Source: Prorocentrum cordatum
Lineage: Eukaryota > Sar > Dinophyceae > Prorocentrales > Prorocentraceae
NCBI GenBank assembly: GCA_963575745.1
Contig: CAUYUJ010009480.1
Span: 143,007 to 207,006 of the forward strand
DNA: 64,000 bases
Direction: 5' to 3'
Shown here: in pieces, positions 1-64,000 of the stretch
How the letters are laid out: every line of letters starts with the position of its first letter
How positions within the stretch are numbered: position 1 is the first letter of the stretch
The notes under the pieces: model-generated
The model's input: only the letters and a program-made list of their open reading frames with translations
Database searches by the model: none
Told to the model about the DNA's origin: nothing
Made by a program: the position numbers and the translations under genes

Positions 1-45
1 GAATTCTTCAGGAACCCTAGGAGTAAAGCTAGAGTGACCACCATA

Positions 46-65
46 GGCCAGCTCCGCTACCAAGT
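46..65 (-). other. Possible primer-binding site of a second LTR element
   Basis: The plus strand here carries GGCCAGCTCCGCTACCAAGT, identical over 20 bases to the LTR/primer-binding-site junction of the large copia element at 58997-59016. Read on the minus strand it gives TGGTAGCGGAGC, which would pair with the 3' end of an initiator-type tRNA. By analogy an LTR would lie at 63 and upwards and the internal domain would run off the left edge of the window. The flanking sequence is otherwise different from the large element, so this would be a different family. No second LTR can be seen. Confidence 0.4.
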
Positions 66-559
66 TTAAACAGGGGCTGGGAAGCCCAACCAGCAGCTTC
101 GCCTTTGGCGAAGCCCAGCTCCCGCTCTGTTGTGCCGTAGTAGCGATAATCCCGGTAGGAGGAAGCGAGCCATCTCAAGCAGTTTTGGTATCGATGGCAA
201 ATGGTACACCTCGCGCTGCGGTGTAGTCAGATCTGGGCGGCCGGCCGCTTTGAGCCAAACAGCCGCGGATACACGTTCGTTCCCACTCACATGCGACGAC
301 CAGCTCACTTTAGAGTCAGCGCTCGGCCCCAAATGACCTCGGAACCCGTCGCCCCGGGCAGGCTGGTGACAAACTGCGCGCGCTGAGCACGATGAACGCC
401 GTCTCGCAGCTGCGTGCGAACGTCGCTGGGGCAAGTGGCAAAGAAGCGAAATGATGTGGCCCTGGTCCATGCGCGCGTGGTCTGGCCCAACTAGGCCCCA
501 ACCAACCCTTCTGAGGGCCGGCTACACCGCTCCGACGGGCCCTCGGACACGCGACCGGT

Positions 560-1480
560 GAGGCCGCTCCGGCAAAACTTTGCTTGCGGCAGCCCAGGCC
601 CGTCGAAGGTCGGCGTCTGCAGTTCCCTGGCCCCAGACCCAACAACAACAACGATGGACCAGCGGGACCGTGGCATCTACGCCAGGGTCAATAGACGCGT
701 TGGGGTGCGTGCACAGATGCCCAGTGACATGGGCTCGTCCCGTGGCCCCGAGAAGACTTGCAGCGAAAGTATGCGACGACACGAGAGTAGCATTCGTCAC
801 CCCCGTCGCCCCCGCTCCGTGCCTCGCGCTGGGCATCGAGCCCGTGCGCCAGAGGCCTGACACCTTCAGGTGTCCTGCAGCTCTGCGAAGTGTTGCGATC
901 CTCTGGCGCTTCTCCCACAAGGCGCCTCTCCTTGTGGCTTCGACCTTCATGTGCACACGTCTGCCATGCATGTCGTGCCCTAAATTTCGCATGCGCTTGC
1001 GGCTGGCGAAACCTAGAATGCGCGCAGTGACCTTGAGCTTCTTTTCGGCCGCAGTGCTCAAGGAGACGAAACCTGACTTGTTCAGCTGAAGCAAAAGGCC
1101 TATTGGCTGCACCTGCCTACAGAGCTTCTTCGTGGCACCCAGGACCTGGGTGGCGTCCCCCGCTTCTGGCCCATGCCTAGCAAGGAAACGTCATCCATAA
1201 GGGCTCTCGCTTGCACACTGGGGAACCCGCTGATCGTTCTCTTGATGGGCTGGAGAAGTATGGCCATCGTGACCGTCGAGGCCGCCGAACAACCAGCAAG
1301 GATCCCTTGAAAACTAACACAGGCCTCAGAGATGGACCCGAAAGCATCTATTGTGCGAGGGACGGTGTAACTTTGGATTAGCATCCACCCCAATCTGAGT
1401 GGGAATTCGACTTCACGAAAAATCTGTAAGAGCACGGACAGCTTAATCATCTCATAGCACTTGATCATGCCCAAAAGGAC
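560..1480 (-). pseudogene. LINE reverse transcriptase fragment, frameshifted
   Basis: This is a decayed piece of a non-LTR retrotransposon reverse transcriptase. Read on the minus strand, the first part (1480 to about 1110) shows an RT motif A remnant (KCYEMIKLSVL), motif B GILAGCSAAS (about 1279-1305) and motif C LMDDVSLLG (about 1180-1206). The protein then continues in another frame with the thumb/connection region typical of dinoflagellate LINEs (RNLGHDM, then LRR, then RTGSMPSARHGA, then IDPGVDAT). A frameshift lies at about 1100-1160. The aspartates of motif C are kept, but motif A has lost its first aspartate (K in its place). The 5' part of the element stops where a GGA microsatellite begins at about 1510, and no endonuclease or RNase H is present. 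It is a dead fragment, related to the broken LINE at 31.8-37.8 kb but not identical. Confidence 0.7.
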
Positions 1481-1516
1481 CGAAACTAAATGATGCTGCT
1501 TGGCCGACGCCTCTTC

Positions 1517-1740
1517 GAGGAGGAGGAGGAGGAGGAGGAGGAGGAAGAGGGGAAGGAGGAAGAGGGGAAGGAGGGGGAGGAGGAGGAGGAGGAGGAGGAG
1601 GAGGCAGGTGAGGAGGAGGCGGAGGAGGAGGAGGACGAGGAGGAGGAGGGGGAGAGAAGGACGAAAGGGACGAGGAGGAAGAGGAGTGATGACAACGAGG
1701 AGACGAAGGCGGACGAGGAAGACGAGGAGAAGAAACAGCA
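1517..1740. repeat. (GGA)n purine tract
   Basis: An imperfect GGA/GAG trinucleotide tract, almost pure purine on the plus strand. It truncates the LINE fragment on its left. The long Glu-, Arg- or Ser-rich frames through it are artefacts of the repeat. Confidence 0.9.
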
Positions 1741-2140
1741 GCATGAACAGGAGGGGAAGAGAGAGAGAGAGAGAGCAAGCAACAGGACCGACGTCCGCTC
1801 AAGACCGGACCCTGGACCCCTCCCACACTCCATCCTGACACCTCATCGCCCGAAAAACCAAGAGACGAGGAGCGGGAACGCGCGAGGAAGAGGGTTCTCA
1901 GCTTCCGGCGGCGTCCAACGGAAGGGCGTCCAGGTGGGGGAGGGTCGCAACTCATGGCCCGAGGCATGTGCACGAGGGGAGGACCAAGTGACGCATCGAA
2001 AGGAGAGAGAGAACCTTGAAATCCGGGGAGATATCATGGCCCCGGCCCATGATCCCCCCCAAGATCATCACCGCACGAGGGAGGGAAGAAGACTAGGCGG
2101 CGAGCCATGGGGGGGGAAGTGAGAAGGAGCGTGCCTTCCC
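1741..2140. other. No gene recognised
   Basis: GC-rich sequence with no recognisable protein, RNA gene or repeat border. The open frames here start inside the neighbouring purine tract and show no motif. Confidence 0.5.
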
Positions 2141-2275
2141 AGAAGGCTCGGAAGTCCCCCAGACTTCTGAGAAGTTTTCTAAGCCTTCCCCGAAAACAGA
2201 AAAAGCTTCTCAGAAGGCGCGAGGGCTTCTGAGAAGTCCCCCCGCCTTCTGAGAAGGCCTCCTCCTTCTCAATTC
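2141..2275. repeat. Cluster of CTTCTGAGAAG palindromes
   Basis: At least five copies or near copies of the 11-nt palindrome CTTCTGAGAAG or its halves (AGAAGGC, CTTCTCAG) are packed into about 130 bp, separated by C-rich spacers. A second cluster with CTTCTTAGAAG occurs at 3795-3890. Each palindrome can fold on itself and neighbours can pair with each other. Function unknown. Confidence 0.6.
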
Positions 2276-2677
2276 CCCCCTCGCTCGCCGTCGAAAGACA
2301 GGAGCCACGACATCCAGGGAGATATCGTGACCCCGACCATCACATCCTCCCCCCCAGGTCATCATCCCCCTCTTCGACGCCTGGTGGTTTTCGGGTCATA
2401 CTTCCAGCTAGCCCCAATACACCCCTGGCCATGACATCAAAACCTCCCTGGGCGTCCCCCCCCCCTCCAGGCCGCGGGGCCCCGCCGGGCCTTGCCCCGC
2501 GTGTGCGAACCCGAGGGGGCGGCAGCGGCGGCCTCCTTGCCGCTCGCCTTCTTAGCCGTGGCCGGGGCGAACACGACCTCGCGGGAGGGAGTGCAGCAGC
2601 AGGAGGGGAAGAGGAGGAGGCGCCGTTGGCCAGAGGCCTCCCGAATGAGGTCAGAGCAGATGGGGTCGGAGGATCGC

Positions 2678-2720
2678 GTCGCATCGCCGATGCAGCGCCG
2701 GTGCATCGGCGATGCGTTGG
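2678..2720. repeat. GCATCGGCGATGC palindromes
   Basis: Two palindromic copies built on GCATCGNCGATGC lie about 20 bp apart. The same ATCGGCGAT core recurs at 26509-26545, 26598-26608 and about 31300-31320, so it is a dispersed motif of this genome. Confidence 0.5.
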
Positions 2721-2754
2721 AGCCGTCGGCGCGGAGAAAATTGGGCTCCACCTC

Positions 2755-2893
2755 GAGCCAGGAAGAATCAAAAAGCCAAAACAATATTTACAAATGGTCA
2801 AAGGCAGTCGAAAAATCGTCCCCAGACCATGTTTTGACTGTTTTTGAACACTGCCCCTGCAGAGGGACACACGTGCCCGACTTCAGCCTGGTC
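2755..2893. mobile_element. Half copy of a GTCGGGC-TIR element
   Basis: The right end, GAGGGACACACGTGCCCGACTT, matches in its conserved parts the right terminus of the inverted-repeat elements at 29041-29202 and 62581-62687 (GAGGGACA followed by GCCCGACTT). The matching left terminus is not visible, so this is a damaged or one-ended copy. The interior is AT-richer than its surroundings. Confidence 0.4.
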
Positions 2894-3210
2894 GCATCGC
2901 GCGATCCAGCTGCACGCCTGACGTGCGAGACGTCTTTGGCCACGGTGGCCCGAGCTGCCAAGAATCGGCGGTGGACAAACCTCCCTTTAGTAAACTACCC
3001 TTTATAATGAAGACGACCCAGGACCGAAACCGACGGACCCGGACCCGCGAAAATAACGGCCGCGCGACCCTCTGGCGAACCGAAAACGGCCGGTTCGCTA
3101 ATCGACGTGTCAGGGTAGGAGGCCTACCAACCTCCGACAGAAGGGTCTTCCGGCCGCTGGAGGGGGGGGGCAGGCCTCCTCTACGAGATCTCCTCGCTCC
3201 CGTCGGTCCC
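2894..3210. other. No gene recognised
   Basis: Unique GC-rich sequence with no motif, RNA gene or repeat that I can name. Confidence 0.5.
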
Positions 3211-3214
3211 CCTC

Positions 3215-3362
3215 CTTCTGCTGCTCCCGCTCCTGCTCCTCCTGCGGCTGCTCCCTCCTGCGGCTGCTGCTCCTGCTCCTGCTGCTCCTCCTCCTCCTCC
3301 TACTCCTCCTCCTTTTTCTCGTCCTCCTCCTCCTCCTCCTCCTCCTCCTCCTTCTCCTCTCT
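3215..3362. repeat. (CTC)n pyrimidine tract
   Basis: Imperfect CTC/CTG trinucleotide repeat, pyrimidine-rich on the plus strand. It is opposite in strand bias to the GGA tract at 1517-1740. Confidence 0.85.
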
Positions 3363-3794
3363 CCCCCGGTTCCTCCTGGCTCTTCCTTCGCCCCGTAGCC
3401 CCGGCACAGGCGCCTCGCTTTCGGGCGGGTGGCCAGGCGGGTGGGGGCGGACGTTCAGCGCGTGCACCAGATTGGAGGAGGCGTACGCCCATCGAAGAGG
3501 GGATGCGTTCGGCACCCGGGTGGAAATCCAATGATCACCTGGGGCTGGCGACTATGCGCACATACGTACCACCAACCCACCAAAATCAGGGCTCGAGCTA
3601 AACCGTGTTTTCCATGTTCGCTTCATGTTTCGTTTCCCTTCGGTGTGTCGTCAACCCGCCTCTGCTGCAAGACGAGATCAAAACGAAAACGGCACACGAG
3701 ATCGCCACTGTCTAGCTCGAGCCCTGCCCCAAATTCCTCAAGCACAATCTGCACAAACTTGGCGGCGCGCACAAGGGGGTGGGGGAGGGGGGGG

Positions 3795-3890
3795 GGCTTC
3801 TTAGAAGGAGGCTGCTTCTTAGAAGGCGCCGGCCGTACATCTACAGAGAAGGCCCGCGCCTTCTAAGAAGCAGGGGTGCTTCTAAGAAGC
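3795..3890. repeat. Cluster of CTTCTTAGAAG palindromes
   Basis: Four copies of CTTCTWAGAAG lie in about 100 bp, two reading CTTCTTAGAAG and two CTTCTAAGAAG, bounded by poly-G on the left and poly-C on the right so that the whole block is itself a loose inverted repeat. It adjoins the foldback element at 3941-4078. Confidence 0.6.
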
Positions 3891-3940
3891 CCCCCCCCCT
3901 CCCCCCACCCCCCTCTGCGCGTGGCCAACAGACATGCACT

Positions 3941-4078
3941 CTCCGAGATCCGCGCGGGCTGCTTGGATCGGCGCTGGACCCCGCAACCCTGGCGCGAGGA
4001 GCGCGCACGGGGGCGGCGCCGGAGGCGCGACCAGAGGGGGCTCCAGCGACCCAAGAAATCTGCGCGGACCTCGCAAAG
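3941..4078. mobile_element. Foldback element, copy A
   Basis: Two long inverted arms (about 3941-3980 and 4041-4078) surround a core with its own short hairpins (GCGCGAGGAGCGCGC and GGCGCCGGAGGCGCG). The same architecture and core words occur in the three copies at 28831-29022, 29465-29622 and 29806-29985. No coding capacity; it is MITE- or foldback-like. Confidence 0.65.
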
Positions 4079-4257
4079 TTCATGCGAAATGCAACCTTAA
4101 CAAACATCTCTGCGAACGATTCGCGATGGCGCCTGCTACCAAGGATGCCGCCCCCGCTTTCCCCTCGAGAACGGCCGCTATCGCGAGAAAATGACGACAC
4201 ATGTCTGGTCTTCTCTTCCCCGCATCGTCGACACTGGGGCCTGGCCCTCACCCCCTC

Positions 4258-4505
4258 CCCCGTTTGAGCAGGGACCGACCGTCCCGGCATTCCTGTAGTC
4301 CTACCACGAAATGTTCTTAGAATCCACCAATTTTCTAAGAACAAAAGCAGTGTGCTTAGAACATCAACCCGATGTGTTAACACAAGACAGACTCCGCCAG
4401 GAATGCTCCGAGAACATCCCGTGGAAACCACACCAGAGGTTCTCAGAACATCGTTTGGTAGGGCTACAGGCGAGCCAGGACGCCTCGCCACTGCCTGCGT
4501 GGGAG
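4258..4505. repeat. GTTCTNAGAAC repeat family, copy 1
   Basis: A dispersed repeat of about 240 bp. It opens with GGACCGACCGTCCCGGCATTC, carries several GTTCTTAGAA / TTCTAAGAAC / GTTCTCAGAAC palindromes and the words CCCGATGTGTTAA and GTGGAAACCAC, and closes with GTAGGGCTACAGGCGAGCC and CGCCTCGCCACTGC. Copies 2 (4880-5160) and 3 (27795-28030) keep the same order of words. Confidence 0.75.
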
Positions 4506-4664
4506 GTGCTCTCGCGGCGGCCCCGGCCACCCGCAGGGCGAGCGGGCCGCGCGGCGATGGCGCGGTGCCGAGGCAACGAGAGGGCACGCTCGGGGTCGGC
4601 GGTGCGCCCCCCGTGGCAGATCTGCACGCTCCCGGGCGGGATGGGCTATTAACAGGCCCCCACC

Positions 4665-4795
4665 GCTGGGTCGGGGCTGTCCCCCCTACAGGGGGACTTT
4701 CGACGAAGCATAAAACATACGCAAAACATGCTCCCAGATGGTCAAAACATGCTCAAACAGAAAGCCCCCCTCAAAAAATAGCTCCCGGGCGGGGT
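4665..4795. mobile_element. Half copy of a GTCGGGC-TIR element
   Basis: The left end GGTCGGGGCTGTCCCCCCTACAG resembles the left terminus of the elements at 29041-29202 and 62581-62687, and the interior (ACGAAGCATAAAACATACG) resembles that of the 29-kb copy. No clear right terminus is seen. It lies between two copies of the GTTCTNAGAAC family. Confidence 0.4.
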
Positions 4796-4879
4796 GGGTT
4801 ATTATGAGGCCCCTACTGGTGATGAATGGGCGGTTGGGGGTCGAGGCATCCCCCCCTGAGCCTGTCCCCCCCTTTGAGC

Positions 4880-5160
4880 AGGGACCGACCGTCCCGGCAT
4901 TCCTATAGTCCTACCACCAAATGTTCTTAGAACCCAAAAAAGTTCGAAAAACAAAAACAGTGTTCTCAGATCATAAACCCGATGTGTTAAAACACGACAG
5001 TCTCAACAACAAATGTTCTGAGAACATTTCGTGGAAACCACAAAAAGCTCTTAGAACATTGTTTGGTAGGGCTGTAGGCGAGCCAAGACGCTTCGCCACT
5101 GCTTGATGAATGGGCGGTCGGGGGTCGATGCATCCCCCCCTGAGCCTGTCCCCCCCTAGC
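4880..5160. repeat. GTTCTNAGAAC repeat family, copy 2
   Basis: Same order of words as the copy at 4258-4505: GGACCGACCGTCCCGGCATTC, palindromic ATGTTCTTAGAA and TGTTCTGAGAACA, CCCGATGTGTTAA, GTGGAAACCAC, GGTAGGGCTGTAGGCGAGCC, CGCTTCGCCACTGC. It ends in GATGAATGGGCGGTCGGGGG, which also occurs just before it at 4821-4878, so the two copies may be a tandem duplication of about 620 bp. Confidence 0.75.
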
Positions 5161-5590
5161 GTTGCGATTGAAGGGACCGTGCCACCCTTTGCTTCTGGGG
5201 CCATGACTCGGGTCTCTGGCGACGGTTCGGGGCGATCTCTGCACACCCGGAACGCTGTCGACGAGGCGCAGCTGCTGGAATGCACTCCGAGGCGGGAAAA
5301 CCTCGGAAAGTCAGCGAAACCTTTCTGCCCTCCCCCCGAGCGTTGCCCCTGAAAAAGCAGCGCGCCGGCGCTCGCCTCTCGGCTCTGCGAGCGGCCGCTG
5401 CCATTCGCCTCCGCGCCCGCGGCGCCGGCGGAAGCGTCGCGGGACCTCTCGGCAGCCGCGCGGGACCGCGCCGGGGCCGCCGGGCCGCGCCGAAGGAGAG
5501 CAGTTGCCGAGGAGCGGAAGGAGGAGGGGAATGGTGTCATGGTGCAATCAATCGGCTCAGGATGCGCCCGAATGATTCTGAAGTGTCTAG
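5161..5590. other. No gene recognised
   Basis: Unique GC-rich sequence. No motif that I can support. Confidence 0.5.
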
Positions 5591-6775
5591 CGGACCTCGC
5601 TTCTGGAGCCCGCGCAGATCAATAGGACATCTTGGGAATCCCCGAACACGTCACGGATCAGGACTGGTCTGGCGAGGGGCCCTACTCTCAGCAACTGCAC
5701 GTAACGTTGGTGATGGACCTCTCTATGGACGGCCCGTGCGAGGGATGTGCCAACATTCGTGGCGGAACACATGCCACTTTCCAACTCGGGCCTTCTGGGG
5801 AATTCCAATTGGGGGCGCGAAACGTGGAAGAGGTACGCCGAAACGCGCGGGTAAATCATGCAACCTTTCCCACTTGGGTCGTAGGCGGGGCTCGTGTGAT
5901 GGGTGTACCGAAATGGGCGGAAACACGCGTGCAAGCTTTCCAACCGAGGCCGTGGGTGGAGCTAACTGAAGGAACGCGGTCCTCGTGAGAGGTGTGCTAA
6001 AATGGGCAGCTACACCATGCAGGCCCTCCCTCTGGGGACGTAGGCCCAGCTCCCTCTGGGGCTACGGTCCTCGTGAGGGGTGTGCTGCATTGGGCGGCGG
6101 CGCCATGCGGACCCTGCCACTGAGGCCGCAAGTGGAGCTCCCAGTGGTGCCATGAGACGTGTGGGGGCGCGCCGAAACGGACGGCGCCTCCATGCGGACC
6201 CTCCCACTGACGCCGTAGGTGGAGCTGGCACGTGTGAATGATGATCCGAAACGACGCATGCGACGGATGTGCCAGAATGGCGCGGCGCCGCCATTCGTCG
6301 GCGCCCCCAATGAGACCCCGCCCCCTACAAGGCCACGACGTGAGTGTGTGGGGTGTGCCGAGATGGGCGCGGGGACGCCATGCGCTCGGGCCCATGGGGC
6401 CACAAACCGTGTGAGGGGTGTGCCGAAATGGGTTGGGAAACGACATGGGCACCGCCCCAGTGGGGCCTCTGCGGAGCTCGCTATCGGGCCACGACATGGA
6501 TGAGGGGTGTGTCGAAACGGGCACGGACGCCATGCGGAACCACCACGAGGGGCTTCGGTGAGGCCAGCCATGGGGCCAGGAAACGTGTGAGGAAACGTGA
6601 GGAGTGTTCCAAAATTGGCTTAGGGACGCCATGCGGCACCACACCCTGGGGGCTTCGGTGGAACTCCTCATGGGACCAGGCGACGTTTCAATGTTTGCCG
6701 ACACGGGCTGGGGGAAGCTAGGAGGCACCGCACCCTGAGGCGTGCGGTGGAGATCCTCACGGGGCCACGAAGCGT
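5591..6775. repeat. ~100-bp satellite, cluster 1
   Basis: About eleven diverged tandem units of roughly 95-105 bp. Each unit carries GGGGTGTGCCGAAATGGGC, then GACGCCATGCGG, then GGGGCCTTCGGTGGAGCTCC and GGGGCCACGAAACGTGTGAG, with substitutions. The right-hand units (6340-6775) are best preserved. The same unit makes clusters at 13165-13425, 20395-20930 and 21100-21480. Open frames through it have no stable reading frame between units, so it is non-coding. Confidence 0.8.
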
Positions 6776-6894
6776 TTTTTTTTCTTCAGCGCAACATCAG
6801 CAAGAACTCTCAGTCACATGCCAGCCCACGCGCCCCCCCGAAAAGCGCTGACTGAGCGCAGGGTCCGCTAATCAGCGCAACGTCCGTAATAGAT

Positions 6895-7081
6895 GACGAA
6901 CCAACAACACACACCCATACCCATAGGGGGATCGGAGAGGGCTATGGGTGCGTGTTGTCGGATGGGGGTCCCCGCTCGAACGGGAGCGTTCCCCAGGGTC
7001 CGACAACCCGCACCCATACCCATAGCCAGTCCTCCTCCCAACGACCTCCCTATGGGTATGGGTGTGTGTTGTTCGTTCGTC
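6895..7081. repeat. Nested inverted repeat (cruciform-capable)
   Basis: Outer arms 6895-6930 and 7046-7081 are inverted copies with only about two mismatches; they contain ACACACCCATACCCATAG. Inside them a second pair of arms, 6941-6962 and 6999-7026, is inverted again (the right arm has one extra 6-bp TATGGG unit). The centre (about 6970-6990) is a third hairpin, CGCTC-GAACG-GGAGCG. The block of 187 bp could extrude as a branched hairpin. No target duplication was identified. Confidence 0.75.
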
Positions 7082-8600
7082 AATAGAGTCGACGCGTAGT
7101 GCAGTGCCAGCATGCGGCCTGAGGCTCTTCGACCCCAGGCCGTGGCTTCTCACAGGCAGGACACAAGAGGGCGCGGCGCGGCCACTGACGGTTTGTGAAA
7201 CCCGGGCCGCCCGCGACTGCTACAAATGACGAGTCCTTCCCGACCGTGCGAGCCTCATCATTCCAAATCCCGTATTACTCGTCTCCCGGGTCCGGTTTTT
7301 TTTAAGGAGCATTTTGTGTAATTGGGGGGAACCGGTTTGTTAGGGCGCTGTTTTTGGATTGGAGCTTAGGGGGTCCGGTTTATTCAGGCACCCCGTCGAA
7401 GAGGGGGGTCCGGAATATTAGGTCGAATTTGGAAAGGATTTCGGTTTTTAAGGGGGGTCGATTAATAAAGGATTTGGAGTAAATCGTCCTTTTCCTCGCC
7501 CCCCCCCCTCCCTCTCGCACTCGATCCTCCGGCCGGTCGGCCAGCCCCGGCCGGCGTTCCGTAAGATTGCCACGCGGACTTCTTACGGGGACAGGGAGAA
7601 GTAACGAATCCCGCTTTCGTCATAATCGTCGTCGTCGTCAATCCTCGTCGTTAACCCGTTCGTCAATCGTCGTAGTAATTATCCTGCTCGTCGAAGGTTG
7701 GTCGCCCGTTGTCTTCGTCATCGTCCATTCCCATACGCATCAGGAGCGCCCCGGATCGGCGGCACTGGCCGGAGGCCACTACAACAACGAATCCCGCTTT
7801 CAATCAAGCCCCGGCTCGATGGTGAAACGATGCTGCTGCGCCTCTGCGACTCAGAGCCGAAGGCAGCCATCACCGTCCGATGCCACAGGCGAGTGAGGCC
7901 AGCAAGCGGTGTGCATGACGCAGCTTGGAGCCCGAGCCGCAAACCGCCTCAAGGAAGACTGTGTCCTTGATCTAATGCAAATTTCTCCAGGCAAGACCAG
8001 GAGAGCAGGGATCAAGCGTGCCTGTGCGGTTCGCAACTGGGTCGCCGATCGCACAGCCGCGCAGCCAGGCGCAAAGCCCGTGATCGACACCCCGGAGGGC
8101 TGGGTCAAGCTTCTTGATGCAAGCAACATGGAGGAATCAGTGGACAAACTCGCCGCTCGGGCCAGTGGAAAATGCGAATTCCCTCTGGGAGGCGATGGGA
8201 AATCCGCACATGCTCATTCGACCGATACGAACTCCATGGACTCATCAATCGCTTTGGCGCGATTGACTGTTGCTAGGACGATCGAAACAACAACACCACC
8301 ACACCCGCTCGGGTTGGCAGTCGGCGCCACTTGGGGGCCACGGGCGCAAAAATCCCACCAGCCCTGTGGGCGTAGGTGGTTTAGGGCGGCTTCTTCCAAC
8401 CACCTTTCTTCCCCTTCGCGGAGGGGTTTATCACTGTTCCCTATTAGTATACACCCCCTCCCCCAGGCGACTGGGAGCCAACCAGGGTCAATGCGGCCCC
8501 CCCCACCATCCCTTGCAAAGAAACAATACAACACACAGTCTGCCTTCAAATTCGGAGCATGCGCAGCGAACCCGATGCGGCCTCCCCCCCATCCCTGTCT
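7082..8600. other. No gene recognised
   Basis: Mixed sequence. 7290-7480 is GT-rich with several GGGGGGTCCGG words; 7620-7680 has short GTC repeats. Open frames at 7909-8480 show no motif and run into the CGG tract. I see no RNA gene. Confidence 0.5.
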
Positions 8601-8620
8601 AAAAACAATACAGAGTACAC

Positions 8621-8955
8621 TTGGCGGCGGCGGCGGCGGCTGCGGCGGGGGCATCGGCTGCGGCGGCAGCGGCGGTGGCGGCGGCGGTGGCGGCGGCGGC
8701 GGCGGGGGCGGCGGCGGCGGCGGCGGTGGCGGCAGCGGTGGCGGCAACAGATGCGGCGGCAGCAGCTGCGGCGGCGGCGATTCGGCAGCGGGGGCGACGG
8801 CGGCGGCGGCGGCGGCGCGGCGGCGCGGCGGCGGCGGCAGCGGACGGCGGCGGCGGGCGGCACGGCGGCGGCGGACAACGGCGGCAGCAGCGGCGGCGCG
8901 GCGGCGGCGGCGGCGGGCGGCGGCGGCGGCGGAGGCGGCGGCGGCGGCGGATTGG
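8621..8955. repeat. (CGG)n tract
   Basis: Imperfect GGC/CGG trinucleotide repeat of about 330 bp. The poly-Ala, poly-Gly and poly-Pro frames through it are repeat artefacts. Confidence 0.9.
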
Positions 8956-9244
8956 CCCCCAGTAGCTGCCCATCCCAAGACGGCTGCTGAATATGCTGCG
9001 GGGGCCGGGCTCGGGTGCTACGTATGTGTTGGGAGGGCGGGTGGGAGTGAGCGAGGCGGCCTTGCGGGCGGGGAGGGAATCTTGACCCCTCCCCCGACCC
9101 CCTCCCCTGGACCTGGACGGGGCGACCCGCGAGCGGTCAGGGCGTCCAAAACGGCCCCGGCGAGGAAGCCACAATCATTTGCTTTATTATGGTTTTGGCC
9201 GCATTTTGGCCTCTTGGGGCGGCGACGCTAATTAAGGGAACCCC

Positions 9245-9490
9245 CTTCTTTGATCGATGTCCTCCAAGATGGCCCCAAGAAGCGCCAAGGAGGCCCCAAA
9301 AGGCTTCAAGATGGCCCCAAGATGGCTTCAAGAGGCCCCCAACAGGACCCCAAGCGGTTCCAAGAGACCCCCCCAAGGCACCCAAGACGCACAAGAGTTC
9401 CCCAGGGTCGCCAAGAGACCCCCAAAACGTCCCAAGAGGCCTCCAAGAAACGCCCAAGAGGTATCCCAACAGGCTCCGGAGAGGCATCCA
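9245..9490. repeat. AAGAGGCCCCCAAGANGGCC minisatellite
   Basis: Degenerate 9/18-bp repeats of the type CCAAGATGGCCCCAAGAGGC. It is the first of several arrays with this unit; those left of 20 kb have CAAGACGG on the plus strand. Confidence 0.7.
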
Positions 9491-9516
9491 TGAGACCTTT
9501 GGCACATTTGTTTGCC

Positions 9517-9653
9517 CTCCTCCTCCTCCTCCTCCTCCTCCTCCTCCTCCTGCGCTTTCCTCCTCCTATTCCTTCTCTTCCTCCTCCTCCTCCTCCTCCT
9601 CCTCGTCCTCCTCCTCCTCCTCCTCCTCCTCCTCCTCCTCCTCCTCCTCCTCC

Positions 9654-9702
<49 letters not shown>

Positions 9703-9720
9703 TGTCATCATCATCAGCAG
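9517..9720. repeat. (CTC)n(CAT)n compound microsatellite
   Basis: CTC repeats change abruptly to ATC/CAT repeats at about 9654. The same CTC-to-ATC transition occurs at 38866-39180. Confidence 0.9.
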
Positions 9721-10339
9721 CAGCATCATCCATCCAGCCTCCTCCTTCTCCTCCTCCCTCCTTCGCACGGTTCGGCCGTCCCCGTCTTTGCTCCAGCACT
9801 TCCCTGATCGCCTCAACTCGCCTGGACATCGTTTCTGGATGGGCTGATGGGGATTTTTTGGATCGCGAGTGCATCGGAAGTGCCGAACGCCGTCAGAGGC
9901 TGATGGGGACTTTTTTTGTTGATCGCGACCGCGGCGAAGAAGGGTCGGGCGGCGTCCAAAGAATTGCAAACTAGCAACGGCCAAAATTAGCGCAAGGAAG
10001 AGAAAGCGAAAAGAAAAGAACAGGAACGAGCAGGAGAGAGAGACAAACAGGAAGCGAACCATTACCAATGGGGATACTTTTTGTGTCAACAAGCTCGCGA
10101 GGTGGGTCGAAAACCGTCCGAACACTAGTCGGGCCGCGACTCGGCAACAGGAAAAGGAAGGCAAGCGAAGCGAGCGAGCGGGCAGCCACTCAGAAGGAGA
10201 GCCAGAACCGATACTCCCTGACCCGGTGGCGTGGAAATCCCGTTGGCGACCAGCAAGTAAGCGCAGCCAAAACCGATGGGGATACGCGAAGCGTCTGGAA
10301 TTGGGCATTCGCCTCCGGCGGGGTAAACTAGCTGTCAGG
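9721..10339. other. 3' flank of the membrane-protein gene, no gene seen
   Basis: Contains GATGGGGAT-T-rich words repeated at 9847, 9900 and 10070. No gene or RNA is recognised. Confidence 0.45.
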
Positions 10340-13091
10340 CTACGACCTCCTCTTGAGACAGCTCCTGGGGACCTCGGCCTGCGGCGGCGGCTCCGGGGGC
10401 TTGTCGCCCCTGCTCTCGTCGTCGTTCGGATGCCGCCCGTCCCCCTCCTCCGCGAGCCCCACTGCGGGCGTGTTTCCCCCCTCGGGGTCATCCGCCGGCG
10501 CCTCTCCTCCCTCCGCGTCGTCCGACATTTTTTCCTCGGCGTCCTTGGCGTGATCCTCCTCCTCCTCCTCCTCCTCCTCCTCTTCAGAGAACAACTCGTG
10601 ATACTTCGCCCGCACGTAGAACCTCACCAGGTACACGAAGGCTGCGAGAAGGAAGCTCGCGGACAGGAAGAGAAGCACTGCCTGCATCTCCTTCGTGGAA
10701 CTCCACGTGTCAGTCGCGAGGACGGAAGCACATATCATGCTGCAGCAAGTGCAGAGGAGAGATAATCCTTCTGCGTCGTTGAGCTCCTGGTACTTGTACG
10801 GTCGGAGTCGCATGTGTGCACCAAGGAACACGGTCATCGTGAAGAGTGCCATGGCTAATTTGGAAGTTGGGCTGTATGTGGTTGGAGCCAGTGTCGCGGT
10901 GACAGCAAGCACAGTAGTCTTGGTGAGACGGAAAGCCTCCCAATACTGCCGCCCCTCAGTGTACGACCCTGTGATGAACTTCATTGCGTGGTCGTGCGCC
11001 GAATAGTGAATCAGGTAGATCCAAAGGAGCGGCCCTGCCACAATGGCACCAGCAGCCAGAGGCACCGTGATCATCGAATACCTCGCCCTACCGCTGCAAT
11101 TTACCAGTGACTCGTGCGAAAGCCAGCTCTCAGTAGGCGCAGCGGGATCGAGCGGGTGCAACTGTGTGTGGTAGCACACGAGCGAGCGGGCGCACGCTGC
11201 TGTGATGAGTGGCACGAACTGGTTGGTCGCCACGATATAGCACACCAAGAGGCTGTCTGGCGTGTACCTGGCCCGGAACCTCTGGATGTACTGGGCCGTC
11301 ATCGCCAGGAGCATCGCAATGGCTGGCTGGGCAAGCGCGAGGCCGACAACGCTCAGGAGCCCGATCTGCTGCTCGCCGCCGCTGACCAAGCAGTCGAGGC
11401 TGGACGCAAAAACCGTGGCGTCACCTCCCGAAGCGTGAATGCTTATGCTGAGAGCTCCTCTGACACCATCGGGAATCCTGCGGAACGCAGGCGTTGCGTC
11501 TATGGTTGACGCGACGAGAGCAGAGGCGGAGCTGAACGCTAGCAAGATCTTCAGCGCATCGTTCGAAAAAGATGCGGATGATCCCCTGCACGCGGCGTCA
11601 AACGCACTGCGGACGGAGGCCGCGTAGAGCATGATCGGCACCCCGAGCCACGCGAGCCACTGAAGAATCTGGTTCCCACACTGCTCACAGATGAAGGGAT
11701 CAGCGTTACTGCGTCCAAAGCCTTTTGTGCAAGAAGCACATCCTGGTGTTGTCGAATCGTACCCTTTCTGGCATTGTGACTCCCCACTGTCTCCACTGTA
11801 TGATAGCACGCAGTTGTTCGCAGTCTTGCTGCGGTCCACGTTGAGCTGGACAAGAGTATGAGAACAAGCTATGCTGTTAGGGCAGCGATGGGCTGACGTG
11901 CTGGTCTTCAGAGATTGTATCATAGCTCCTTCTGGCACGTTGACATGCCAGTCGCTAACATATATATCCATCCCGACTTGCTTGCTCAGATCCATCGTGC
12001 AGGATTTCTCCACCAGGGCCTTATCTTTTAATCCTTGGGCAACCTTAATGTCTTTTCTCGCCTGGCGAGTGTCCTTGATCGCTTGATTGCTTCTCTTGTC
12101 AGCGAGTCGCTTTGCTTGCTTTGCATGGGAAGCTTGACGCTGTGAATTAAGTTCTTCGTTGCGTGCAATTGCCTCTCTGACGATCGCATCTTGTTTCCGT
12201 CGTTCCGCTTCCGCATATTTATCTTCCAACGTGGACATACACAGCTTGACTTGATGAGTAAATCCCCTTCTTACCTCTCCTTTCTCTGTCTCCATCTGCT
12301 CGAGCTGATCCAGGAGCTGCCTACACTCCACAGGCTCCTCCGACTGCACCTGGTCCTCACCCTCAGGCTCATTCTCGAGCGGCCCCCACCTCTTGGTGCC
12401 AGCACCCTCCTCGCCGCCGGCCCTTGGCATGCTCCCGCCGAGGGCACCCGCTCTGGCCTGGAGGTCGGCCCGCTCTTCTGCCTCGCGCTCGGTCTCGACG
12501 AAGCGATCACGGTAGGCCACCTGCCTGTCCGGCTCGGCCTGCTTCTCCTCCGAGCCCGCGATCGTCCCGTCCTGTTCGATGGTCCTCAGAACGTGTTTTA
12601 GCGCCAACGTGTGTTTGCCCACTGAGGCCATTTACTACGACGAAGGCGATGTGACGATCGACTGGTTGGGTTGAACTGGGTAGACACATCTTGGGCTAAC
12701 ACACATCCTGAGGATCATCGACCTGCGCGGCGCCATCGGACATCTGGCCCCGCGAGTCCACGGCGAGCACCTCCCTGCGCATTAGGGCGCTCCTGTGCGG
12801 GCAATAGTTATATCCACATCCAGTGCGTCTTGGAGCTTGGGGCCCTCTCCCCCAGAAACCGCAGGCGCAAGGGATACGGATGAAAGATCGGCCCCCCAAA
12901 GGCTCCATATTTTTATCCACGTCCAGTGCGCCTCGGCCTTGCGGCACCCCTTCCCGAAATGTGCAAGATGCTTTGGATATGGACATCAGTATTGCCCGCA
13001 TCCTGCGCCCTCCCTGCGCGGCGCGCGCGCGCGCGGGCCGGCAGAGGAGCAGCGCCGCGGCCAGCAGGGTGAGCCGCCCGGGGAGCACCAT
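10340..13091 (-). CDS. Multi-pass membrane protein with cysteine-rich ectodomain
   Basis: Proposed model: exon 1 13091-12701, a 79-nt GT-AG intron 12700-12622, exon 2 12621-10340 (about 890 aa). The ATG at 13091 opens a good signal peptide (VLPGRLTLLAAALLLC). Exon 2 is one long frame: a charged, probably coiled-coil stretch (residues of exon 2 about 80-190), then a cysteine-rich ectodomain resembling ephrin-receptor-like/GCC2-GCC3 modules (CQKGYDSTTPGCASC then CEQC), then about eight hydrophobic helices, the motif RLRPYKYQELND before the last helices, and an acidic Glu-rich cytoplasmic tail. Proteins with this layout are common in dinoflagellates and ciliates and are annotated only as ephrin-receptor-like-domain proteins; a receptor or channel role is a guess. 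The intron and the joining of exon 1 are inferred: without them the frame of exon 2 starts at its own ATG (12631, 763 aa). A 205-bp element is inserted in exon 1. Confidence 0.75.
12622..12700 (-). other. Candidate 79-nt GT-AG intron
   Basis: On the minus strand the donor GTTAGCC follows GATGTGT and the acceptor CCTCAG precedes TGGGCAAAC. Removing it joins the signal-peptide frame to the 763-residue frame and skips the in-frame TAG at 12696-12698 and the TAA at 12632-12634. This is the only GT-AG pair I found that restores frame here; transcript data are absent. Confidence 0.45.
12796..13000. mobile_element. 205-bp MITE inserted in frame in exon 1
   Basis: Terminal inverted repeats of about 38 bp start TGCGGGCAATA at both ends (12796-12833 and the complement of 12963-13000; about 30 of 38 positions match). 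The element is flanked by a 5-bp direct repeat TCCTG (12791-12795 and 13001-13005), the mark of insertion. A third, internal copy of part of the arm (ATCCACGTCCAGTGCGCC) lies at about 12915-12932. Element plus duplication is 210 bp, a multiple of three, and it has no stop on the minus strand, so the host frame stays open across it: it either adds 70 residues after the signal peptide or is removed as an intron. It codes for nothing itself. Confidence 0.75.
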
Positions 13092-13153
13092 AAGCACGGC
13101 GCGTGTCCCTGCGTCGGCGGTGTGATCAGCTCTCGCGCGAGCGCACGACGGCG

Positions 13154-13175
13154 AGCTTGAGCCAACGTGGCTACG
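13154..13175 (-). other. DinoSL relic (two mismatches)
   Basis: The minus strand reads a copy of the 22-nt dinoflagellate spliced leader with AC-G in place of AT-T in the middle (TCCGTAGCC, then ACGTTGGCTCAAG). It lies 62 bp upstream of the ATG at 13091. Because spliced leaders are added only to mRNA, a genomic copy marks retroposition of a processed transcript. It also supports exon 1 as the true 5' end. Confidence 0.7.
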
Positions 13176-13425
13176 GATCACGGGGCCACGAAATATGTCA
13201 GGGTGCGCCGACATGGGCCGGGGAACGCTACGCGGCACCACACCCTGGAGGAGTGGAACTCTCTATGGGGCTACGTACGAAACGCGTGAGGGGCGTGCCG
13301 ATATTTGCTGGGGGGTGCTCTGCGGCACCTTGCCACCAAGGCCATGGGGGGCTTCGGTGGAGGTCCCTATGGGGCAACGGACCGTGAAAGGGGTGTGCCG
13401 AAATGGGGGCGGGTGGCACGTGCGG
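13176..13425. repeat. ~100-bp satellite, cluster 2
   Basis: Two to three units of the satellite described at 5591-6775 (GGGGCCACGAAATATG, GGGGCGTGCCGATAT, GGGGTGTGCCGAAATGGG). It starts immediately at the SL end of the membrane-protein gene. Confidence 0.7.
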
Positions 13426-14790
13426 GGAGGCAGGAGAGGAGAAATAGCGAGACGGGGGGCAGCAGGAGGGAGTGGAGCGCGGCGCTACGGAGTCAAAAGG
13501 AAGACCCAACACCACAGGATCGTTGGGAGAAAACGCAATATTGGTGTCACGCAACGCAGGTCAGACGAGTACGTGTGTCTGCGTACCAGTGAAACTCACA
13601 AACATACAGGTTATGATCTACACTATACCTATGTAGAGATAGACACATGTGTCAATTACACGTGTGCAAGCAAGCAAGCAAGCAAAAACACACACTGGCA
13701 ATCTCGCCAGAAGTCTGGGGGGAGGGCAGCTCGAGGGACGAGCCTCGCGGCTCCACGGTGTCACACTGGAATCGGCTAGGTGACCATCGACATTCTGGTC
13801 GCATCGTGCCCCAGGAGAGGTGCGGGGGCATATTTGTGAGGGGGGGTGGGAAAAGGAGAAAGAACAGGGAAGGAGGAAAAGGAAGCGCCATCAAGGAGAA
13901 AGAGGAGGATGCGGCGGAGGGAAACAGGAAGGTCGTGGAGCAAGAGGAGGAGGCCTCCTCCTCCCCCTCCTCATCCAGACCAGCGACTCGCCAAGTTACA
14001 ACTTCCCTTCTGAATTTCAAGATCTACCCCAAGTAATTCGAGGTACACCGCCCCATGCACAACATCTGAATACATCTGGCGGAACTGTTCATCGTGATCC
14101 TCGTGCGTTGCCCTTACATGTAACACGAATGGTACAACAAACCTTGCGACCCGTACGCTTGTGTACTAGTGTGGTCCACCCCGTCACACAAAACCAGCTT
14201 CCGCCAAGGGCTCCCTTGGCATCAAAGACTCCAAGGGGGACGCCGGAAGTTCTTCGCATCGCCCTTCAACTAACAACCAACGAAGAAACAGCGTTGCTCG
14301 AGCACTGCAGCCGCATCTTATATGAAGAACTCGATGTTTCCCAAAAACGAGCCCAGGCTTTTCACACGGCTGTTCGATTTGGTACGTGACGAAGCTCTCT
14401 CAGCGGGAGCAGAGTCCTGTACCTGTTGTGCCAGCATGGATTTGAGGCACGGCTGGCCATACATGCGACCCAGACGCACAGTCAATCGTCTTGACTACGA
14501 GAGGCATGGCGGCAACATGTTTCCGCGTAACACAACATCTGGCCTGCTCCGCGCATGCCACACATCAGCTGGCACTGCGAGTGAAATCTGATTGCAATTC
14601 AGACAGATGCAGCCAGGATGAGGAGGAACGGGCGCGAGGAACAGAAAAGCAGAGGAGGCAGGACACAAATCCGCCGACCCCTTGGGGAGCATCGGCGTGT
14701 GAGATGCTCCCCCCTCCCCAAACCCCTCCCCCGGGAGCCCGGTCCGGTCGATTTGGAGGGGGGGGGGGCCCGACGAGCGACTCACGGGCT
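13426..14790. other. No gene recognised
   Basis: A 190-codon frame at 13820-14389 shows no motif. The sequence 13660-13690 has a short CAAG/GCAA repeat. Nothing further is supported. Confidence 0.5.
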
Positions 14791-14794
14791 CTTC

Positions 14795-15415
14795 TGGGCC
14801 CAAGAAGGCCTAAAGATGGGCCAAGAAGGCCCCAAGAGGCCTCCAAGACGGCCCACGAGGGCCCCGAGACGCTAAACCAGCGCTCCAAGACGCCCATGAT
14901 GACCCCAAGACGGGCCAAGAGGCCTCGAAAACGGCCCAAGAGGTCCCAAACAAGCCTCCCAAGAGGGCCCCGAGAGGCTAAAATTGTTAATTTTCCATTA
15001 TGTTTTTCGGTGTTTGTTGTCTTTTCGCCAGTTTCGGCTTCCCGACGCTCCAAGACGGCCCAAGAGGCCCCGAAGACAGCCCCAAGACGGCCCAAGAGGC
15101 CTACAAGACGGCCCCAAAACGGCCCAAGATGGCCCCAAGACGGCCCAAGAGGTCCCCAAGACGGCCCAAGAGGGCCCCAAGACGGCACCAAGGGGGGCCC
15201 AAGAGGGCCACAAAAAAATCAAAACATCTAGCTTTCCGCCCTCAGGAGCCCCAGGGGGCCCCAAGAGTGCCCCCAGAGGCCGCCAGAGGCTTCCAAGAGG
15301 CCCCCAAGACGCCCCAAGGAACCCCCAAGAAGCCCCCCAGAGGCTCCGAAACGGACCCAAGACGGCCCAAGAGGTCCCCAAGAAAAACCGACGCACCCAA
15401 ACAAAGCACCCCAAG
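14795..15415. repeat. CAAGACGGCCCAAGAGGCC minisatellite
   Basis: Degenerate 9/18-bp repeats in plus orientation, interrupted at 14975-15048 by an AT-rich module (AAAATTGTTAATTTTCCATT, then TTTCGGCTTCCCGACGCTCC). The same array-plus-module order occurs at 18650-18715 and 19030-19115. Long Arg/Pro frames through it are artefacts. Confidence 0.8.
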
Positions 15416-17870
15416 GGGTCGGCGGTGTGGCGTAAGCCAGAGAATCAGAGGATTGGCTCGTGCTTGGAATTTGGAATTGGCACGCGACTGCCTGAGGAGA
15501 ACGGGGTGCCGTATTCCACAACTTTAGCTATCGTTTCCGGTTTCACCCATTTGTGAAACACTTTCCTTAGTTTGATACTGTGGAGTACAAACGGCTTTCG
15601 GTCAACGTTCAGCGGCCTGTTGACCTTGACGCATTCTGGAAATGACATCGCGTTGGAAACCCTCAGGAACGAGATAATCCCTAAATTGACACATTTGGTG
15701 ACGGGGGTGGTCATTAAGGACACTCACCAGCAAGTCGGAGTTCCGTGGTATGCACGCGTATGGCAGTTTAGCTGGGGCAATGATCTGGGGCAATGATTGC
15801 TGCGCCACTTCCTCACAGCAAACCAACTTACTCAACAACAGCGCCAAGCTGATAAACAATGTGTTTTTTTCTAAAGCAATGCCGTAATAGAACCCCTGCT
15901 GTGCTAGAGGACATTGCCAGAGCGCTTACCAACATCCGAGGACATGCATGTCGCACGAAGCAGGGAAACTCACATGCCCAACGTCGCTCACACGATCGGG
16001 ACATCATCGCCACCGATCGCGTTGTGCACACCGACTTCTTGCACCCAGCGCAGCCGCTAGAGCAAATCGGCTGGTTTGGGTAACTCTACGAGAGCCAATG
16101 TGGACCATCTGAACGCCCAACAAGCTTCGAGGCAAAATACAAGCATGTGTTTCCCATGGTTTGCTGCAAGCCCCAACTTGCGGTCTGTAAAACTAGCGGT
16201 CTCCCCTGCGCCGATCACTCATACAGTCGGGGGCTTGACCTAAGGAACTCTAAATAAGGAACGAGGCCCCTTTTTTCCATTAATTAAACTTAAAACAGAA
16301 GGAAAACCTGAGGCAAGCTGCGAAACACGTAAGGAACGCGGAGCCCCTCCCCAAAGAAAAAGGTTCCTTCTTCAGGGCCCCGATCACTCGTACCCCTGAT
16401 CCGTGGCACTGTCCATTCGAGGATCCGGCGCGGCCGAGGCGGTGCAGGCGGAGTCCACGTGCTGATGGACATGTTTACCCGCACGTGTTTCCAAACGAGA
16501 CGCTGACCTCCAGGACGCAACCTAACGGCACTGCTGGCAGTCCTGCACACACACACACACACACTCTACGCACACGAGGCGTCCACCTCCAGAAGACATA
16601 TCGCTAGCAGCGCCAGCTGTCCTGCTCGACACCTGACTTGGTCACGAGACTCTCCTGCTCTTCCGCGACCCCTGGGCGGGGTCCTGACCTCCAGGACACA
16701 GCCCAGCGGCAATTCTGTCGATTCTGCAAGTGCGGCCCTGTGGGCACCCAGGGCAGCCTTCAGCTGCTCCAATAAGCCCCCGCATGCGCAGGATCAGAAG
16801 GTTGGTCCGCGATGGACCAACCTCAAACCTGAACAAATCTCGACCACAAAATGCGATGCAGATCGTTTTCCGCAGAGACAACTCAAGAGTAGGATTGAGA
16901 GGAGGACGATGACAATGACCATGAGGAGGCGGAGATTTCAATACGGGGCGGGCAAGACAGGGATGAGGCTGTCAAACGTAGGCGATACGCAATCAGAACG
17001 GACAGTGCTCTGCTTGAGCGAAGTGAATCGTTTATACGCGCATGGGACATGGGTCTGCACATCGAGCCTGTTGGTGGCTGTCGACGAGGACATACCGCTG
17101 CATGTTCTCCCTGGTCTTTGGATATAGCGAGCCTCCGCGTATGAAACTGGATGTGTACGCCTGGGGTCTTCAACTAGTCGATGCCGTCACTCTCAACAGC
17201 ATGCTCACAAAGATCAGAGACAACAATATGCTGACCTACGATGTGCCATTTTGAAGGATTAACGACGCCGCCCAACGAGATGGTGGCAATCTGGCCAGCC
17301 TGACGTGGGTTCGGAAAACGTGGGCACGATGTCCAGCAACAAACGTTGTCTAACACCGGCATCGGCCGCTGCTGGACAGGCGCGATGTTGTATCAATGGG
17401 CAACGTCCGCGGCGACACCCACACCGAGCCCGCCCCAACCTGAACAGAAACGGCTGTCGGTCTTCGTCCCCGTGCCTTCCGTACCCATTCAGATCGCACC
17501 CCGCCTTCGAGACTGCTGCGCTGGCCGGCCGGCGTGGACACACCGTGGGCTCCACGTCGAACCGCATCTCGCCGAGGGAGCGGCGCGGCGGCGCCACCCC
17601 TCGACCCCCAGCCGCCCTGCCCCCACGCGAGAGTGCGGGAGCCTGGATGCCGCCTTCTCGGGGTCGCGGTTCTTCTTCTTCTTCTTCCTCCTGCCCGGGG
17701 CCGCGGCGGTGGCCGCTGCGACCTGGAGGAGGGGGGGGGCGCTGCGGGGCGCAGCAGACCACCGGGGGGGCTCGGAAGCGGCGAGGGCGGGGAGCGGAGG
17801 GGTGGGGTCTGCAGGAGGGGCGCGGGGGCAAGGGGGGGGGGGGGAAGTAGCACGTCGGCTTCCCCGACGC
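15416..17870. other. No gene recognised; CA microsatellite at 16543-16563
   Basis: AT-richer than the surroundings between 15450 and 16300. Small frames on both strands (for example 15572-15796 plus and 16909-17254 plus) lack recognisable motifs. A (CA)n run lies at 16543-16563. No tRNA or rRNA is seen. Confidence 0.45.
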
Positions 17871-17874
17871 TCCA

Positions 17875-18180
17875 AAACGGCCCAACATGCGCCCAACATG
17901 CGCCCAAGACCGCCCAAGAGGGCCCAACATGCGCCCAAGAGGGCCCAACAGGCGCCCACGATGGCCCAGGAGGGCCCAAACACGGCCCCAAGAGATGGCC
18001 CAGGTGGGGAACCCGAACGGACATTTCGAGCCCTCGGCACCGAGGGGGGCCCCAGGAAGCCCATCCAAGAGGCACCCAAGAGGCACCCAAGAGGCCCCCG
18101 AGAGGCCCCAAGAGGCCCCCGAGAGGCCCCCAAGAGGGTCCCAAGAGGCCAACTGCTCCCAAGAGGCCCCCGAGAGCGCC
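17875..18180. repeat. CCAACATGCGCCCAAGA / CCAAGAGGCCCC minisatellite
   Basis: Plus-orientation relative of the AAGACGGCC arrays; it starts after the CGGCTTCCCCGACGCTCC module. Confidence 0.7.
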
Positions 18181-18419
18181 CCGAAGAGACCCGACGACAC
18201 ATCCGTAAAAACTGTGACCCGCAACCCATGCACGCTGGCGGGATGGGCCGAAGGCCATTCGATCCGCCGCCCCCTGTCTGTCGATTCATCGCAAGGGTGC
18301 CTGGCGTGCTAGACGATTTCGGTCTTGGTTTTGTTTTTTGTTTTTTGTCCAGAGTACTCCCTCTGGGGCTTCGGCCCGTCCCGCCGGCCACCCGGAAAGC
18401 AGCACAATTCCCCAATGTT

Positions 18420-19575
18420 TCGCTCAAGATGGCCCAAGATGGCCTCCAAGATGGCCACGTTGGCCCAAGATGGCCTCCAAGATGGTCCAAGATGGCCTCC
18501 AAGTCCGCCCAAGACGGTCCAAAGCGGCCTCCCATACGGCCCAAGAGAGTCCAAGACGGCCGAAGACGGCCCAAGAGGCCCCCCAGAGGCCTCCAAGACG
18601 GCCCAAGAGGCTTCCAAGAGGTCCTCCAGGAGGGCCCGAAGAGGCCAAAATCATTGATTTTCCATTGGGTTTATAAGGATTGTGGCATTCGCTTCTTCTC
18701 GGCTTTCCGACGACCCACGACGGCCCTCCGAGGCCCCCAAGATCGCCCCCACAGCGCCCAACAGGCCTCCAAGATGGCCTCAGGACTGCCCAAGAGACCC
18801 CCAAGACGGCTCCAAGAAGGCACAAGGACGACCCAAGAGGCCTCCAAGACGCCCAAGATGGCCTATAAGACGGCCCTGGAGCACCCCAAGAGGTCCCCAA
18901 GTCGGCCCAGAAAGGCCCCCAAAACGGCTTCCGACTGCGTCAGACGGGCCAGGAGCCCACCAAGATGGCCGAAGTTGGCTCGAAGCTGGCCCAAGACGGC
19001 CCAAGAGGCCTCCAAGAGGGCCTCCACGAAGGCCAAAAAAGGCAACAAAAACAAAGGTGTTCCATAGGTGTTCGAAGGATGTTGACAGTTGCTTCGTTTC
19101 GGCCTTCCGACGGCCCGATACGGCCCGAGAGCCCCCAAAGATCGCCCAAGAGGCCTCCAAGATCCAAGATGGCCCCAGAACGGCCCAAGAGGCCCCCAAG
19201 ACGGCCCCAAGAGGCCCTCAAGACGGCCCCAGGAGGATTTTAAAACGCCCAAGATGGCATCCAAGACGGCCCTGGAGCATTCCAAGAGGGCCCCAAGTCG
19301 GCTCAGAGAGGCCCCCCAAACGGCTTCCGATGGCGTCGGACGGGCCAGGTGCCCACCAAGACGGCCGAAGATGGCACTAAGATGTCCCAAGACGGCCCAA
19401 GAGGCCCAAGACGGCCCCAAGAGGCCCCAAGATGGCCGAAGAGGCCTCCAAGACGCTCAAAATGGCATCCAAGACGGCCCAAGAGCCATCCAAGACGTCC
19501 TCCAAGAAGGCCCGAAAGGGTCAAAATGGCCTCCAGGCGGCCAAGATGACCTTCAAGATGCCCACGTGTTCCCCG
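18420..19575. repeat. Minisatellite with ~394-bp higher-order repeat
   Basis: AAGACGGCCCAAGAGGCC-type repeats organised into higher-order units. The segment 18680-19000 (module TTTCCGACG, then GACGGCCCTGGAGCA, then CGGCTTCCGA, then GGGCCAGGAGCCCACCAAG) recurs at about 19080-19395 with scattered changes, an offset of about 394 bp. Each unit begins with an AT-rich module. Confidence 0.8.
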
Positions 19576-20394
19576 AAGGCTTTCCAAACCGATTCGGGGA
19601 ACATATGGTCCGATAGCTTGGCAGGTCTGGCCTCAACGTTCGGCCACATAGGCGCTTCGAAAAAGGCAGGGGGCGGCGGTGATTCGCCGTAGGCGTCTTC
19701 GATAGTCGACGTGGAACCGCCAAGCGGTTCCTATCGTGCTATGCGCATTAAGAACAGTGAAACTGTGTGCATTGGAGGACGGGAGGGGCTGGGAGGGGAA
19801 ACGGAAGGGGGGGAACGAAGGAAGGGGGGGAGAGGGGGGCACGGACAGACGGACAGGAAGACAGGAGGGAATGCTGCTCCAGAGCCCGGGGCTCTTTCTT
19901 TTCGCAGGTTCGTCGTCCACCCTCCCCGACCCTCAAGACCCCCCCAATCTCCCCCACTGGGCTCCCCCTCAACATGCCTTCCAAGACGGCCTAACAGGAC
20001 TCACACATGGACGACACGTCAGGCCCCAAGAGGAGCGCAAGAAGCTCCACGTTGAACCGTTGTGGTGTTTACTTATCTCCAGCTCGGGATTGCTCCAAGA
20101 CGGGCCCGAGGAACTTCCAAATTTCCCCTCCGAGTCCCCAGCAGGGCTTCAGACGCATCCAAGCTGGGCCAAGATGATCCCCGAGCTGACCCAAAGGCAA
20201 GCTGGAACCGCATATTGCCGAGCTTCAAGCCACGTCGTCGATCTGGCCGCTCAGCCAAGACTCTCGGCACTCCTCAGCACTGGTGGGCCCCCCAGGAAGG
20301 CCACCCTTACCTCAAAAGACCACACCTTTTATCCAAGCGAAGGGCCCAACCATATGCGAGTGTGAGTGCCGCAATGCAGGCGGGACGACGGAAA
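19576..20394. other. No gene recognised
   Basis: Contains a G-rich stretch at 19765-19860 and a few stray AAGACGGCC words (about 19980, 20095). No gene seen. Confidence 0.5.
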
Positions 20395-20930
20395 GCAATC
20401 TTCCGATGGGGCCACGAAACGTATGAAAGGCGTACCAACATGAGCAGGAAACCGCAGGAGGACGCATCCATTGGGTCCTGAGGTGGAGCTCCGTAAGAAG
20501 CCACGAAGCGCGTGAGGGATGCTGGGACTGGCGGAGAGCCGCATGTGGACGCACCCGCCAGGGCCTTCGGCGGAACTCCGCATGGGGCCACGGAGCGTGT
20601 GACGGGTGTAGTACCCATCCACTGGGGCCCTGGGTGGAGCTCCATACTGGGCCACGAGACGTGTAAGAGGCGTGCCGAAACGAAGTGAACCGCTGTGGAC
20701 GCACCCGTTGGGGCCTCAAGAGGGGAGCCCCGTGGGGCCACGAGCTGTGTGAAATGTGTGTGTGTGTCGAAATGGGCTAGGGAGTCAAATGTGGACGCAC
20801 CCACCGGGGCCTCAGGTGGAGCTCCCTGTGGGGCCACGCAGCGCGTGATGGTGCGCCGAAATTGACTGGGGGGGCCCTGGGCACCACCACCCCTGGGGGC
20901 TTCGGCGGTGCTACATACGAGCGACGATAA
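20395..20930. repeat. ~100-bp satellite, cluster 3
   Basis: About five units of the satellite described at 5591-6775 (GGGGCCACGAAACGTATGA, GGGGCCACGGAGCGTGTGA, GGGGCCACGCAGCGCGTGA). A CpG-rich stretch without repeats follows to about 21095. Confidence 0.75.
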
Positions 20931-21099
20931 AAAAAACGTGTCTCACGCGAGATAGCATAGCGACCTCACGCGGCGGCTTACGCAGGCCGCCTGCGCGGCA
21001 CGCCACATCGGAGACGAGTGCGCTTACGCTCGAGCTTACGCGGGCAGCTTATGTGCCAACGACGGTGACGACGACCCTCCCTTTCTACATCGCCAATCT

Positions 21100-21480
21100 G
21101 GGACCAGGAAACGTGTGATGGGGTGTGCCAACATGGGCTGGGGGACACTATGTGCCCCTCCCCCCCTGGGGGCCTCGTTTGAGTCCCTTATGGCGCCGCG
21201 AAGCGTTTGAGGGGTGTACGGAAATGAGCTGGGTGACGCAACGTGCCCCCCCCCTGGGGACATCGGTCCACGAAACTTATGGTGGCTATACTGAAATGGG
21301 CTGGGAACGCTAATGATGCGGTCCCCCTCGGGCCTTGGGTGGAGCTCCCCGCTGGGCCACGGAATGCGTGAGGGGTGTGCCAACGTGGGCTGGGGGACGC
21401 TCTGTGCCCTCCCTAAGGGGCCTCGCCGGAAACTCTGATGGGGCCAGAAAGCGTGTAACGGAACGTGTGAGGAGAAGGGA
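21100..21480. repeat. ~100-bp satellite, cluster 4
   Basis: About four units (GGGGTGTGCCAACATGGGCTG at 21120 and 21375, GGGGTGTACGGAAATGAGC at 21210). A gene-free spacer of about 350 bp separates it from the CTC tract that follows. Confidence 0.75.
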
Positions 21481-21836
21481 GATGCGGAAAACAGTGGCAA
21501 GGGGAGAAGCAAGAAATGAGGGTAGCAGGACGAGGTGCTGCGTGAGGCTGCGGATTCAAACCGGGGATCCATCAACACTGGATGGGTGGGAGCAAACACA
21601 ATCCGTTATCCCCCCCTCCTCAATCTTCCTGCTCCTCATTGTGACCGTCCTCCCTCGGCTGAACTTTCGGGCAGGGCCCCAGCCGGTCGTTCGAGAGGGC
21701 TCTGGCATATTTCGACCGCTCTCGAGCCCTCGACAAGGCGCAGGTAATCGAAGATACCCTGGCGCCCGCTGTGCTCCAGGTCTCGCAGGAACTTCCGAAG
21801 ACCTCCTGCGACGGTCCGAGTCGCCTCCTTTACCAT

Positions 21837-22915
21837 TCCCTCCTCCTCCTCCTCATCCTCCTCCTCCTCCTCCTCCTCCATCTCCTCCTCCAGCAGCTAA
21901 GAGCCCTTGGATGGGAGTCGGCCAGTGATCTCGCGCGTTTCCCACAGGCAGCAGACAGGGCCCCCCAGGTCCTATGTCTCTTTGGGGCGGGTTCGTCCCG
22001 AAGTTTTCGGCTGCAAGGGCCGATCCTGGTGCTCTGCCAGGCAGCAAGCTCAAACACGCACCATCGGGTTCGTTCGTGCGTTCCCCCTCCTCCTCGTCCT
22101 CCCCCTCCTCCTCCTCCCCCCCCCCCTCCTCCTCCTCATGCCCCTTCGTCCCGAAGTTTTCGGCTGCAAGGGCCGATCCTGGTGCTCTGCCAGGCAGCAA
22201 GCTCAAACACGCACCATCGGGTTCGTTCGTGCGTTCCCCCTCCTCCTCGTCCTCCCCCTCCTCCTCCTCCCCCCCCCCCTCCTCCTCCTCATGCCCCCCC
22301 TCCTCCCACTCTTTGCCCTCCTCCTCCCCTCCTACCCGCTCCTCCTCACTCCTCCCCCTCCCCTCCTCCTCCTTCTCCTCCTCCTCCTCCTCCTCCTTCC
22401 TCGCTCCTCCTCCTCCTACGCCGCCTCGCCTCCTCCTCTCCTCTCCCTCCTCCTCTCCTCCTCCTCCTCCTCCTCCTTCCCCTCCCCCCCCCTCCTCCTC
22501 CTCCTCCTCCTCCTCCTCCTCATCCCTCCTCCCCCTCCCCCCTCCCCCTCCCGTCCGTCCCCCCCCTCCTCCTCCTCCTCCTCCTCCTCCTCCTCCTCCT
22601 CCTCCTCCTCCTCCTCCTCCTCCTCCATCCTCCTCCTCCTCCTCCTCCTCCTCTTCCTCCCCTCCTCCTCCTGCCAACCTCCTCCCCCCCTCCTCCCTCC
22701 TCTCCTCTCCCCCTCCTCCCTCCTCCCCCTCCTCCCCACCTCCCATCTCCTCCTCCTCCTCCTCCTTCCTCCTCCTCCTCCTCCTCCTCCTCCTCCCTGA
22801 GGCTGCTGCTGCTGCTGCTCCTCCTCCTCCCCCTCCCCCCCCCTCCTCCTCCTCCTTCTCCTCCCCCTCCTCCTCCTCCTCCTCCTCGCCTCCTCTTTCT
22901 CCTCCTCGACTCAGC
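21837..22915. repeat. 1.1-kb (CTC)n tract
   Basis: A very long pyrimidine tract, mostly CTC with C-runs. Poly-Ser, poly-Pro, poly-Leu and poly-Glu frames across it are artefacts. It contains a short unique insert that is duplicated (21992-22297). Confidence 0.9.
21992..22297. repeat. Perfect 153-bp tandem duplication
   Basis: 21992-22144 is repeated base for base at 22145-22297. Each unit holds about 80 bp of unique sequence (CCCGAAGTTTTCGGCTGC and onwards) and about 70 bp of CTC repeat. The lack of differences points to a very recent event or an assembly artefact. Confidence 0.85.
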
Positions 22916-23122
22916 CTGAACGCGAACAAGGTTGTCCGCGCCACCTGCCACCCGCGGGGGGCCTGGCCTCCACCTGAGGAGACCAGACCCCCCGACCACG
23001 AAGACGAAGCAGTCCTCGCCGCCCGCTCAGGCGGGCATCGCGGAGCGGAGCGCCGCGAAGCACTCCACGTGCGGGGAGGGGGGGAAGGGGCAGGCGGCGG
23101 TCCCCCTGCACGGGGCGCCGCA

Positions 23123-23827
23123 CTATCGCCGACCCTTCCGCTGCCTCCCCCCCCCCGCTCCGGCGCCGGGCGCGTCCACCGCCTCGGCGAGCCAGGCTCG
23201 GAGGCGCGGCAGCGGCCACGCGGCGAAGTGCGGCTGGAGGTCGGCCACACGAGCGCCAGGCGTGCGGATCCACGCTGAGATCAGCGCGGCCCGCACCTCA
23301 GGCCCGTCGTCGTCCTCCACGGCCACCGCGCCAGCGGTAGCAGCAGCAGCAGCCGCAGCGGGCGCCTCCTCCGCGGGCAGCACGGCGCCCCCCCCCTCGC
23401 CGCCGAGCGGTGCTCCGGGCGACTCACGAGTAGGGGGCGCCACGCCCAGCACCACAGCGGCGGCACCAGGGGCCGCGGCAGGCGCGCCTGCCAAGGGCGC
23501 AGGGCGGACGGCCCCGTCCGCCCAGCTGTCGTCCTCGAGGCAGTCGCCGTCGCCGCCCTCTGCACCGCCCGCCTCCTCGGCGGCGTTGGAGGTCACCATG
23601 GGCACGTCCTGCGCTCCGCGAGCTCGTCGACGCCGAGCACGACGGCGCTTCCGCCGTGGCCGATGGCCATCAGGCGGGGCGCCAGCCGCGGGAGCGCGAG
23701 GTGGCTCTGCAAGGCCTCCACCTCCACCGTGTCCTCCACCACCAGCGGCCGCGGGGCGGGCTGCTCGAAGCTCGGCTTCAAGCATCGCCGCCGCGGCAGG
23801 AACAAGGCCCTCGGCGGAACGCAGCAC
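23123..23827 (-). CDS. Possible hypothetical protein
   Basis: A minus-strand open frame of 234 codons between two CTC tracts, Ala/Gly/Pro-rich with an Arg-rich basic block (RRKRRRARRRRARG) and a plausible ordered segment (PEVRAALISAWIRTPGARV). It has no ATG at its start (the first codon counted is GTG and the frame continues upstream into the repeat), no SL relic and no family I recognise. High GC alone keeps such frames open, so I hold it weakly. Confidence 0.2.
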   Translation of the reverse strand: MLRSAEGLVPAAAAMLEAELRAARPAAAGGGGHGGGGGLAEPPRAPAAGAPPDGHRPRRKRRRARRRRARGAQDVPMVTSNAAEEAGGAEGGDGDCLEDDSWADGAVRPAPLAGAPAAAPGAAAVVLGVAPPTRESPGAPLGGEGGGAVLPAEEAPAAAAAAATAGAVAVEDDDGPEVRAALISAWIRTPGARVADLQPHFAAWPLPRLRAWLAEAVDAPGAGAGGGRQRKGRR

Positions 23828-23829
23828 CT

Positions 23830-24330
23830 CCTCATGTATCCTCCTCCTCCTCTCCTCCTCCTCCTCCCCCCTCCTCCTCCTCCTCTCCTTCCTCCTCTAA
23901 TCTCTTCCTCTCCGCCTCATCCTCCTCCGCCGCCTCCTCCTCCTCCCTCCTCCATCCTCCTCCCACTCCTCCTCCACCTCTCCTCCTCCCCCCCTACTCC
24001 TCACCCTCCTCCTCCACTCCTCCTCCTCCGCCTCCTCCTCATCATCCTAATACATCATCATCTCATCATACATCATCATCATCATTCCGTCAGCATAATC
24101 ATCCTCCATCCTCAATCATCATCATCAAGCATAATTCATCATCATCATCCAGCATCCCATTAAATCATCATCATCAATCAGCATCATCATATCCTCTTCA
24201 TCTCCTCCTCCTCCTAGTCCTCGTCCTCCTCTTCCTCCTCCTCTCACTCCTCCTCGTCCTCGTCCTCCTCCTCCTCCTCCTCCTCCTCCCCTCCTCCTCC
24301 TCCTCCTCCCCCTCCACAATTACTCAATAT
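23830..24330. repeat. (CTC)n and (CAT)n microsatellite
   Basis: CTC-rich to about 24040, then ATC/CAT-rich to about 24195, then CTC again. Confidence 0.85.
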
Positions 24331-24657
24331 GAAAATACTCCCCCTCTTCCCCTGATGGCGTCCGGGCGATGGCACCGCACCCTCCGCGTACTGTTTGTTT
24401 ACACACAGGATTCCAGGGAAATCCCGGGAAACGACTCTCGCTGATGCGCCGGCGTCATTTTTTGTCCAAAATGCTGCTCTCGTTGAGGCGCCGGCCTCAT
24501 TTCTGCTCCCGAATCGTTCCGAATCGTGCTCCCGCTGCAGCGTGGGCCTCATTTTCGAATCGGTGTTTGGCCTCCGTCGTTCAGGATGGCGTTCTCGCCC
24601 CAGCGCGGGCCTTTTTCTCGCGCGCCCATCCGCCCACCACCACCGCGCCGCACCGCC

Positions 24658-24757
24658 NNNNNNNNNNNNNNNNNNNNNNNNNNNNNNNNNNNNNNNNNNN
24701 NNNNNNNNNNNNNNNNNNNNNNNNNNNNNNNNNNNNNNNNNNNNNNNNNNNNNNNNN
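24658..24757. other. Assembly gap (100 N)
   Basis: Exactly 100 unknown bases, so a scaffolding gap of unknown true size. A CTC run borders it on the right (24758-24790). Confidence 1.
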
Positions 24758-24973
24758 CCTCCTCCTCCTCCTCCTCCTCCTCCTCCTCCAACCGCCGTCG
24801 CCGCCCATCTGCACGTGCGAACCGCCCGAGAGATCTGCGGGTGGCCGCCGCGCCCCGCCGCCGCACGCTCGCCGGGCGCAGCTGCCCGGGCGACGGAGGC
24901 CCAGGAGGCCCTCCGCGGCACGGGCTCATTCGGCCTCCTCCCCACTCGTCCGCCACTGGGGGGCAACGATAGG

Positions 24974-25136
24974 ATGAGGAGGAGGAGGAGGAGGAGGAGG
25001 AGGAGGAGGAGGAGGAGGAGGAGGACGAGGAAGAGGAGGAGGAGGAGGAGGCGGAGGAGGAGGAGGAGGCGGAGGAGGAAGGAGAGGAGGAGGAGGCGGA
25101 CGAGGAGGAGGAAGGAAAGGAGGAGGAGGAGGAGGA
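24974..25136. repeat. (AGG)n tract, left half
   Basis: Imperfect AGG repeat that ends exactly at the T9 run of the retrogene at 25137. The same repeat resumes at 26278 on the other side, as if one microsatellite had been split by the insertion. Confidence 0.85.
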
Positions 25137-25234
25137 TTTTTTTTTGCTCGAGGGCAGAAGCGATAGCCTTCTGACGTGGCTAGCGCCGATACCCTGCAGC
25201 CTATAAATCTGCAGGTGTGCGAACGGCAGGCGAA

Positions 25235-26137
25235 TCAGAGGCCGATGCCCTTGTCCTTGCCCTTGCCGACGCGCCCAAGCGGCTCGAAGCCCGACTTACC
25301 CACGCCAATGTTGACCATGGCGTAGGAGCCGCGGGGCTTACTCTTGCCACCCTTTCCCAGGCTGGGTTCGTTCTTCATGCACTCGAGGGGAGCGGAAGAG
25401 GCCGACGAGTTGTCCTCCTTGAGCACGCCCTTGTGCTGCGACTCTCGCGCAACGTCTGTGTCCTGCACCGCCTGGTCAGTCTCGAGCGCCTTCTTGGGAA
25501 AGGGGTTGTCGATGGTCTCCAGCTCCTTCTGCTTGCCCTCGAAACTCAGGAGGGTGGAGGTCCGCTGGTCCATCAGGTTGAAGGTATCGTGCACCACCTT
25601 CTCGATCTTCTCCTTGTCCCCATCCCCGTACTTGTAGTGTGGATTGTCGCAGCCCTGGTCCGAGTCCGTGCAGACAAGGTTGGACCAGTGCTCGTCTTTC
25701 TCATCCGAGGGGCCCGCCGTGTCGGACAGCTCGGATTGCTTGCGCCCGCGCCTGCGGCCGCGCTGCCGGCGCCGCTTCTCCGCGACCGGCAGGCCAAGGA
25801 CGCCGGCGCCCTTGCCAATCTCGGCGTGGGCGGCGAGGTTGCGGTCCAGGCGGACCGCGCCTGGGACGGGCTGTCCCGCGACCTGGAGCGAGAGCGCCCG
25901 CTCGATCGCCAGGAGCCGCGTCGCCACCTCCTGCTCGCCCGCCTCGTCGAGCGGTGTCTGCTGGACGTCCTGCTGCAGGCCCAGCAGGGAGGCGCCAGTG
26001 CGGAGGGCAGCAGCCACGGCCGCAGCCACACTCTGCCGCCCGCCTCCGCCCTCCGCCGCGCCTGCCGCCGCCGCCCGAGCCAGTGGGGCGAGGGCCGCCA
26101 CCAGACCCGCGCTCGGGGGCGAGGGAACCGTAGCCAT
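25235..26137 (-). CDS. Hypothetical nuclear-type protein in a retrogene
   Basis: An uninterrupted 300-residue ORF from the first ATG after the spliced leader. The N-terminal third is Ala/Gly-rich (MATVPSPPSAGLVAALAPLA), followed by a helical region (AGEQEVATRLLAIERALSLQ), a strongly basic block that looks like a nuclear localisation signal (KRRRQRGRRRGRK), then a charged, soluble region (KIEKVVHDTFNLMDQRTS; KQKELETIDNPFPKK) and a Gly/Lys-rich tail (GKGKDKGIGL). I recognise no domain. The start is chosen because it is the first ATG downstream of the spliced leader; the frame also continues upstream through the CTC-coded poly-Leu, which is not real. The intact frame suggests a recent copy or one still under selection. 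Confidence 0.7.
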   Translation of the reverse strand: MATVPSPPSAGLVAALAPLARAAAAGAAEGGGGRQSVAAAVAAALRTGASLLGLQQDVQQTPLDEAGEQEVATRLLAIERALSLQVAGQPVPGAVRLDRNLAAHAEIGKGAGVLGLPVAEKRRRQRGRRRGRKQSELSDTAGPSDEKDEHWSNLVCTDSDQGCDNPHYKYGDGDKEKIEKVVHDTFNLMDQRTSTLLSFEGKQKELETIDNPFPKKALETDQAVQDTDVARESQHKGVLKEDNSSASSAPLECMKNEPSLGKGGKSKPRGSYAMVNIGVGKSGFEPLGRVGKGKDKGIGL

Positions 26138-26255
26138 TGCCAGGGCCGCAGGACGAGGGGACTGAGACAGAGCCGCTCTCTTTGCCCGCCGAGGCGACGG
26201 GACTCTACGGAGAGAGACAAGTCGCGCACCTCGCCCGCCTGGCGCCCAAGGCAGG

Positions 26256-26277
26256 CTTGAGCCAAAATGGCTACGGA
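26256..26277 (-). other. Exact DinoSL copy
   Basis: The minus strand matches the 22-nt dinoflagellate spliced leader at every position (it ends CCATTTTGGCTCAAG). It directly precedes the leader of the 300-codon ORF. Confidence 0.9.
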
Positions 26278-26341
26278 AGAGGAGGAGGAGGAGGAGGAGG
26301 AGGAGGAGGAGGAGGAGGAGGAGGAGGAGGAGGAGGAGGAG
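26278..26341. repeat. (GAG)n tract, right half
   Basis: Pure GAG repeat that begins right at the 5' end of the spliced-leader copy. Confidence 0.9.
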
Positions 26342-26504
26342 CTGTTCGCACGGCCGAGGACTGCGCTCCTGCAAGGGACGCGGCCCTCGACCGCCACCAG
26401 CTCGCAGCCCGCGCGGCCCGGCGCAGGCTCCCGCGGGCCGCGGCGGGCGGCCTCCTGCCTGAGGGGCAACGATAGGGGGGGACTGGCATAGGGAGGGGTG
26501 CATC

Positions 26505-26660
26505 GACCTGGAATCGGCGATACGTCGCCGATAGATCGGCGATGAGCCTCTGACAGCGAGTCCGCACCCTCCTGGGCAGGCTGGGGCTATCAGGCCCCTA
26601 TCGGCGATCAATGGGCGAGTGGGGGGCGATGCATTCCTTCCTATGCCTATCCCCCCTATC
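26505..26660. repeat. ATCGGCGAT palindromes and GATCAATGGGCGAG repeat
   Basis: Four ATCGGCGAT or AATCGGCGAT words lie in 26509-26610, followed by a copy of the GAATGGGCGGTCGGGGG-type repeat seen at 4826-4878 and 5105-5157. Confidence 0.5.
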
Positions 26661-26887
26661 GTTGCCCCTGAGCCACCCTCCTCGCTGCGGCGATCGGCCG
26701 AGGTCAACCTGACTGATGGGTGGTTTTGCTCTCGAGGAAGAGGGGGTGGGGAACCCCTGTCGGTGGGCCCTGGCAGCGCTGTGCCGCCCCTGCCAGGGAA
26801 CAGGAGGTGTTCATCCCAACAGGCGCCACCCCCGTGCTGCGTTCTCTCACCCCTCGGACCGCCCCAGTATGGATAACCAGTGAACCT

Positions 26888-26988
26888 CCTCCTCGCCGCC
26901 GCCGCCGTCGTCGCCGTCGTCGCATCCGCCGACGCCGCCGCTGTCGCCGCCGCCGCCGTCGCCGTCGCCGTCGCCGTCGTCGCCGTCG

Positions 26989-27053
<65 letters not shown>

Positions 27054-27055
27054 CG
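26888..27055. repeat. (GTC)n/(GCC)n tract
   Basis: Imperfect then pure GTC trinucleotide repeat. No gene is recognised between it and 27480. Confidence 0.85.
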
Positions 27056-27480
27056 AGGGGGCGCCGCGCGCTGGGCGACCGCCGCTCTCGCGGCCGCCTT
27101 GGCCGCCTCTTTGCGCGCGGCCGCGTCGTCCGACGCGTCCTGGCAGCGCCGCGCGGACCCCGGCGCGCCCCGCCGAAAATCCCTCGGGCACGACGAAGCC
27201 GAGACGGGGACAAAGTCGGACAGGGATACAGTCGGCCCATATCATAAGGATGGCACGATCAGGAGGCAAGGGCCCTGGGAGGCCATTCCTGAGCTTTTCG
27301 AGCGGGGCGCGGCCAGCGAAAGTGGCCAAGGATGGGCCGAGGAGGCAAGGATGCAAGGGTGCCTATTGGAAAATCGCTCATCCTTACTGTGCGGGTCGAC
27401 TGTAGATGAACCGGGAATCTCCGAGATCCGGCGGCTCTGGAGGATGCATCGGGCAGCGCGCGGCCTGCTAGGAGAGTTCT

Positions 27481-27604
27481 GGCACGCTCTGAAAGCGTTC
27501 TAAGAATGCTTTCAGTGCGTGCCAAAATCGCGCTCCGGAGCGTTCAAGAATTTTCAAAATCGCTCCAGAGCGTTCAAGAACTTCTTGAACGCTCTGGAGC
27601 GATT
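27481..27604. repeat. Three adjacent long palindromes
   Basis: 27481-27523 is a near-perfect palindrome of 43 nt (GGCACGC at its left end, GCGTGCC at its right, GTTCTAAGAA in the centre). 27531-27542 is CGCTCCGGAGCG. 27558-27604 is a perfect 47-nt palindrome: 23-nt arms starting AATCGCTCCAGAGCG, with a single C in the centre. All share the words GAACGCTC and GTTC. Confidence 0.85.
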
Positions 27605-27794
27605 CTCATCCCCGTCCTCTCCCCGACCGATCAAGACCCCATCTTTGAAACGCCGCCGCCCGCTCCCGGCACTCCCTCTCGCGCGCTCCATCCCTGGCGG
27701 CGGGCTCACCCCCGCACCCTCCCGTGCCTCGAAATTCCTTCCTTTGGCGCCGTTTCTGTTTGTTGTCTAGAGCTTGCCGTTTTTGAACTCGAAC

Positions 27795-28030
27795 TGGCCG
27801 TCCCAGCATTCCTGTAGGCTTACCACGATATGCTCTGGAAACCACAAAACGCTCGAGGAACAAAAAGAGTGCTCTTAGAACAGGAGCCCGAGGCGTGAAA
27901 ACAAGACGGCCTCGGCCAGAAGTGTTCTGAGAAGATCATGTGCAGACCACAAGAGGCTCTCGGACCATTCCCTGGTGGGCCTGTGGGCGAGACAAGACGC
28001 CTCGCCACTGCTCGACGGATCGGCGGGTGG
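27795..28030. repeat. GTTCTNAGAAC repeat family, copy 3
   Basis: Keeps the order of words of the copies at 4258 and 4880: CCGTCCCAGCATTCCTGTAGG, GAAACCACAAAACGCTC, CTCTTAGAACAGGAGCCCGA, GTGTTCTGAGAAG, GTGGGCGAGACAAGACGCC, CTCGCCACTGC. More diverged than the first two. Confidence 0.7.
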
Positions 28031-28064
28031 GGGCTGCTGTCCCTCTCCTGTCCTCCGCCCCTCC

Positions 28065-28244
28065 CTCCTCTCCTCCTCCTCCTCCTCCTCCTCCTCTCCT
28101 CCTCCTCCTCCCTCCTCCTACTCCTACTACTCCTACTACTCTACTCCTCCTCTCCTCCTCCTCCTCCTCCTCCTCCTCCTCCTCCTCCTCCTCCTCCTCC
28201 TCCTCCTCCTCCTCCTCCTCCCTCCTCCTCCTCCTCCTCCTCCG
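28065..28244. repeat. (CTC)n tract
   Basis: Pyrimidine tract, CTC with a short CTACTACTC stretch. No gene is seen between it and 28780. Confidence 0.9.
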
Positions 28245-28785
28245 CAGGGTCCGCATGCCTCCTCCACCTCATGCGGCAGGGGTGAGCTGGACCCTCGATC
28301 CCAGGTCGCTGGCTCCGAGGAATGACGAATGCGCCGAACCCGCGTCGAACTCACAGCGAATCCGCGTCGAGACGGTACCGATTTCGCGTCGCCGCCCCCG
28401 CGCCGAAGCCGCGTCGGGTGCGAGAGAGAAGGCTGCGACCTGCGGGACAGACACGGCCCCTCCAATATGCAACGCATCGGGGGCGTCCAGGAGGGGGACG
28501 TCCAAAAAGGGAGGGGGGGGCGGGGGGGGGCGGGACATTGTGGCCCGAGGTACGTGCGCGGCCCAGGGGGGGGGGGGGGGACGTCCTGATAAGAAGAGGG
28601 GCCCGTGATTTTTTGGGGGCAATGTCGTGGCCCTGGCCATGATATGCCCCCCGCTGCCATCACCCTGAACCTCAGGGGGGAAGCCTGAGACGAAACCAGG
28701 GCGAAGATCAAATCGAGTGAGGACAAATCCAGAATCTGTGAGATCCGGCGGGCGGCTCTGGAAAATGCCTCAGGCTCCGCGGCCT

Positions 28786-28832
28786 TCTCAGAGCGTTCCG
28801 TTGAGAGCTCTGAGAGCGTTGCGGAACGCTCT
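28786..28832. repeat. AGAGCGTTCCG hairpin
   Basis: AGAGCGTTCCG (28787-28797) pairs with CGGAACGCTCT (28821-28831); the loop contains the palindrome AGAGCTCT. It shares GAGCGTTC with the palindromes at 27481-27604. Confidence 0.6.
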
Positions 28833-29022
28833 TAGAACAAAAAACGCTATAAACAAAAGCTTTTGGCGCTGCGCGGATTCCTTGGATCCGCGCTGGACCT
28901 CCCTGGCGCGCGAAGCGCACCAGGGGCGGCGCCAGAGGCGCCGCTTGTGGGGGGACCAGCGCGGATCCAAGAAACCCGCGCGGAGCGCCGAAGGTTTATG
29001 TTTATGGCGTCTCTTGTTCTTC
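28831..29022. mobile_element. Foldback element, copy B
   Basis: Inverted arms of about 65 bp. The left arm has CTTAGAACAAAAAACGC, TATAAACA, TGGCGCTGCGCGG and CTTGGATCCGCGCTGG; the right arm carries the complements, ending GTTTATGTTTATGGCG and CTTGTTCTT. The core has inner hairpins (CCTGGCGCGCGAAGCGCACCAGG and GGCGCCAGAGGCGCC). Best-preserved copy of the family. Confidence 0.8.
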
Positions 29023-29040
29023 GAGCTCTGGAACGGATTA

Positions 29041-29202
29041 TCCTTAGGTCGGGCCTGTCCCCCTACAGTGGAATTGTGGCTGAACAATCAAACATACCCC
29101 AAACAGATTCTCACAGTGCCCAGCAATAGTCTGAGAACAGTCCCCAGACCATCTTCCAACTATTCTTGAATCTTCCTCCTGTAGAGGGACAGGCCCGACT
29201 TG
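29041..29202. mobile_element. GTCGGGC-TIR element, copy 1
   Basis: Inverted ends: AGGTCGGGCCTGTCCCCCTACAG at the left and, complemented, AAGTCGGGCCTGTCCCTCTACAG at the right (two or three differences). The interior is AT-rich without coding capacity. A shorter copy lies at 62581-62687 with the same left start TCCTTAGGTCGGGC. No clear target duplication. Confidence 0.7.
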
Positions 29203-29464
29203 AGCTCATCCTCCTCCCGGCCCCGCGCCGAACGCCCTCCCCGCGACCCGGGCCGCCCCGGCGGGTCCTCGGCCGCCCGCGCCTTCTTGCCGGCCTTCTC
29301 CTTCTTCGGGCGGCGGGGCGGCGGCGACGGGGAGCTCCTGCGGCCGGGGCCGACTCGGCGCCCAGGGTGCCGTGGAGAGGTGGGCAGGTCGGCGCACAAC
29401 TCTTGGTGTCGCGGCCCTGCGAACGGCGCGACGGTAGAAGAAGAAGAAGAAGAAGAAGAAGAAA
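29203..29464. other. No gene; spacer shared with 29690-29780
   Basis: The end of this spacer (CTTGGTGTCGCGGCCCTGCGA at 29402-29422) recurs at about 29748-29768, so the foldback elements B to D lie inside a larger diverged tandem unit of about 345 bp. A (GAA)n run is at 29438-29470. Confidence 0.5.
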
Positions 29465-29622
29465 AAAAAGGAAACAACTGCATAGACATTAAACTGTTGG
29501 CGATGCGCGCGGATTTCTTGGATGTGCGCTGGGCCCCCCTCACCGACGGGGGGGCCCAGCGCAGATCCGAGAATCCCGAGCGGAGCGCCACAAGTTTATG
29601 TTTATGGCGTTGTTTGTTCTTC
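29465..29622. mobile_element. Foldback element, copy C
   Basis: Arms 29480-29540 and 29549-29612 are inverted copies (AAACTGTTGGCGATGCGCGC against the complement of GCGGAGCGCCACAAGTTTA). The core is short (CTCACCGAC between C-run and G-run), lacking the inner hairpins of copies B and D. Confidence 0.75.
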
Positions 29623-29805
29623 AAAGCCGGGCGCACAAGGGTGGAAAACAGCGAGGCGCGCGTCTGCGCTAGGCCGATCCCTCGGCACACGCAGAGGCCC
29701 CGCGCCCGGGGTCCTGTGGAGAGGCAAGTCGGGCGGCGCACACTCCTTGGCGTCGCGGCCCTGCGATCGGCGACAGGGCGTACAAGTCTCGGAAGCAGTT
29801 AGGGG

Positions 29806-29985
29806 AACAAAACGTGACATAAACATAAAAACTCGGAGGTCCGCGCGGATTTCTCGGATCGGCGCTGGACCCCCCTCCCTGGCGCGCGGAGCGCGCCAGG
29901 GGCGGCGCCGGAGGCGACGCCGGGGGGCCCCAGCGCCCATCCGAGAAACCCGCGCGGACCTCCGATTTTTACCTAACAGCGTTTG
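29806..29985. mobile_element. Foldback element, copy D
   Basis: Arms share AAAAACTCGGAGGTCCGCGCGG and its complement CCGCGCGGACCTCCGATTTTT. The core hairpins CCTGGCGCGCGGAGCGCGCCAGG and GGCGCCGGAGGCG match those of copies A and B. Confidence 0.8.
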
Positions 29986-30059
29986 CTGATAGGTTTCTAT
30001 AGGGTCAAAAGAAAGCATCATGACTCCTCAGGAGGGTCTGGGCGGGTGCCGGGGAGGAG

Positions 30060-30625
30060 GGCCCGGAATCGTTTTTCGCCAACAGTCACACACTTCGTGC
30101 TCTTCGACCTCCCAAAACTCCATTCCCGGGCCATATTGTGGAGAACCGGGAACAGAGCCGGGCTCGTTTTTCGCCAACAGTCACACACTTCGTGCTCTTC
30201 GACCTCCCAGAACTCCATTCCCGGGCCACATTTTGGAGAACCGGGAACAGAACCGGGCTCGCTTTTCGTCAACAGTCACACACTTCGTGCTCTTCGACCT
30301 CCCAGAACTCCACTCCCGGGCCACATTTTGAGCGCCCGGAACCAACTGTACGCCACTTCGTGCTCTTCGAGTTCCCAGAACTCCATTCCCGGGCCACATT
30401 TTGGATGCCCGGAGCAAATTGTAGGCCACTTCGTGCTTTTCGATTTCCCAGAATTTAATTCCCGGGCCACATTTTGGATGCCCGGAGCCAACTGTAGGCC
30501 ACTTCGTGCTCTTCAAGTTCCCAGAACTCCATTCCTGGGCATGATTTTGAATGCCCGGAGCCAACTGTAGGCCACTTCGTGTTCTTCTAGTTCCCAGAAC
30601 TCCACTCCTGGGCCACATTTTGAAT
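30060..30625. repeat. Tandem repeat, unit 95 bp changing to ~62 bp
   Basis: Eight units around CACTTCGTGCTCTTCGACC and CCCGGGCCACATTTTGGA. The first three are about 95 bp and include an extra segment (GGGCTCGTTTTTCGCCAACAG); the next five are about 60-65 bp and have CCGGAGCCAACTGTAGGC instead. Frames through it are not conserved. Confidence 0.85.
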
Positions 30626-30960
30626 GCTGAGGCAGGCTGATGCTGCGGCCGAGGCAGGCTGAGGCTGAGGCAGGCTGAGGCTGAGGCCGAGGCTGAAGGC
30701 AGACTGAGGCTGAGGCTGAAGCAGACTGAGGCTGAGGCTGAGGCAGGCTGAGGCTGAGGCTGAAGCAGGCTGATGCTGAGGCAGGCTGAGGCTGAGGCTG
30801 AGGCTGATGCAGGCTGAGGCTGAGGCAGGCTGAGGCTGAGGCCGAGGCTGAAGGCAGACTGAGGCTGAGGCTGAAGCAGGCTGAGGCTGAGGCTGAGGCA
30901 GGCTGAGGCTGAGGCAGGCTGAGGCTGAGGCTGAGGCAGGCTGAGGCTGAGGCTGTGACT
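30626..30960. repeat. (GAGGCT)n minisatellite
   Basis: Hexamer GAGGCT with GAGGCAGGCT variants. It passes into a (GACTGC)n stretch to about 31010. Confidence 0.9.
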
Positions 30961-31379
30961 GCGACTGCCGTTGCCGCTGCGACTGTCGTCGCGAATGCGA
31001 CTACGACTGCGAGAACAGCAGAATTCTACAACTGGATTTTCATCTGAAGCTTAAGGGGAATGCTTTCAGACATGCTTCTACATATCGCTGTTAGGCTGCT
31101 TTGCCGGGATAATTTTTGTTTCATGCCACTTCCTGTTCCCCCAACAGTAGGGCTCGCTTCTGCGCACCCAGGAGCCGAAGTCTGCGCGCACACCGGGGCC
31201 CTCGGAGGCCCGCACGGGACAGCCCTGGGTCGGCACCAGGGGCTCCTCGGGCGCTCTCCGCGGGCGGCCAGGGCGGGAGAGCCCGGAGTCGCATCGAGAA
31301 AATGCATCGGCGATCGATGGGCATCGGCTCGGCGGACACCGGCGGCCGAGCCGGGAGGAGTCGAATCGGCGGAAGTCGG

Positions 31380-31580
31380 CAGGCTAAATACAGGCCTCCA
31401 TTGAGGCATCGAGATCCAGATCGGAACCCGAAGTTGAATCGGACCGGAATCAGAGGCCATCGAAATCGAATCGGATCGGAATCGGATTCGATTCGAATCG
31501 AATCGGAGACAGAAGTCGAATCTAAGTCGAATCCGAAACCAAACCGACTCGACTCGAATCGGAGGAGTCGATACGAACCC
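31380..31580. repeat. (GAATCG)n degenerate repeat
   Basis: Hexamer GAATCG in both orientations, for example GGATTCGATTCGAATCG, so locally palindromic. It lies in the 3' flank of the LINE. Confidence 0.7.
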
Positions 31581-31767
31581 TGCAAGACCAGGTCCCGCGG
31601 GCGGGGTCGGGGGTCGGGAGCTCCGGGGGCCCACGGACGGAACGGACCACGGCTTCGCGTCTGGAGGAGGAGGGGGAGGAGGAGGAGGAGGCCATTTTGG
31701 GTAATTTTTTTGTTCGGCCCCCTGGCGCCCTGCCGGCAGGCTAAACCAGGTGCCGTCTGCGCGGCCG

Positions 31768-34700
31768 TCAGTCCGCGCCACCGTCGCCGAAGGGCGACTC
31801 CCTGCCCGCCGCCACGCGCGCCCGCGCCCAGCGGGCCGCGGCGGCGGGCGAGGCGAAGCCGTGGAGCTCCGCCGCCTGCCAGGCGCCCGCCACGACAGGC
31901 CGCAGCCCCCAGCGCGGCGGCCGCCCAGCACCAGCGGGAGCGCCTGCGCCAGCCTCGCCGCCTGCGCCGTCGCGGAGCACCGCCGCGAGCCGCGCCTGCT
32001 CCTCCAGCGTGGGCGGCTGCGGAGCCGAGAGCCTGGCCCTGTTCTTGGGCTCCTGGAGGCGCATCAGGAGCCGCCGCGCCTCCGCCGCCCTCTCGCCAGG
32101 GGCTGGCCGCCCCTTGCAGCTGCCCGGCAAACCTATCCCAACAGGAGGGGACCTCTTCCAGAATCGGCAACTGCACTTCATGCACCAGGCCACGGCCCCA
32201 TCCCCGTTCTCGAGGCGCGAGACGACGCAGTGCCCGCGAACCTCCCGCGCCACTCCAGCTCCTGCGATCGCGGCCTTCAGCTCGGGAGCGGCCACAGCCG
32301 CCTCTGCCAGCTCAGCGGCCGCGGCCCCAGCGGCAGCAGCGGGCGCCTGGCCGTGCACCTCTCCTGCAGCAGCCCCAGCAGCAGCGCCTGGCGCCTGGCC
32401 GAGCTCGAGGTCGGCCTCGAGCGCCAGCGCCGCCACCTCCGCGTCGACCTGTTCCGCCGCGTCCAGCGCCTCCTGCGGGATGTCGTAGACGAGGTCGGCC
32501 GTGCCCACGACCCCATCCGAGTCCAGCTGCTCGCGGTCCACCATGGTGGCGGCCAGCTCGCCAACCCAGCGCCCGAGCTCCTCCACGCGCCAGGCGCACG
32601 CCTGGAGGAACCAGACCAGCTCCTCGTCGATCGGCCACAGAGCCGCGCCTCGCTTGGCCCACAGGTCAGCTGCCCTGTTGCCCTTGATCAGGAGCTCGTC
32701 CCCCCAGGTGGCAGCTGCAGAGAGCCCCTTGTGCGCCTTGACCTTCCGCACCGTGGCCGTCGGGCCTGGCCCGGCCCACCGCTCCTGCCAGAGGTGGCGG
32801 CGCGCCTGCAGTGGCGCGAGGGCCTTGCCCTGCGAGAGCGCCAAGCCGACCGTGCCCGCGCGGTCGCAGAAGACCTCGAGGCCCGAGCCGTCGGCCGACG
32901 GCAACCAGAACTGGGCCAGCATGTGGAACGCGTAGTCTTCGCCGTCCCTGGCCTCCTGCTTGGGCCCGTACGCCCGCGGGACGATGCCGTGCATCCCGCC
33001 GATGACCTCCCCGCTGAGGCCGATCTGCACCACCGCCCAGCCTGCGCGGCGGGCCCCGCGCAGCGCAGGAAATCTGGCGCTGCCGTCCACGAAGACCCTG
33101 CCCTCGAACTTCGAGCCAGGCGACACGCCAAACCAGCGCGGGGCCGCGAGCGCGGCGTCGGCCGTCGCGGGGAAGGCCAGGGCAAGGTCGGGGCACAGCG
33201 CACGCGCGAAGAGCTCCGCCGCAGCGCCCCCGTGCTGCGCCACCAGCCGCGCCCCCTCAGCAGCTCCCGCGAGCACGCATCCCGCCGCAGCATCTGCCAG
33301 GCCTCGCACTCGAAGGCCCTGTGCCACAGCGGGCCGCGGCCTCCGCAGAGGCGGCGTAGGCCATCGCGCGCCTTGCCCTCCTTCCAGAGGCGCTCCTGCG
33401 GCCAGTGGGGGCCGCCGAAGACCGCTGCGAGCGCCCGCCTGTGGCGGGCCTGCCAGTGCGGCAGCGGCGGCGCGGGCTCCTGGCAGCCTGCGCCCTCGGC
33501 GGCCTCGGCGTCGGCCTGCCCCTCGGGCGGCGGCGCGCGTGGCGCTCCAGCCCCTTCCAGTGCACAGGCCATGCCCAGGCTCCTGGCCCGCGCAGCCGCT
33601 TCAACGCGAGCACGTCCGAGGCCAGCAACGCCGACTCCCGCGCCACCTGCGCCAGCATGCCAGGCGAGTAGAACTCCAGCGAGAGGACACGCGCCTGCCA
33701 GTCAACGACGGCATTGTAGGCCACCATCTCGATGCCGACCCGCCTCAGCGCCAGCACGCATGCCTGCGCAGGGTCGCGGCGCTGCCCCCAGGGGCGGCGA
33801 AGGTCGAGCAAGCCTTGCGCCCCAAGCCAGCACTCCTGCACCACCGCGGCGCTGGGCAGGCCCGTCTCCAGCGCCATGCCCCAGGAGCGCGCCACCTTCA
33901 CCGCGTGCACCACGAAGGGGTCGCGGTAGGCCGCGCCACGCATCGCCCGCAACCGCAGGCCGACGCTGGCGCCCACGGGCAGCCTGCCTTCCGCACGCAT
34001 GGCGGCGATCCGCAGGCCATGCAGCTTCCCGCAGGCGAGGCCCGTCACCGCGGAGCCCCAGACGGCGGCGGCCGCGGGGCTGCCTCTCTGGATGTGGCCC
34101 GCCTGCGCACCTGCACTGCGCAACGGGCGCGCCCGCGCGCTGACCTCCGCCGCGCGGCCGAGCCGAGCGCCCTGCCCGCGCGCGCGCCTCCAGCGCCCGT
34201 CGGCGGCGTCGCCACCGAGGCATCGGGCGCCAGTCCAGCGGGCCAGCGGCCCATGCGCCCAGCAGTCGTCCAGCTCGTCCCCGAGGTCCTCGCTGTTCGC
34301 CAGGTAGCCCGTCTTCGCCTCCGAGATGACCAGCCCCTTGGCGACCAGGCCCTCCGTGAGGGCCGCCATGGCCCTGGGGAGCTGCTGCGCCACCTGCGCC
34401 CTGCCGCCGACCGCCTGCAGCAGCACGTCGTCGACGACATTCGGCAGGCGCGCCACAGGGTTCTCGCGCACGATCTTCACGAAGAGGGTGTGCACCAGCA
34501 GCTTGGCCAGCCCGACCGCACCGCTGCAGCCTGCCACGATGGCGCCGTTCGCCTCGAACGGCTTGGAGACCGAGCCGCACCAGGACACGCGGCGCTGCGT
34601 GCGGTACGACACGCAGTAGCAGCGCGAGCGGGAACTCCGTGGCGGCCGCCTGCACACGCAGCTCCTCGCGGCTGGCATGCTCGTAGAACTTCGCCAGGTC

Positions 34701-36732
34701 GGTGACGCCCGTGGCCGCCGAGAGGCCTCTGCTGCGCGCAGGGGCTGCCAGGAGGTTGTGCACCACCCCCGCGCGCTCGCACGGGCTCTCCGACGTGCCC
34801 CAGAAGGCAGGGTTTTTCAGCGAGGCCTCCCAGCGGGCCACCAGCGGCTGCCGCGCCCTGCTCCAGACCCTCAGCCAGGTGGCCGCGAGGCCGATCGGCC
34901 GCTGGCCGCCAGTAGCTTTGGGGATGAACACCACGATCAGCTGCCACAGCGCCCCCCGCGAAGGCTTCCGCTCCCAAGCCATGAGGGGCTCCAGGAAGCG
35001 CTGTCTGCAGGCCCGCGGGAGGCGCAGCAGCTGCTTCGGGTGGGGCCTATCCCACCCAAAGCCACGCCCCTCGCGGCAGGTGCCCAGGACCCGCTCGAGG
35101 TCCTCGAGCTCCAGCGGCGGCAGCGCCGACTCCTGGATGTCCCAGTTCTCAGGCGCCACCTCGCCTGCACGCGACGGCTTGACCCAGAGCGGCTGCCGCG
35201 CCTCCAGCAGCGCAGCCACTGCAGCCTCTCCCGCAACGGGCATGCGCAGGTCGACGTCGCCGTCCACGCCCGCGAGCACATCCGTGGGCACCACCGCGAC
35301 CTGCTTGATGAAGCGGTAGGCCGCCGAGCCGCCCTTCTCGGTGGCCGCGGCCTGGGCCCAGGCGCGCCACTCCGCGGCCTTCCGCTGCTTGTCCAGCCTC
35401 CAGCGCCGCCTCGCCTCCCCCTGGACGAACTGCACCGTCGGCTGGCACGAGGAGGAGCTGAGCAAGCCCATCACGCGGGCCACCGACAGCCCAGCCAGCG
35501 GGCCTTCCTCTGGCCACTCGAGCTCGAACGCCATCAGCACCTCACGCTGCTTGCGCAGCGGCGCCCAGCAGCGACCTCCTGGCGCCTCCTCCTGCAGCGC
35601 GCGCCAGCGGGCGCATGCCGCCGCGAACGACACCCAGCGCCTGCAGGCAGCGCCAACGCTCCTCTTGCAGCCCTGCTTCCAGGCTGCCTCCATCACGACC
35701 CTCTGCGTGCGTAGCCCACCCGCGCGCCCCTTCCAGCGGCTGGGCGGCGCGATCTCGTGGAGGTCGATCAGGTAGGCCTCCACCGCCTCGAACCACTCCT
35801 GGCAGCCCTCCTTGAGCGACTGCCCTCCCTCGGGCCTCCAGGCCGAGAAGGCCCGCTCGAGTGGCGCTGGCCGCGCTGGCGGCGGCAGCGGCAGCGGGAA
35901 GGCGGCAGGGAAGAGCGGCCGCTGCACCTTCGCCTCTGGCCCTACGCCGCGAAGCACCACCTTGAACGGCACGTGGTCCTTCGTCGGCGCCCTCAGCAGC
36001 ACCTCCGCCGCGTCCACAAAGCCCGTGAGGACCCTGCTGACAACCACAAAGTCAAAAGACCTTCGAGCCGCAGGTCGGCCCCTCTGGGCCCACGAGCGCA
36101 CCGCCTGCGCTGCGTGCCCACTAACGGACGTCCACGGGCTCCATGTCCCAGTCACCCATCACGACCCACGGCGACTCCAGCTGCCCCACGTACTCGTGCA
36201 GCGCTGCCAGGAGCCCGATGTTCTCCTTCGCCCTGCCTATCTTCGTGATGAAGTAGGCCGAGATGACGCGGCACGGCGCCCTGAAACCAAGGTTCACCTC
36301 GCACACCTGGAACCGATGGGCAGGGAGCCCTGGCGCGGCGGCGGCCGCCGGCGGCCGCAGCGTGGCCGCGGCCAGTCCGCCCGGGCTCTCCAGCGGCCCT
36401 GGGCCCGTCGGCAGCGCTGCCTGGCCATGCCAGCTGAAGCCGCGCGCCTGCATCCAGCCCGCAGCGCGGGCCATCGCCTGCTTGCCCTTGAGGCGATGCT
36501 CTTGGAGGCAGAGCACCGCATGCAGCCGCCCCACGTCGTCGTGCAGCCACTCGACCAGCGCCTGCGCCGAGCCCCACGCGGTGGTGTTGGCCGATACCAG
36601 CTCCACCACGTCCGCCGCCCGCGGGCGGCTACCCAGAGGCTGGGCCTGCCACCCGCTGGCGCTTGGCCAGCGCTGCACGCCAGGCTGCGCGCTGCTGCTC
36701 GTCCTCCATGCCCACCTCGTCGAACACGGCAT
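31768..36732 (-). pseudogene. LINE ORF2: endonuclease-RT-RNase H, five lesions
   Basis: The protein would nick target DNA and copy element RNA into it. Endonuclease (36620-36000): VLCLQEHRLKG with the catalytic Glu, MGDWDMEP, FDFVVVSRVL and DHVPF. RT (about 35000-34270): VFIPKATGGQRPIGL, VTDLAKFYEH (motif A), GAIVAGCSGAVGLAK (motif B), PNVVDDVLLQ (motif C). A pre-RNase H finger region (CGGRGPLWHRAFEC) follows, then RNase H (FVDGSA; CDRAGTV; KVKAHKG; GNRAADLWAK; 33105-32650) and a C-terminal WCMKCSCRFW finger (about 32180). Lesions: an in-frame TAG at 36121-36123, then frameshifts near 36055 (in a TTTT run), 34620, 33555 and 33260. Catalytic residues survive, so decay is moderate. Confidence 0.85.
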
Positions 36733-37792
36733 CGAGCCCGACGAGCTCGGGGCCGAGGTCGAGGTCGCCGACGCGCTTGCGGTCCCCAGGAGGACCATCA
36801 GCGCCATCATCACTGCCATCAGCCGCGGGGGCGGCCTCCTGCGCCGCGGTGGTCTGCTCAGCCGCAGCTGCCGCCTCGCGGGCCCGCTCGGCCGCCGCTG
36901 CCTCACGAGCTCGGGCGTCGGCGGCGGCGAGCTTCTCCACGAGGCTGCGGGCCTCGGCGGCCATCGCGGGCAGGGCGCCGCCCTCCTCCCCGAGCAAGAG
37001 GACCCGCTCCCGCTCCGCCTCGAGGCCCTCGAGGCCCTTGAGCAGCACCTTGCCCAGGCAGTCCTCGGCCGCCACAGGCTCGCCCACCTCCATGGGCGAC
37101 GGCCCCCTGTGCTGCTCCAGGTCAGCGCGCTTCATCGCGCGCACGGCCTCGGCCACCTCCTCCAGCTGGTCGCGCCGCTTCTGGAGGACGTCCGCCTGCT
37201 CCGCCACGCGGACCGCGACCGCCGCCTGCTCCTCCTGGACGGCCACCAGCGCAGCCTCTGCACGGCTGACCTGGCTCTTGATCTTCGCCTCCTTGGCCAG
37301 GAGGGCCTGGAACGACAGCTCGGCCAACGGTTTCGCTTGCGGCGGCGCGTCCACCACAGGCACCAGGGCCCCGAAGTCCTGGACCAGGGCCGCCGACCAG
37401 CCTTCCCGGGGGCCAAAGTGGCGGAGGAGGGCCTGGCGAACCTCCTCGTCCTTGCCGCCGCTGCAGCTGGGCCGCTCCTCCGCCTCCCGCTTGGCATCGC
37501 CCTGCGCCCACGGCGCCGGCGTGGCCGCGGCGGCGGCAGGCCCAGGCACGTCCGAGGCGAAGCGCACGCGCTTCGCCACGACCTTCTCCTTCCCCTTGGC
37601 CTTGGCCTTCGCCTTGGCCTTGTTGATGGCCTCGCCGATCGTGCCTGCGCCTCGTGGCGGCCGCGCCGCCTTGCAAAGCCTGCACTCCGTGCGCCAAGCC
37701 ATGTTGACGTAGCCAGCAGCACACGAGCGGCACGTCCAGGGGTCGCCACCCTGGCTGGAACCGCGCGTGCCACCTGCAACTCCATTCGCCAT
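36629..37792 (-). CDS. LINE ORF1 protein with RanBP2-type zinc finger
   Basis: A 387-residue protein that would bind element RNA. Residues about 13-45 form a RanBP2-type finger, DPWTCRSC, then N, then CRLC, a fold known to bind single-stranded RNA. A Lys-rich block follows (KAKAKAKAKGKEK), then a long Ala/Glu-rich coiled coil (about residues 160-330, RAEAALVAVQEEQAAVAVRV; EKLAAADARAREAAAAERA) likely to oligomerise, and an acidic C-terminus. The start is the ATG after the poly-Pro-coding repeat; the frame upstream runs through the GAG microsatellite and is not real. The stop overlaps the beginning of ORF2. The frame is intact, although ORF2 is broken. That it is LINE ORF1 follows from its position. 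Confidence 0.75.
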   Translation of the reverse strand: MANGVAGGTRGSSQGGDPWTCRSCAAGYVNMAWRTECRLCKAARPPRGAGTIGEAINKAKAKAKAKGKEKVVAKRVRFASDVPGPAAAAATPAPWAQGDAKREAEERPSCSGGKDEEVRQALLRHFGPREGWSAALVQDFGALVPVVDAPPQAKPLAELSFQALLAKEAKIKSQVSRAEAALVAVQEEQAAVAVRVAEQADVLQKRRDQLEEVAEAVRAMKRADLEQHRGPSPMEVGEPVAAEDCLGKVLLKGLEGLEAERERVLLLGEEGGALPAMAAEARSLVEKLAAADARAREAAAAERAREAAAAAEQTTAAQEAAPAADGSDDGADGPPGDRKRVGDLDLGPELVGLDAVFDEVGMEDEQQRAAWRAALAKRQRVAGPASG

Positions 37793-38039
37793 CGGCCCGC
37801 GGGGGCACGCCGCTCTGAAGATTGCACCCGCAAGAGCGAACACCTGGCTCGCCCCAGAACGGGGAGGAGGAGGAGGAGGAGGAGGCGGAGGAGGAGGCGG
37901 AGGAGGAGGAGGTTGAGGAGGAGGCGGAGGAGGACGAGGAGGAGGAGGAGGCGGAGGAGGAGGAGGGGGAGGAGGCGGAGCCCCCCCCCCTGCCCTGCCC
38001 CTCCTCAACCCCGCCGTCCCGTCTCCTCGCCTGCGGCGA

Positions 38040-38610
38040 GCCTGCCACGGCGCGCTTCAGCCGAGTGAGCCTTCTCGCTGCCGCTGCCGCTGCGGTGCTG
38101 AGCAGATCGCACGCTGCAAGATGCACGCCGACGAACTCTGCGGGCTCACGCTGCCGTGATTTGGGGGAACGCCGTCGTTCCTGATGCTTCACGCTGGCGT
38201 GGCTTCACGCCGCCGTGACTGCCGCTGTTGATAATGTTGTATATGAAACTTCCATGACAAATATTCCACTGCGATGTGGAGTGAGGCTCCCGTGCTTAGG
38301 ATCGCCCGCTAGGATCATTCACGCTGCCAATGTTGATGCTTCACGCTGCCGCAGATTTCACACACTTCCCTGGTTGTACGTGAGATTCGCCCCTGCCGCA
38401 CATGGTACCTACTTGACGATGCCAAGAAAGATGCGTCACGACGCCGTGCTTCAATGCTTCCCGCTGCCGTGCTCGAAATCTTCACGCTGCGCGGTTTCCT
38501 GCTCCGAACTGGCCTGCTGGATGCATCACGACGCCGCGCTTGAGACTCACTCTCTTCACCCTGCCGTGCTAAAAAAGACCTGACGCTGCCGTGCTCCCCG
38601 CGCTGCCCGG
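38040..38610. repeat. Dispersed TTCACGCTGCCGTG motif
   Basis: About a dozen copies of TCACGCTGCCGTG or close variants (TCACGACGCCGTGCT, TCACCCTGCCGTGCT) at irregular spacing of 20-80 bp, mostly followed by T/CTTG. The intervening sequence is not repeated. It covers the 5' flank of the LINE. No ORF. Confidence 0.65.
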
Positions 38611-38865
38611 GCCACCGCTGCTCCGCGCTGCCGCGCCTCTCGTCGCCCGCCCTCGCCCGGCCGAGTCCTGCGCGCCGGGGACGCCTTGGCCCTGTTCGCC
38701 TCCTTCTTCGACCGCCTGGCGACTGGCGAGGGCGAGCTCCTGAGCACGGCCGCCGCTGCCACACCGCCGCCGCCGTTCGGCAGAGAAACGCCGGCTGCTC
38801 GCCGCGCCACCGCCGCGGGCAGCAAACGTGCCCGCTGCCCCCCCCCCCCCCCCCGCGCGATGCTC

Positions 38866-39180
<315 letters not shown>

Positions 39181-39592
39181 TCATCACTCATCATCCTCCG
39201 GATCCTCGTCATGTTCACATCAATCTGCATCTCCATCCACGTCACCTTTTTTACGTATGCCTCCTTTTGCAGTCGTCGGCACTGCATTCGCATCGCAAAA
39301 AAAACATCACAGTCTGCTGGACAAGGCCGCCCCAAGCTTCCGCCCAGCGCCTGCGCCTGGATCAGAGCTGAGGCAGAAAAAGAAACACCGCCCACATAAC
39401 ATACATACCATACTCGGCCGTATAGAACAACGGTTTTTAAACTGTGCGCACATTTCTCGTCACGCGCTCCGCGCGACATTAATCGTATCTTCTTACAGGT
39501 CTTCGCATGCTGAATCCATGTTCGCCAGCGTGGACCCCACACAGTGTTCTATAGCGCACTATGTGGTGAAGCCTATGCGGAGCAATTCACCA

Positions 39593-39628
39593 ACATATAT
39601 ATATATATATATATATATCTATAGATAT
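39593..39628. repeat. (TA)n run
   Basis: Alternating TA of about 26 bp followed by TATAGATATG. Confidence 0.9.
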
Positions 39629-39659
39629 GTATAAATACATATGTATAGACATGGTGCAA

Positions 39660-40445
39660 TCAATGTGGTTTACGCTGTGTGGTGCCTTATATGCATCGCA
39701 ATATATGTGGTGTAAGCTATGTGGAGGAATATCTGTGGATTCCACGTCCTCACCTATGTGGTGTGAGCTATGTGGTGTGGGCAAGGGGGGGGGGAGTAAA
39801 TTAGGTGGCCCTGCCTACGGGGTGTGAGCTACGTAATGCAATAATGTCATGCAAACTGAGTGTGTGAGCTCTGTGGTGCAATGTATGTGGTGCGCAATCT
39901 AAGTGGTGCAACCTGTGCAATGCAATGCAATCTATGTGTGGTGCAAGCTCTGCCGTGCAATTTATGTAGAACTAACTATCGTGCTCATGTGGGCTATGTG
40001 GGGCTATGTGAGGTACGCTATGTGGTGCAATCAATGTTATTCAATCGACGGGGTGTGAGCTACGTAGTGCAATGTATGTGGTGCAATGTCTGTGGTGTGA
40101 CCTATGTGGTGCGATATATGTGGGGCATTACATGTGGTGCAAGGTATGCGGTGCTATCTACGTTAAGCAACTTATAATGTGCAATGTATGTGATTTGGTG
40201 TGCACTATGTGGTGCTATCAATATGGTGCAACCTATGGGGTGCACTATATGTGGTGCAAGCTATGTGAAGCAAAACAAATGGTGTCATCTATGTGGTGTA
40301 AGATGTGTGGCGCAATCTATGTAATGCGAACTAAGTGGTGTAAGCTACGTAGTGCGATATACTTGGTGAGAGCAATGTCGTGCGACACATGTGGTGAAGT
40401 CTATGGGGTTTTAACTATGTTGTGGGCACTGCGTGGTGCAATCTA
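39660..40445. repeat. 15-bp satellite TATGTGGTGCAANCT
   Basis: About fifty degenerate 15-bp units, recognised by GTGGTGCAA, GTGGTGTAAG and GTGTGAGC at 15-bp spacing. Because 15 is a multiple of three one plus-strand frame stays open for 240 codons as a Cys/Trp/Tyr-rich pentapeptide repeat (MWCKLCGAI-like), with no ATG context or gene features. Confidence 0.8.
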
Positions 40446-40479
40446 TGTTGCAATCGATGGCAATGCAATCGGGTGGTGC

Positions 40480-40720
40480 AACGGGATGGCGGCGACGGGT
40501 GGCGAGGGACGGCGGCGACGGGCGGCGACGGCGACAACAAGCGCGGAGACCGAGAGCCAAGCCCGGAAGCAGCGGCGACGGGACGGCGGCGACGGGCGGC
40601 GACGGCGGCAACAGGCACGGCGACCGACGGCCAGGCCCAGCAGCAGCGGCGACCGACGGCGGCGACGGACGGCGACGGTGGCAACAACCAAGCCGAACCG
40701 GCAGCCAAGCCCAGCTCCTC
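40480..40720. repeat. (GGCGAC)n minisatellite with ~78-bp higher order
   Basis: GGCGACGG hexamer/nonamer repeats interrupted three times by GGCAACA and a GCCAAGCCC-type stretch (about 40545, 40640, 40700). Confidence 0.7.
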
Positions 40721-40999
40721 AGAGCAGAAATAAGAAGCCCCAAGTGAAAGTACTGGTTGGGGAATGTTCTATTTCGAACAGACACAAGCGTCATCGTTGA
40801 ACGATGCAGACCTTCTGCGCCCAATTCGCACACGGCTGCAACCACGCAGTAACAAAAGCGAGCAATGCCAGAGCATCGAGAGGCTGCCCCCGAGAGCGCA
40901 GCGGCGGGTACGCATGGAAAGGCAAGTGATGCTTTCTCGCCGCTGCCTTCCCATACCGGCGCATGCTGAGTGACTCCTCCCCTGTGTCCCCCCCCCAGG

Positions 41000-42105
41000 T
41001 CCCCCCAGGCCCTCTCTGGGGGGTCGCGGGGATGTCTCAAGCGGCTTGCCTGTATCACCACCCGACATCCTCCGCTGTCGGAGCAGATGAGGCGACCACG
41101 CGAGAACCCTTGGAACACCGCAGGGGAAATCAATGACCTTCGCCCCTGGAGCCTGTCTCGGGGATGAGCTTGACGCCCTCAGGGTGCGCCTCGGAGGCTC
41201 CCTGAGCCCGCATCGGAGCAATGATGGGCGTGCTGGGGCCGTGTTGGTGCCCTGAGGGCCTCGTTTAGGGCCGTTGTCACGTGTCCGAGCTCATTTGGGG
41301 GGCCGCCCTGAGCCCGCGACTCTAGGCGCCTCTGAGGCCGTCTTAGCGCCCTCTTGGGGTGTCATTGGAGCCCGCTTGAGCGCTTCTGCCGTCTCGGGGC
41401 GTCGGGCGGCGGAGCAGGCGGCCATACGAAAATCCTTGACAAACCCATGGGAAATCAATGGTTTTCGCCCCCGGAGCCTCTGTCGGGGATTAACTGGGCG
41501 CCCTCTTGGTGCGCCTCGGAGGCTGCCTGAGCCTGCATCGGAGCAATGATGGGCGTGCTGGGGCAGTTTGGGGGGGCCCTGGGGGCCTCGTTTAGGGCCC
41601 TTGTCACGTGTCGGAGCTCATTTGAGGAGCCGCCCTGAGCCCTCTGGGGCGATTTGGGGCGCCTCTTGGCCCGCCTTGGCGCCCGATTCGGCTGTGTCTG
41701 GACCTTCTTGCGCGCCTTTCGTGCCGTTTCTGGCTGTCGGGCAGCGGAGCAGGCGACCATACGAAAATCTTTGACAAATCCATGGGGAATCATTGGTTGT
41801 CGCCCCTGGAGCCTCCGTCGGGGATGAACTTGAAGCCCTCTTGAGGCGCCTCGGAGGCTGCCTGGGCCTGAGCCCGCATCGGAGCGATGATTGGCGTGCT
41901 GGAGCCGTTTTGGGGCCCTGAGGGACTAGTTTAGGGCCGTTGCCACGTGTCCGAGCTCATTTGAGGAGCCGCCCTGAACCCTCAGGGGCGATTTGGGGCG
42001 CCTCTCAGGCCGTCTTGGCGCCCTCTTCGGGTTTCTTGGGACCTTCTTGGGCGCCTATTGTGCCGTTCCCGGGCGTCGGGCAGCGGAGCAGGCGAGCACA
42101 CGAAC
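41000..42105. repeat. ~335-bp higher-order tandem repeat, three copies
   Basis: Units start near GGAGCAGGCGACCATACG at 41081, 41412, 41746 and 42085 (period about 331-339). Each has an AT-rich part (CGAAAATCCTTGACAAACCC then ATGGGAAATCAATGG) and a GC-rich part (CGGAGGCTGCCTGAGCC, GCATCGGAGCAATGATGGGC, CCTCGTTTAGGGCC, GAGCTCATTTGAGGAGCC). It is the reverse-orientation relative of the arrays at 14.8-19.6 kb. Confidence 0.8.
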
Positions 42106-42344
42106 ATCCTTTCCCAGCACAACAACATAGAAGAAATTCTCTGGCGGAGAACATCTCAGTTTACACATTGTCATTGTTATTTTCCAAGCTGCTTACGACC
42201 GCGCCGCTGCGAGCCGGGCGACTGCCTTCTGCCAGCGGCAGTGCGTGCAGCAGCCGCGCACTGCACCCTTTGTGCCGTCCAAGGCACGGTTCTGACTTGA
42301 CTTGACTGGAGCACAATAAAATCACTCTCTTCCTATGGAATGTG

Positions 42345-42570
42345 ACGCTGCAGGGTCGTGGGCTCCAGCTTGCATTCCCGTATCTCGTTGAACAGCAACA
42401 GGGCCCGCTGCCACTGCTGACCTGTATCACACGCGCTGATCCCAGCGTTGCAGCTGATGGCATCGGGCTCCAATTTCGTCTCGACCATCTCGCTGGGCAG
42501 TGCCAGCGCCCGCTGCCACCGCTTGCCCCTCGCGCCCGCGCTGATCCCGAGGGTGTAGCTGACTAGGGCT
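42345..42570 (-). pseudogene. PPR repeat relic
   Basis: The minus strand reads two pentatricopeptide repeats of the dinoflagellate type: SYTLGISAGARGKRWQRALA..EMVETKLEPDA, then ISCNAGISACDTGQQWQRAL..EIRECKLEPTT. PPR proteins bind organelle RNA. Only two motifs remain, there is no start or organelle-targeting leader, and the frame runs into minisatellite on one side and stops on the other, so this is a relic. Confidence 0.75.
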
Positions 42571-42654
42571 GACCCGTGGACTCCGTCCACGACATCTGGC
42601 CGAGAGCATTCTCGGGGGAGCGGCGGGAATGCTGCCGAAAAGGTATTCACGTTG

Positions 42655-43330
42655 GCGGTCAGCCCGTCGACTTCGAGGGGGCCTCTGGAGGCCCTCTTGG
42701 GCTCTCGTCGGTGCCGTCTGAGCCGTCTCGGAACCATCTTGGGCCGTCTTGGGGCCTCTTGGGCGGTCTGGGGGCCGCCTTGGACCGTCTTGGGCGGCTC
42801 TTGGGGCTGTCTTGGGTGCCTTCTGGGCCGTCTTGGGGCCGTCGTGGGCCGTCTTGGGCGCTCATTGGGCCGTCTTCTGGCAGTGTTGGGCCGTCTTTGG
42901 GGCTGTCTTCGTGTTTGGGCCCTGATATATAGGGGCATCTTGGCCCGATCGCGGGGGGCTCTGTGGCCGTCGTGGGCGCGTCGGAGACAAAAAGCACGAG
43001 AATGCAACACATAGAAATTGCCCGACGTGACTGGGACGATCTGCGCAGCTCGAGGCTGCCCTGTGGAATCCTCGAGGGCCGTCTTCGGAGGCTCCTGGCC
43101 TCTCCTGGGGGCCCTTGGGGCCGTCGGAGCGGTTTATAGAGCGGCTCTGAGCGCCCCTGGGGCCGGCGGGGTGGCCTCTGGAGCGGTTCGAAGCCATCTT
43201 GGGGTCGTCGGGGCGCCCTCTTGAACGGTTCGGAGCCGTCTTTGGGCCGTCGGGGCGGCCTCTGGAGCGTCTCGGAGCCGTCGTGGGGCTGTCGGGGCGC
43301 CCTCTTCAGCGGCTCGAAGCTGCCATAAGT
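42655..43330. repeat. GGCCGTCTTGGGCC minisatellite (reverse orientation)
   Basis: Degenerate 9/18-bp repeats, GCCGTCTTGGGGCCTCTTGG type, i.e. the complement of the plus-strand arrays at 14.8-19.6 kb. The copia element is inserted at its right border. Confidence 0.8.
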
Positions 43331-43344
43331 CACTCGGCGCAGTA

Positions 43345-43648
43345 AGTCGGAAGTGAGCTTGGTAACTCAAATAGGGCATATAGCCTGTCATATAGCATCC
43401 GATTCCAAGGCGCTGACCGTGGACATCGGATGGCAAATAGCGTCCATCGCTCTGCTGTAGCTGTGAAGGTGCAGTATGAGGGGTGGGCGGATAAGATAGG
43501 ATAAGATCGATGTAATGATCTTTCCAGCACATAGCGAACACTCGCGGTGTCCGGGCAAATAGGGCGCGCGTGCCTTGAGCCCAAGGCAGCGGCGCGCGAG
43601 CTATGCTCCCGATACTGTAACATCTCCCAAAGAGCTACCCTTAAAGTC
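43345..43648 (-). repeat. 3' LTR
   Basis: 304 bp, matching 59013-59316 with six substitutions and no indel. On the sense strand it starts GACTTTAAGGGTAGC and ends CTTCCGACT, so it lacks the usual TG...CA ends. Confidence 0.92.
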
Positions 43649-44017
43649 GGGAGGGGAGGAGACGGAGAGCATAGTCGCACGCAAAATTCGCGCGCACGAC
43701 TGTTTGCAAAGAAATGAAAACAGTGCGTACAAACTGGCCAAACGCCAGAATGTAAGGCGAGTTTCCTCGCAAAGTATTTCACGCAAATACAGGACAGCCC
43801 CTTCAAATAATGAAGGGCTATCGGCCTAGTTAGAGGTAGGCCAAAATTAGGCCATACCTCACCAAGCAAATGTGTATTAAGGCAAAGAGCCTGAGTTGTA
43901 TGAAGCCGGCTCGTTGCCAGGCGTGAAATATGAGGCTCGTTTCCGAGCAACTAAAGGGGCGCCTTTATAATAGGCGCCCGTGCTGGCAAACTGGACCGCG
44001 AGGGCAACAAGGACAGA
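43649..44017 (-). other. 3' untranslated region of the copia element
   Basis: Lies between the Pol stop and the 3' LTR. It contains two of the tetraloop hairpins (43757-43770 and 43935-43948) and a longer hairpin, GGGCGCC...GGCGCCC (about 43956-43980). The polypurine run next to the LTR (43649-43668) is on the plus strand, i.e. antisense to the element. Confidence 0.7.
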
Positions 44018-47000
44018 CTAAAATTGATTAGACTTGGGTTTGTCTCTGTCCTCGGGACCCCGAAAAGGAACAAATTGCTTCACGTCATACTTAAATGACT
44101 GAGTGCCTGACATCACTTCCAGAAGCAGCTCCCGATCGATGCTTCCCTTTGTATGCCCATCTGCGGTCATATCCCTAGTATCACACCATTGCACGTTATG
44201 TACTATACCTATATCCATAAGCTCACGTATCCAACTGATATGTCCAAGCAGAGTCCGTTCTGTGGGTATTTTGAGATCCCTGCTTGATAAAGATTTGTAG
44301 ACGGACTCAGCGTCTATGGTCAGAGAGACTTTGATAGCAAGGCCTCCAACTTCACGCATATCTCGTAGTTGTCGTGGAGTCAAGGCCCCTGCCTTAAGCT
44401 CATGGAGAGTAATGAGCGTAGGGTAACACTCATCAAGGTTATGTGCGGCTGCAAGTGCCTCCGCAGCATAACTGGACCTCACCTGTAATCGGTGTGATTT
44501 GCATAGTCCGTCACAGAGGTGAACGACGGACTTGCCTTGAGGCGAGTTTCCTCGCCGTAGTACGTTGGCCCCGCGAATGCCGTAGCCCTTGGTCTCGTCA
44601 TCCTCCTCCCCGGTAAGCTTCCGATATCCCGAATCGCTATGGATGTCGACTTCATTCGTCGGCTTCATCCGAGGGAAGGTGATACGTTTCGGACTGCTGA
44701 TCAGCTTTCGCGTCACAGCATTCAAACGTCTGACTTGTAAATTGGTGGGCTCTTGAATTTTCTGAAGAGAGACCACATATACCATAAGCCAGATTTGAGT
44801 AAGAAGGGCATAGGCGAGGGCTCCTCGCAGGCTGACGAACATGTCGGTAATAAGTTTCGTGGCTTTGGCGTCGGCCGCCGCTCCTGTAAGTTCTGGATGT
44901 GTGATGGGACGTAGTTGTTTGATATACTCGTCCTGGTCCATGATCGCATCTCCCTGATCATTCTTAGTGTAGCGGACGGCACAGTTCGTATATGTGTGCT
45001 GGTTGAGCTTGCATTTGCCAAAAACCTTTTCGACACGTTGTACATAGTCGTCGATATTTTTCTCTAGACCTGTCATATTAATGTCATCGACATGTTTTGC
45101 AGTCAGAAGATCTTGGCTGAATTCAAATTCAGGATCGTAACTAGTCGGTGAAAGTCCTATAGCTCGTGTGGTCGTACGAAGTTTGAAAGAGAACGCTCTT
45201 GGGGCGTCCTTAGTACCCGTTCCTGGTTTGAGGCACCTAAGACAGCGTCGACTTTCGTCGTAGGATGAGAAGCCGGGTAGGGTACGAAGTACCTGAGCGC
45301 TTCCTGGTGGAAGAGTAAAGCAGACCATGCGAGTTTCCTCGCCAGTGGCATGGGCAAGTTCCTCGTAGGTCAAACCTTTTAGGAATGCCTTATCGATATC
45401 CATGGATGCTAAGATCCACTCTGGATGACATGCCGCTTCACTTGCCAAGAGTCGTTGAGACTGCCTTCGGGCGGTTCCCGAGAATGTTTCCACATCAAAG
45501 GCCTCAGTATCCATAAATCCACGAAGGACCAATCTGAGACGAATGGTTTTAACGTTCTCGGTGCCCATCTTTACGAACTTCCACTTGTATACATATCTGG
45601 ATGTCATGATGTTGGAAGCTTTGGATAAGTCGTACATCTCAAAGCATCGGTTATCAATCCAGATCTTGAGCTCAGTATATAAGGCTTCACTAACCTCCTT
45701 TGGATGTGCTGCTATGTCGGCTTTGGTCAGTAGGTCGTCTTCTTTGACAACCACAGCACGTTTAGCAGCATTGGATACATATACTCTCATCGTTGCGACC
45801 ATATCGGTATCGAGCTGTGCAAGTTGGGTCTGATCCAACACTATTTTTGACATTTCTGATGTAAAGCATAGTTCAACGTAAGGACCATATTCATCACTGT
45901 CTAGGGAATAGCTCTCGTCGTTTGTGTTCGAACAAAGAGATACTAGACAAGACTCACATGAGTTAGGCTCGTCTCCGAGCATATCTGATGATGTAATATC
46001 ATCTTCGTCCGCAAATGCTGAAACCAAAACGCATTGGTTAGGCAGCGTAGTTGTTGGGACGCAATAGAGATAATCATCTGTAATCGTCGTAGGATGAAGG
46101 TTCATACGTAGTTCGTCGTACCACTCTTCCAGCATCATGGCTTCGATATTGTGTTCCTCATTATCCTCATAGATTGTCGACAGACGGCCTTCGCTAGGCG
46201 ATGAAGCGTCTGGTGTGTCTGGAGAAGGCCTGTTTCCAGGCGACTCGTGTTCTCCAGACGTGTTGCTTGGATGCTGATATTTAGCCAGGTCATCGTGAAA
46301 TCCTAAGGAAGGGACACGAGAAGTCAAGCATTGAATAAGTCTGGAGTGAGTGCTACCAGTAATCTGAGAAATGTTTAGGCCGGTGCCCACACATTCATAG
46401 TAGTGGAACGCCGGGCTAATGTCATTGTCATAGTGGATCAGCGTAGACCCGGTGGCGTACTTTACTGCAGGTAGGCTTGACACACTCTTAGCCAATCGAA
46501 CTGCTACTACATGTTCCACTCTGAAGTAATTTCGTACGAGATACTGTAGTGCTAGGTGTACGCGCGGGTGAAACTTGCTATCGTCTGACAGGTTAAGGTT
46601 TCCCTTGTAGTCGGGAATATACCCGAAAACTTTGGCAGGTTTCCCTGCACTGAGATGTGCCACATAGGCAAGGACGGTTTGCATGGCCATGTTATCCATG
46701 CCAAGTTCCCGTGTGAGGAGACATTCGATGTATAGTGTGTGACGAGCATCAGGATACATCACAATTACCTCACGAGATCCTGCCTTGACAACAATATGTC
46801 CTCTTTCAGGCACGTTTCGGATCACCGGGAATGGGCCGTTCCAGCCTCCATGGTCGTCCTTGGTGGCAGTAGGTCGGTGGTAGTCGACCAAATCCCCTGA
46901 TGAGTAGAGGCGAGCACCATCAGGAGTCGTCTTAGCCCTAAGAGCCCGATTTGTCTTGGCTACAGCAGTAGCCTGAGTTATGGCTTCGAGGCTGACTTCC

Positions 47001-50000
47001 CTTACACGACGTTCTCGTTCGTGTCCTGAAGTCTCGGGTCCCTTGGGAAAGTCAAGGGTATCGAGATCAGGAAGGAAGGAGGGCTGACGTCCTGTGTGTG
47101 CCTGATATGGCGATACTCCGTTATAAAACGTAAACGCATTAGTAACGAAGATGCCTTCCGCCAATACTCTAGTGAATACAACAGGGATGTTGTGTCTATT
47201 CAATTCTTCCTCAATCATGTGGAGGACGCCTCTGAGAATGCCGTTTCGTGACTCAATTGAAGTCGCGTGTTGGCCCGGTGCTCGGATACGAAGTTCCGTG
47301 CCCTTATTGGCCATCATGCTTTTAGCGGCCTCATTATTCAGGGCGCCTTCTCCATCTGAGTATAAAACTTTGAAGGGTCCGTGATAGGCAATCCAGCAGT
47401 AGTGGTAGGCATCGATGATTGCGTCGCGTTCTCTGTCGGAAATTTCAAGGCCTGCTGCCAGGCGAATACAACGAACCATAATATGAAATATGGTCCGTTT
47501 CTTATAAAACATGAGGTCCATTTCCCCTTCGTCGAGCCAGTTACCAGGGAGGCTTACCGATGGTAATGTCGAGTTTCCTGGACGTTCCCATGCTCTACAT
47601 TCCCGACAGGTGTCGCATATTTCCTTGATCATGTTCAGTCGAACGTTATCAAGCCCCACCTTTTCGAGGATTAGCCTCATCTTTGGCTCCTTCGCATGAT
47701 ACCATCGCAGATGCAGTTTTCGGAGTTCCTTTTTCACAACATGGGGTTCGTGACTACGGAGACTCTGTAGACTGTGTTGGATGTCAAATCTCGTCCAGTC
47801 GGGTAGTCGTGGAGCCCCAGAGCCGGTGGAGGCAAGGGGGTTCCTTGTAGCTCTGCGTAGTTGATCCCCTGTGTTGACTGCGTCTGGAGGTGGTGGTACG
47901 CCTTGTAGACGTCCGCGGCGGGCCGCTACCTGTGGCGCATCGCTAGAAGACGCAGAAGGCGTGTTTCCACGCTCGGGGGCGTCTCGTAGCAGGTCGTAGC
48001 TGCTGGTGCCAGATGTCGGATCGACGTTACCGAAGGAACGTGGTCGTGGTGGCCTGGCGTGTGCGCCTTGGCGGCCACCTGAAGCTGAAGCTTGGCCCTC
48101 ACCAGGTTTAGGTAGGGGTTTCCACCAAGCTGGCACGTTTTTGCCTTCGGGGTCGTGGTCGTCTGGTAGTTTAAATGGTTCAGCAAAACGACATTTACCA
48201 GGTTCGGTATCAAGGTGATTCTTAACACCCTTGCTTCTCGTAAGATCCCTCTGACATGCTGGACATGGCCAGTATACAGAGATAGAGTCATGATATTTGC
48301 ACTGCGTAGGGTCTCTGTTATGGCTAGGACTGTCCTTTCGGACGTTGTCGATGCATGCCGGGCACGTAGCCACCTTTGGGATGATACGATCACCGATGCG
48401 TCTCATACCTTCACCTGGTTCAGCTTGCTCAGGAAGGTCGGCAGGATAAGCATGTGCAGTATTTATAGGCGCGTTTCCGCGCGTGGTGTCAATGGCTTTC
48501 GCCAAGTAGACGGCTTCCACGAAGGCAGACTGCAGTCGTCGAGTGTATTTTTGTGCCAGTGAAAGCTCGGTGTTGCACGGTTGTGCGTGCACATGCTGAC
48601 CGTTGCACTTGAGTCGCTCAAAGGGTTTAAGAATTGTCTTGTCGTTGCTGGTGATATTTGTCGGCTTCTTAATATAGTCACCAGTCGTATCTTTAAGTCC
48701 AGTAGCGCATTGATCAATGCGCACGGTCGTGATGTGTGGTCGGTTGGCAAGCTTCGTCCATGGAGAGATATCGTCCACCCGTGTTCCTGCCGGTTGTCCG
48801 CGTATAAACCACCTCTGAGCGTCATCTTGGGTAACAGCAATTTTACCACAATAGATTATGTGTGGTAAGTCTTCTCTGTGGTGCTGTTCCCAAGTGTTAT
48901 AGTTGACTTTGTAGTTATAGTAAGATGGTGGTCCTGTGGTGCGGCAGCTGGGTTGCAGTATGGCAACTCGTACGTAGCATATCTTGAAGTAGTGATCTAT
49001 CACCTGCTGCACCGAGGGGTCTCCCAGGTCGACATATGTAGTCTTGTCCAAGTTGCCGCCTGAGGACAGTCCCCTTGAGAAGGCAAGCTCTGAGATGCCA
49101 CCCTCACCACCACAAAGCTCCAACATATCCACGCAATTGTTATGGCCATAGCATAGTGTAGCAACTATGCTGTATATGTCAGCGTGTGTGTCGGGCATAG
49201 ATGTGGGGAGGGTAAGGAACAGGTCATCGTCCTCGTCGGAGCTTATCAGCTCGACAGGGGCGTCAGTACTCCAGGTTGCCATAAGATCCTGTCCGAGCCC
49301 TGACAAGTCGTCGCCGCAATCGTCATTTCCGTCTTCGACGTGCTTTTTAATACGGCGAGGCTTGATGCCTGCTTCCTTTTCGGCTTTGAGCCTTTCCTTC
49401 TGCTTTATACGCGATTCAGTGGGTAAAGCTTGCTCGTTTTGTTCGTCGGTCTGTGTACTCATTGTCGTGGTGGAATGGGTACATGCGTCAATCGCCAGAG
49501 TCGGGAGGGGGAGAGAACAGTCATCTATGATGACGCGTCTATGTTTCTGTGGTGATTGAGTAGGCTCGTTTCCGAGCAAGACCGGTTCCTCGGGTTGCCA
49601 ATACAACCGAGTACTGATGTTGGCAACCCCTGCAGGTAATGGTGCATGCCAATCATACCCTGTTGGTTGATCGGTAACTGAGATATCTTGAATAACCGCG
49701 TTGGTATCCAAATTGATTGTTACACGTCGGATAACTTCAGACCATTTTGGTCCTCCTTTATGAGTCGTCACGTAATGACGAGTATTATGGTCTGTACGTG
49801 TATACGTATTTAAGTATACGGGCACGTTTCCGTGCGTGGTGGTACTCCCCAGGATTTTGTCGTTTAGGTAACGGATGAGTGTAGTACGTGTCTGAGCCCG
49901 CCATTCAGCATGTCGTACCGTATGGCCGTACCAGTCCAACACATGTTGTGGTATGGCCTGCTTACAGGTACATGTCCACAGCTTCGAGCTAATCGGTATC

Positions 50001-50482
50001 GATGATGCTATCTGCATATATGTACCACTTGGTGTATTGTCTTGCATATTGAACCGAATACCGAAATGACACAAACGCATCCGTATTACTGTCAACTTCA
50101 GATCTTCCAGAGTATCACGTACTGGAGATAACTTCCAAACGTATCCTGGGGGACCGAATATGATGATTTTCATGCTGAGTTTCTTGGCTTTTATCAACAG
50201 GTTCTGGATGCGTGACCAGTGTGGGGCCACTCTCTTTCCTGGAGTTCGTATATACCAGTCACCCGGAGTACTGATCCATATGAGAGTGGAATCTCCACTG
50301 ATCACCGCACCTAGATAATTTGTGCCCACGCTTGTCATAAGTTCGTTGTGGGAAATACGGTCACAAATATAACCTCGTGTGCGGAGGTCGGCACATGCCT
50401 CCCTCGTATCTTCAATGACAAAAGCCCTCTTACTAAGGCAGGTTGCCCCGCTGTCCTTGTTACCCCCCGGCTTTTCAGCCAT
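44018..50482 (-). CDS. Copia Pol: MTase-like domain, integrase, RT, RNase H
   Basis: 2,154 residues from the ATG at 50482; by readthrough of the UGA at 50522 it would start 13 codons earlier and be fused to Gag-protease. An N-terminal domain typical of dinoflagellate copia (STPGDWYIRTPGKRV; RMRLCHFGIRF) is followed by a methyltransferase-like region (about 448-640: LELCGGEGGISE, YVDLGDP, LQPSCRTTGPPS), two cysteine fingers (CPAC at about 710 and 740), integrase (LHLRWYH and CDTCREC for zinc; D989, D1042, E1077, a DD35E spacing), RT (SMDIDKAFLKG at about 1690; HVDDINMTG at about 1796) and RNase H (HSDSGY, AAEALAA, TIDAES, ADGHTKG). All catalytic residues are present. The protein would carry out cDNA synthesis and integration. 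Confidence 0.93.
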   Translation of the reverse strand: MAEKPGGNKDSGATCLSKRAFVIEDTREACADLRTRGYICDRISHNELMTSVGTNYLGAVISGDSTLIWISTPGDWYIRTPGKRVAPHWSRIQNLLIKAKKLSMKIIIFGPPGYVWKLSPVRDTLEDLKLTVIRMRLCHFGIRFNMQDNTPSGTYMQIASSIPISSKLWTCTCKQAIPQHVLDWYGHTVRHAEWRAQTRTTLIRYLNDKILGSTTTHGNVPVYLNTYTRTDHNTRHYVTTHKGGPKWSEVIRRVTINLDTNAVIQDISVTDQPTGYDWHAPLPAGVANISTRLYWQPEEPVLLGNEPTQSPQKHRRVIIDDCSLPLPTLAIDACTHSTTTMSTQTDEQNEQALPTESRIKQKERLKAEKEAGIKPRRIKKHVEDGNDDCGDDLSGLGQDLMATWSTDAPVELISSDEDDDLFLTLPTSMPDTHADIYSIVATLCYGHNNCVDMLELCGGEGGISELAFSRGLSSGGNLDKTTYVDLGDPSVQQVIDHYFKICYVRVAILQPSCRTTGPPSYYNYKVNYNTWEQHHREDLPHIIYCGKIAVTQDDAQRWFIRGQPAGTRVDDISPWTKLANRPHITTVRIDQCATGLKDTTGDYIKKPTNITSNDKTILKPFERLKCNGQHVHAQPCNTELSLAQKYTRRLQSAFVEAVYLAKAIDTTRGNAPINTAHAYPADLPEQAEPGEGMRRIGDRIIPKVATCPACIDNVRKDSPSHNRDPTQCKYHDSISVYWPCPACQRDLTRSKGVKNHLDTEPGKCRFAEPFKLPDDHDPEGKNVPAWWKPLPKPGEGQASASGGRQGAHARPPRPRSFGNVDPTSGTSSYDLLRDAPERGNTPSASSSDAPQVAARRGRLQGVPPPPDAVNTGDQLRRATRNPLASTGSGAPRLPDWTRFDIQHSLQSLRSHEPHVVKKELRKLHLRWYHAKEPKMRLILEKVGLDNVRLNMIKEICDTCRECRAWERPGNSTLPSVSLPGNWLDEGEMDLMFYKKRTIFHIMVRCIRLAAGLEISDRERDAIIDAYHYCWIAYHGPFKVLYSDGEGALNNEAAKSMMANKGTELRIRAPGQHATSIESRNGILRGVLHMIEEELNRHNIPVVFTRVLAEGIFVTNAFTFYNGVSPYQAHTGRQPSFLPDLDTLDFPKGPETSGHERERRVREVSLEAITQATAVAKTNRALRAKTTPDGARLYSSGDLVDYHRPTATKDDHGGWNGPFPVIRNVPERGHIVVKAGSREVIVMYPDARHTLYIECLLTRELGMDNMAMQTVLAYVAHLSAGKPAKVFGYIPDYKGNLNLSDDSKFHPRVHLALQYLVRNYFRVEHVVAVRLAKSVSSLPAVKYATGSTLIHYDNDISPAFHYYECVGTGLNISQITGSTHSRLIQCLTSRVPSLGFHDDLAKYQHPSNTSGEHESPGNRPSPDTPDASSPSEGRLSTIYEDNEEHNIEAMMLEEWYDELRMNLHPTTITDDYLYCVPTTTLPNQCVLVSAFADEDDITSSDMLGDEPNSCESCLVSLCSNTNDESYSLDSDEYGPYVELCFTSEMSKIVLDQTQLAQLDTDMVATMRVYVSNAAKRAVVVKEDDLLTKADIAAHPKEVSEALYTELKIWIDNRCFEMYDLSKASNIMTSRYVYKWKFVKMGTENVKTIRLRLVLRGFMDTEAFDVETFSGTARRQSQRLLASEAACHPEWILASMDIDKAFLKGLTYEELAHATGEETRMVCFTLPPGSAQVLRTLPGFSSYDESRRCLRCLKPGTGTKDAPRAFSFKLRTTTRAIGLSPTSYDPEFEFSQDLLTAKHVDDINMTGLEKNIDDYVQRVEKVFGKCKLNQHTYTNCAVRYTKNDQGDAIMDQDEYIKQLRPITHPELTGAAADAKATKLITDMFVSLRGALAYALLTQIWLMVYVVSLQKIQEPTNLQVRRLNAVTRKLISSPKRITFPRMKPTNEVDIHSDSGYRKLTGEEDDETKGYGIRGANVLRRGNSPQGKSVVHLCDGLCKSHRLQVRSSYAAEALAAAHNLDECYPTLITLHELKAGALTPRQLRDMREVGGLAIKVSLTIDAESVYKSLSSRDLKIPTERTLLGHISWIRELMDIGIVHNVQWCDTRDMTADGHTKGSIDRELLLEVMSGTQSFKYDVKQFVPFRGPEDRDKPKSNQF
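48570..49140 (-). other. Methyltransferase-like domain in Pol
   Basis: LELCGGEGGISE resembles the SAM-binding motif I of C5-cytosine methyltransferases, YVDLGDP the acidic strand 2, and LQPSCRTTGPPS the position of the Pro-Cys motif IV. The catalytic Cys is present but the usual PPCQ is PSCR, so activity is uncertain. Confidence 0.5.
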
Positions 50483-50521
50483 CAGGCAAGACGACGAGGG
50501 GGCGACGTCGCCCTGCCATCT

Positions 50522-50524
50522 TCA
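50522..50524 (-). other. Single in-frame UGA between Gag and Pol
   Basis: The sense strand reads TCA TCT TGA AGA TGG. The frame before it (from 59200) and after it (to 44018) is the same, and no other stop lies between. It may be a programmed readthrough or recoded codon, a natural Gag-Pol border with internal initiation at 50482, or a recent mutation. A hairpin with one G-U pair lies about 70 nt downstream (50438-50451). Confidence 0.8.
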
Positions 50525-53500
50525 AGATGAAGAAGATGTGCCTACAATATCTGCCAACATCTGGGCTTCCCTCAGATGCTGGAGCTCAGCACTGCAGCGC
50601 GCCGTGGCCTCAGAGGCGGATTGCTCCGCAAATGCTGTCAGCATCGATGGATTATCCATCAGCTGTTTCAGCACGCCTTTGGACCTAGCGTCGCTGACCG
50701 TATGCAATTCACGATTAGTGTATCCCATCACTATTTTACGGCGGGACTGCACAGCGTCCATGGGTACACTACCACCATGCTTGGCCAGTGTCCTGGCAAC
50801 AAAACAATCGAACGTCTCGAGATCGTCGATGTTGTCGCCTCGCATGGTGGCCTTGGCGAGCGTCTCCATCAACCCCTGGGGCAGGTTTCCCTGCAATTGA
50901 TTGCGCTCCTGCGCTGGGGTCGGCTCGCCTGTCAGCACTGTCTGGAAGGACGTGCTGCTTGAGCCCGAGGCGGGTTGCCCCGCAGCTCCAAAACGATCAC
51001 ACCTGATCGACAGATGCCCTGACGGCAACTTCGTCGTCGGCATGATTTTGGAGCCTTCCGGGAGCTCCATCTTGACCTGCCCCTTACCAGGGAATATCAG
51101 CTTTTCCTGGCCTCGTTCAAGCACGATGATCGTGCGTTTGTCCTGCATACTATCGAGACCTAGGATGGCTGGCAGGTCCTTTCCACAGCCTGACACAATG
51201 TTCGTCTTGTATGAATCGTGTTGGGCTGACCCCTGGTACTCGCAGGCAATGCTAAATGTGCCTACGGTATCCGCTGGGGCCGACCCCTCTCCCACTCCGT
51301 TGATATGCAAACGAGAGCGGGGCTCGAATGTACAAGCACGACCATGTGACTCAGCAGCCTGAACGAACTTACGGCTCGTGTTCTCGCCCATGATGTTGAT
51401 CTTCGAACCGACGTCGATGAGTATGGAATTTCCACCATCATCCAAGAACGTCTTACTCGGCTGCTTGATGTGCACAGTTTCTGAAGTGTCGGCTGTGTCG
51501 GTAGGCGGGTTTCCCCGCGGCACATTCGTACTCCCTGGCGGGTTACCCCGCACGACACTGGCATGCGACTCGCTCTCGGCCATGCGTGCCAGGTCAATGT
51601 ACTGGAAGTACGACACGTGCTGGGCGTGATCACCACGCTCCTCCCGCCAGTTGGCATACTCATCACGTATGCTCATATACTGCTCGCGGGTAGTGCGCCT
51701 TATCAGCGTTAGGTACGAGTGAAGGGCGATGTCTTGCAGCCCTTCGTTCATGACGTGATCCCGGTACCGCAGCCACTCCTCGAACTCCTCATTCGTCGCT
51801 GAGATGTTGACGGCCCTGGCTGCTGCTGCTGACGCCGCTGAGGATTCTGATAGGTCTAACGACGGACTATCAGTTTCAGGATTATTGGCATCTAGCATAA
51901 ACGTTGTGTGTGTATTATCCATCTGATTCTGGAAATGTCGTACACGCAACTCGCGCAGCTGATCAGGGTCCAATGACATCTCAACCTCGCCTCCACTCTG
52001 GGGAGACATCTGAGGAGTATCCTGCAGGTTTCCCTGCTGAGGCGCCGTCATCGGGATAAGCTGATCGAAATATCCCGTTGCCATAGGCGGCCTTACCTCT
52101 TCAGGCAGGTGTCCCTGCTGGTGTGACGAAGCTGTCTGCATAGCTAGCATCCTGGCCGTCATCTCCTCCACCATGCTCCTTAGCTCCCGCAGCTCCCTCA
52201 TTGACTGCTCGGGAGTCTGACTAAGGGAGCCAGTCCATGGGAAGGACGATGTTATAATGCCAGGTGCACGACAGATCGCACATGGTGGCTGCTGTGGATC
52301 TCCCTCACGCTGGTTTGTCACGTGGCCCACCACGTTAGAATTCCAGCATCCCTCGTGGAATAGGTGATTGCACCTCAGGCGATACACACTATCCCTGGGC
52401 TGAAATTCTTCGAGGCATACAGCACAGGTGTCCTCCATCCCAGTAAAGACTTCTACGTCTGCTACCCTGGGATATACCCGCCGCTGCCTCTCCAGTACCG
52501 TCTCGGAGGGCATGAAGGCTGATGGGGGAGTCCCCGTTAGGTCCATCACCTCCGGCCCTTCGACATTTGGCATGGAAGTGGTAGGAGTCACGGCGGGCGA
52601 GTTTCCTCGCAAAGGTGAGCCCCTATTCCGCACCACATCGAGTGCAGCTGCACGTGACTGGTCCCGTACACTTTGCACCGCCTGCCTCCTCATGAAACAT
52701 GCCTGCTGAGTGTGGTGCGTCTGCCTGATGTAGTCAGGCACGCCCCTACTGCCAGACGATATTGAATGGGCAGTGGGTTGTACAACCACCTCTGGTGATG
52801 TTGGGGAAGGCATGAAGGCCATGTGCGGGTACATGGAGTGGTCACTGCAGCGCACATTGGTGAGGTTATGCATCTGATCCGCCAATTCCCGAACAAATTT
52901 GTTCGGGACCCTTGTACCGTCAGGGTATAATGGCGGATTCATCTGCGTGGGTGGTGGCCTCTGGCCCTGAGACATGCTCGGATGGGCGTTGAACGCCGGG
53001 ATAAAGGCTCGTTGCCGAGCGGGGCCCCGTGGGTTGGGACCCTCCGGTTCCCAGGACCAGGCTGGCCTCCACCTCTGCCCACTTGGGTGAGGCAGATTAT
53101 GGTTCTGCACCTGCTGTACCGCGGCCGCCACTCTTGAGCGATAGTCGTCGGGTATACCCGCCCTGTGGTGGCTTGGTGTACCAGGCAGGTTTCCCTGCTG
53201 ACTCGTTGGCGTGCCGGGCGGCATCATGTTGAGGAGGGCTGTGCTGTGATCAGCCCTAGCCGCAGCTAACCTCTCCATGAGTGTGCCGTTTACTGCAGGG
53301 CGAACAGGTGTCCCAAATGGGGATTGTGCTGGCGGAGTGCCCGCTGGAGTCATGCCCCTTGGAGTGTGCATGCTCTGTGTGGGGCTTGCGTGCGTTGGCT
53401 CGAACCGAGCAGGTCCGCTTGTAGGCAGGTTTCCCTGCATGGCTTGACGATTTCTCGTGGCCATAGCGGACATTGCTCCCTGGCCTGCGGCCCAGGGATC

Positions 53501-56500
53501 CTGCTGGTACAGCCTGTCCGCCAGCTGTTCTACCTGGTCAGGGTTCAGCGCAGCTGCAATCTGATCCAGGTCTGAAGTACTTATGGCCTGCCAAGACACG
53601 GCGCTCGGCCCTTGGCTTGGGGCACGGCTTGGAGCCGCGCTCCCGGCCTCACTCTCGGTGATCATAAAGATCCGAAAGATCTCAGGCTGGTTTCCCAGCT
53701 GGGTGGGGCTGTAGTGGTCCCCAACGTCCCTGTGGAGGTAGACCATGGCTGGATCAACGCCCTCTTGGTCTCGGGACCACTTGTACTTAACGCTGGAATC
53801 ACCAACATCAGCCCACCTATCTGGGGCAGTCATCATACTGACAGAGACTCGCGCACGGCGGATCCCCAAATATTCTGGGTTGCGCCATTGCCTTCCAGTG
53901 GTCAGGTCCTCTACATGGGAAATGTAATACGGTTCAATGATACCGTTATCTCCCTCGGACAAGAGGACTCCGTTATCGGACCAACAGAACTTTATACCAT
54001 CTTGTATGGCCTTGCGCCAATCTACAAAGATGATGAGGTCTGATTCTGGGTCCCACCCACTGTTCACGGCACGGCGGCGCAATGTCGGCACGAAGTGGAT
54101 GTGTGAACGGCCTGTCCCCGTTTTCTTCGTGTTGTGCTCAGGTCTACAGGACAGGCCGTGCCACATAATGCCTTCGAAAGCGTGCCATCGAGTGCCATGC
54201 ATGGCGACTTCAGGGTATTTGGCCGGTCTCCCGGCGGGTTCGTCGCACAGTACAATGTAGCTGTACAGCGACCATGGAGCTTTCAATTTCCATGAATGCC
54301 CCTGAGAGGCGCGGACGAAGATAGCGGGCTCGCCAGAGTCCCGCATTAGCACCTTGAATTGAAGGCGCTGTTTTTCTTCTCCGTCTGGTTCACGAACATG
54401 AACAACTTCCATCATGATGGCTGCGAGTTGGTCAACCGAGCGACCATACAACTGCTCGCTAATAACTTTGGCCTCTTCATAAGCGTGCCTCGAGTGACTT
54501 GTGTTCCAAGGAAAGTTCTCCACGAGGTCCACGAGGTTGATCCAACCATCATGATCATCAAAAGATTTCAGGCGCCACACAGGATTATGTGGCTTATCTG
54601 GCGCATGTCTACATATCCTGCTGATAGCTTTGCTTAACCTTTTAAGAGTATCATTGGATCTGGGAAGAATTCCGGCCTTCCTGCATTCCTTCATGAATGG
54701 CTCATCCACCGAACGTATCGGTGGGAGCTTCCGAAGTGCCAGTCTATCCCTGATCAGATCTGGAGTCCCACTAGTGAAGGATGTGTCTCCTGGGTGGTGC
54801 AGCTGAACTGCTGGCGGGTTTCCCCGCATCGGAGCCTCTGTTGCTGAAGAGGCTGCGGCTCCTGAAGAGGAGGAAGCTGCGGCAGCAGCGCCTGGCGGGT
54901 TTCCCCGCGGAGATGCGCGACTGGCGCTGCCCCTGATCTTCGGCACCCAGTTACCCCTCGACATAGCACCTTCATCGGACCTCCTGGAACGAGCCGCCAC
55001 AGGCGAAGCTGGCGCAGGTGCATACTCACTGCGCTCGAAAGCTGCCGCCCGTTCCGCAATGGACTTGCTGCGGCTAAGCGAACGTCTTCGTTCCTCAGTG
55101 GGGTCCTGGGGTTGCTGCTTGGGCACAGATGCTGGTATAGGAGCTGTGCGTTTCGGCGCCGGAGGCGGCTTAGGTGTCGGGGGTTCACTCTTGGCCTTCG
55201 AAGTTAGTGGGAGTGGGGGCTTTCTAGCCCCCTTCATGTAGAGCTTGCTGGAATCCTCCAGCATCTTGCGAGTTGCCTCGCGTGTGCGTTCATCTACTGT
55301 CTGAATACGCTCCTCATCTTCCGCCACACGTTGAGCCTTTGTCTCGTCCTTGATGATCGGCTCTGGTTGTTGGGACTGGCTAGATACGCCAGGCGAGTTT
55401 CCTCGCATACCAGGAAGACTAAAGAGCGCGTCTTTCTCTTCCTGGGTCATGGCTACCATTCCCCTTGGAGCCGGAGTAGGTTTCTCTTCTTCTTTCGGAT
55501 CCAAGTGGCCCAAGATCCCGAGACGACTACTCACTGCTGCGATCTCTTCCGGTGTCATCGGGTCAAGTGGCGGATGGCCCTCCTTAGGAGGGGTTTTGCC
55601 CCTGTTGGGGCTCAGGCCTTCGTTGTTTCCAACGGGGCATCCTGGCCTGTGATTCTGGAACGGCTGGGAACAAGGACCACATGCAGCGTGAGGCCTATAC
55701 TGCTTGCGAGCCGCGATAATATCTCGCAACTGGGTCCGCGCTTCTTGAATTTCAGGGCGGCGGATGTTTGTTGCAAGCTGATAGCCTCCACGGATGGGTC
55801 TGCCATCGCCGTCCCTATAGGCAGGATTGCCCTGGCCGAAGGCCGAGTGTCCCCCTTTTCGGCGTCGTGGGTCGTTGTATGGAAGTAGCTGGCCACCTCT
55901 TCTGGCAGCGTGTTCCTTTGGACCAGCCTGTCTCCAATCACGAGGGAGTCGAGCCTGAGGATGTGGCTCTCCTCTGACGCGCGTATGGGAACGAGATCTT
56001 CTGGTGTTCTCATCAGAAGAGGCTGCTGATGCAGCAGGAGCGGCGCCCGTTGGAGGTGCTTGAGGAGGCTCCTCTGCGATCCCGGGTGGATCGCTCGATG
56101 GAGGCAGGCCCCCCTGCTGGGTGGAGCTCGGCGCAAGTGGCTCTTGCGCCGATGGTGATGATGGTTCAGACTCATCAGGGTCGAAATCGACCTCTTCCTC
56201 ACCAGTCGCGTCCATCATGAGGATGGTGACGTCATCCTCATCTAACCCACAACCATCGCCTTCTACTTCTTCTGATGTCGAACTACCAATTATGATGGCC
56301 ATTGGCGCATCTGGTAAAGGCAGGTTTCCCTGCATGGCCGGCGTCTGGCCGTCACTCGGCTGTCCTGGAGTAGGAGGCGCAGTCGTCGGCTCAGGGTCAT
56401 CGACGAGCATAGGCTGCCTAGCAATGTTACGCATGGCCGTATGGTTTGGCCTCATCCCCAGCTCCTGGAGATTCCATCCTGGCGGGGGAAGATCATGACC

Positions 56501-59200
56501 ACGCATAGCCATTGCCATTTCCAGGGCACGACGCCATCTACCATGGGAGTATACTAAGTGTCGTTGCACTTCCTGAGGATTTATACTGTCAATGAGAGAC
56601 AAAGCTGCCAAGAGTAGCTCTGAGCTACCGCAAGCATCATTATCATTATCTGTCATAATACCAGCTTCAATTTGTTCTTGACTCTCAGGATATGCAATTG
56701 CAAGTATCTCATGCATCCACATGAGGGTCTGCAAAAGTGTACGCGGTCCATATTCGCCTGGAGCAAGCGAACCAGGAGGTATGAACGGAGAACCTGGTTC
56801 ACCTGCAATGAAGGCCTGAACAAATGCTTGAGACTCCATTTCAATTAAGTCTTCAATAGTATGGGGATATTCTCCCAGCAGAAAAGGCCTGTGTCCAGGC
56901 GGGATTTCGGGCGGAGGTTCGAGGTTCTGTTGAACCTCGGAAGGCGAAGCCTCTATAGTGGTGTCCTCGCCGTCGCTCTCGTAGGCCATGATGTTGCCTG
57001 GGTTCCCGAACATCCAGTCGAAGAAGGAAAGAGGCTCGTTTCCGAGCGTACCGTGTTCCACGGGAGTGAGTTCATTACTGCCCGTGACGAACCGGCGGAC
57101 GTACTCGAGGTAATACGCGTATAATCCATGACCATACCCCTCGAGCTCGTCAATGTTGTCCATGCCAACGACCCATGTGAAAAATATCTGTTCCATAGCC
57201 TCAAAGTCCTGGAGGCTCAGATACTCAATGGATGGTGTGCTTGAGCCGAAATGGACTTCGGACGACATGCCCTTTCCATTTCCCTTCGCTGGACAATCTC
57301 GCACAAGATGATCGGTACTACCACACTCATGACATTTGAGAACCTGGCCGTCTCTACCTCGCGGGTTTCCCCGCCTACCTTTGCCTTTTCCTGAGGTCTC
57401 TCTACGGCCTTTACCGCGGCCTTTTCCCCCAAAGAATATCTCATCATGTTGTTCATCTGAGAGCCTCTGGAGAAATGCCGCGATACCTCGCCCGTTCAAC
57501 CTCCGACGACCACGCTTGCCTTTACCCTTTCCTTTAAAACTTCTGCGTATCCTCCTTCTAACACGACGCACTGGTTTTCGTGTGAACCTCCTCCACCTTC
57601 GCTTAGCCTGTTGTAACAGCCAGAATAAATGCTCAGCACGCTGATTGTCGTTATCCATATTCATGATATCTGACCAATCTAGAGCTTCAACACCATCTGA
57701 TGATATAGTGTCTGTGTCGGTGCCGGAGTCGAAATCTTCGTCTCCTAAATAGGTGGATACACCGTCGGTTAGGGGATTTGATTCCCCCCATAACGAGCGG
57801 TGTGGTTGTGGTTCTCTAGAAGGAGGGCTGGTTGCCCAGCTTGGTTGTGATCGATCCCCTGCTAATAAAGCAGTGGATTCTCCTGGGTCATCGGCCCATA
57901 TGTTTGAGGGCCCGTTTCCAGGCTGGACTTCAGTAGTCAAGGTAGTGTAGAAATTTCCACTACCAGATCCCCTTCCTCTTCCAAACACGGATCCTATGTT
58001 GCCAGGGGATCGTTCGGATAGGTGACCTACCGAACGCATCCTTTCCAGCAACTCATCATATTGTTGTTGTGTTCGAGGCATTTGGTGGTTGAGTGGCTGC
58101 AAGAGTTGCGTGGCTTTCTGGTCGCCGACGCCTAAGGCGCGGAATAGGATAGTAGTTAGCAGTTGGAAGTTAGGAAGGTCGAATCCCACCGACTGTGCCT
58201 CAAGTCGGGCCATTTCGAATCGGGTAAGAGTGACATCGATTCGTTCCCCGTGAGGCACATGGAAGTCGATGAGTTGTGTGCCGGAAGTGAGCTGTCGCTC
58301 ATCTTCCAGGCGTTCGAACTTCATGCTGAGGAGGAACATGATGTAAGTTACTGGGTCCGTGTGGACCCCATCAATGTCAGCACCATAGTTTATAATGTCA
58401 GGCGGTACCCTCATGGCGAGTGTCCTCGCTAGGCCTCCCAGGCCGCGTTGTATTGCGGCCGCTTGGGCCTGTGGCGTCATACGTCCGCTTGTAACGTTGA
58501 GCCACGCGTTGACCTCGTAAATGTACTCACGAAAAGGTACATTACCCTGAGGGTCCCAGTATGGGCCATGTGTTTGCCCATCGGTGCTGTTATCTCCCCG
58601 ACGCATGTGTGCGATTGCTGCCCCCAGCGCGAACCATATGATAGCGAAAACGATTAGCCCAATAATGTGTAACGAAGAATGGTTATGATGAGCGGTGTCA
58701 CGCTGGGGTAGCGCCTTGTCGAGTCTTCGAGGCGCTCTGTCTGGCGGGTTTCCCCGCCCTTGCGTCAGGTATTGCGTTATTGGCTCGTTGCCGAGCGGTT
58801 GATAGTAACGCAATGATGAAGCGTATATGGTACCAATCTGGTCGTCTAGACGTCGTACCTCTCGTGTAGCTTCTTGCTCTTGAATAGATCCTCGTAAATG
58901 TACTGGGAGTGGTGGCGCAGGGTAGTAGGTGGTCACGAAGATCGTGCCGAAGAATGTGAGGCTGAGAAGAGCAAGAGCTGACCACACGAGAGTGCGGCCA
59001 GCTCCGCTACCAAGTCGGAAGTGAGCTTGGTAACTCAAATAGGGCATATAGCCTGTCATATAGCATCCGATTCCAAAACGCTGACCGTGGACATCGGATG
59101 GCAAATAGCGTCCATCGCTCTGCTGTAGCTGTGAAGGTACAGTATGAGGGGTGGGCGGATAAGATAGGATAATATCGATGTAATGATCTTTCCAGCACAT
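50522..59200 (-). CDS. Copia Gag polyprotein with Tpt1, RING and protease domains
   Basis: About 2,890 residues from the ATG at 59200, which lies inside the 5' LTR. In order: LTR-coded leader; two hydrophobic segments (about 71-90, WSALALLSLTFFGTIF; about 178-199, IIGLIVFAIIWFALGAAIA); Gag core (about 230-400); CCHC knuckle CHECGSTDHLVRDC (about 622-635); long Pro/Ser-rich linkers; Tpt1/KptA RNA 2'-phosphotransferase domain (about 1517-1767: ISRICRH, FVRASQGHS, MHGTRWHAFEGIMWHGL, SHIHFVP, DNGVLLSEGDNGIIEPYY); RING-H2 (about 2256-2313: CAVC, CNHLFHEGC, CAIC); retropepsin-like protease (about 2590-2715: ILIDVGSKINIMG, LPAILGLDSM). The protease has DVG where DTG/DSG is usual. The Arg-His-Arg-Arg set of Tpt1 is kept. 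The start could also be a later ATG. Most hairpins encode xGNxP here. Confidence 0.9.
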   Translation of the reverse strand: MCWKDHYIDIILSYPPTPHTVPSQLQQSDGRYLPSDVHGQRFGIGCYMTGYMPYLSYQAHFRLGSGAGRTLVWSALALLSLTFFGTIFVTTYYPAPPLPVHLRGSIQEQEATREVRRLDDQIGTIYASSLRYYQPLGNEPITQYLTQGRGNPPDRAPRRLDKALPQRDTAHHNHSSLHIIGLIVFAIIWFALGAAIAHMRRGDNSTDGQTHGPYWDPQGNVPFREYIYEVNAWLNVTSGRMTPQAQAAAIQRGLGGLARTLAMRVPPDIINYGADIDGVHTDPVTYIMFLLSMKFERLEDERQLTSGTQLIDFHVPHGERIDVTLTRFEMARLEAQSVGFDLPNFQLLTTILFRALGVGDQKATQLLQPLNHQMPRTQQQYDELLERMRSVGHLSERSPGNIGSVFGRGRGSGSGNFYTTLTTEVQPGNGPSNIWADDPGESTALLAGDRSQPSWATSPPSREPQPHRSLWGESNPLTDGVSTYLGDEDFDSGTDTDTISSDGVEALDWSDIMNMDNDNQRAEHLFWLLQQAKRRWRRFTRKPVRRVRRRIRRSFKGKGKGKRGRRRLNGRGIAAFLQRLSDEQHDEIFFGGKGRGKGRRETSGKGKGRRGNPRGRDGQVLKCHECGSTDHLVRDCPAKGNGKGMSSEVHFGSSTPSIEYLSLQDFEAMEQIFFTWVVGMDNIDELEGYGHGLYAYYLEYVRRFVTGSNELTPVEHGTLGNEPLSFFDWMFGNPGNIMAYESDGEDTTIEASPSEVQQNLEPPPEIPPGHRPFLLGEYPHTIEDLIEMESQAFVQAFIAGEPGSPFIPPGSLAPGEYGPRTLLQTLMWMHEILAIAYPESQEQIEAGIMTDNDNDACGSSELLLAALSLIDSINPQEVQRHLVYSHGRWRRALEMAMAMRGHDLPPPGWNLQELGMRPNHTAMRNIARQPMLVDDPEPTTAPPTPGQPSDGQTPAMQGNLPLPDAPMAIIIGSSTSEEVEGDGCGLDEDDVTILMMDATGEEEVDFDPDESEPSSPSAQEPLAPSSTQQGGLPPSSDPPGIAEEPPQAPPTGAAPAASAASSDENTRRSRSHTRVRGEPHPQARLPRDWRQAGPKEHAARRGGQLLPYNDPRRRKGGHSAFGQGNPAYRDGDGRPIRGGYQLATNIRRPEIQEARTQLRDIIAARKQYRPHAACGPCSQPFQNHRPGCPVGNNEGLSPNRGKTPPKEGHPPLDPMTPEEIAAVSSRLGILGHLDPKEEEKPTPAPRGMVAMTQEEKDALFSLPGMRGNSPGVSSQSQQPEPIIKDETKAQRVAEDEERIQTVDERTREATRKMLEDSSKLYMKGARKPPLPLTSKAKSEPPTPKPPPAPKRTAPIPASVPKQQPQDPTEERRRSLSRSKSIAERAAAFERSEYAPAPASPVAARSRRSDEGAMSRGNWVPKIRGSASRASPRGNPPGAAAAASSSSGAAASSATEAPMRGNPPAVQLHHPGDTSFTSGTPDLIRDRLALRKLPPIRSVDEPFMKECRKAGILPRSNDTLKRLSKAISRICRHAPDKPHNPVWRLKSFDDHDGWINLVDLVENFPWNTSHSRHAYEEAKVISEQLYGRSVDQLAAIMMEVVHVREPDGEEKQRLQFKVLMRDSGEPAIFVRASQGHSWKLKAPWSLYSYIVLCDEPAGRPAKYPEVAMHGTRWHAFEGIMWHGLSCRPEHNTKKTGTGRSHIHFVPTLRRRAVNSGWDPESDLIIFVDWRKAIQDGIKFCWSDNGVLLSEGDNGIIEPYYISHVEDLTTGRQWRNPEYLGIRRARVSVSMMTAPDRWADVGDSSVKYKWSRDQEGVDPAMVYLHRDVGDHYSPTQLGNQPEIFRIFMITESEAGSAAPSRAPSQGPSAVSWQAISTSDLDQIAAALNPDQVEQLADRLYQQDPWAAGQGAMSAMATRNRQAMQGNLPTSGPARFEPTHASPTQSMHTPRGMTPAGTPPAQSPFGTPVRPAVNGTLMERLAAARADHSTALLNMMPPGTPTSQQGNLPGTPSHHRAGIPDDYRSRVAAAVQQVQNHNLPHPSGQRWRPAWSWEPEGPNPRGPARQRAFIPAFNAHPSMSQGQRPPPTQMNPPLYPDGTRVPNKFVRELADQMHNLTNVRCSDHSMYPHMAFMPSPTSPEVVVQPTAHSISSGSRGVPDYIRQTHHTQQACFMRRQAVQSVRDQSRAAALDVVRNRGSPLRGNSPAVTPTTSMPNVEGPEVMDLTGTPPSAFMPSETVLERQRRVYPRVADVEVFTGMEDTCAVCLEEFQPRDSVYRLRCNHLFHEGCWNSNVVGHVTNQREGDPQQPPCAICRAPGIITSSFPWTGSLSQTPEQSMRELRELRSMVEEMTARMLAMQTASSHQQGHLPEEVRPPMATGYFDQLIPMTAPQQGNLQDTPQMSPQSGGEVEMSLDPDQLRELRVRHFQNQMDNTHTTFMLDANNPETDSPSLDLSESSAASAAAARAVNISATNEEFEEWLRYRDHVMNEGLQDIALHSYLTLIRRTTREQYMSIRDEYANWREERGDHAQHVSYFQYIDLARMAESESHASVVRGNPPGSTNVPRGNPPTDTADTSETVHIKQPSKTFLDDGGNSILIDVGSKINIMGENTSRKFVQAAESHGRACTFEPRSRLHINGVGEGSAPADTVGTFSIACEYQGSAQHDSYKTNIVSGCGKDLPAILGLDSMQDKRTIIVLERGQEKLIFPGKGQVKMELPEGSKIMPTTKLPSGHLSIRCDRFGAAGQPASGSSSTSFQTVLTGEPTPAQERNQLQGNLPQGLMETLAKATMRGDNIDDLETFDCFVARTLAKHGGSVPMDAVQSRRKIVMGYTNRELHTVSDARSKGVLKQLMDNPSMLTAFAEQSASEATARCSAELQHLREAQMLADIVGTSSSS
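51060..51440 (-). other. Retropepsin-like protease domain
   Basis: ILIDVGSKINIMG holds the catalytic Asp with Val replacing the usual Thr/Ser, and LPAILGLDSM is the second hydrophobic-Gly motif. It lies just before the end of the first ORF, the normal place for a copia protease. Confidence 0.75.
52263..52433 (-). other. RING-H2 domain within the Gag polyprotein
   Basis: C-x2-C-x14-C-x-H-x2-H-x2-C and a final C-x2-C (CAVCLEEF, then RCNHLFHEGC, then CAICRAPG). RING-H2 fingers are usually ubiquitin ligases. All eight zinc ligands are present; the loop between the second and third pairs is longer than usual. Confidence 0.85.
53900..54655 (-). other. Tpt1/KptA domain within the Gag polyprotein
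   Basis: Covers about 250 codons. Known Tpt1 enzymes move an RNA 2'-phosphate to NAD+; the signature blocks LRH, IRAxQGHS, HGT..W..I...GL, R.HIHF and NGVIL..G..G.I.P.Y are all present here in order and spacing. The usual length is about 200-250 residues, so the domain is complete. Confidence 0.85.
59001..59012 (-). other. Primer-binding site (initiator tRNA type)
   Basis: Sense TGGTAGCGGAGC starts directly after the 5' LTR. It is the dinoflagellate counterpart of the copia TGGTATCAGAGC site and would pair with a tRNA ending GCUCCGCUACCA. Confidence 0.8.
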
Positions 59201-59316
59201 AGCGAACACTCGCGGTGTCCGGACAAATAGGGCGCGCGTGCCTTGAGCCCAAGGCAGCGGCGCGCGAGCTTTGCTCCCGATACTGTAACATCTCCCAAAG
59301 AGCTACCCTTAAAGTC
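59013..59316 (-). repeat. 5' LTR
   Basis: Same sequence as 43345-43648 apart from six substitutions. The long Gag frame is already open in it, with ATG at 59200. It presumably holds the promoter, which I cannot place. Confidence 0.92.
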
Positions 59317-59365
59317 AGTAACCCTTCCCATGCGCCGCCAACGGGAGGGTTTGTTCGCCCTGTCC

Positions 59366-59825
59366 CATTCTGTTCGCCCAGAGGGTCCGTGGAGGTCTCC
59401 AGGCGAATAGAACGGGACAGGGCAAGGAACGGGGTAGACTTGTCCGAACCTCCTGGGCCCCCCAGGTGCTCGTCCGAAGAACGCGGAGAGGTCCCTGGGT
59501 CATATCAAGTGGCTGCTGTCCCAGGGGTCCGGTCTGGTTGGCTCGAAGAGTTTGCCAAGGTCCCTGGGGGAACATAATGACACAGCATATCGGGCAAAAG
59601 GGGGCGGTAGCTGGCCTGTCAGACCCGGTGTTCGTCTTCTGCCCAAGCGGCGCGGGGCCCACGGGCCCCAGGGTTGGCGGCCCACGGGGCTTCCTCTTGT
59701 TCGCCCAGAGGGTTGGAGGAGGCCTCCAGGCGAACAGAAAGGGGCAGGACAAGGAATTTGGAAGATTTGTCGCAAGTTCCCGGGCCCCCCAAGTGTTCGC
59801 CCGAAAGGTGTGGGGCCGTGTTGGT
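59366..59825. repeat. ~327-bp diverged direct repeat
   Basis: TTCGCCCAGAGGGT followed by GGAGG and CTCCAGGCGAA at 59373 recurs at 59699 with the same downstream words (GGCAGGACAAGGAA, GGGCCCCCCAAGTG). Confidence 0.65.
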
Positions 59826-59829
59826 TCCC

Positions 59830-60580
59830 TCAAAAGTCCGTCTTGCAGCCGTCTAGGCCCGTCTTAAGGGCGCCGAATTCCGTGATGGGGCCGGCTTGGT
59901 TCGTCGTGGGCCCCTCATGGGCGCGTCCGTGGGCAATCCTGTGCCCAGCGGGGGCCGTGTTGGCACTTTCTTGGGGATGTTTTGAAGCCGTCTAGAGCCG
60001 TGAGGGGGCCGTCTTGGCCTCCTCCTGGGCGCCCTTGGGCCGTCCTGGGCCCAGCAGGAGCCGTGTTGGCACCCTCTTGGGGCTGTATTGGGGCTGTCTT
60101 GGGCCGTCGCAGCGCGCCTTGTGTTGTGCTGGGGCCGTCTTGGCCCGTCTTGAGGCCTTCCTGGGCGCTTCCTCGGACCCTCCTGGGCCTGTCTGGGGCC
60201 TCTTAAAGCGACCGACAGCCGAAACGGCGGGAAACGCAAAAACTGTAGAAAAACGATGGATAATTAACGATTTTTGCCTGTTCTTGGCCCGTCCTGAGGC
60301 CCCGACCGGGCGCCTCCTTGGCCCGTCCTGGGGCCATCTGTGGCCGTGTTGGCACCCTCTTGGGGTCGTCTTGGAATCGTCTTGGGCCGTCTTGAGCGCG
60401 CCTTGGGCCGTGCTGGGCCCGTCTGGGGCCGTGTGCGCACCCTCGTGGAGCCGTCTTGGAGCCGTCTTGGGTCGTCTTCAGCGCGCCTTGGGCTGTGCTG
60501 GGGCGGTCTTGGCCCGTCTTGTGGCCCTCCTGGGAGCCTCCTGGTGGCGTTTTGGGCCCTTTTGGGGTGGCCTTGAACTC
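59830..60580. repeat. GGCCGTCTTGGGCC minisatellite (reverse orientation)
   Basis: Degenerate repeats GCCGTCTTGGCCCG type with an AT-rich module at 60210-60280 (CCGAAACGGCGGGAAACGC, ATGGATAATTAACGAT) and another at 60595-60665. Same organisation as the other arrays. Confidence 0.75.
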
Positions 60581-60949
60581 TTCTAGAGCTGCTTCTGTCC
60601 GAAAGCTGAATTGGCGGCAAGCGGGAAATCCTTAGAAAAACCTAGGAAAACAAACAAATTTGACCTCTCGGGACCCCCTGGTGAAGCCGTTCGGAGGCCT
60701 CTCGGAGCGCCTTGGCGCTCGCTTGGGTCGTGTCGTGCCCATCTGAGGGGGGCCTTGTGGGCGCTCTGTGGGGCTTCCTGGGGCGTACAGGGACCGTCTG
60801 GGGCACTCCTGGCGCCGTGCGGGGCCTCATGGCGCCATCTGGGGAGCCTCCGGGGGTCCTCGAGCGCTCGAAGGGCTCCGGGAGCGCTCCGGGGCGCTCT
60901 GGGCCGCTCCGGGGGACTCACTTGGTGCACAGGGGTCCTCGCACGCACT

Positions 60950-61440
60950 GTTCCCGGTGTTGTCGTCGTCGTCGTCGCGGCCGTCGTCATCGTCGTCCTC
61001 GTCGTCGTCGGCGTCGTCGTCGTCGTCGTCGTCCTCGTCGCTGTCGTGGTCACAGCCCTGTCGGAATATCCCTTTTTATGAAGACGGGTTCACTTTTTTG
61101 GGGAACCCGATTCAGCTGGAGTCGTCGTGGTCGTCGTCTCCCCGGTCGTCGTCGTCGTCGTGGCGGTCGTGGCCGCGGTCGCAGCCCTGTCGGAGTATCC
61201 CTTTTTATGTAGACGGGTTTACCACTTTAGGGAAACAAATTCAGCACGAGTCGTCGTGGTCGTCGTCGCCGTGGTCGTCGTCTCCCAGGTCGTCGTCGTC
61301 GTGGTCGCCGCCCTGTCGGAGTATCCCTGTTTATGAAGACGGGTGAACGCTATATGGAGACAGGTTCAGCTGGAATCGTCGCCGTCGTCGTCGTCGTCGT
61401 CCTCGTCGTCGCGGTCGTCGTCGTCGTCGTCGATGGCACA
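60950..61440. repeat. (GTC)n with three ~128-bp units
   Basis: GTC repeats alternate with a unique block CCCTGTCGGAATATCCCTTT at 61056, 61185 and 61311 (spacing 129 and 126 bp). Plus-strand frames across it are repeat artefacts. Confidence 0.8.
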
Positions 61441-61554
61441 GCATATTTGGCGAGGAGGAGGGGAGGAGACGGGAGGAGGGATGGAGGGGGCCCCCTGGCT
61501 ATCTCAGTTGAGCCGAGCCCCCGTGGTCCGCTCTTGTTCGGCTGGAGGGCAATC

Positions 61555-61940
61555 TTCGGGACCTCTTGGACCGTCTCGGGATGCTCTTGGGAGATTCGTG
61601 GGCCAGCTTGGGGCCATCTTGAGCCGTCTAGCGGCGATCCTGGCGGCCTGTGGGGCTCGCCTGTAGCGTCGGAAGCTCGAAAAGGCAAGCATGCCAAAAG
61701 CCTGAAAAAAACCAAAGGAAATCAACGATCCTGGCCTCTGGGCGCCCTTTGAGAGGAGTCTTGGAACGCTCAGGGAGTCCCCTTGAGGCCGCGCGGAGCC
61801 GTTTTGGAGGCATCTGGGGCATCTGGGGGGCCTCTTGGGGTGAATGGCAGCCTCTTTGGGCTCCCTGGGGGCCTCTTGGGGCCGTTGCTGCGCTCTCATG
61901 GGCCGTCTTGAGGACCTCTTGGGGCAGTCTTTTTTTTCAT
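61555..61940. repeat. Reverse-orientation minisatellite with AT-rich module
   Basis: CTCTTGGGGCCGT-type repeats flanking an AT-rich module at 61670-61730 (AAAAACCAAAGGAAATCAACG). Confidence 0.65.
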
Positions 61941-62580
61941 AGAAGGACATTGGACTGGAGAATGTCGTGCACCCTTTGTACAAGCAAGCGCCCAGCGACT
62001 CGGAGACCATCGCTGCCGGTGGTGAAAAATCAACGCAATGACCGCGTGCGGTGAAAGAATGCGCATAGCAACTGCAGGCAAAAAATATTGTATTTACGCG
62101 CCGCGGTCAGCACCGTTGCGGTCGGCAAAAGGTTTGCCAGCCGACAAGTGGAGGGGGCGCGTGGCAGTTTTAGAGCGCTTACACTCAAGAAGCCACACCG
62201 CCAGAATGGCGCGGGGGCAAAACATATATGCACTGCGTGGAGCTCCCCATATGTGCATCCATTAGCATGGGCCTGTCCGCCGTGAGTGTCTAGGCGCAGG
62301 AGTTTTCGAGCATTCACGTGCTGAAATACTGATCCTTTGGAAATAAGGAATGACAAGAAGCCCATCCTTTGGATATGGGGGAAAAGCACTTCGTAAGTCA
62401 GAGTACGTGCCTCCACAGGAGAAGACTGCATGCTATACGTAACAAGCTTTAAACATAAGACGGTGGGCCTACGAAGCCACCGCGCTAGGCCAAGTCCCGC
62501 TCGATGGGCCCATATTCGCTGGCACGCAAGCGTTGTGGTAGGCCAGCACTCACACAAAACCTACCAGCTGAGCGCCACAA
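61941..62580. other. No gene recognised
   Basis: AT-richer unique sequence. No motif, RNA gene or inverted repeat that I can support. Confidence 0.45.
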
Positions 62581-62687
62581 TCCTTAGGTCGGGCGTGTCC
62601 CCCCCACAGGCGGATTTTGGACGAACAATGAAAAATAGTCAATGCCTATATTTGAATATTACTCCTGTTGAGGGACATGCCCGACTT
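62581..62687. mobile_element. GTCGGGC-TIR element, copy 2
   Basis: Inverted ends AGGTCGGGCGTGTCCC and, complemented, AAGTCGGGCATGTCCC. 107 bp, AT-rich interior with GACGAACAATGAAAAATA (compare TGAACAATCAAACATA in the 29-kb copy). Confidence 0.7.
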
Positions 62688-63375
62688 CACACATGCCCTC
62701 AAAACAAGGCGATCGGCTACAGCCAGTCCTCATCGAATGGCCCAGACCTCCGACGACCAGGACCAACGCGCTCGATTTTTCAACACAATTCGCCCCCCTC
62801 CCTCCCTCCCTCCCCCGGCCAACGTCCCAAAACAATCCAGTCGTCAAAACTTTTGCCTGTGAGCAGGCACCGCATCCCAGGCGCACCTGGCAGAGCCAGG
62901 ATGCAAGCAAGCATCAGCTCGCCCACGACCTGGCAGAGTCAGGATGCAAGCAAGCCTCATATTGGTAAAACCACGTGCCTCGCCCACGTCCGCATCGTGG
63001 TCCACACCTCGCGGGGTCTCCACCATGGCGGTAGGAGAGTAGCTGCATGCAGAGAGGTCCGCAGCAGGTGGGAATATGAACAGACTGGCGGCAGCGTGCG
63101 AACCACTACGTCTGAAGGCTCGGACCTGGTGTTGCAAACCGGGCAGAAGCCAACCTCCATCTTCCCGAAAGCGGACGCGCAAAAAACATTGATTCCGACG
63201 GCTAGCGCAACAAGTTATCAGACCAGAAAACACCTCGAACTCTCTGCGGCAACTGAGCAGGCGACACACCTACTAGATTAATGACTTGCTGCTGGAGGTG
63301 TATCCTTCATGAACCTGCGCAAGCGCAGCTAAGATGCGCTGACCGCACACGTTGAGCGCGAAACAAACATCCTAG
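62688..63375. other. 3' flank of the Mei2-like gene; 44-bp direct repeat
   Basis: ACCTGGCAGAGCCAGGATGC at 62885 is repeated at 62928 with one change, each followed by AAGCAAGC. No further gene is seen; a 283-codon plus-strand frame across this area includes the TIR element and lacks any motif. Confidence 0.5.
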
Positions 63376-64000
63376 TCAGATGCGGCCGATGAAATAATTC
63401 TCTTCGGTAGGCTCATGTTTCGGGACACGAACCGCTCCCCACGGACTCTGGATTATCTCGTCATCGCCAGCGAAGGTGAGCTGCGCCGTTGAGTGCCGAG
63501 CCCTTGCAGGTTGCACAACTACTGCCTTACTGCTGTCGCGCCTGCTAAACTTCATGCCATTCACCGCGCGCTGGAAGTCGATGGCGTCGGTGGCGTCCGA
63601 GAAATTGGCGAAAGCATATCCTTTGTTCTGGCGCCTGTTCCGCTTCATGGGCATGTTGATGAAGTCGAACTTCCCGCGGAAGCCCGAATCCGAGACGAGC
63701 TGGATGATGTCCTCGGCTCCGCACCGGCTCGGGATGTTCTGCAGGACGACGGCCAAGGGCGCGCCTTCTGCCAGCGTCGCCTCCGGCGCGCCCGCGGCCG
63801 CCACGAATCCCGAGGGCCCGGCGCCGCTGGCGTCGCCGGCGCCCTCGCGCGCGGGCCCCCGCCACTCGGCGCCCAGCGGCGGTGCAGGCGGGGTCGCCGC
63901 CGCGCATTGGGAGCCCGCGTCGGTCCGTGCGGCCTCCGCGGGCGGCGCGCGGCCCGGCGCGGCCCCCCCGCGGGCGCCCCGGGCGGGCTGCGGCAGCTCC
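63376..64000 (-). CDS. Mei2-like RNA-binding protein, 5' end outside window
   Basis: The 208 C-terminal codons of a protein whose frame stays open to the right edge. After an Ala/Gly/Pro-rich stretch comes the C-terminal RRM typical of Mei2-like proteins: AVVLQNIPSRCGAEDIIQLV (RNP2 region), FDFINMPMKRNRRQNKGYAF (RNP1 region, with the family's FDF-x-NxPxxxxxxxNKGYAF pattern) and NFSDATDAIDF. It then ends in PKHEPTEENYFIGRI. Mei2-like proteins bind non-coding RNA during meiosis in yeast and differentiation in plants; dinoflagellates have many of them with unknown roles. No internal ATG is a convincing start. No lesion is seen. Confidence 0.88.
   Translation of the reverse strand, partial: ELPQPARGARGGAAPGRAPPAEAARTDAGSQCAAATPPAPPLGAEWRGPAREGAGDASGAGPSGFVAAAGAPEATLAEGAPLAVVLQNIPSRCGAEDIIQLVSDSGFRGKFDFINMPMKRNRRQNKGYAFANFSDATDAIDFQRAVNGMKFSRRDSSKAVVVQPARARHSTAQLTFAGDDEIIQSPWGAVRVPKHEPTEENYFIGRI

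Follow-up and report, generated by a model that had tools for sequence, protein, structure and literature searches.

Single-stranded RNA viruses carry dispersed packaging signals, in which many stem-loops of the genomic RNA share one motif within varied surroundings; in one account (PMC6281560), the packaging motif of MS2 is short, consisting of (x)xYA in the loop and a bulged A. The element analyzed here likewise displays many motif-sharing hairpins on the sense strand of its genomic RNA. Compared to the MS2 motif, however, its roughly forty units are near-identical 15-mers, strict in stem, loop and flank, they are carried by an LTR retrotransposon, and their contact with a protein is putative. 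Dispersed recognition hairpins are already known in RNA viruses, and the array would represent a new kind if its function proves different.

A second parallel is provided by lambda N and boxB, where, according to PMC12027372, an arginine-rich peptide reads a short stem with a GNRA-like loop, stem stability matters, the boxB loop has five bases (GNRNA), and a closing U-A pair is required for high affinity. In contrast to boxB as described there, the hairpins of the element are tetraloops, closed by a G-C pair in 37 of the 39 cases, and the five-base loop was not found among them.

Dinoflagellate Ty1/copia elements have LTRs, a 5-bp target site duplication (TSD), a Gag knuckle and an RVT_2 reverse transcriptase in common with the present element, whereas its length of 16 kb, the KptA/Tpt1 and RING domains of its ORF1 and its hairpin array find no mention in the accessible parts of the dinoflagellate Copia literature. 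Symbiodinium Copia elements lack any DNMT domain, and, to judge from the text of PMC5890265, the lead toward a DNMT-carrying retrotransposon is unrelated to the present element. Among open-licence papers, no description was found of tetraloop-hairpin arrays in dinoflagellate or other retrotransposons.

The Copia element and its host genome

The window, i.e., the whole 64,000-nt stretch of DNA that was analyzed, is contained in an assembly of 4.13 Gb and 21,875 contigs. Its minus strand harbors a complete 16-kb Copia-type element, in which both LTRs and the target duplication are present (Table 1). The original prediction of a copia element is thus borne out by the LTRs with their 5-bp duplication and by the RVT_2 reverse transcriptase. 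A single in-frame TGA (50522-50524) divides ORF1 from pol, both ORFs being in one frame; a script check of this stop codon across copies, made with one pattern, found nothing.

The PF07727 domain is annotated in many relatives and PF00665 (integrase) in some of them; in the five pieces of the window that were profiled, integrase had no Pfam match. Eight further long ORFs of the window showed no Pfam match above cut-off, Rfam returned nothing at gathering level anywhere in the window, and the search for tRNA and tmRNA found none. Scans of the viral_contigs and genome_contigs collections yielded no relatives, and the phage tblastn search gave no match. A protein search with the middle region of ORF1 was without match, and that with the gag region returned a single one. 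The protein relatives with a named organism are from Symbiodinium, at no more than 42% identity, from which the host is taken to be a dinoflagellate.

Table 1. Positions in the window of the element's features and of the hairpins and near-copies of the array.
Feature	Position	Strand	Remarks
5' LTR, 303 bp	59013..59315	-	6/303 differences from 3' LTR, ends identical
3' LTR, 303 bp	43345..43647	-	partner of 5' LTR
TSD TACTG (5 bp)	59316-59320 and 43340-43344		both sides
ORF1	50522..59012	-	Gag-like part, basic region, CCHC knuckle, KptA/Tpt1, RING; open stretch down to TGA
Arginine-rich region KRRWRRF..KPVR..RR.IRR	57488..57607	-	hand-counted from translation; kept in gag relative P0096
CCHC zinc knuckle	57290..57337	-	PF00098 at its cut-off, 20.8 bits
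KptA/Tpt1 RNA 2'-phosphotransferase domain	53951..54643	-	PF01885, E 8e-24
RING finger	52268..52432	-	PF17123 and PF13639
pol ORF, 2154 aa	44018..50482	-	frame as ORF1
Reverse transcriptase RVT_2 (PF07727)	45005..45649	-	36.9 bits, cut-off 31.6
Hairpin GCTCG-GCAA-CGAGC	58783..58796	-	
Hairpin GCGGG-GAAA	58744..58757	-	
Hairpin GCGAG-GACA	58416..58429	-	phase 0
Hairpin TGAGC-GACA	58288..58301	-	off consensus, possibly chance
Near-copy GCCTG-GAAA-CGGGC	57910..57923	-	one U-G pair; wobble change in divergent copy
Hairpin GCTGG-GCAA	57827..57840	-	phase 1
Hairpin GCGGG-GAAA	57361..57374	-	
Hairpin GCTCG-GAAA	57034..57047	-	divergent copy: compensatory C-G to G-C
Hairpin GCCTG-GACA	56887..56900	-	GAAA loop in 8/18 other copies
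Hairpin GCAGG-GAAA	56320..56333	-	
Near-copy GCAGG-GGGG	56104..56117	-	GAGA in 17/19 other copies; divergent copy: extra base in 3' arm
Hairpin CGTTG-GAAA	55621..55634	-	off consensus; lost in divergent copy
Hairpin GCGAG-GAAA	55393..55406	-	
Hairpin GCGAG-GCAA	55268..55281	-	phase 1
Hairpin GCGGG-GAAA	54895..54908	-	
Hairpin GCGGG-GAAA	54814..54827	-	
Hairpin GCCGG-GAGA	54222..54235	-	phase 0; divergent copy: one mismatch
Hairpin GCTGG-GAAA	53686..53699	-	
Hairpin GCAGG-GAAA	53425..53438	-	divergent copy: one mismatch
Hairpin GCAGG-GAAA	53185..53198	-	divergent copy: compensatory A-T to G-C, loop CAAA
Hairpin GCTCG-GCAA	53007..53020	-	phase 0
Hairpin GCGAG-GAAA	52597..52610	-	
Hairpin GCAGG-GACA	52105..52118	-	divergent copy: compensatory A-T to G-C, loop GAAG
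Hairpin GCAGG-GAAA	52024..52037	-	
Hairpin GCGGG-GTAA	51538..51551	-	
Hairpin GCGGG-GAAA	51505..51518	-	
Hairpin GCGGG-GCAA	50970..50983	-	phase 0
Hairpin GCAGG-GAAA	50881..50894	-	
Hairpin GCCAG-GACA	50784..50797	-	phase 0
Hairpin GCGGA-GCAA-TCCGC	50616..50629	-	phase 0
Near-copy GCGGG-GCAA-CCTGC	50438..50451	-	one G-U pair
Hairpin GCACG-GAAA	49822..49835	-	divergent copy: GAGA loop
Hairpin GCTCG-GAAA	49564..49577	-	divergent copy: GCAA loop
Hairpin GCGCG-GAAA	48469..48482	-	divergent copy: loop GAAG
Hairpin GCGTG-GAAA	47959..47972	-	peptide partners R-T in window, H-V in P0001
Near-copy GCCTG-GCAG-CAGGC	47450..47463	-	
Hairpin GCAGG-GAAA	46635..46648	-	phase 0; peptide AGKPA
Hairpin GCCTG-GAAA	46228..46241	-	
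Hairpin GCTCG-GAGA	45967..45980	-	divergent copy: wobble; protein-level flanks covary
Hairpin GCGAG-GAAA	45329..45342	-	RT domain, phase 1; peptide GEETR
Hairpin GCGAG-GAAA	44542..44555	-	peptide partners R-S in window, R-A in P0002
Hairpin GCTCG-GAAA	43935..43948	-	3' UTR
Decayed near-copy GCCTG-GCAA-CGAGC	43909..43922	-	3' UTR; identical in 5 other copies read there
Hairpin GCGAG-GAAA	43757..43770	-	3' UTR

Inventory and pairing of the hairpins

On the sense (minus) strand of the element, 39 hairpins have a perfect 5-bp stem and a G-N-N-A loop, and in 34 cases the loop is of the GNRA type. The prediction had listed 35, and its tallies of GAAA (25), GAGA (2) and GTAA (1) loops were reproduced, while GCAA loops number six rather than four and GACA loops five rather than three. 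Fourteen distinct stems were counted (12 among the GNRA hairpins), in agreement with the eleven or more first claimed. The repeated unit is a 15-mer, GC-nn-G-GNNA-C-n'n'-GC-C, whose trailing 3' C is unpaired; a G preceding the stem, which would pair with this C and lengthen the stem, occurs at only 2 of the 34 sites that possess the C (binomial 0.003). Five near-copies depart from the unit by a G-U pair (two), an altered loop (two) or decay (one). The hairpins at 58301 and 55634, which lack the GC...GC arrangement, may be chance matches; the latter is lost from the divergent copy described below, and the former lies outside the region compared there.

The array is confined to one orientation, as had been predicted: between positions 43757 and 58796, perfect 5-bp hairpins with GNRA loops number 34 on the minus strand and one on the plus strand (47179, with a GGGA loop), and symmetry with the antisense strand was thereby rejected. 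Six other GNRA hairpins occur in the remaining window (four minus, two plus), none of which has the consensus. The recount also agrees with the prediction that the LTRs contain no hairpin of the array and that the 3' UTR holds two perfect ones. When the 15,368-nt interior was dinucleotide-shuffled (n=500), the mean was 0.56 hairpins and the maximum 3, compared to the 34 observed, and synonymous-codon shuffles (n=1000 each) gave a mean of 1.23 and a maximum of 5 for ORF1 (23 observed) and a mean of 0.53 and a maximum of 4 for pol (9 observed). The antisense and shuffle controls suggested together with the prediction (one hairpin and means of 0.5-1.2, respectively, against 34) thus leave it standing, and a chance origin of the array was rejected, the shuffle maxima being 3-5.

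Since picking perfect hairpins and then declaring covariation would be circular, the sites for the pairing test were taken by the fixed letters GCNNGGARACNNGCC, blind to the two variable pairs. Both variable pairs are formed at 24 of 24 such sites on the sense strand within the element, which sustains the earlier claim of covarying, always fully complementary stems, and no GCNNGGARACNNGCC site was found on the other strand or in the rest of the window. At sense-strand sites one letter off GCNNGGARACNNGCC, both pairs are formed in 13 of 14 cases inside the element and in none of three outside. When folded in a 314-nt context, 32 of the 39 stems reach P > 0.5, compared to 18 of 30 hairpins of other loop types that served as controls; predicted folding in context is poor for the other seven.

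Conservation among copies in the genome

The genome contains at least 40 copies at 98-100% identity among the matches listed for one piece of pol, with 1618 first-look candidates. The near-copy set comprised stretches from 28 of the 40 places (L001-L028), together with the 3' pieces of four; L001 is the window itself and was excluded from the counts, leaving 27 copies to be compared against the window. A single assembly supplied all DNA copies, and most sites toward the 3' end are covered by only 5-12 copies. Stem positions were changed in 17 of 6220 comparisons (0.27%) versus 4740 of 230445 (2.06%) at other positions, a comparison in which the choice of sites perfect in the window lowers the apparent change by an estimated two-fold at most, not seven-fold. 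Random stem-shaped sets (n=5000) gave a mean of 2.0% and a minimum of 0.47%. The trailing base was changed in 2 of 622 comparisons and the loops in 26 of 2485, with 1, 7, 4 and 2 distinct variants at loop positions 1 to 4 (30 sites). Synonymous changes amounted to 10/1516 (0.66%) in stems versus 2070/48822 (4.24%) elsewhere, and nonsynonymous changes to 7/4364 versus 2100/161566. Nineteen copies could be followed across ORF1 into the beginning of pol (9.9 kb), and each has 20-26 GNRA hairpins in the sense orientation and none in the antisense. The stretch of L009, from the other side, has 12 in sense and one in antisense.

A single, more divergent copy (contig C3127, loci L042, L044 and L045; 70-83% identical) came up in a genome search with the hairpin 15-mer pattern GCACGGNGACGTGCC. 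Ten loci stemmed from this search (L033-L042), of which L042 belongs to the divergent copy and eight were judged by hairpin count only; L040 was compared and rejected as a copy of the element for want of a match, as was L043. Between the divergent copy and the window, changes affect 15 of 340 stem positions, 17 of 136 loop positions and none of 33 trailing bases, against 2629 of 11794 other positions (22.3%). Every stem letter is kept at 25 of the 33 fully aligned sites, compared to a mean of 3.7 and a maximum of 11 in random sets (n=5,000), although one of these 25, the near-copy at 56117, carries an additional base in the 3' arm. The limits of conservation are sharp and coincide with positions 1 and 15 of the unit; beyond them, the three nearest positions on either side are changed in 29-52% of sites. 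By position, the outer two pairs and the closing pair were changed 0-2 times out of 33, the two variable pairs 1-3 times, the four loop positions 1, 5, 7 and 4 times, and the trailing base never.

The changed stems, eight of the 34 listed, include compensatory double changes at 57047, 53198 and 52118, so that the compensatory changes to be sought in related copies do occur; wobbles were found at 57923 and 45980, one mismatch each at 54235 and 53438, and a loss at 55634. Three loops of the divergent copy fall outside GNNA (53198, 52118 and 48482; Table 1). This copy has 29 hairpins of the same type, 23 of them at sites of the window, three in unaligned parts and three in aligned parts where no window hairpin begins at the corresponding position; one of the latter three is shifted by one base from 48482. 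Its KptA/Tpt1 region is changed at 21, 15 and 58% of first, second and third codon positions, respectively. Evolution thus guards the shape of the hairpins much more closely than the sequence around them, and the array therefore has the appearance of an RNA tag, present in many copies, that is read by a protein.

RNA structure or peptide

The sense-only structures, absent from the LTRs, are under strong purifying selection with compensatory change. Thirty-seven of the hairpins lie in ORFs; the xGNxP frame accounts for 27 of them and other frames for ten, of which at least seven had been predicted, although the site given as 54232 is actually at 54222. The prevalence of one frame would suit an explanation in which selection acts on the peptide xGNxP and the hairpins arise only incidentally. 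Such an explanation has lost nearly all credibility, however, in view of the ten hairpins in other frames and the two in the 3' UTR, the disappearance of the hairpins in synonymous shuffles and the constraint on synonymous sites within stems, as well as the protein relative P0001, where the flanks of all nine xG[NDHS]xP motifs can be encoded by complementary codons. Peptide-level selection as the main cause was rejected on the frames, the 3' UTR sites and the synonymous constraint. That RNA structure is the thing under selection in the array is close to proven, and the shuffle counts near zero, the compensatory double changes and the suppression of synonymous change all speak for the original prediction, which had placed structure above peptide. 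With a motif that recurs about forty times, mostly in coding sequence, the element offers an unusually clear RNA code laid over a protein code.

How the sites arose

At least some hairpins arose by substitution, one of them in the reverse transcriptase, within a peptide that hardly varies, because the RT site and those at 46635 and 44542 align with relatives without indel. The RT peptide reads GEKER in 15 of the 21 relatives P0002-P0022 and GExER in 20 of them, compared to GEETR here and GEATR in P0001, and selection would keep the hairpin even where this peptide differs to fit it. At 46635 the relatives are ungapped yet variable (AGKTP in five, AGKPA also in P0016), and at 44542 the RRGNSP of the window aligns ungapped with the RRGxxP of P0002-P0005. 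Position 56408 is occupied by a hairpin in the divergent copy and by a non-hairpin of the same length in the window, a difference that is attributable to substitution because the lengths are equal. Insertion is possible in the gap-rich linkers.

A mobile micro-hairpin, copied within the element by template switching in reverse transcription, for example, and passively tolerated, was among the roles offered in the original prediction. The near-identity of the units, their form, seemingly particular to each lineage, and one extra adjacent 5-aa unit in P0001 would be in keeping with such copying. It is nevertheless very improbable beside the strong purifying selection and compensatory changes, the single orientation, and the lack of array hairpins in the LTRs and of consensus sites elsewhere in the window. 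Variation at the RT site and at 56408 is also by substitution at constant length, for which reason this role is disfavored; simple insertion of a mobile hairpin was rejected, no clean gain by insertion being seen at these two sites.

Protein relatives and hairpin dialects

One protein search provided 93 relatives, of which P0001 is 88% identical, P0002-P0021 are 60-68% identical and those from P0022 onward share 50% or less. Seven of the nine motifs of P0001 coincide with hairpin sites of the window; N is replaced by D or S at six, the loops apparently being GNGA as judged from the protein sequence, and partner changes relative to the window run from R-A to R-T and from R-T to H-V. Pair-compatible xG[NDHS]xP motifs are few among P0002-P0021 (7/34) and P0022-P0093 (3/120), and the exact form is therefore not general.

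A relaxed test dropped the P and used GN/GD sites in poorly conserved surroundings, with a self-chosen cut-off; complementary codons could encode the flanks in 52% of the 106 sites of P0001-P0021, compared to 25% in shuffles (maximum 39%, n=5000), and in 19% versus 16% for 196 GN/GD sites in conserved regions. An unfiltered test on P0002-P0021 gave 40/149 for GN and 46/137 for GD over a baseline of 16.5%, but was non-specific, since GT (76/178), NG (37/75) and NC (32/57) scored above GN, presumably as a result of conserved columns. There was no excess among P0022-P0093 (GN 52/289, baseline 17%). At site 45967, G[ND] is present in 17 of 23 aligned proteins, with Watson-Crick compatible flanks in 13 of the 17 versus 26% in shuffles (p ~1e-4, in shuffles that ignore relatedness).

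Individual proteins repeat forms of their own, such as DPGNRI in P0006, HGNVH or HGDV in P0017 and AGQPA, four times, in the gag relative P0096, which hints that each lineage may have its own hairpin dialect. The pattern GATCCGGGNAACCGGATC of the P0006 dialect is absent from this genome, and that dialect thus rests on protein sequence only. Such dialects might constitute an RNA identity code, where the form of each clade (GCnnG-GNAA-CnnGC-C here) would co-evolve with its own Gag and allow co-resident families to sort their RNAs; this extension is tentative and, on balance, rather doubtful. If true at the DNA level, the dialects would be natural pairs of RNA-protein specificity.

The proposed reader

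The defined 15-nt signature includes an unpaired 3' base, and something therefore reads sequence as well as shape. The reading preferred here, to which we assign a rough probability of 0.5, is that the hairpins serve as packaging or assembly sites read by Gag, i.e., some forty copies of one cis-acting RNA site. Recognition by a protein would involve the outer GC clamp and closing G-C pair of the stem together with the GNRA-like loop and the trailing C; the reader would most likely be the element's own Gag, with its arginine-rich region and CCHC knuckle, and the 16-kb RNA could be selected, condensed and packaged through many weak identical contacts. Gag comes first among the candidates because lambda N exemplifies how an arginine-rich motif can read a GNRA fold (PMC12027372), the two reportedly being the subject of Legault's work in 1998, and packaging is the suggested role because assembly by way of dispersed packaging signals has already been described (PMC6281560). 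The arginine-rich stretch of Gag is conserved in the gag relative P0096. With the array, LTR retrotransposons would gain a system with an obvious and replicated RNA recognition site, and simple binding assays could directly address how a particular RNA is picked out of many.

GNRA loops may alternatively dock RNA or bind host proteins. A host RNA-binding protein or pathway, acting in export, translation control, escape from silencing or self/non-self marking, would be served equally well by the conservation data and by the sites in the 3' UTR, and the sequence data hold no direct tie to Gag. A host reader is considered unlikely, though it deserves attention: the lineage dialects suggested by the protein relatives are explained more simply by an element-encoded reader, and GCACGGNGACGTGCC occurs 90 times genome-wide versus 149 for the reversed control, i.e., without excess, so that there is no sign of wide host use for this pattern alone.

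GNRA is the classic docking loop, and its presence in 34 of the 39 hairpins would agree with binding to receptors elsewhere in the RNA, which would be compacted by tertiary contacts. Docking is not known to need an unpaired trailing C or a GC clamp, however, and GACA loops are used too. The element shares its GNRA loops with the known tetraloop-receptor modules but differs from them in its conserved linear flank base and in having no 11-nt receptor: no pair of exact receptor halves was found within 400 nt on the sense strand, and docking with the exact 11-nt receptor was rejected. Compaction by docking is accordingly regarded as improbable.

Part of the life cycle of the element takes place as DNA, and the strand bias would equally suit plus-strand DNA, so that a single-stranded structure of the cDNA, involved in priming, strand transfer or integration, might be selected instead of RNA. 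In RNA, however, GNRA loops form a stable class, and we know of no cDNA step that some forty dispersed sites would suit, which makes this a very remote prospect. Along the element, the hairpins are spaced slightly more evenly than random (CV 0.72; random 95% range 0.74-1.30).

Coding capacity of the element

The Gag-side frame (ORF1) of the Copia element carries a KptA/Tpt1 domain together with a RING finger, and both can be compared with a divergent copy of the element in the same assembly. Across the KptA/Tpt1 domain, codon positions 1, 2 and 3 have changed by 21, 15 and 58%, respectively, which suggests that the domain is maintained as a protein. In the RING finger the corresponding values are 7, 5 and 50%, with positions 1 and 2 conserved.

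The 13 codons between the junction TGA and the pol ATG are all open, and the divergent copy likewise has an in-frame stop at the junction, followed by a near-identical peptide (RWQGDVAPSSSCL / RWQGDAAPSSPCL). The TGA could thus be a site of programmed readthrough. Further into pol, the ELCGG...LQPSCRTTG stretch bears a likeness to a methyltransferase motif, by eye only; Pfam returned no methyltransferase match.

Features of the element and its flanks, in window positions
Feature	Position	Strand	Remark
KptA/Tpt1 RNA 2'-phosphotransferase domain	53951-54643	(-)	inside Gag-side ORF
RING finger	52268-52432	(-)	part of ORF1
ORF1/pol junction	50482-50524	(-)	same frame, single TGA in between
ELCGG...LQPSCRTTG stretch in pol	48800-49200	(-)	residues about 430-560; likeness by eye
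Putative primer site TGGTAGCGGAGC	58995-59012	(-)	immediately after 5' LTR
Flanking repeats, GTC-rich and TTGGGCCGTC-type	60932-61441 and 41062-43323

Subfamilies, termini and other hairpin loci

A 78-bp segment following element position 4162 (window about 55150, minus strand) is present in six of the nine copies compared (L010, L011, L012, L017, L018 and L021) and missing from the other three (L014, L020 and L028) as well as from the window element, its presence or absence marking two subfamilies. The putative primer site resembles the one known for initiator-Met tRNA in other Copia elements. Elsewhere in the assembly, at G000:C597:90007-91877, three GCACGGGGACGTGCC hairpins lie on one strand within a span of 1.9 kb (L036-L038), loci picked up by a hairpin pattern and assessed by their hairpin count.
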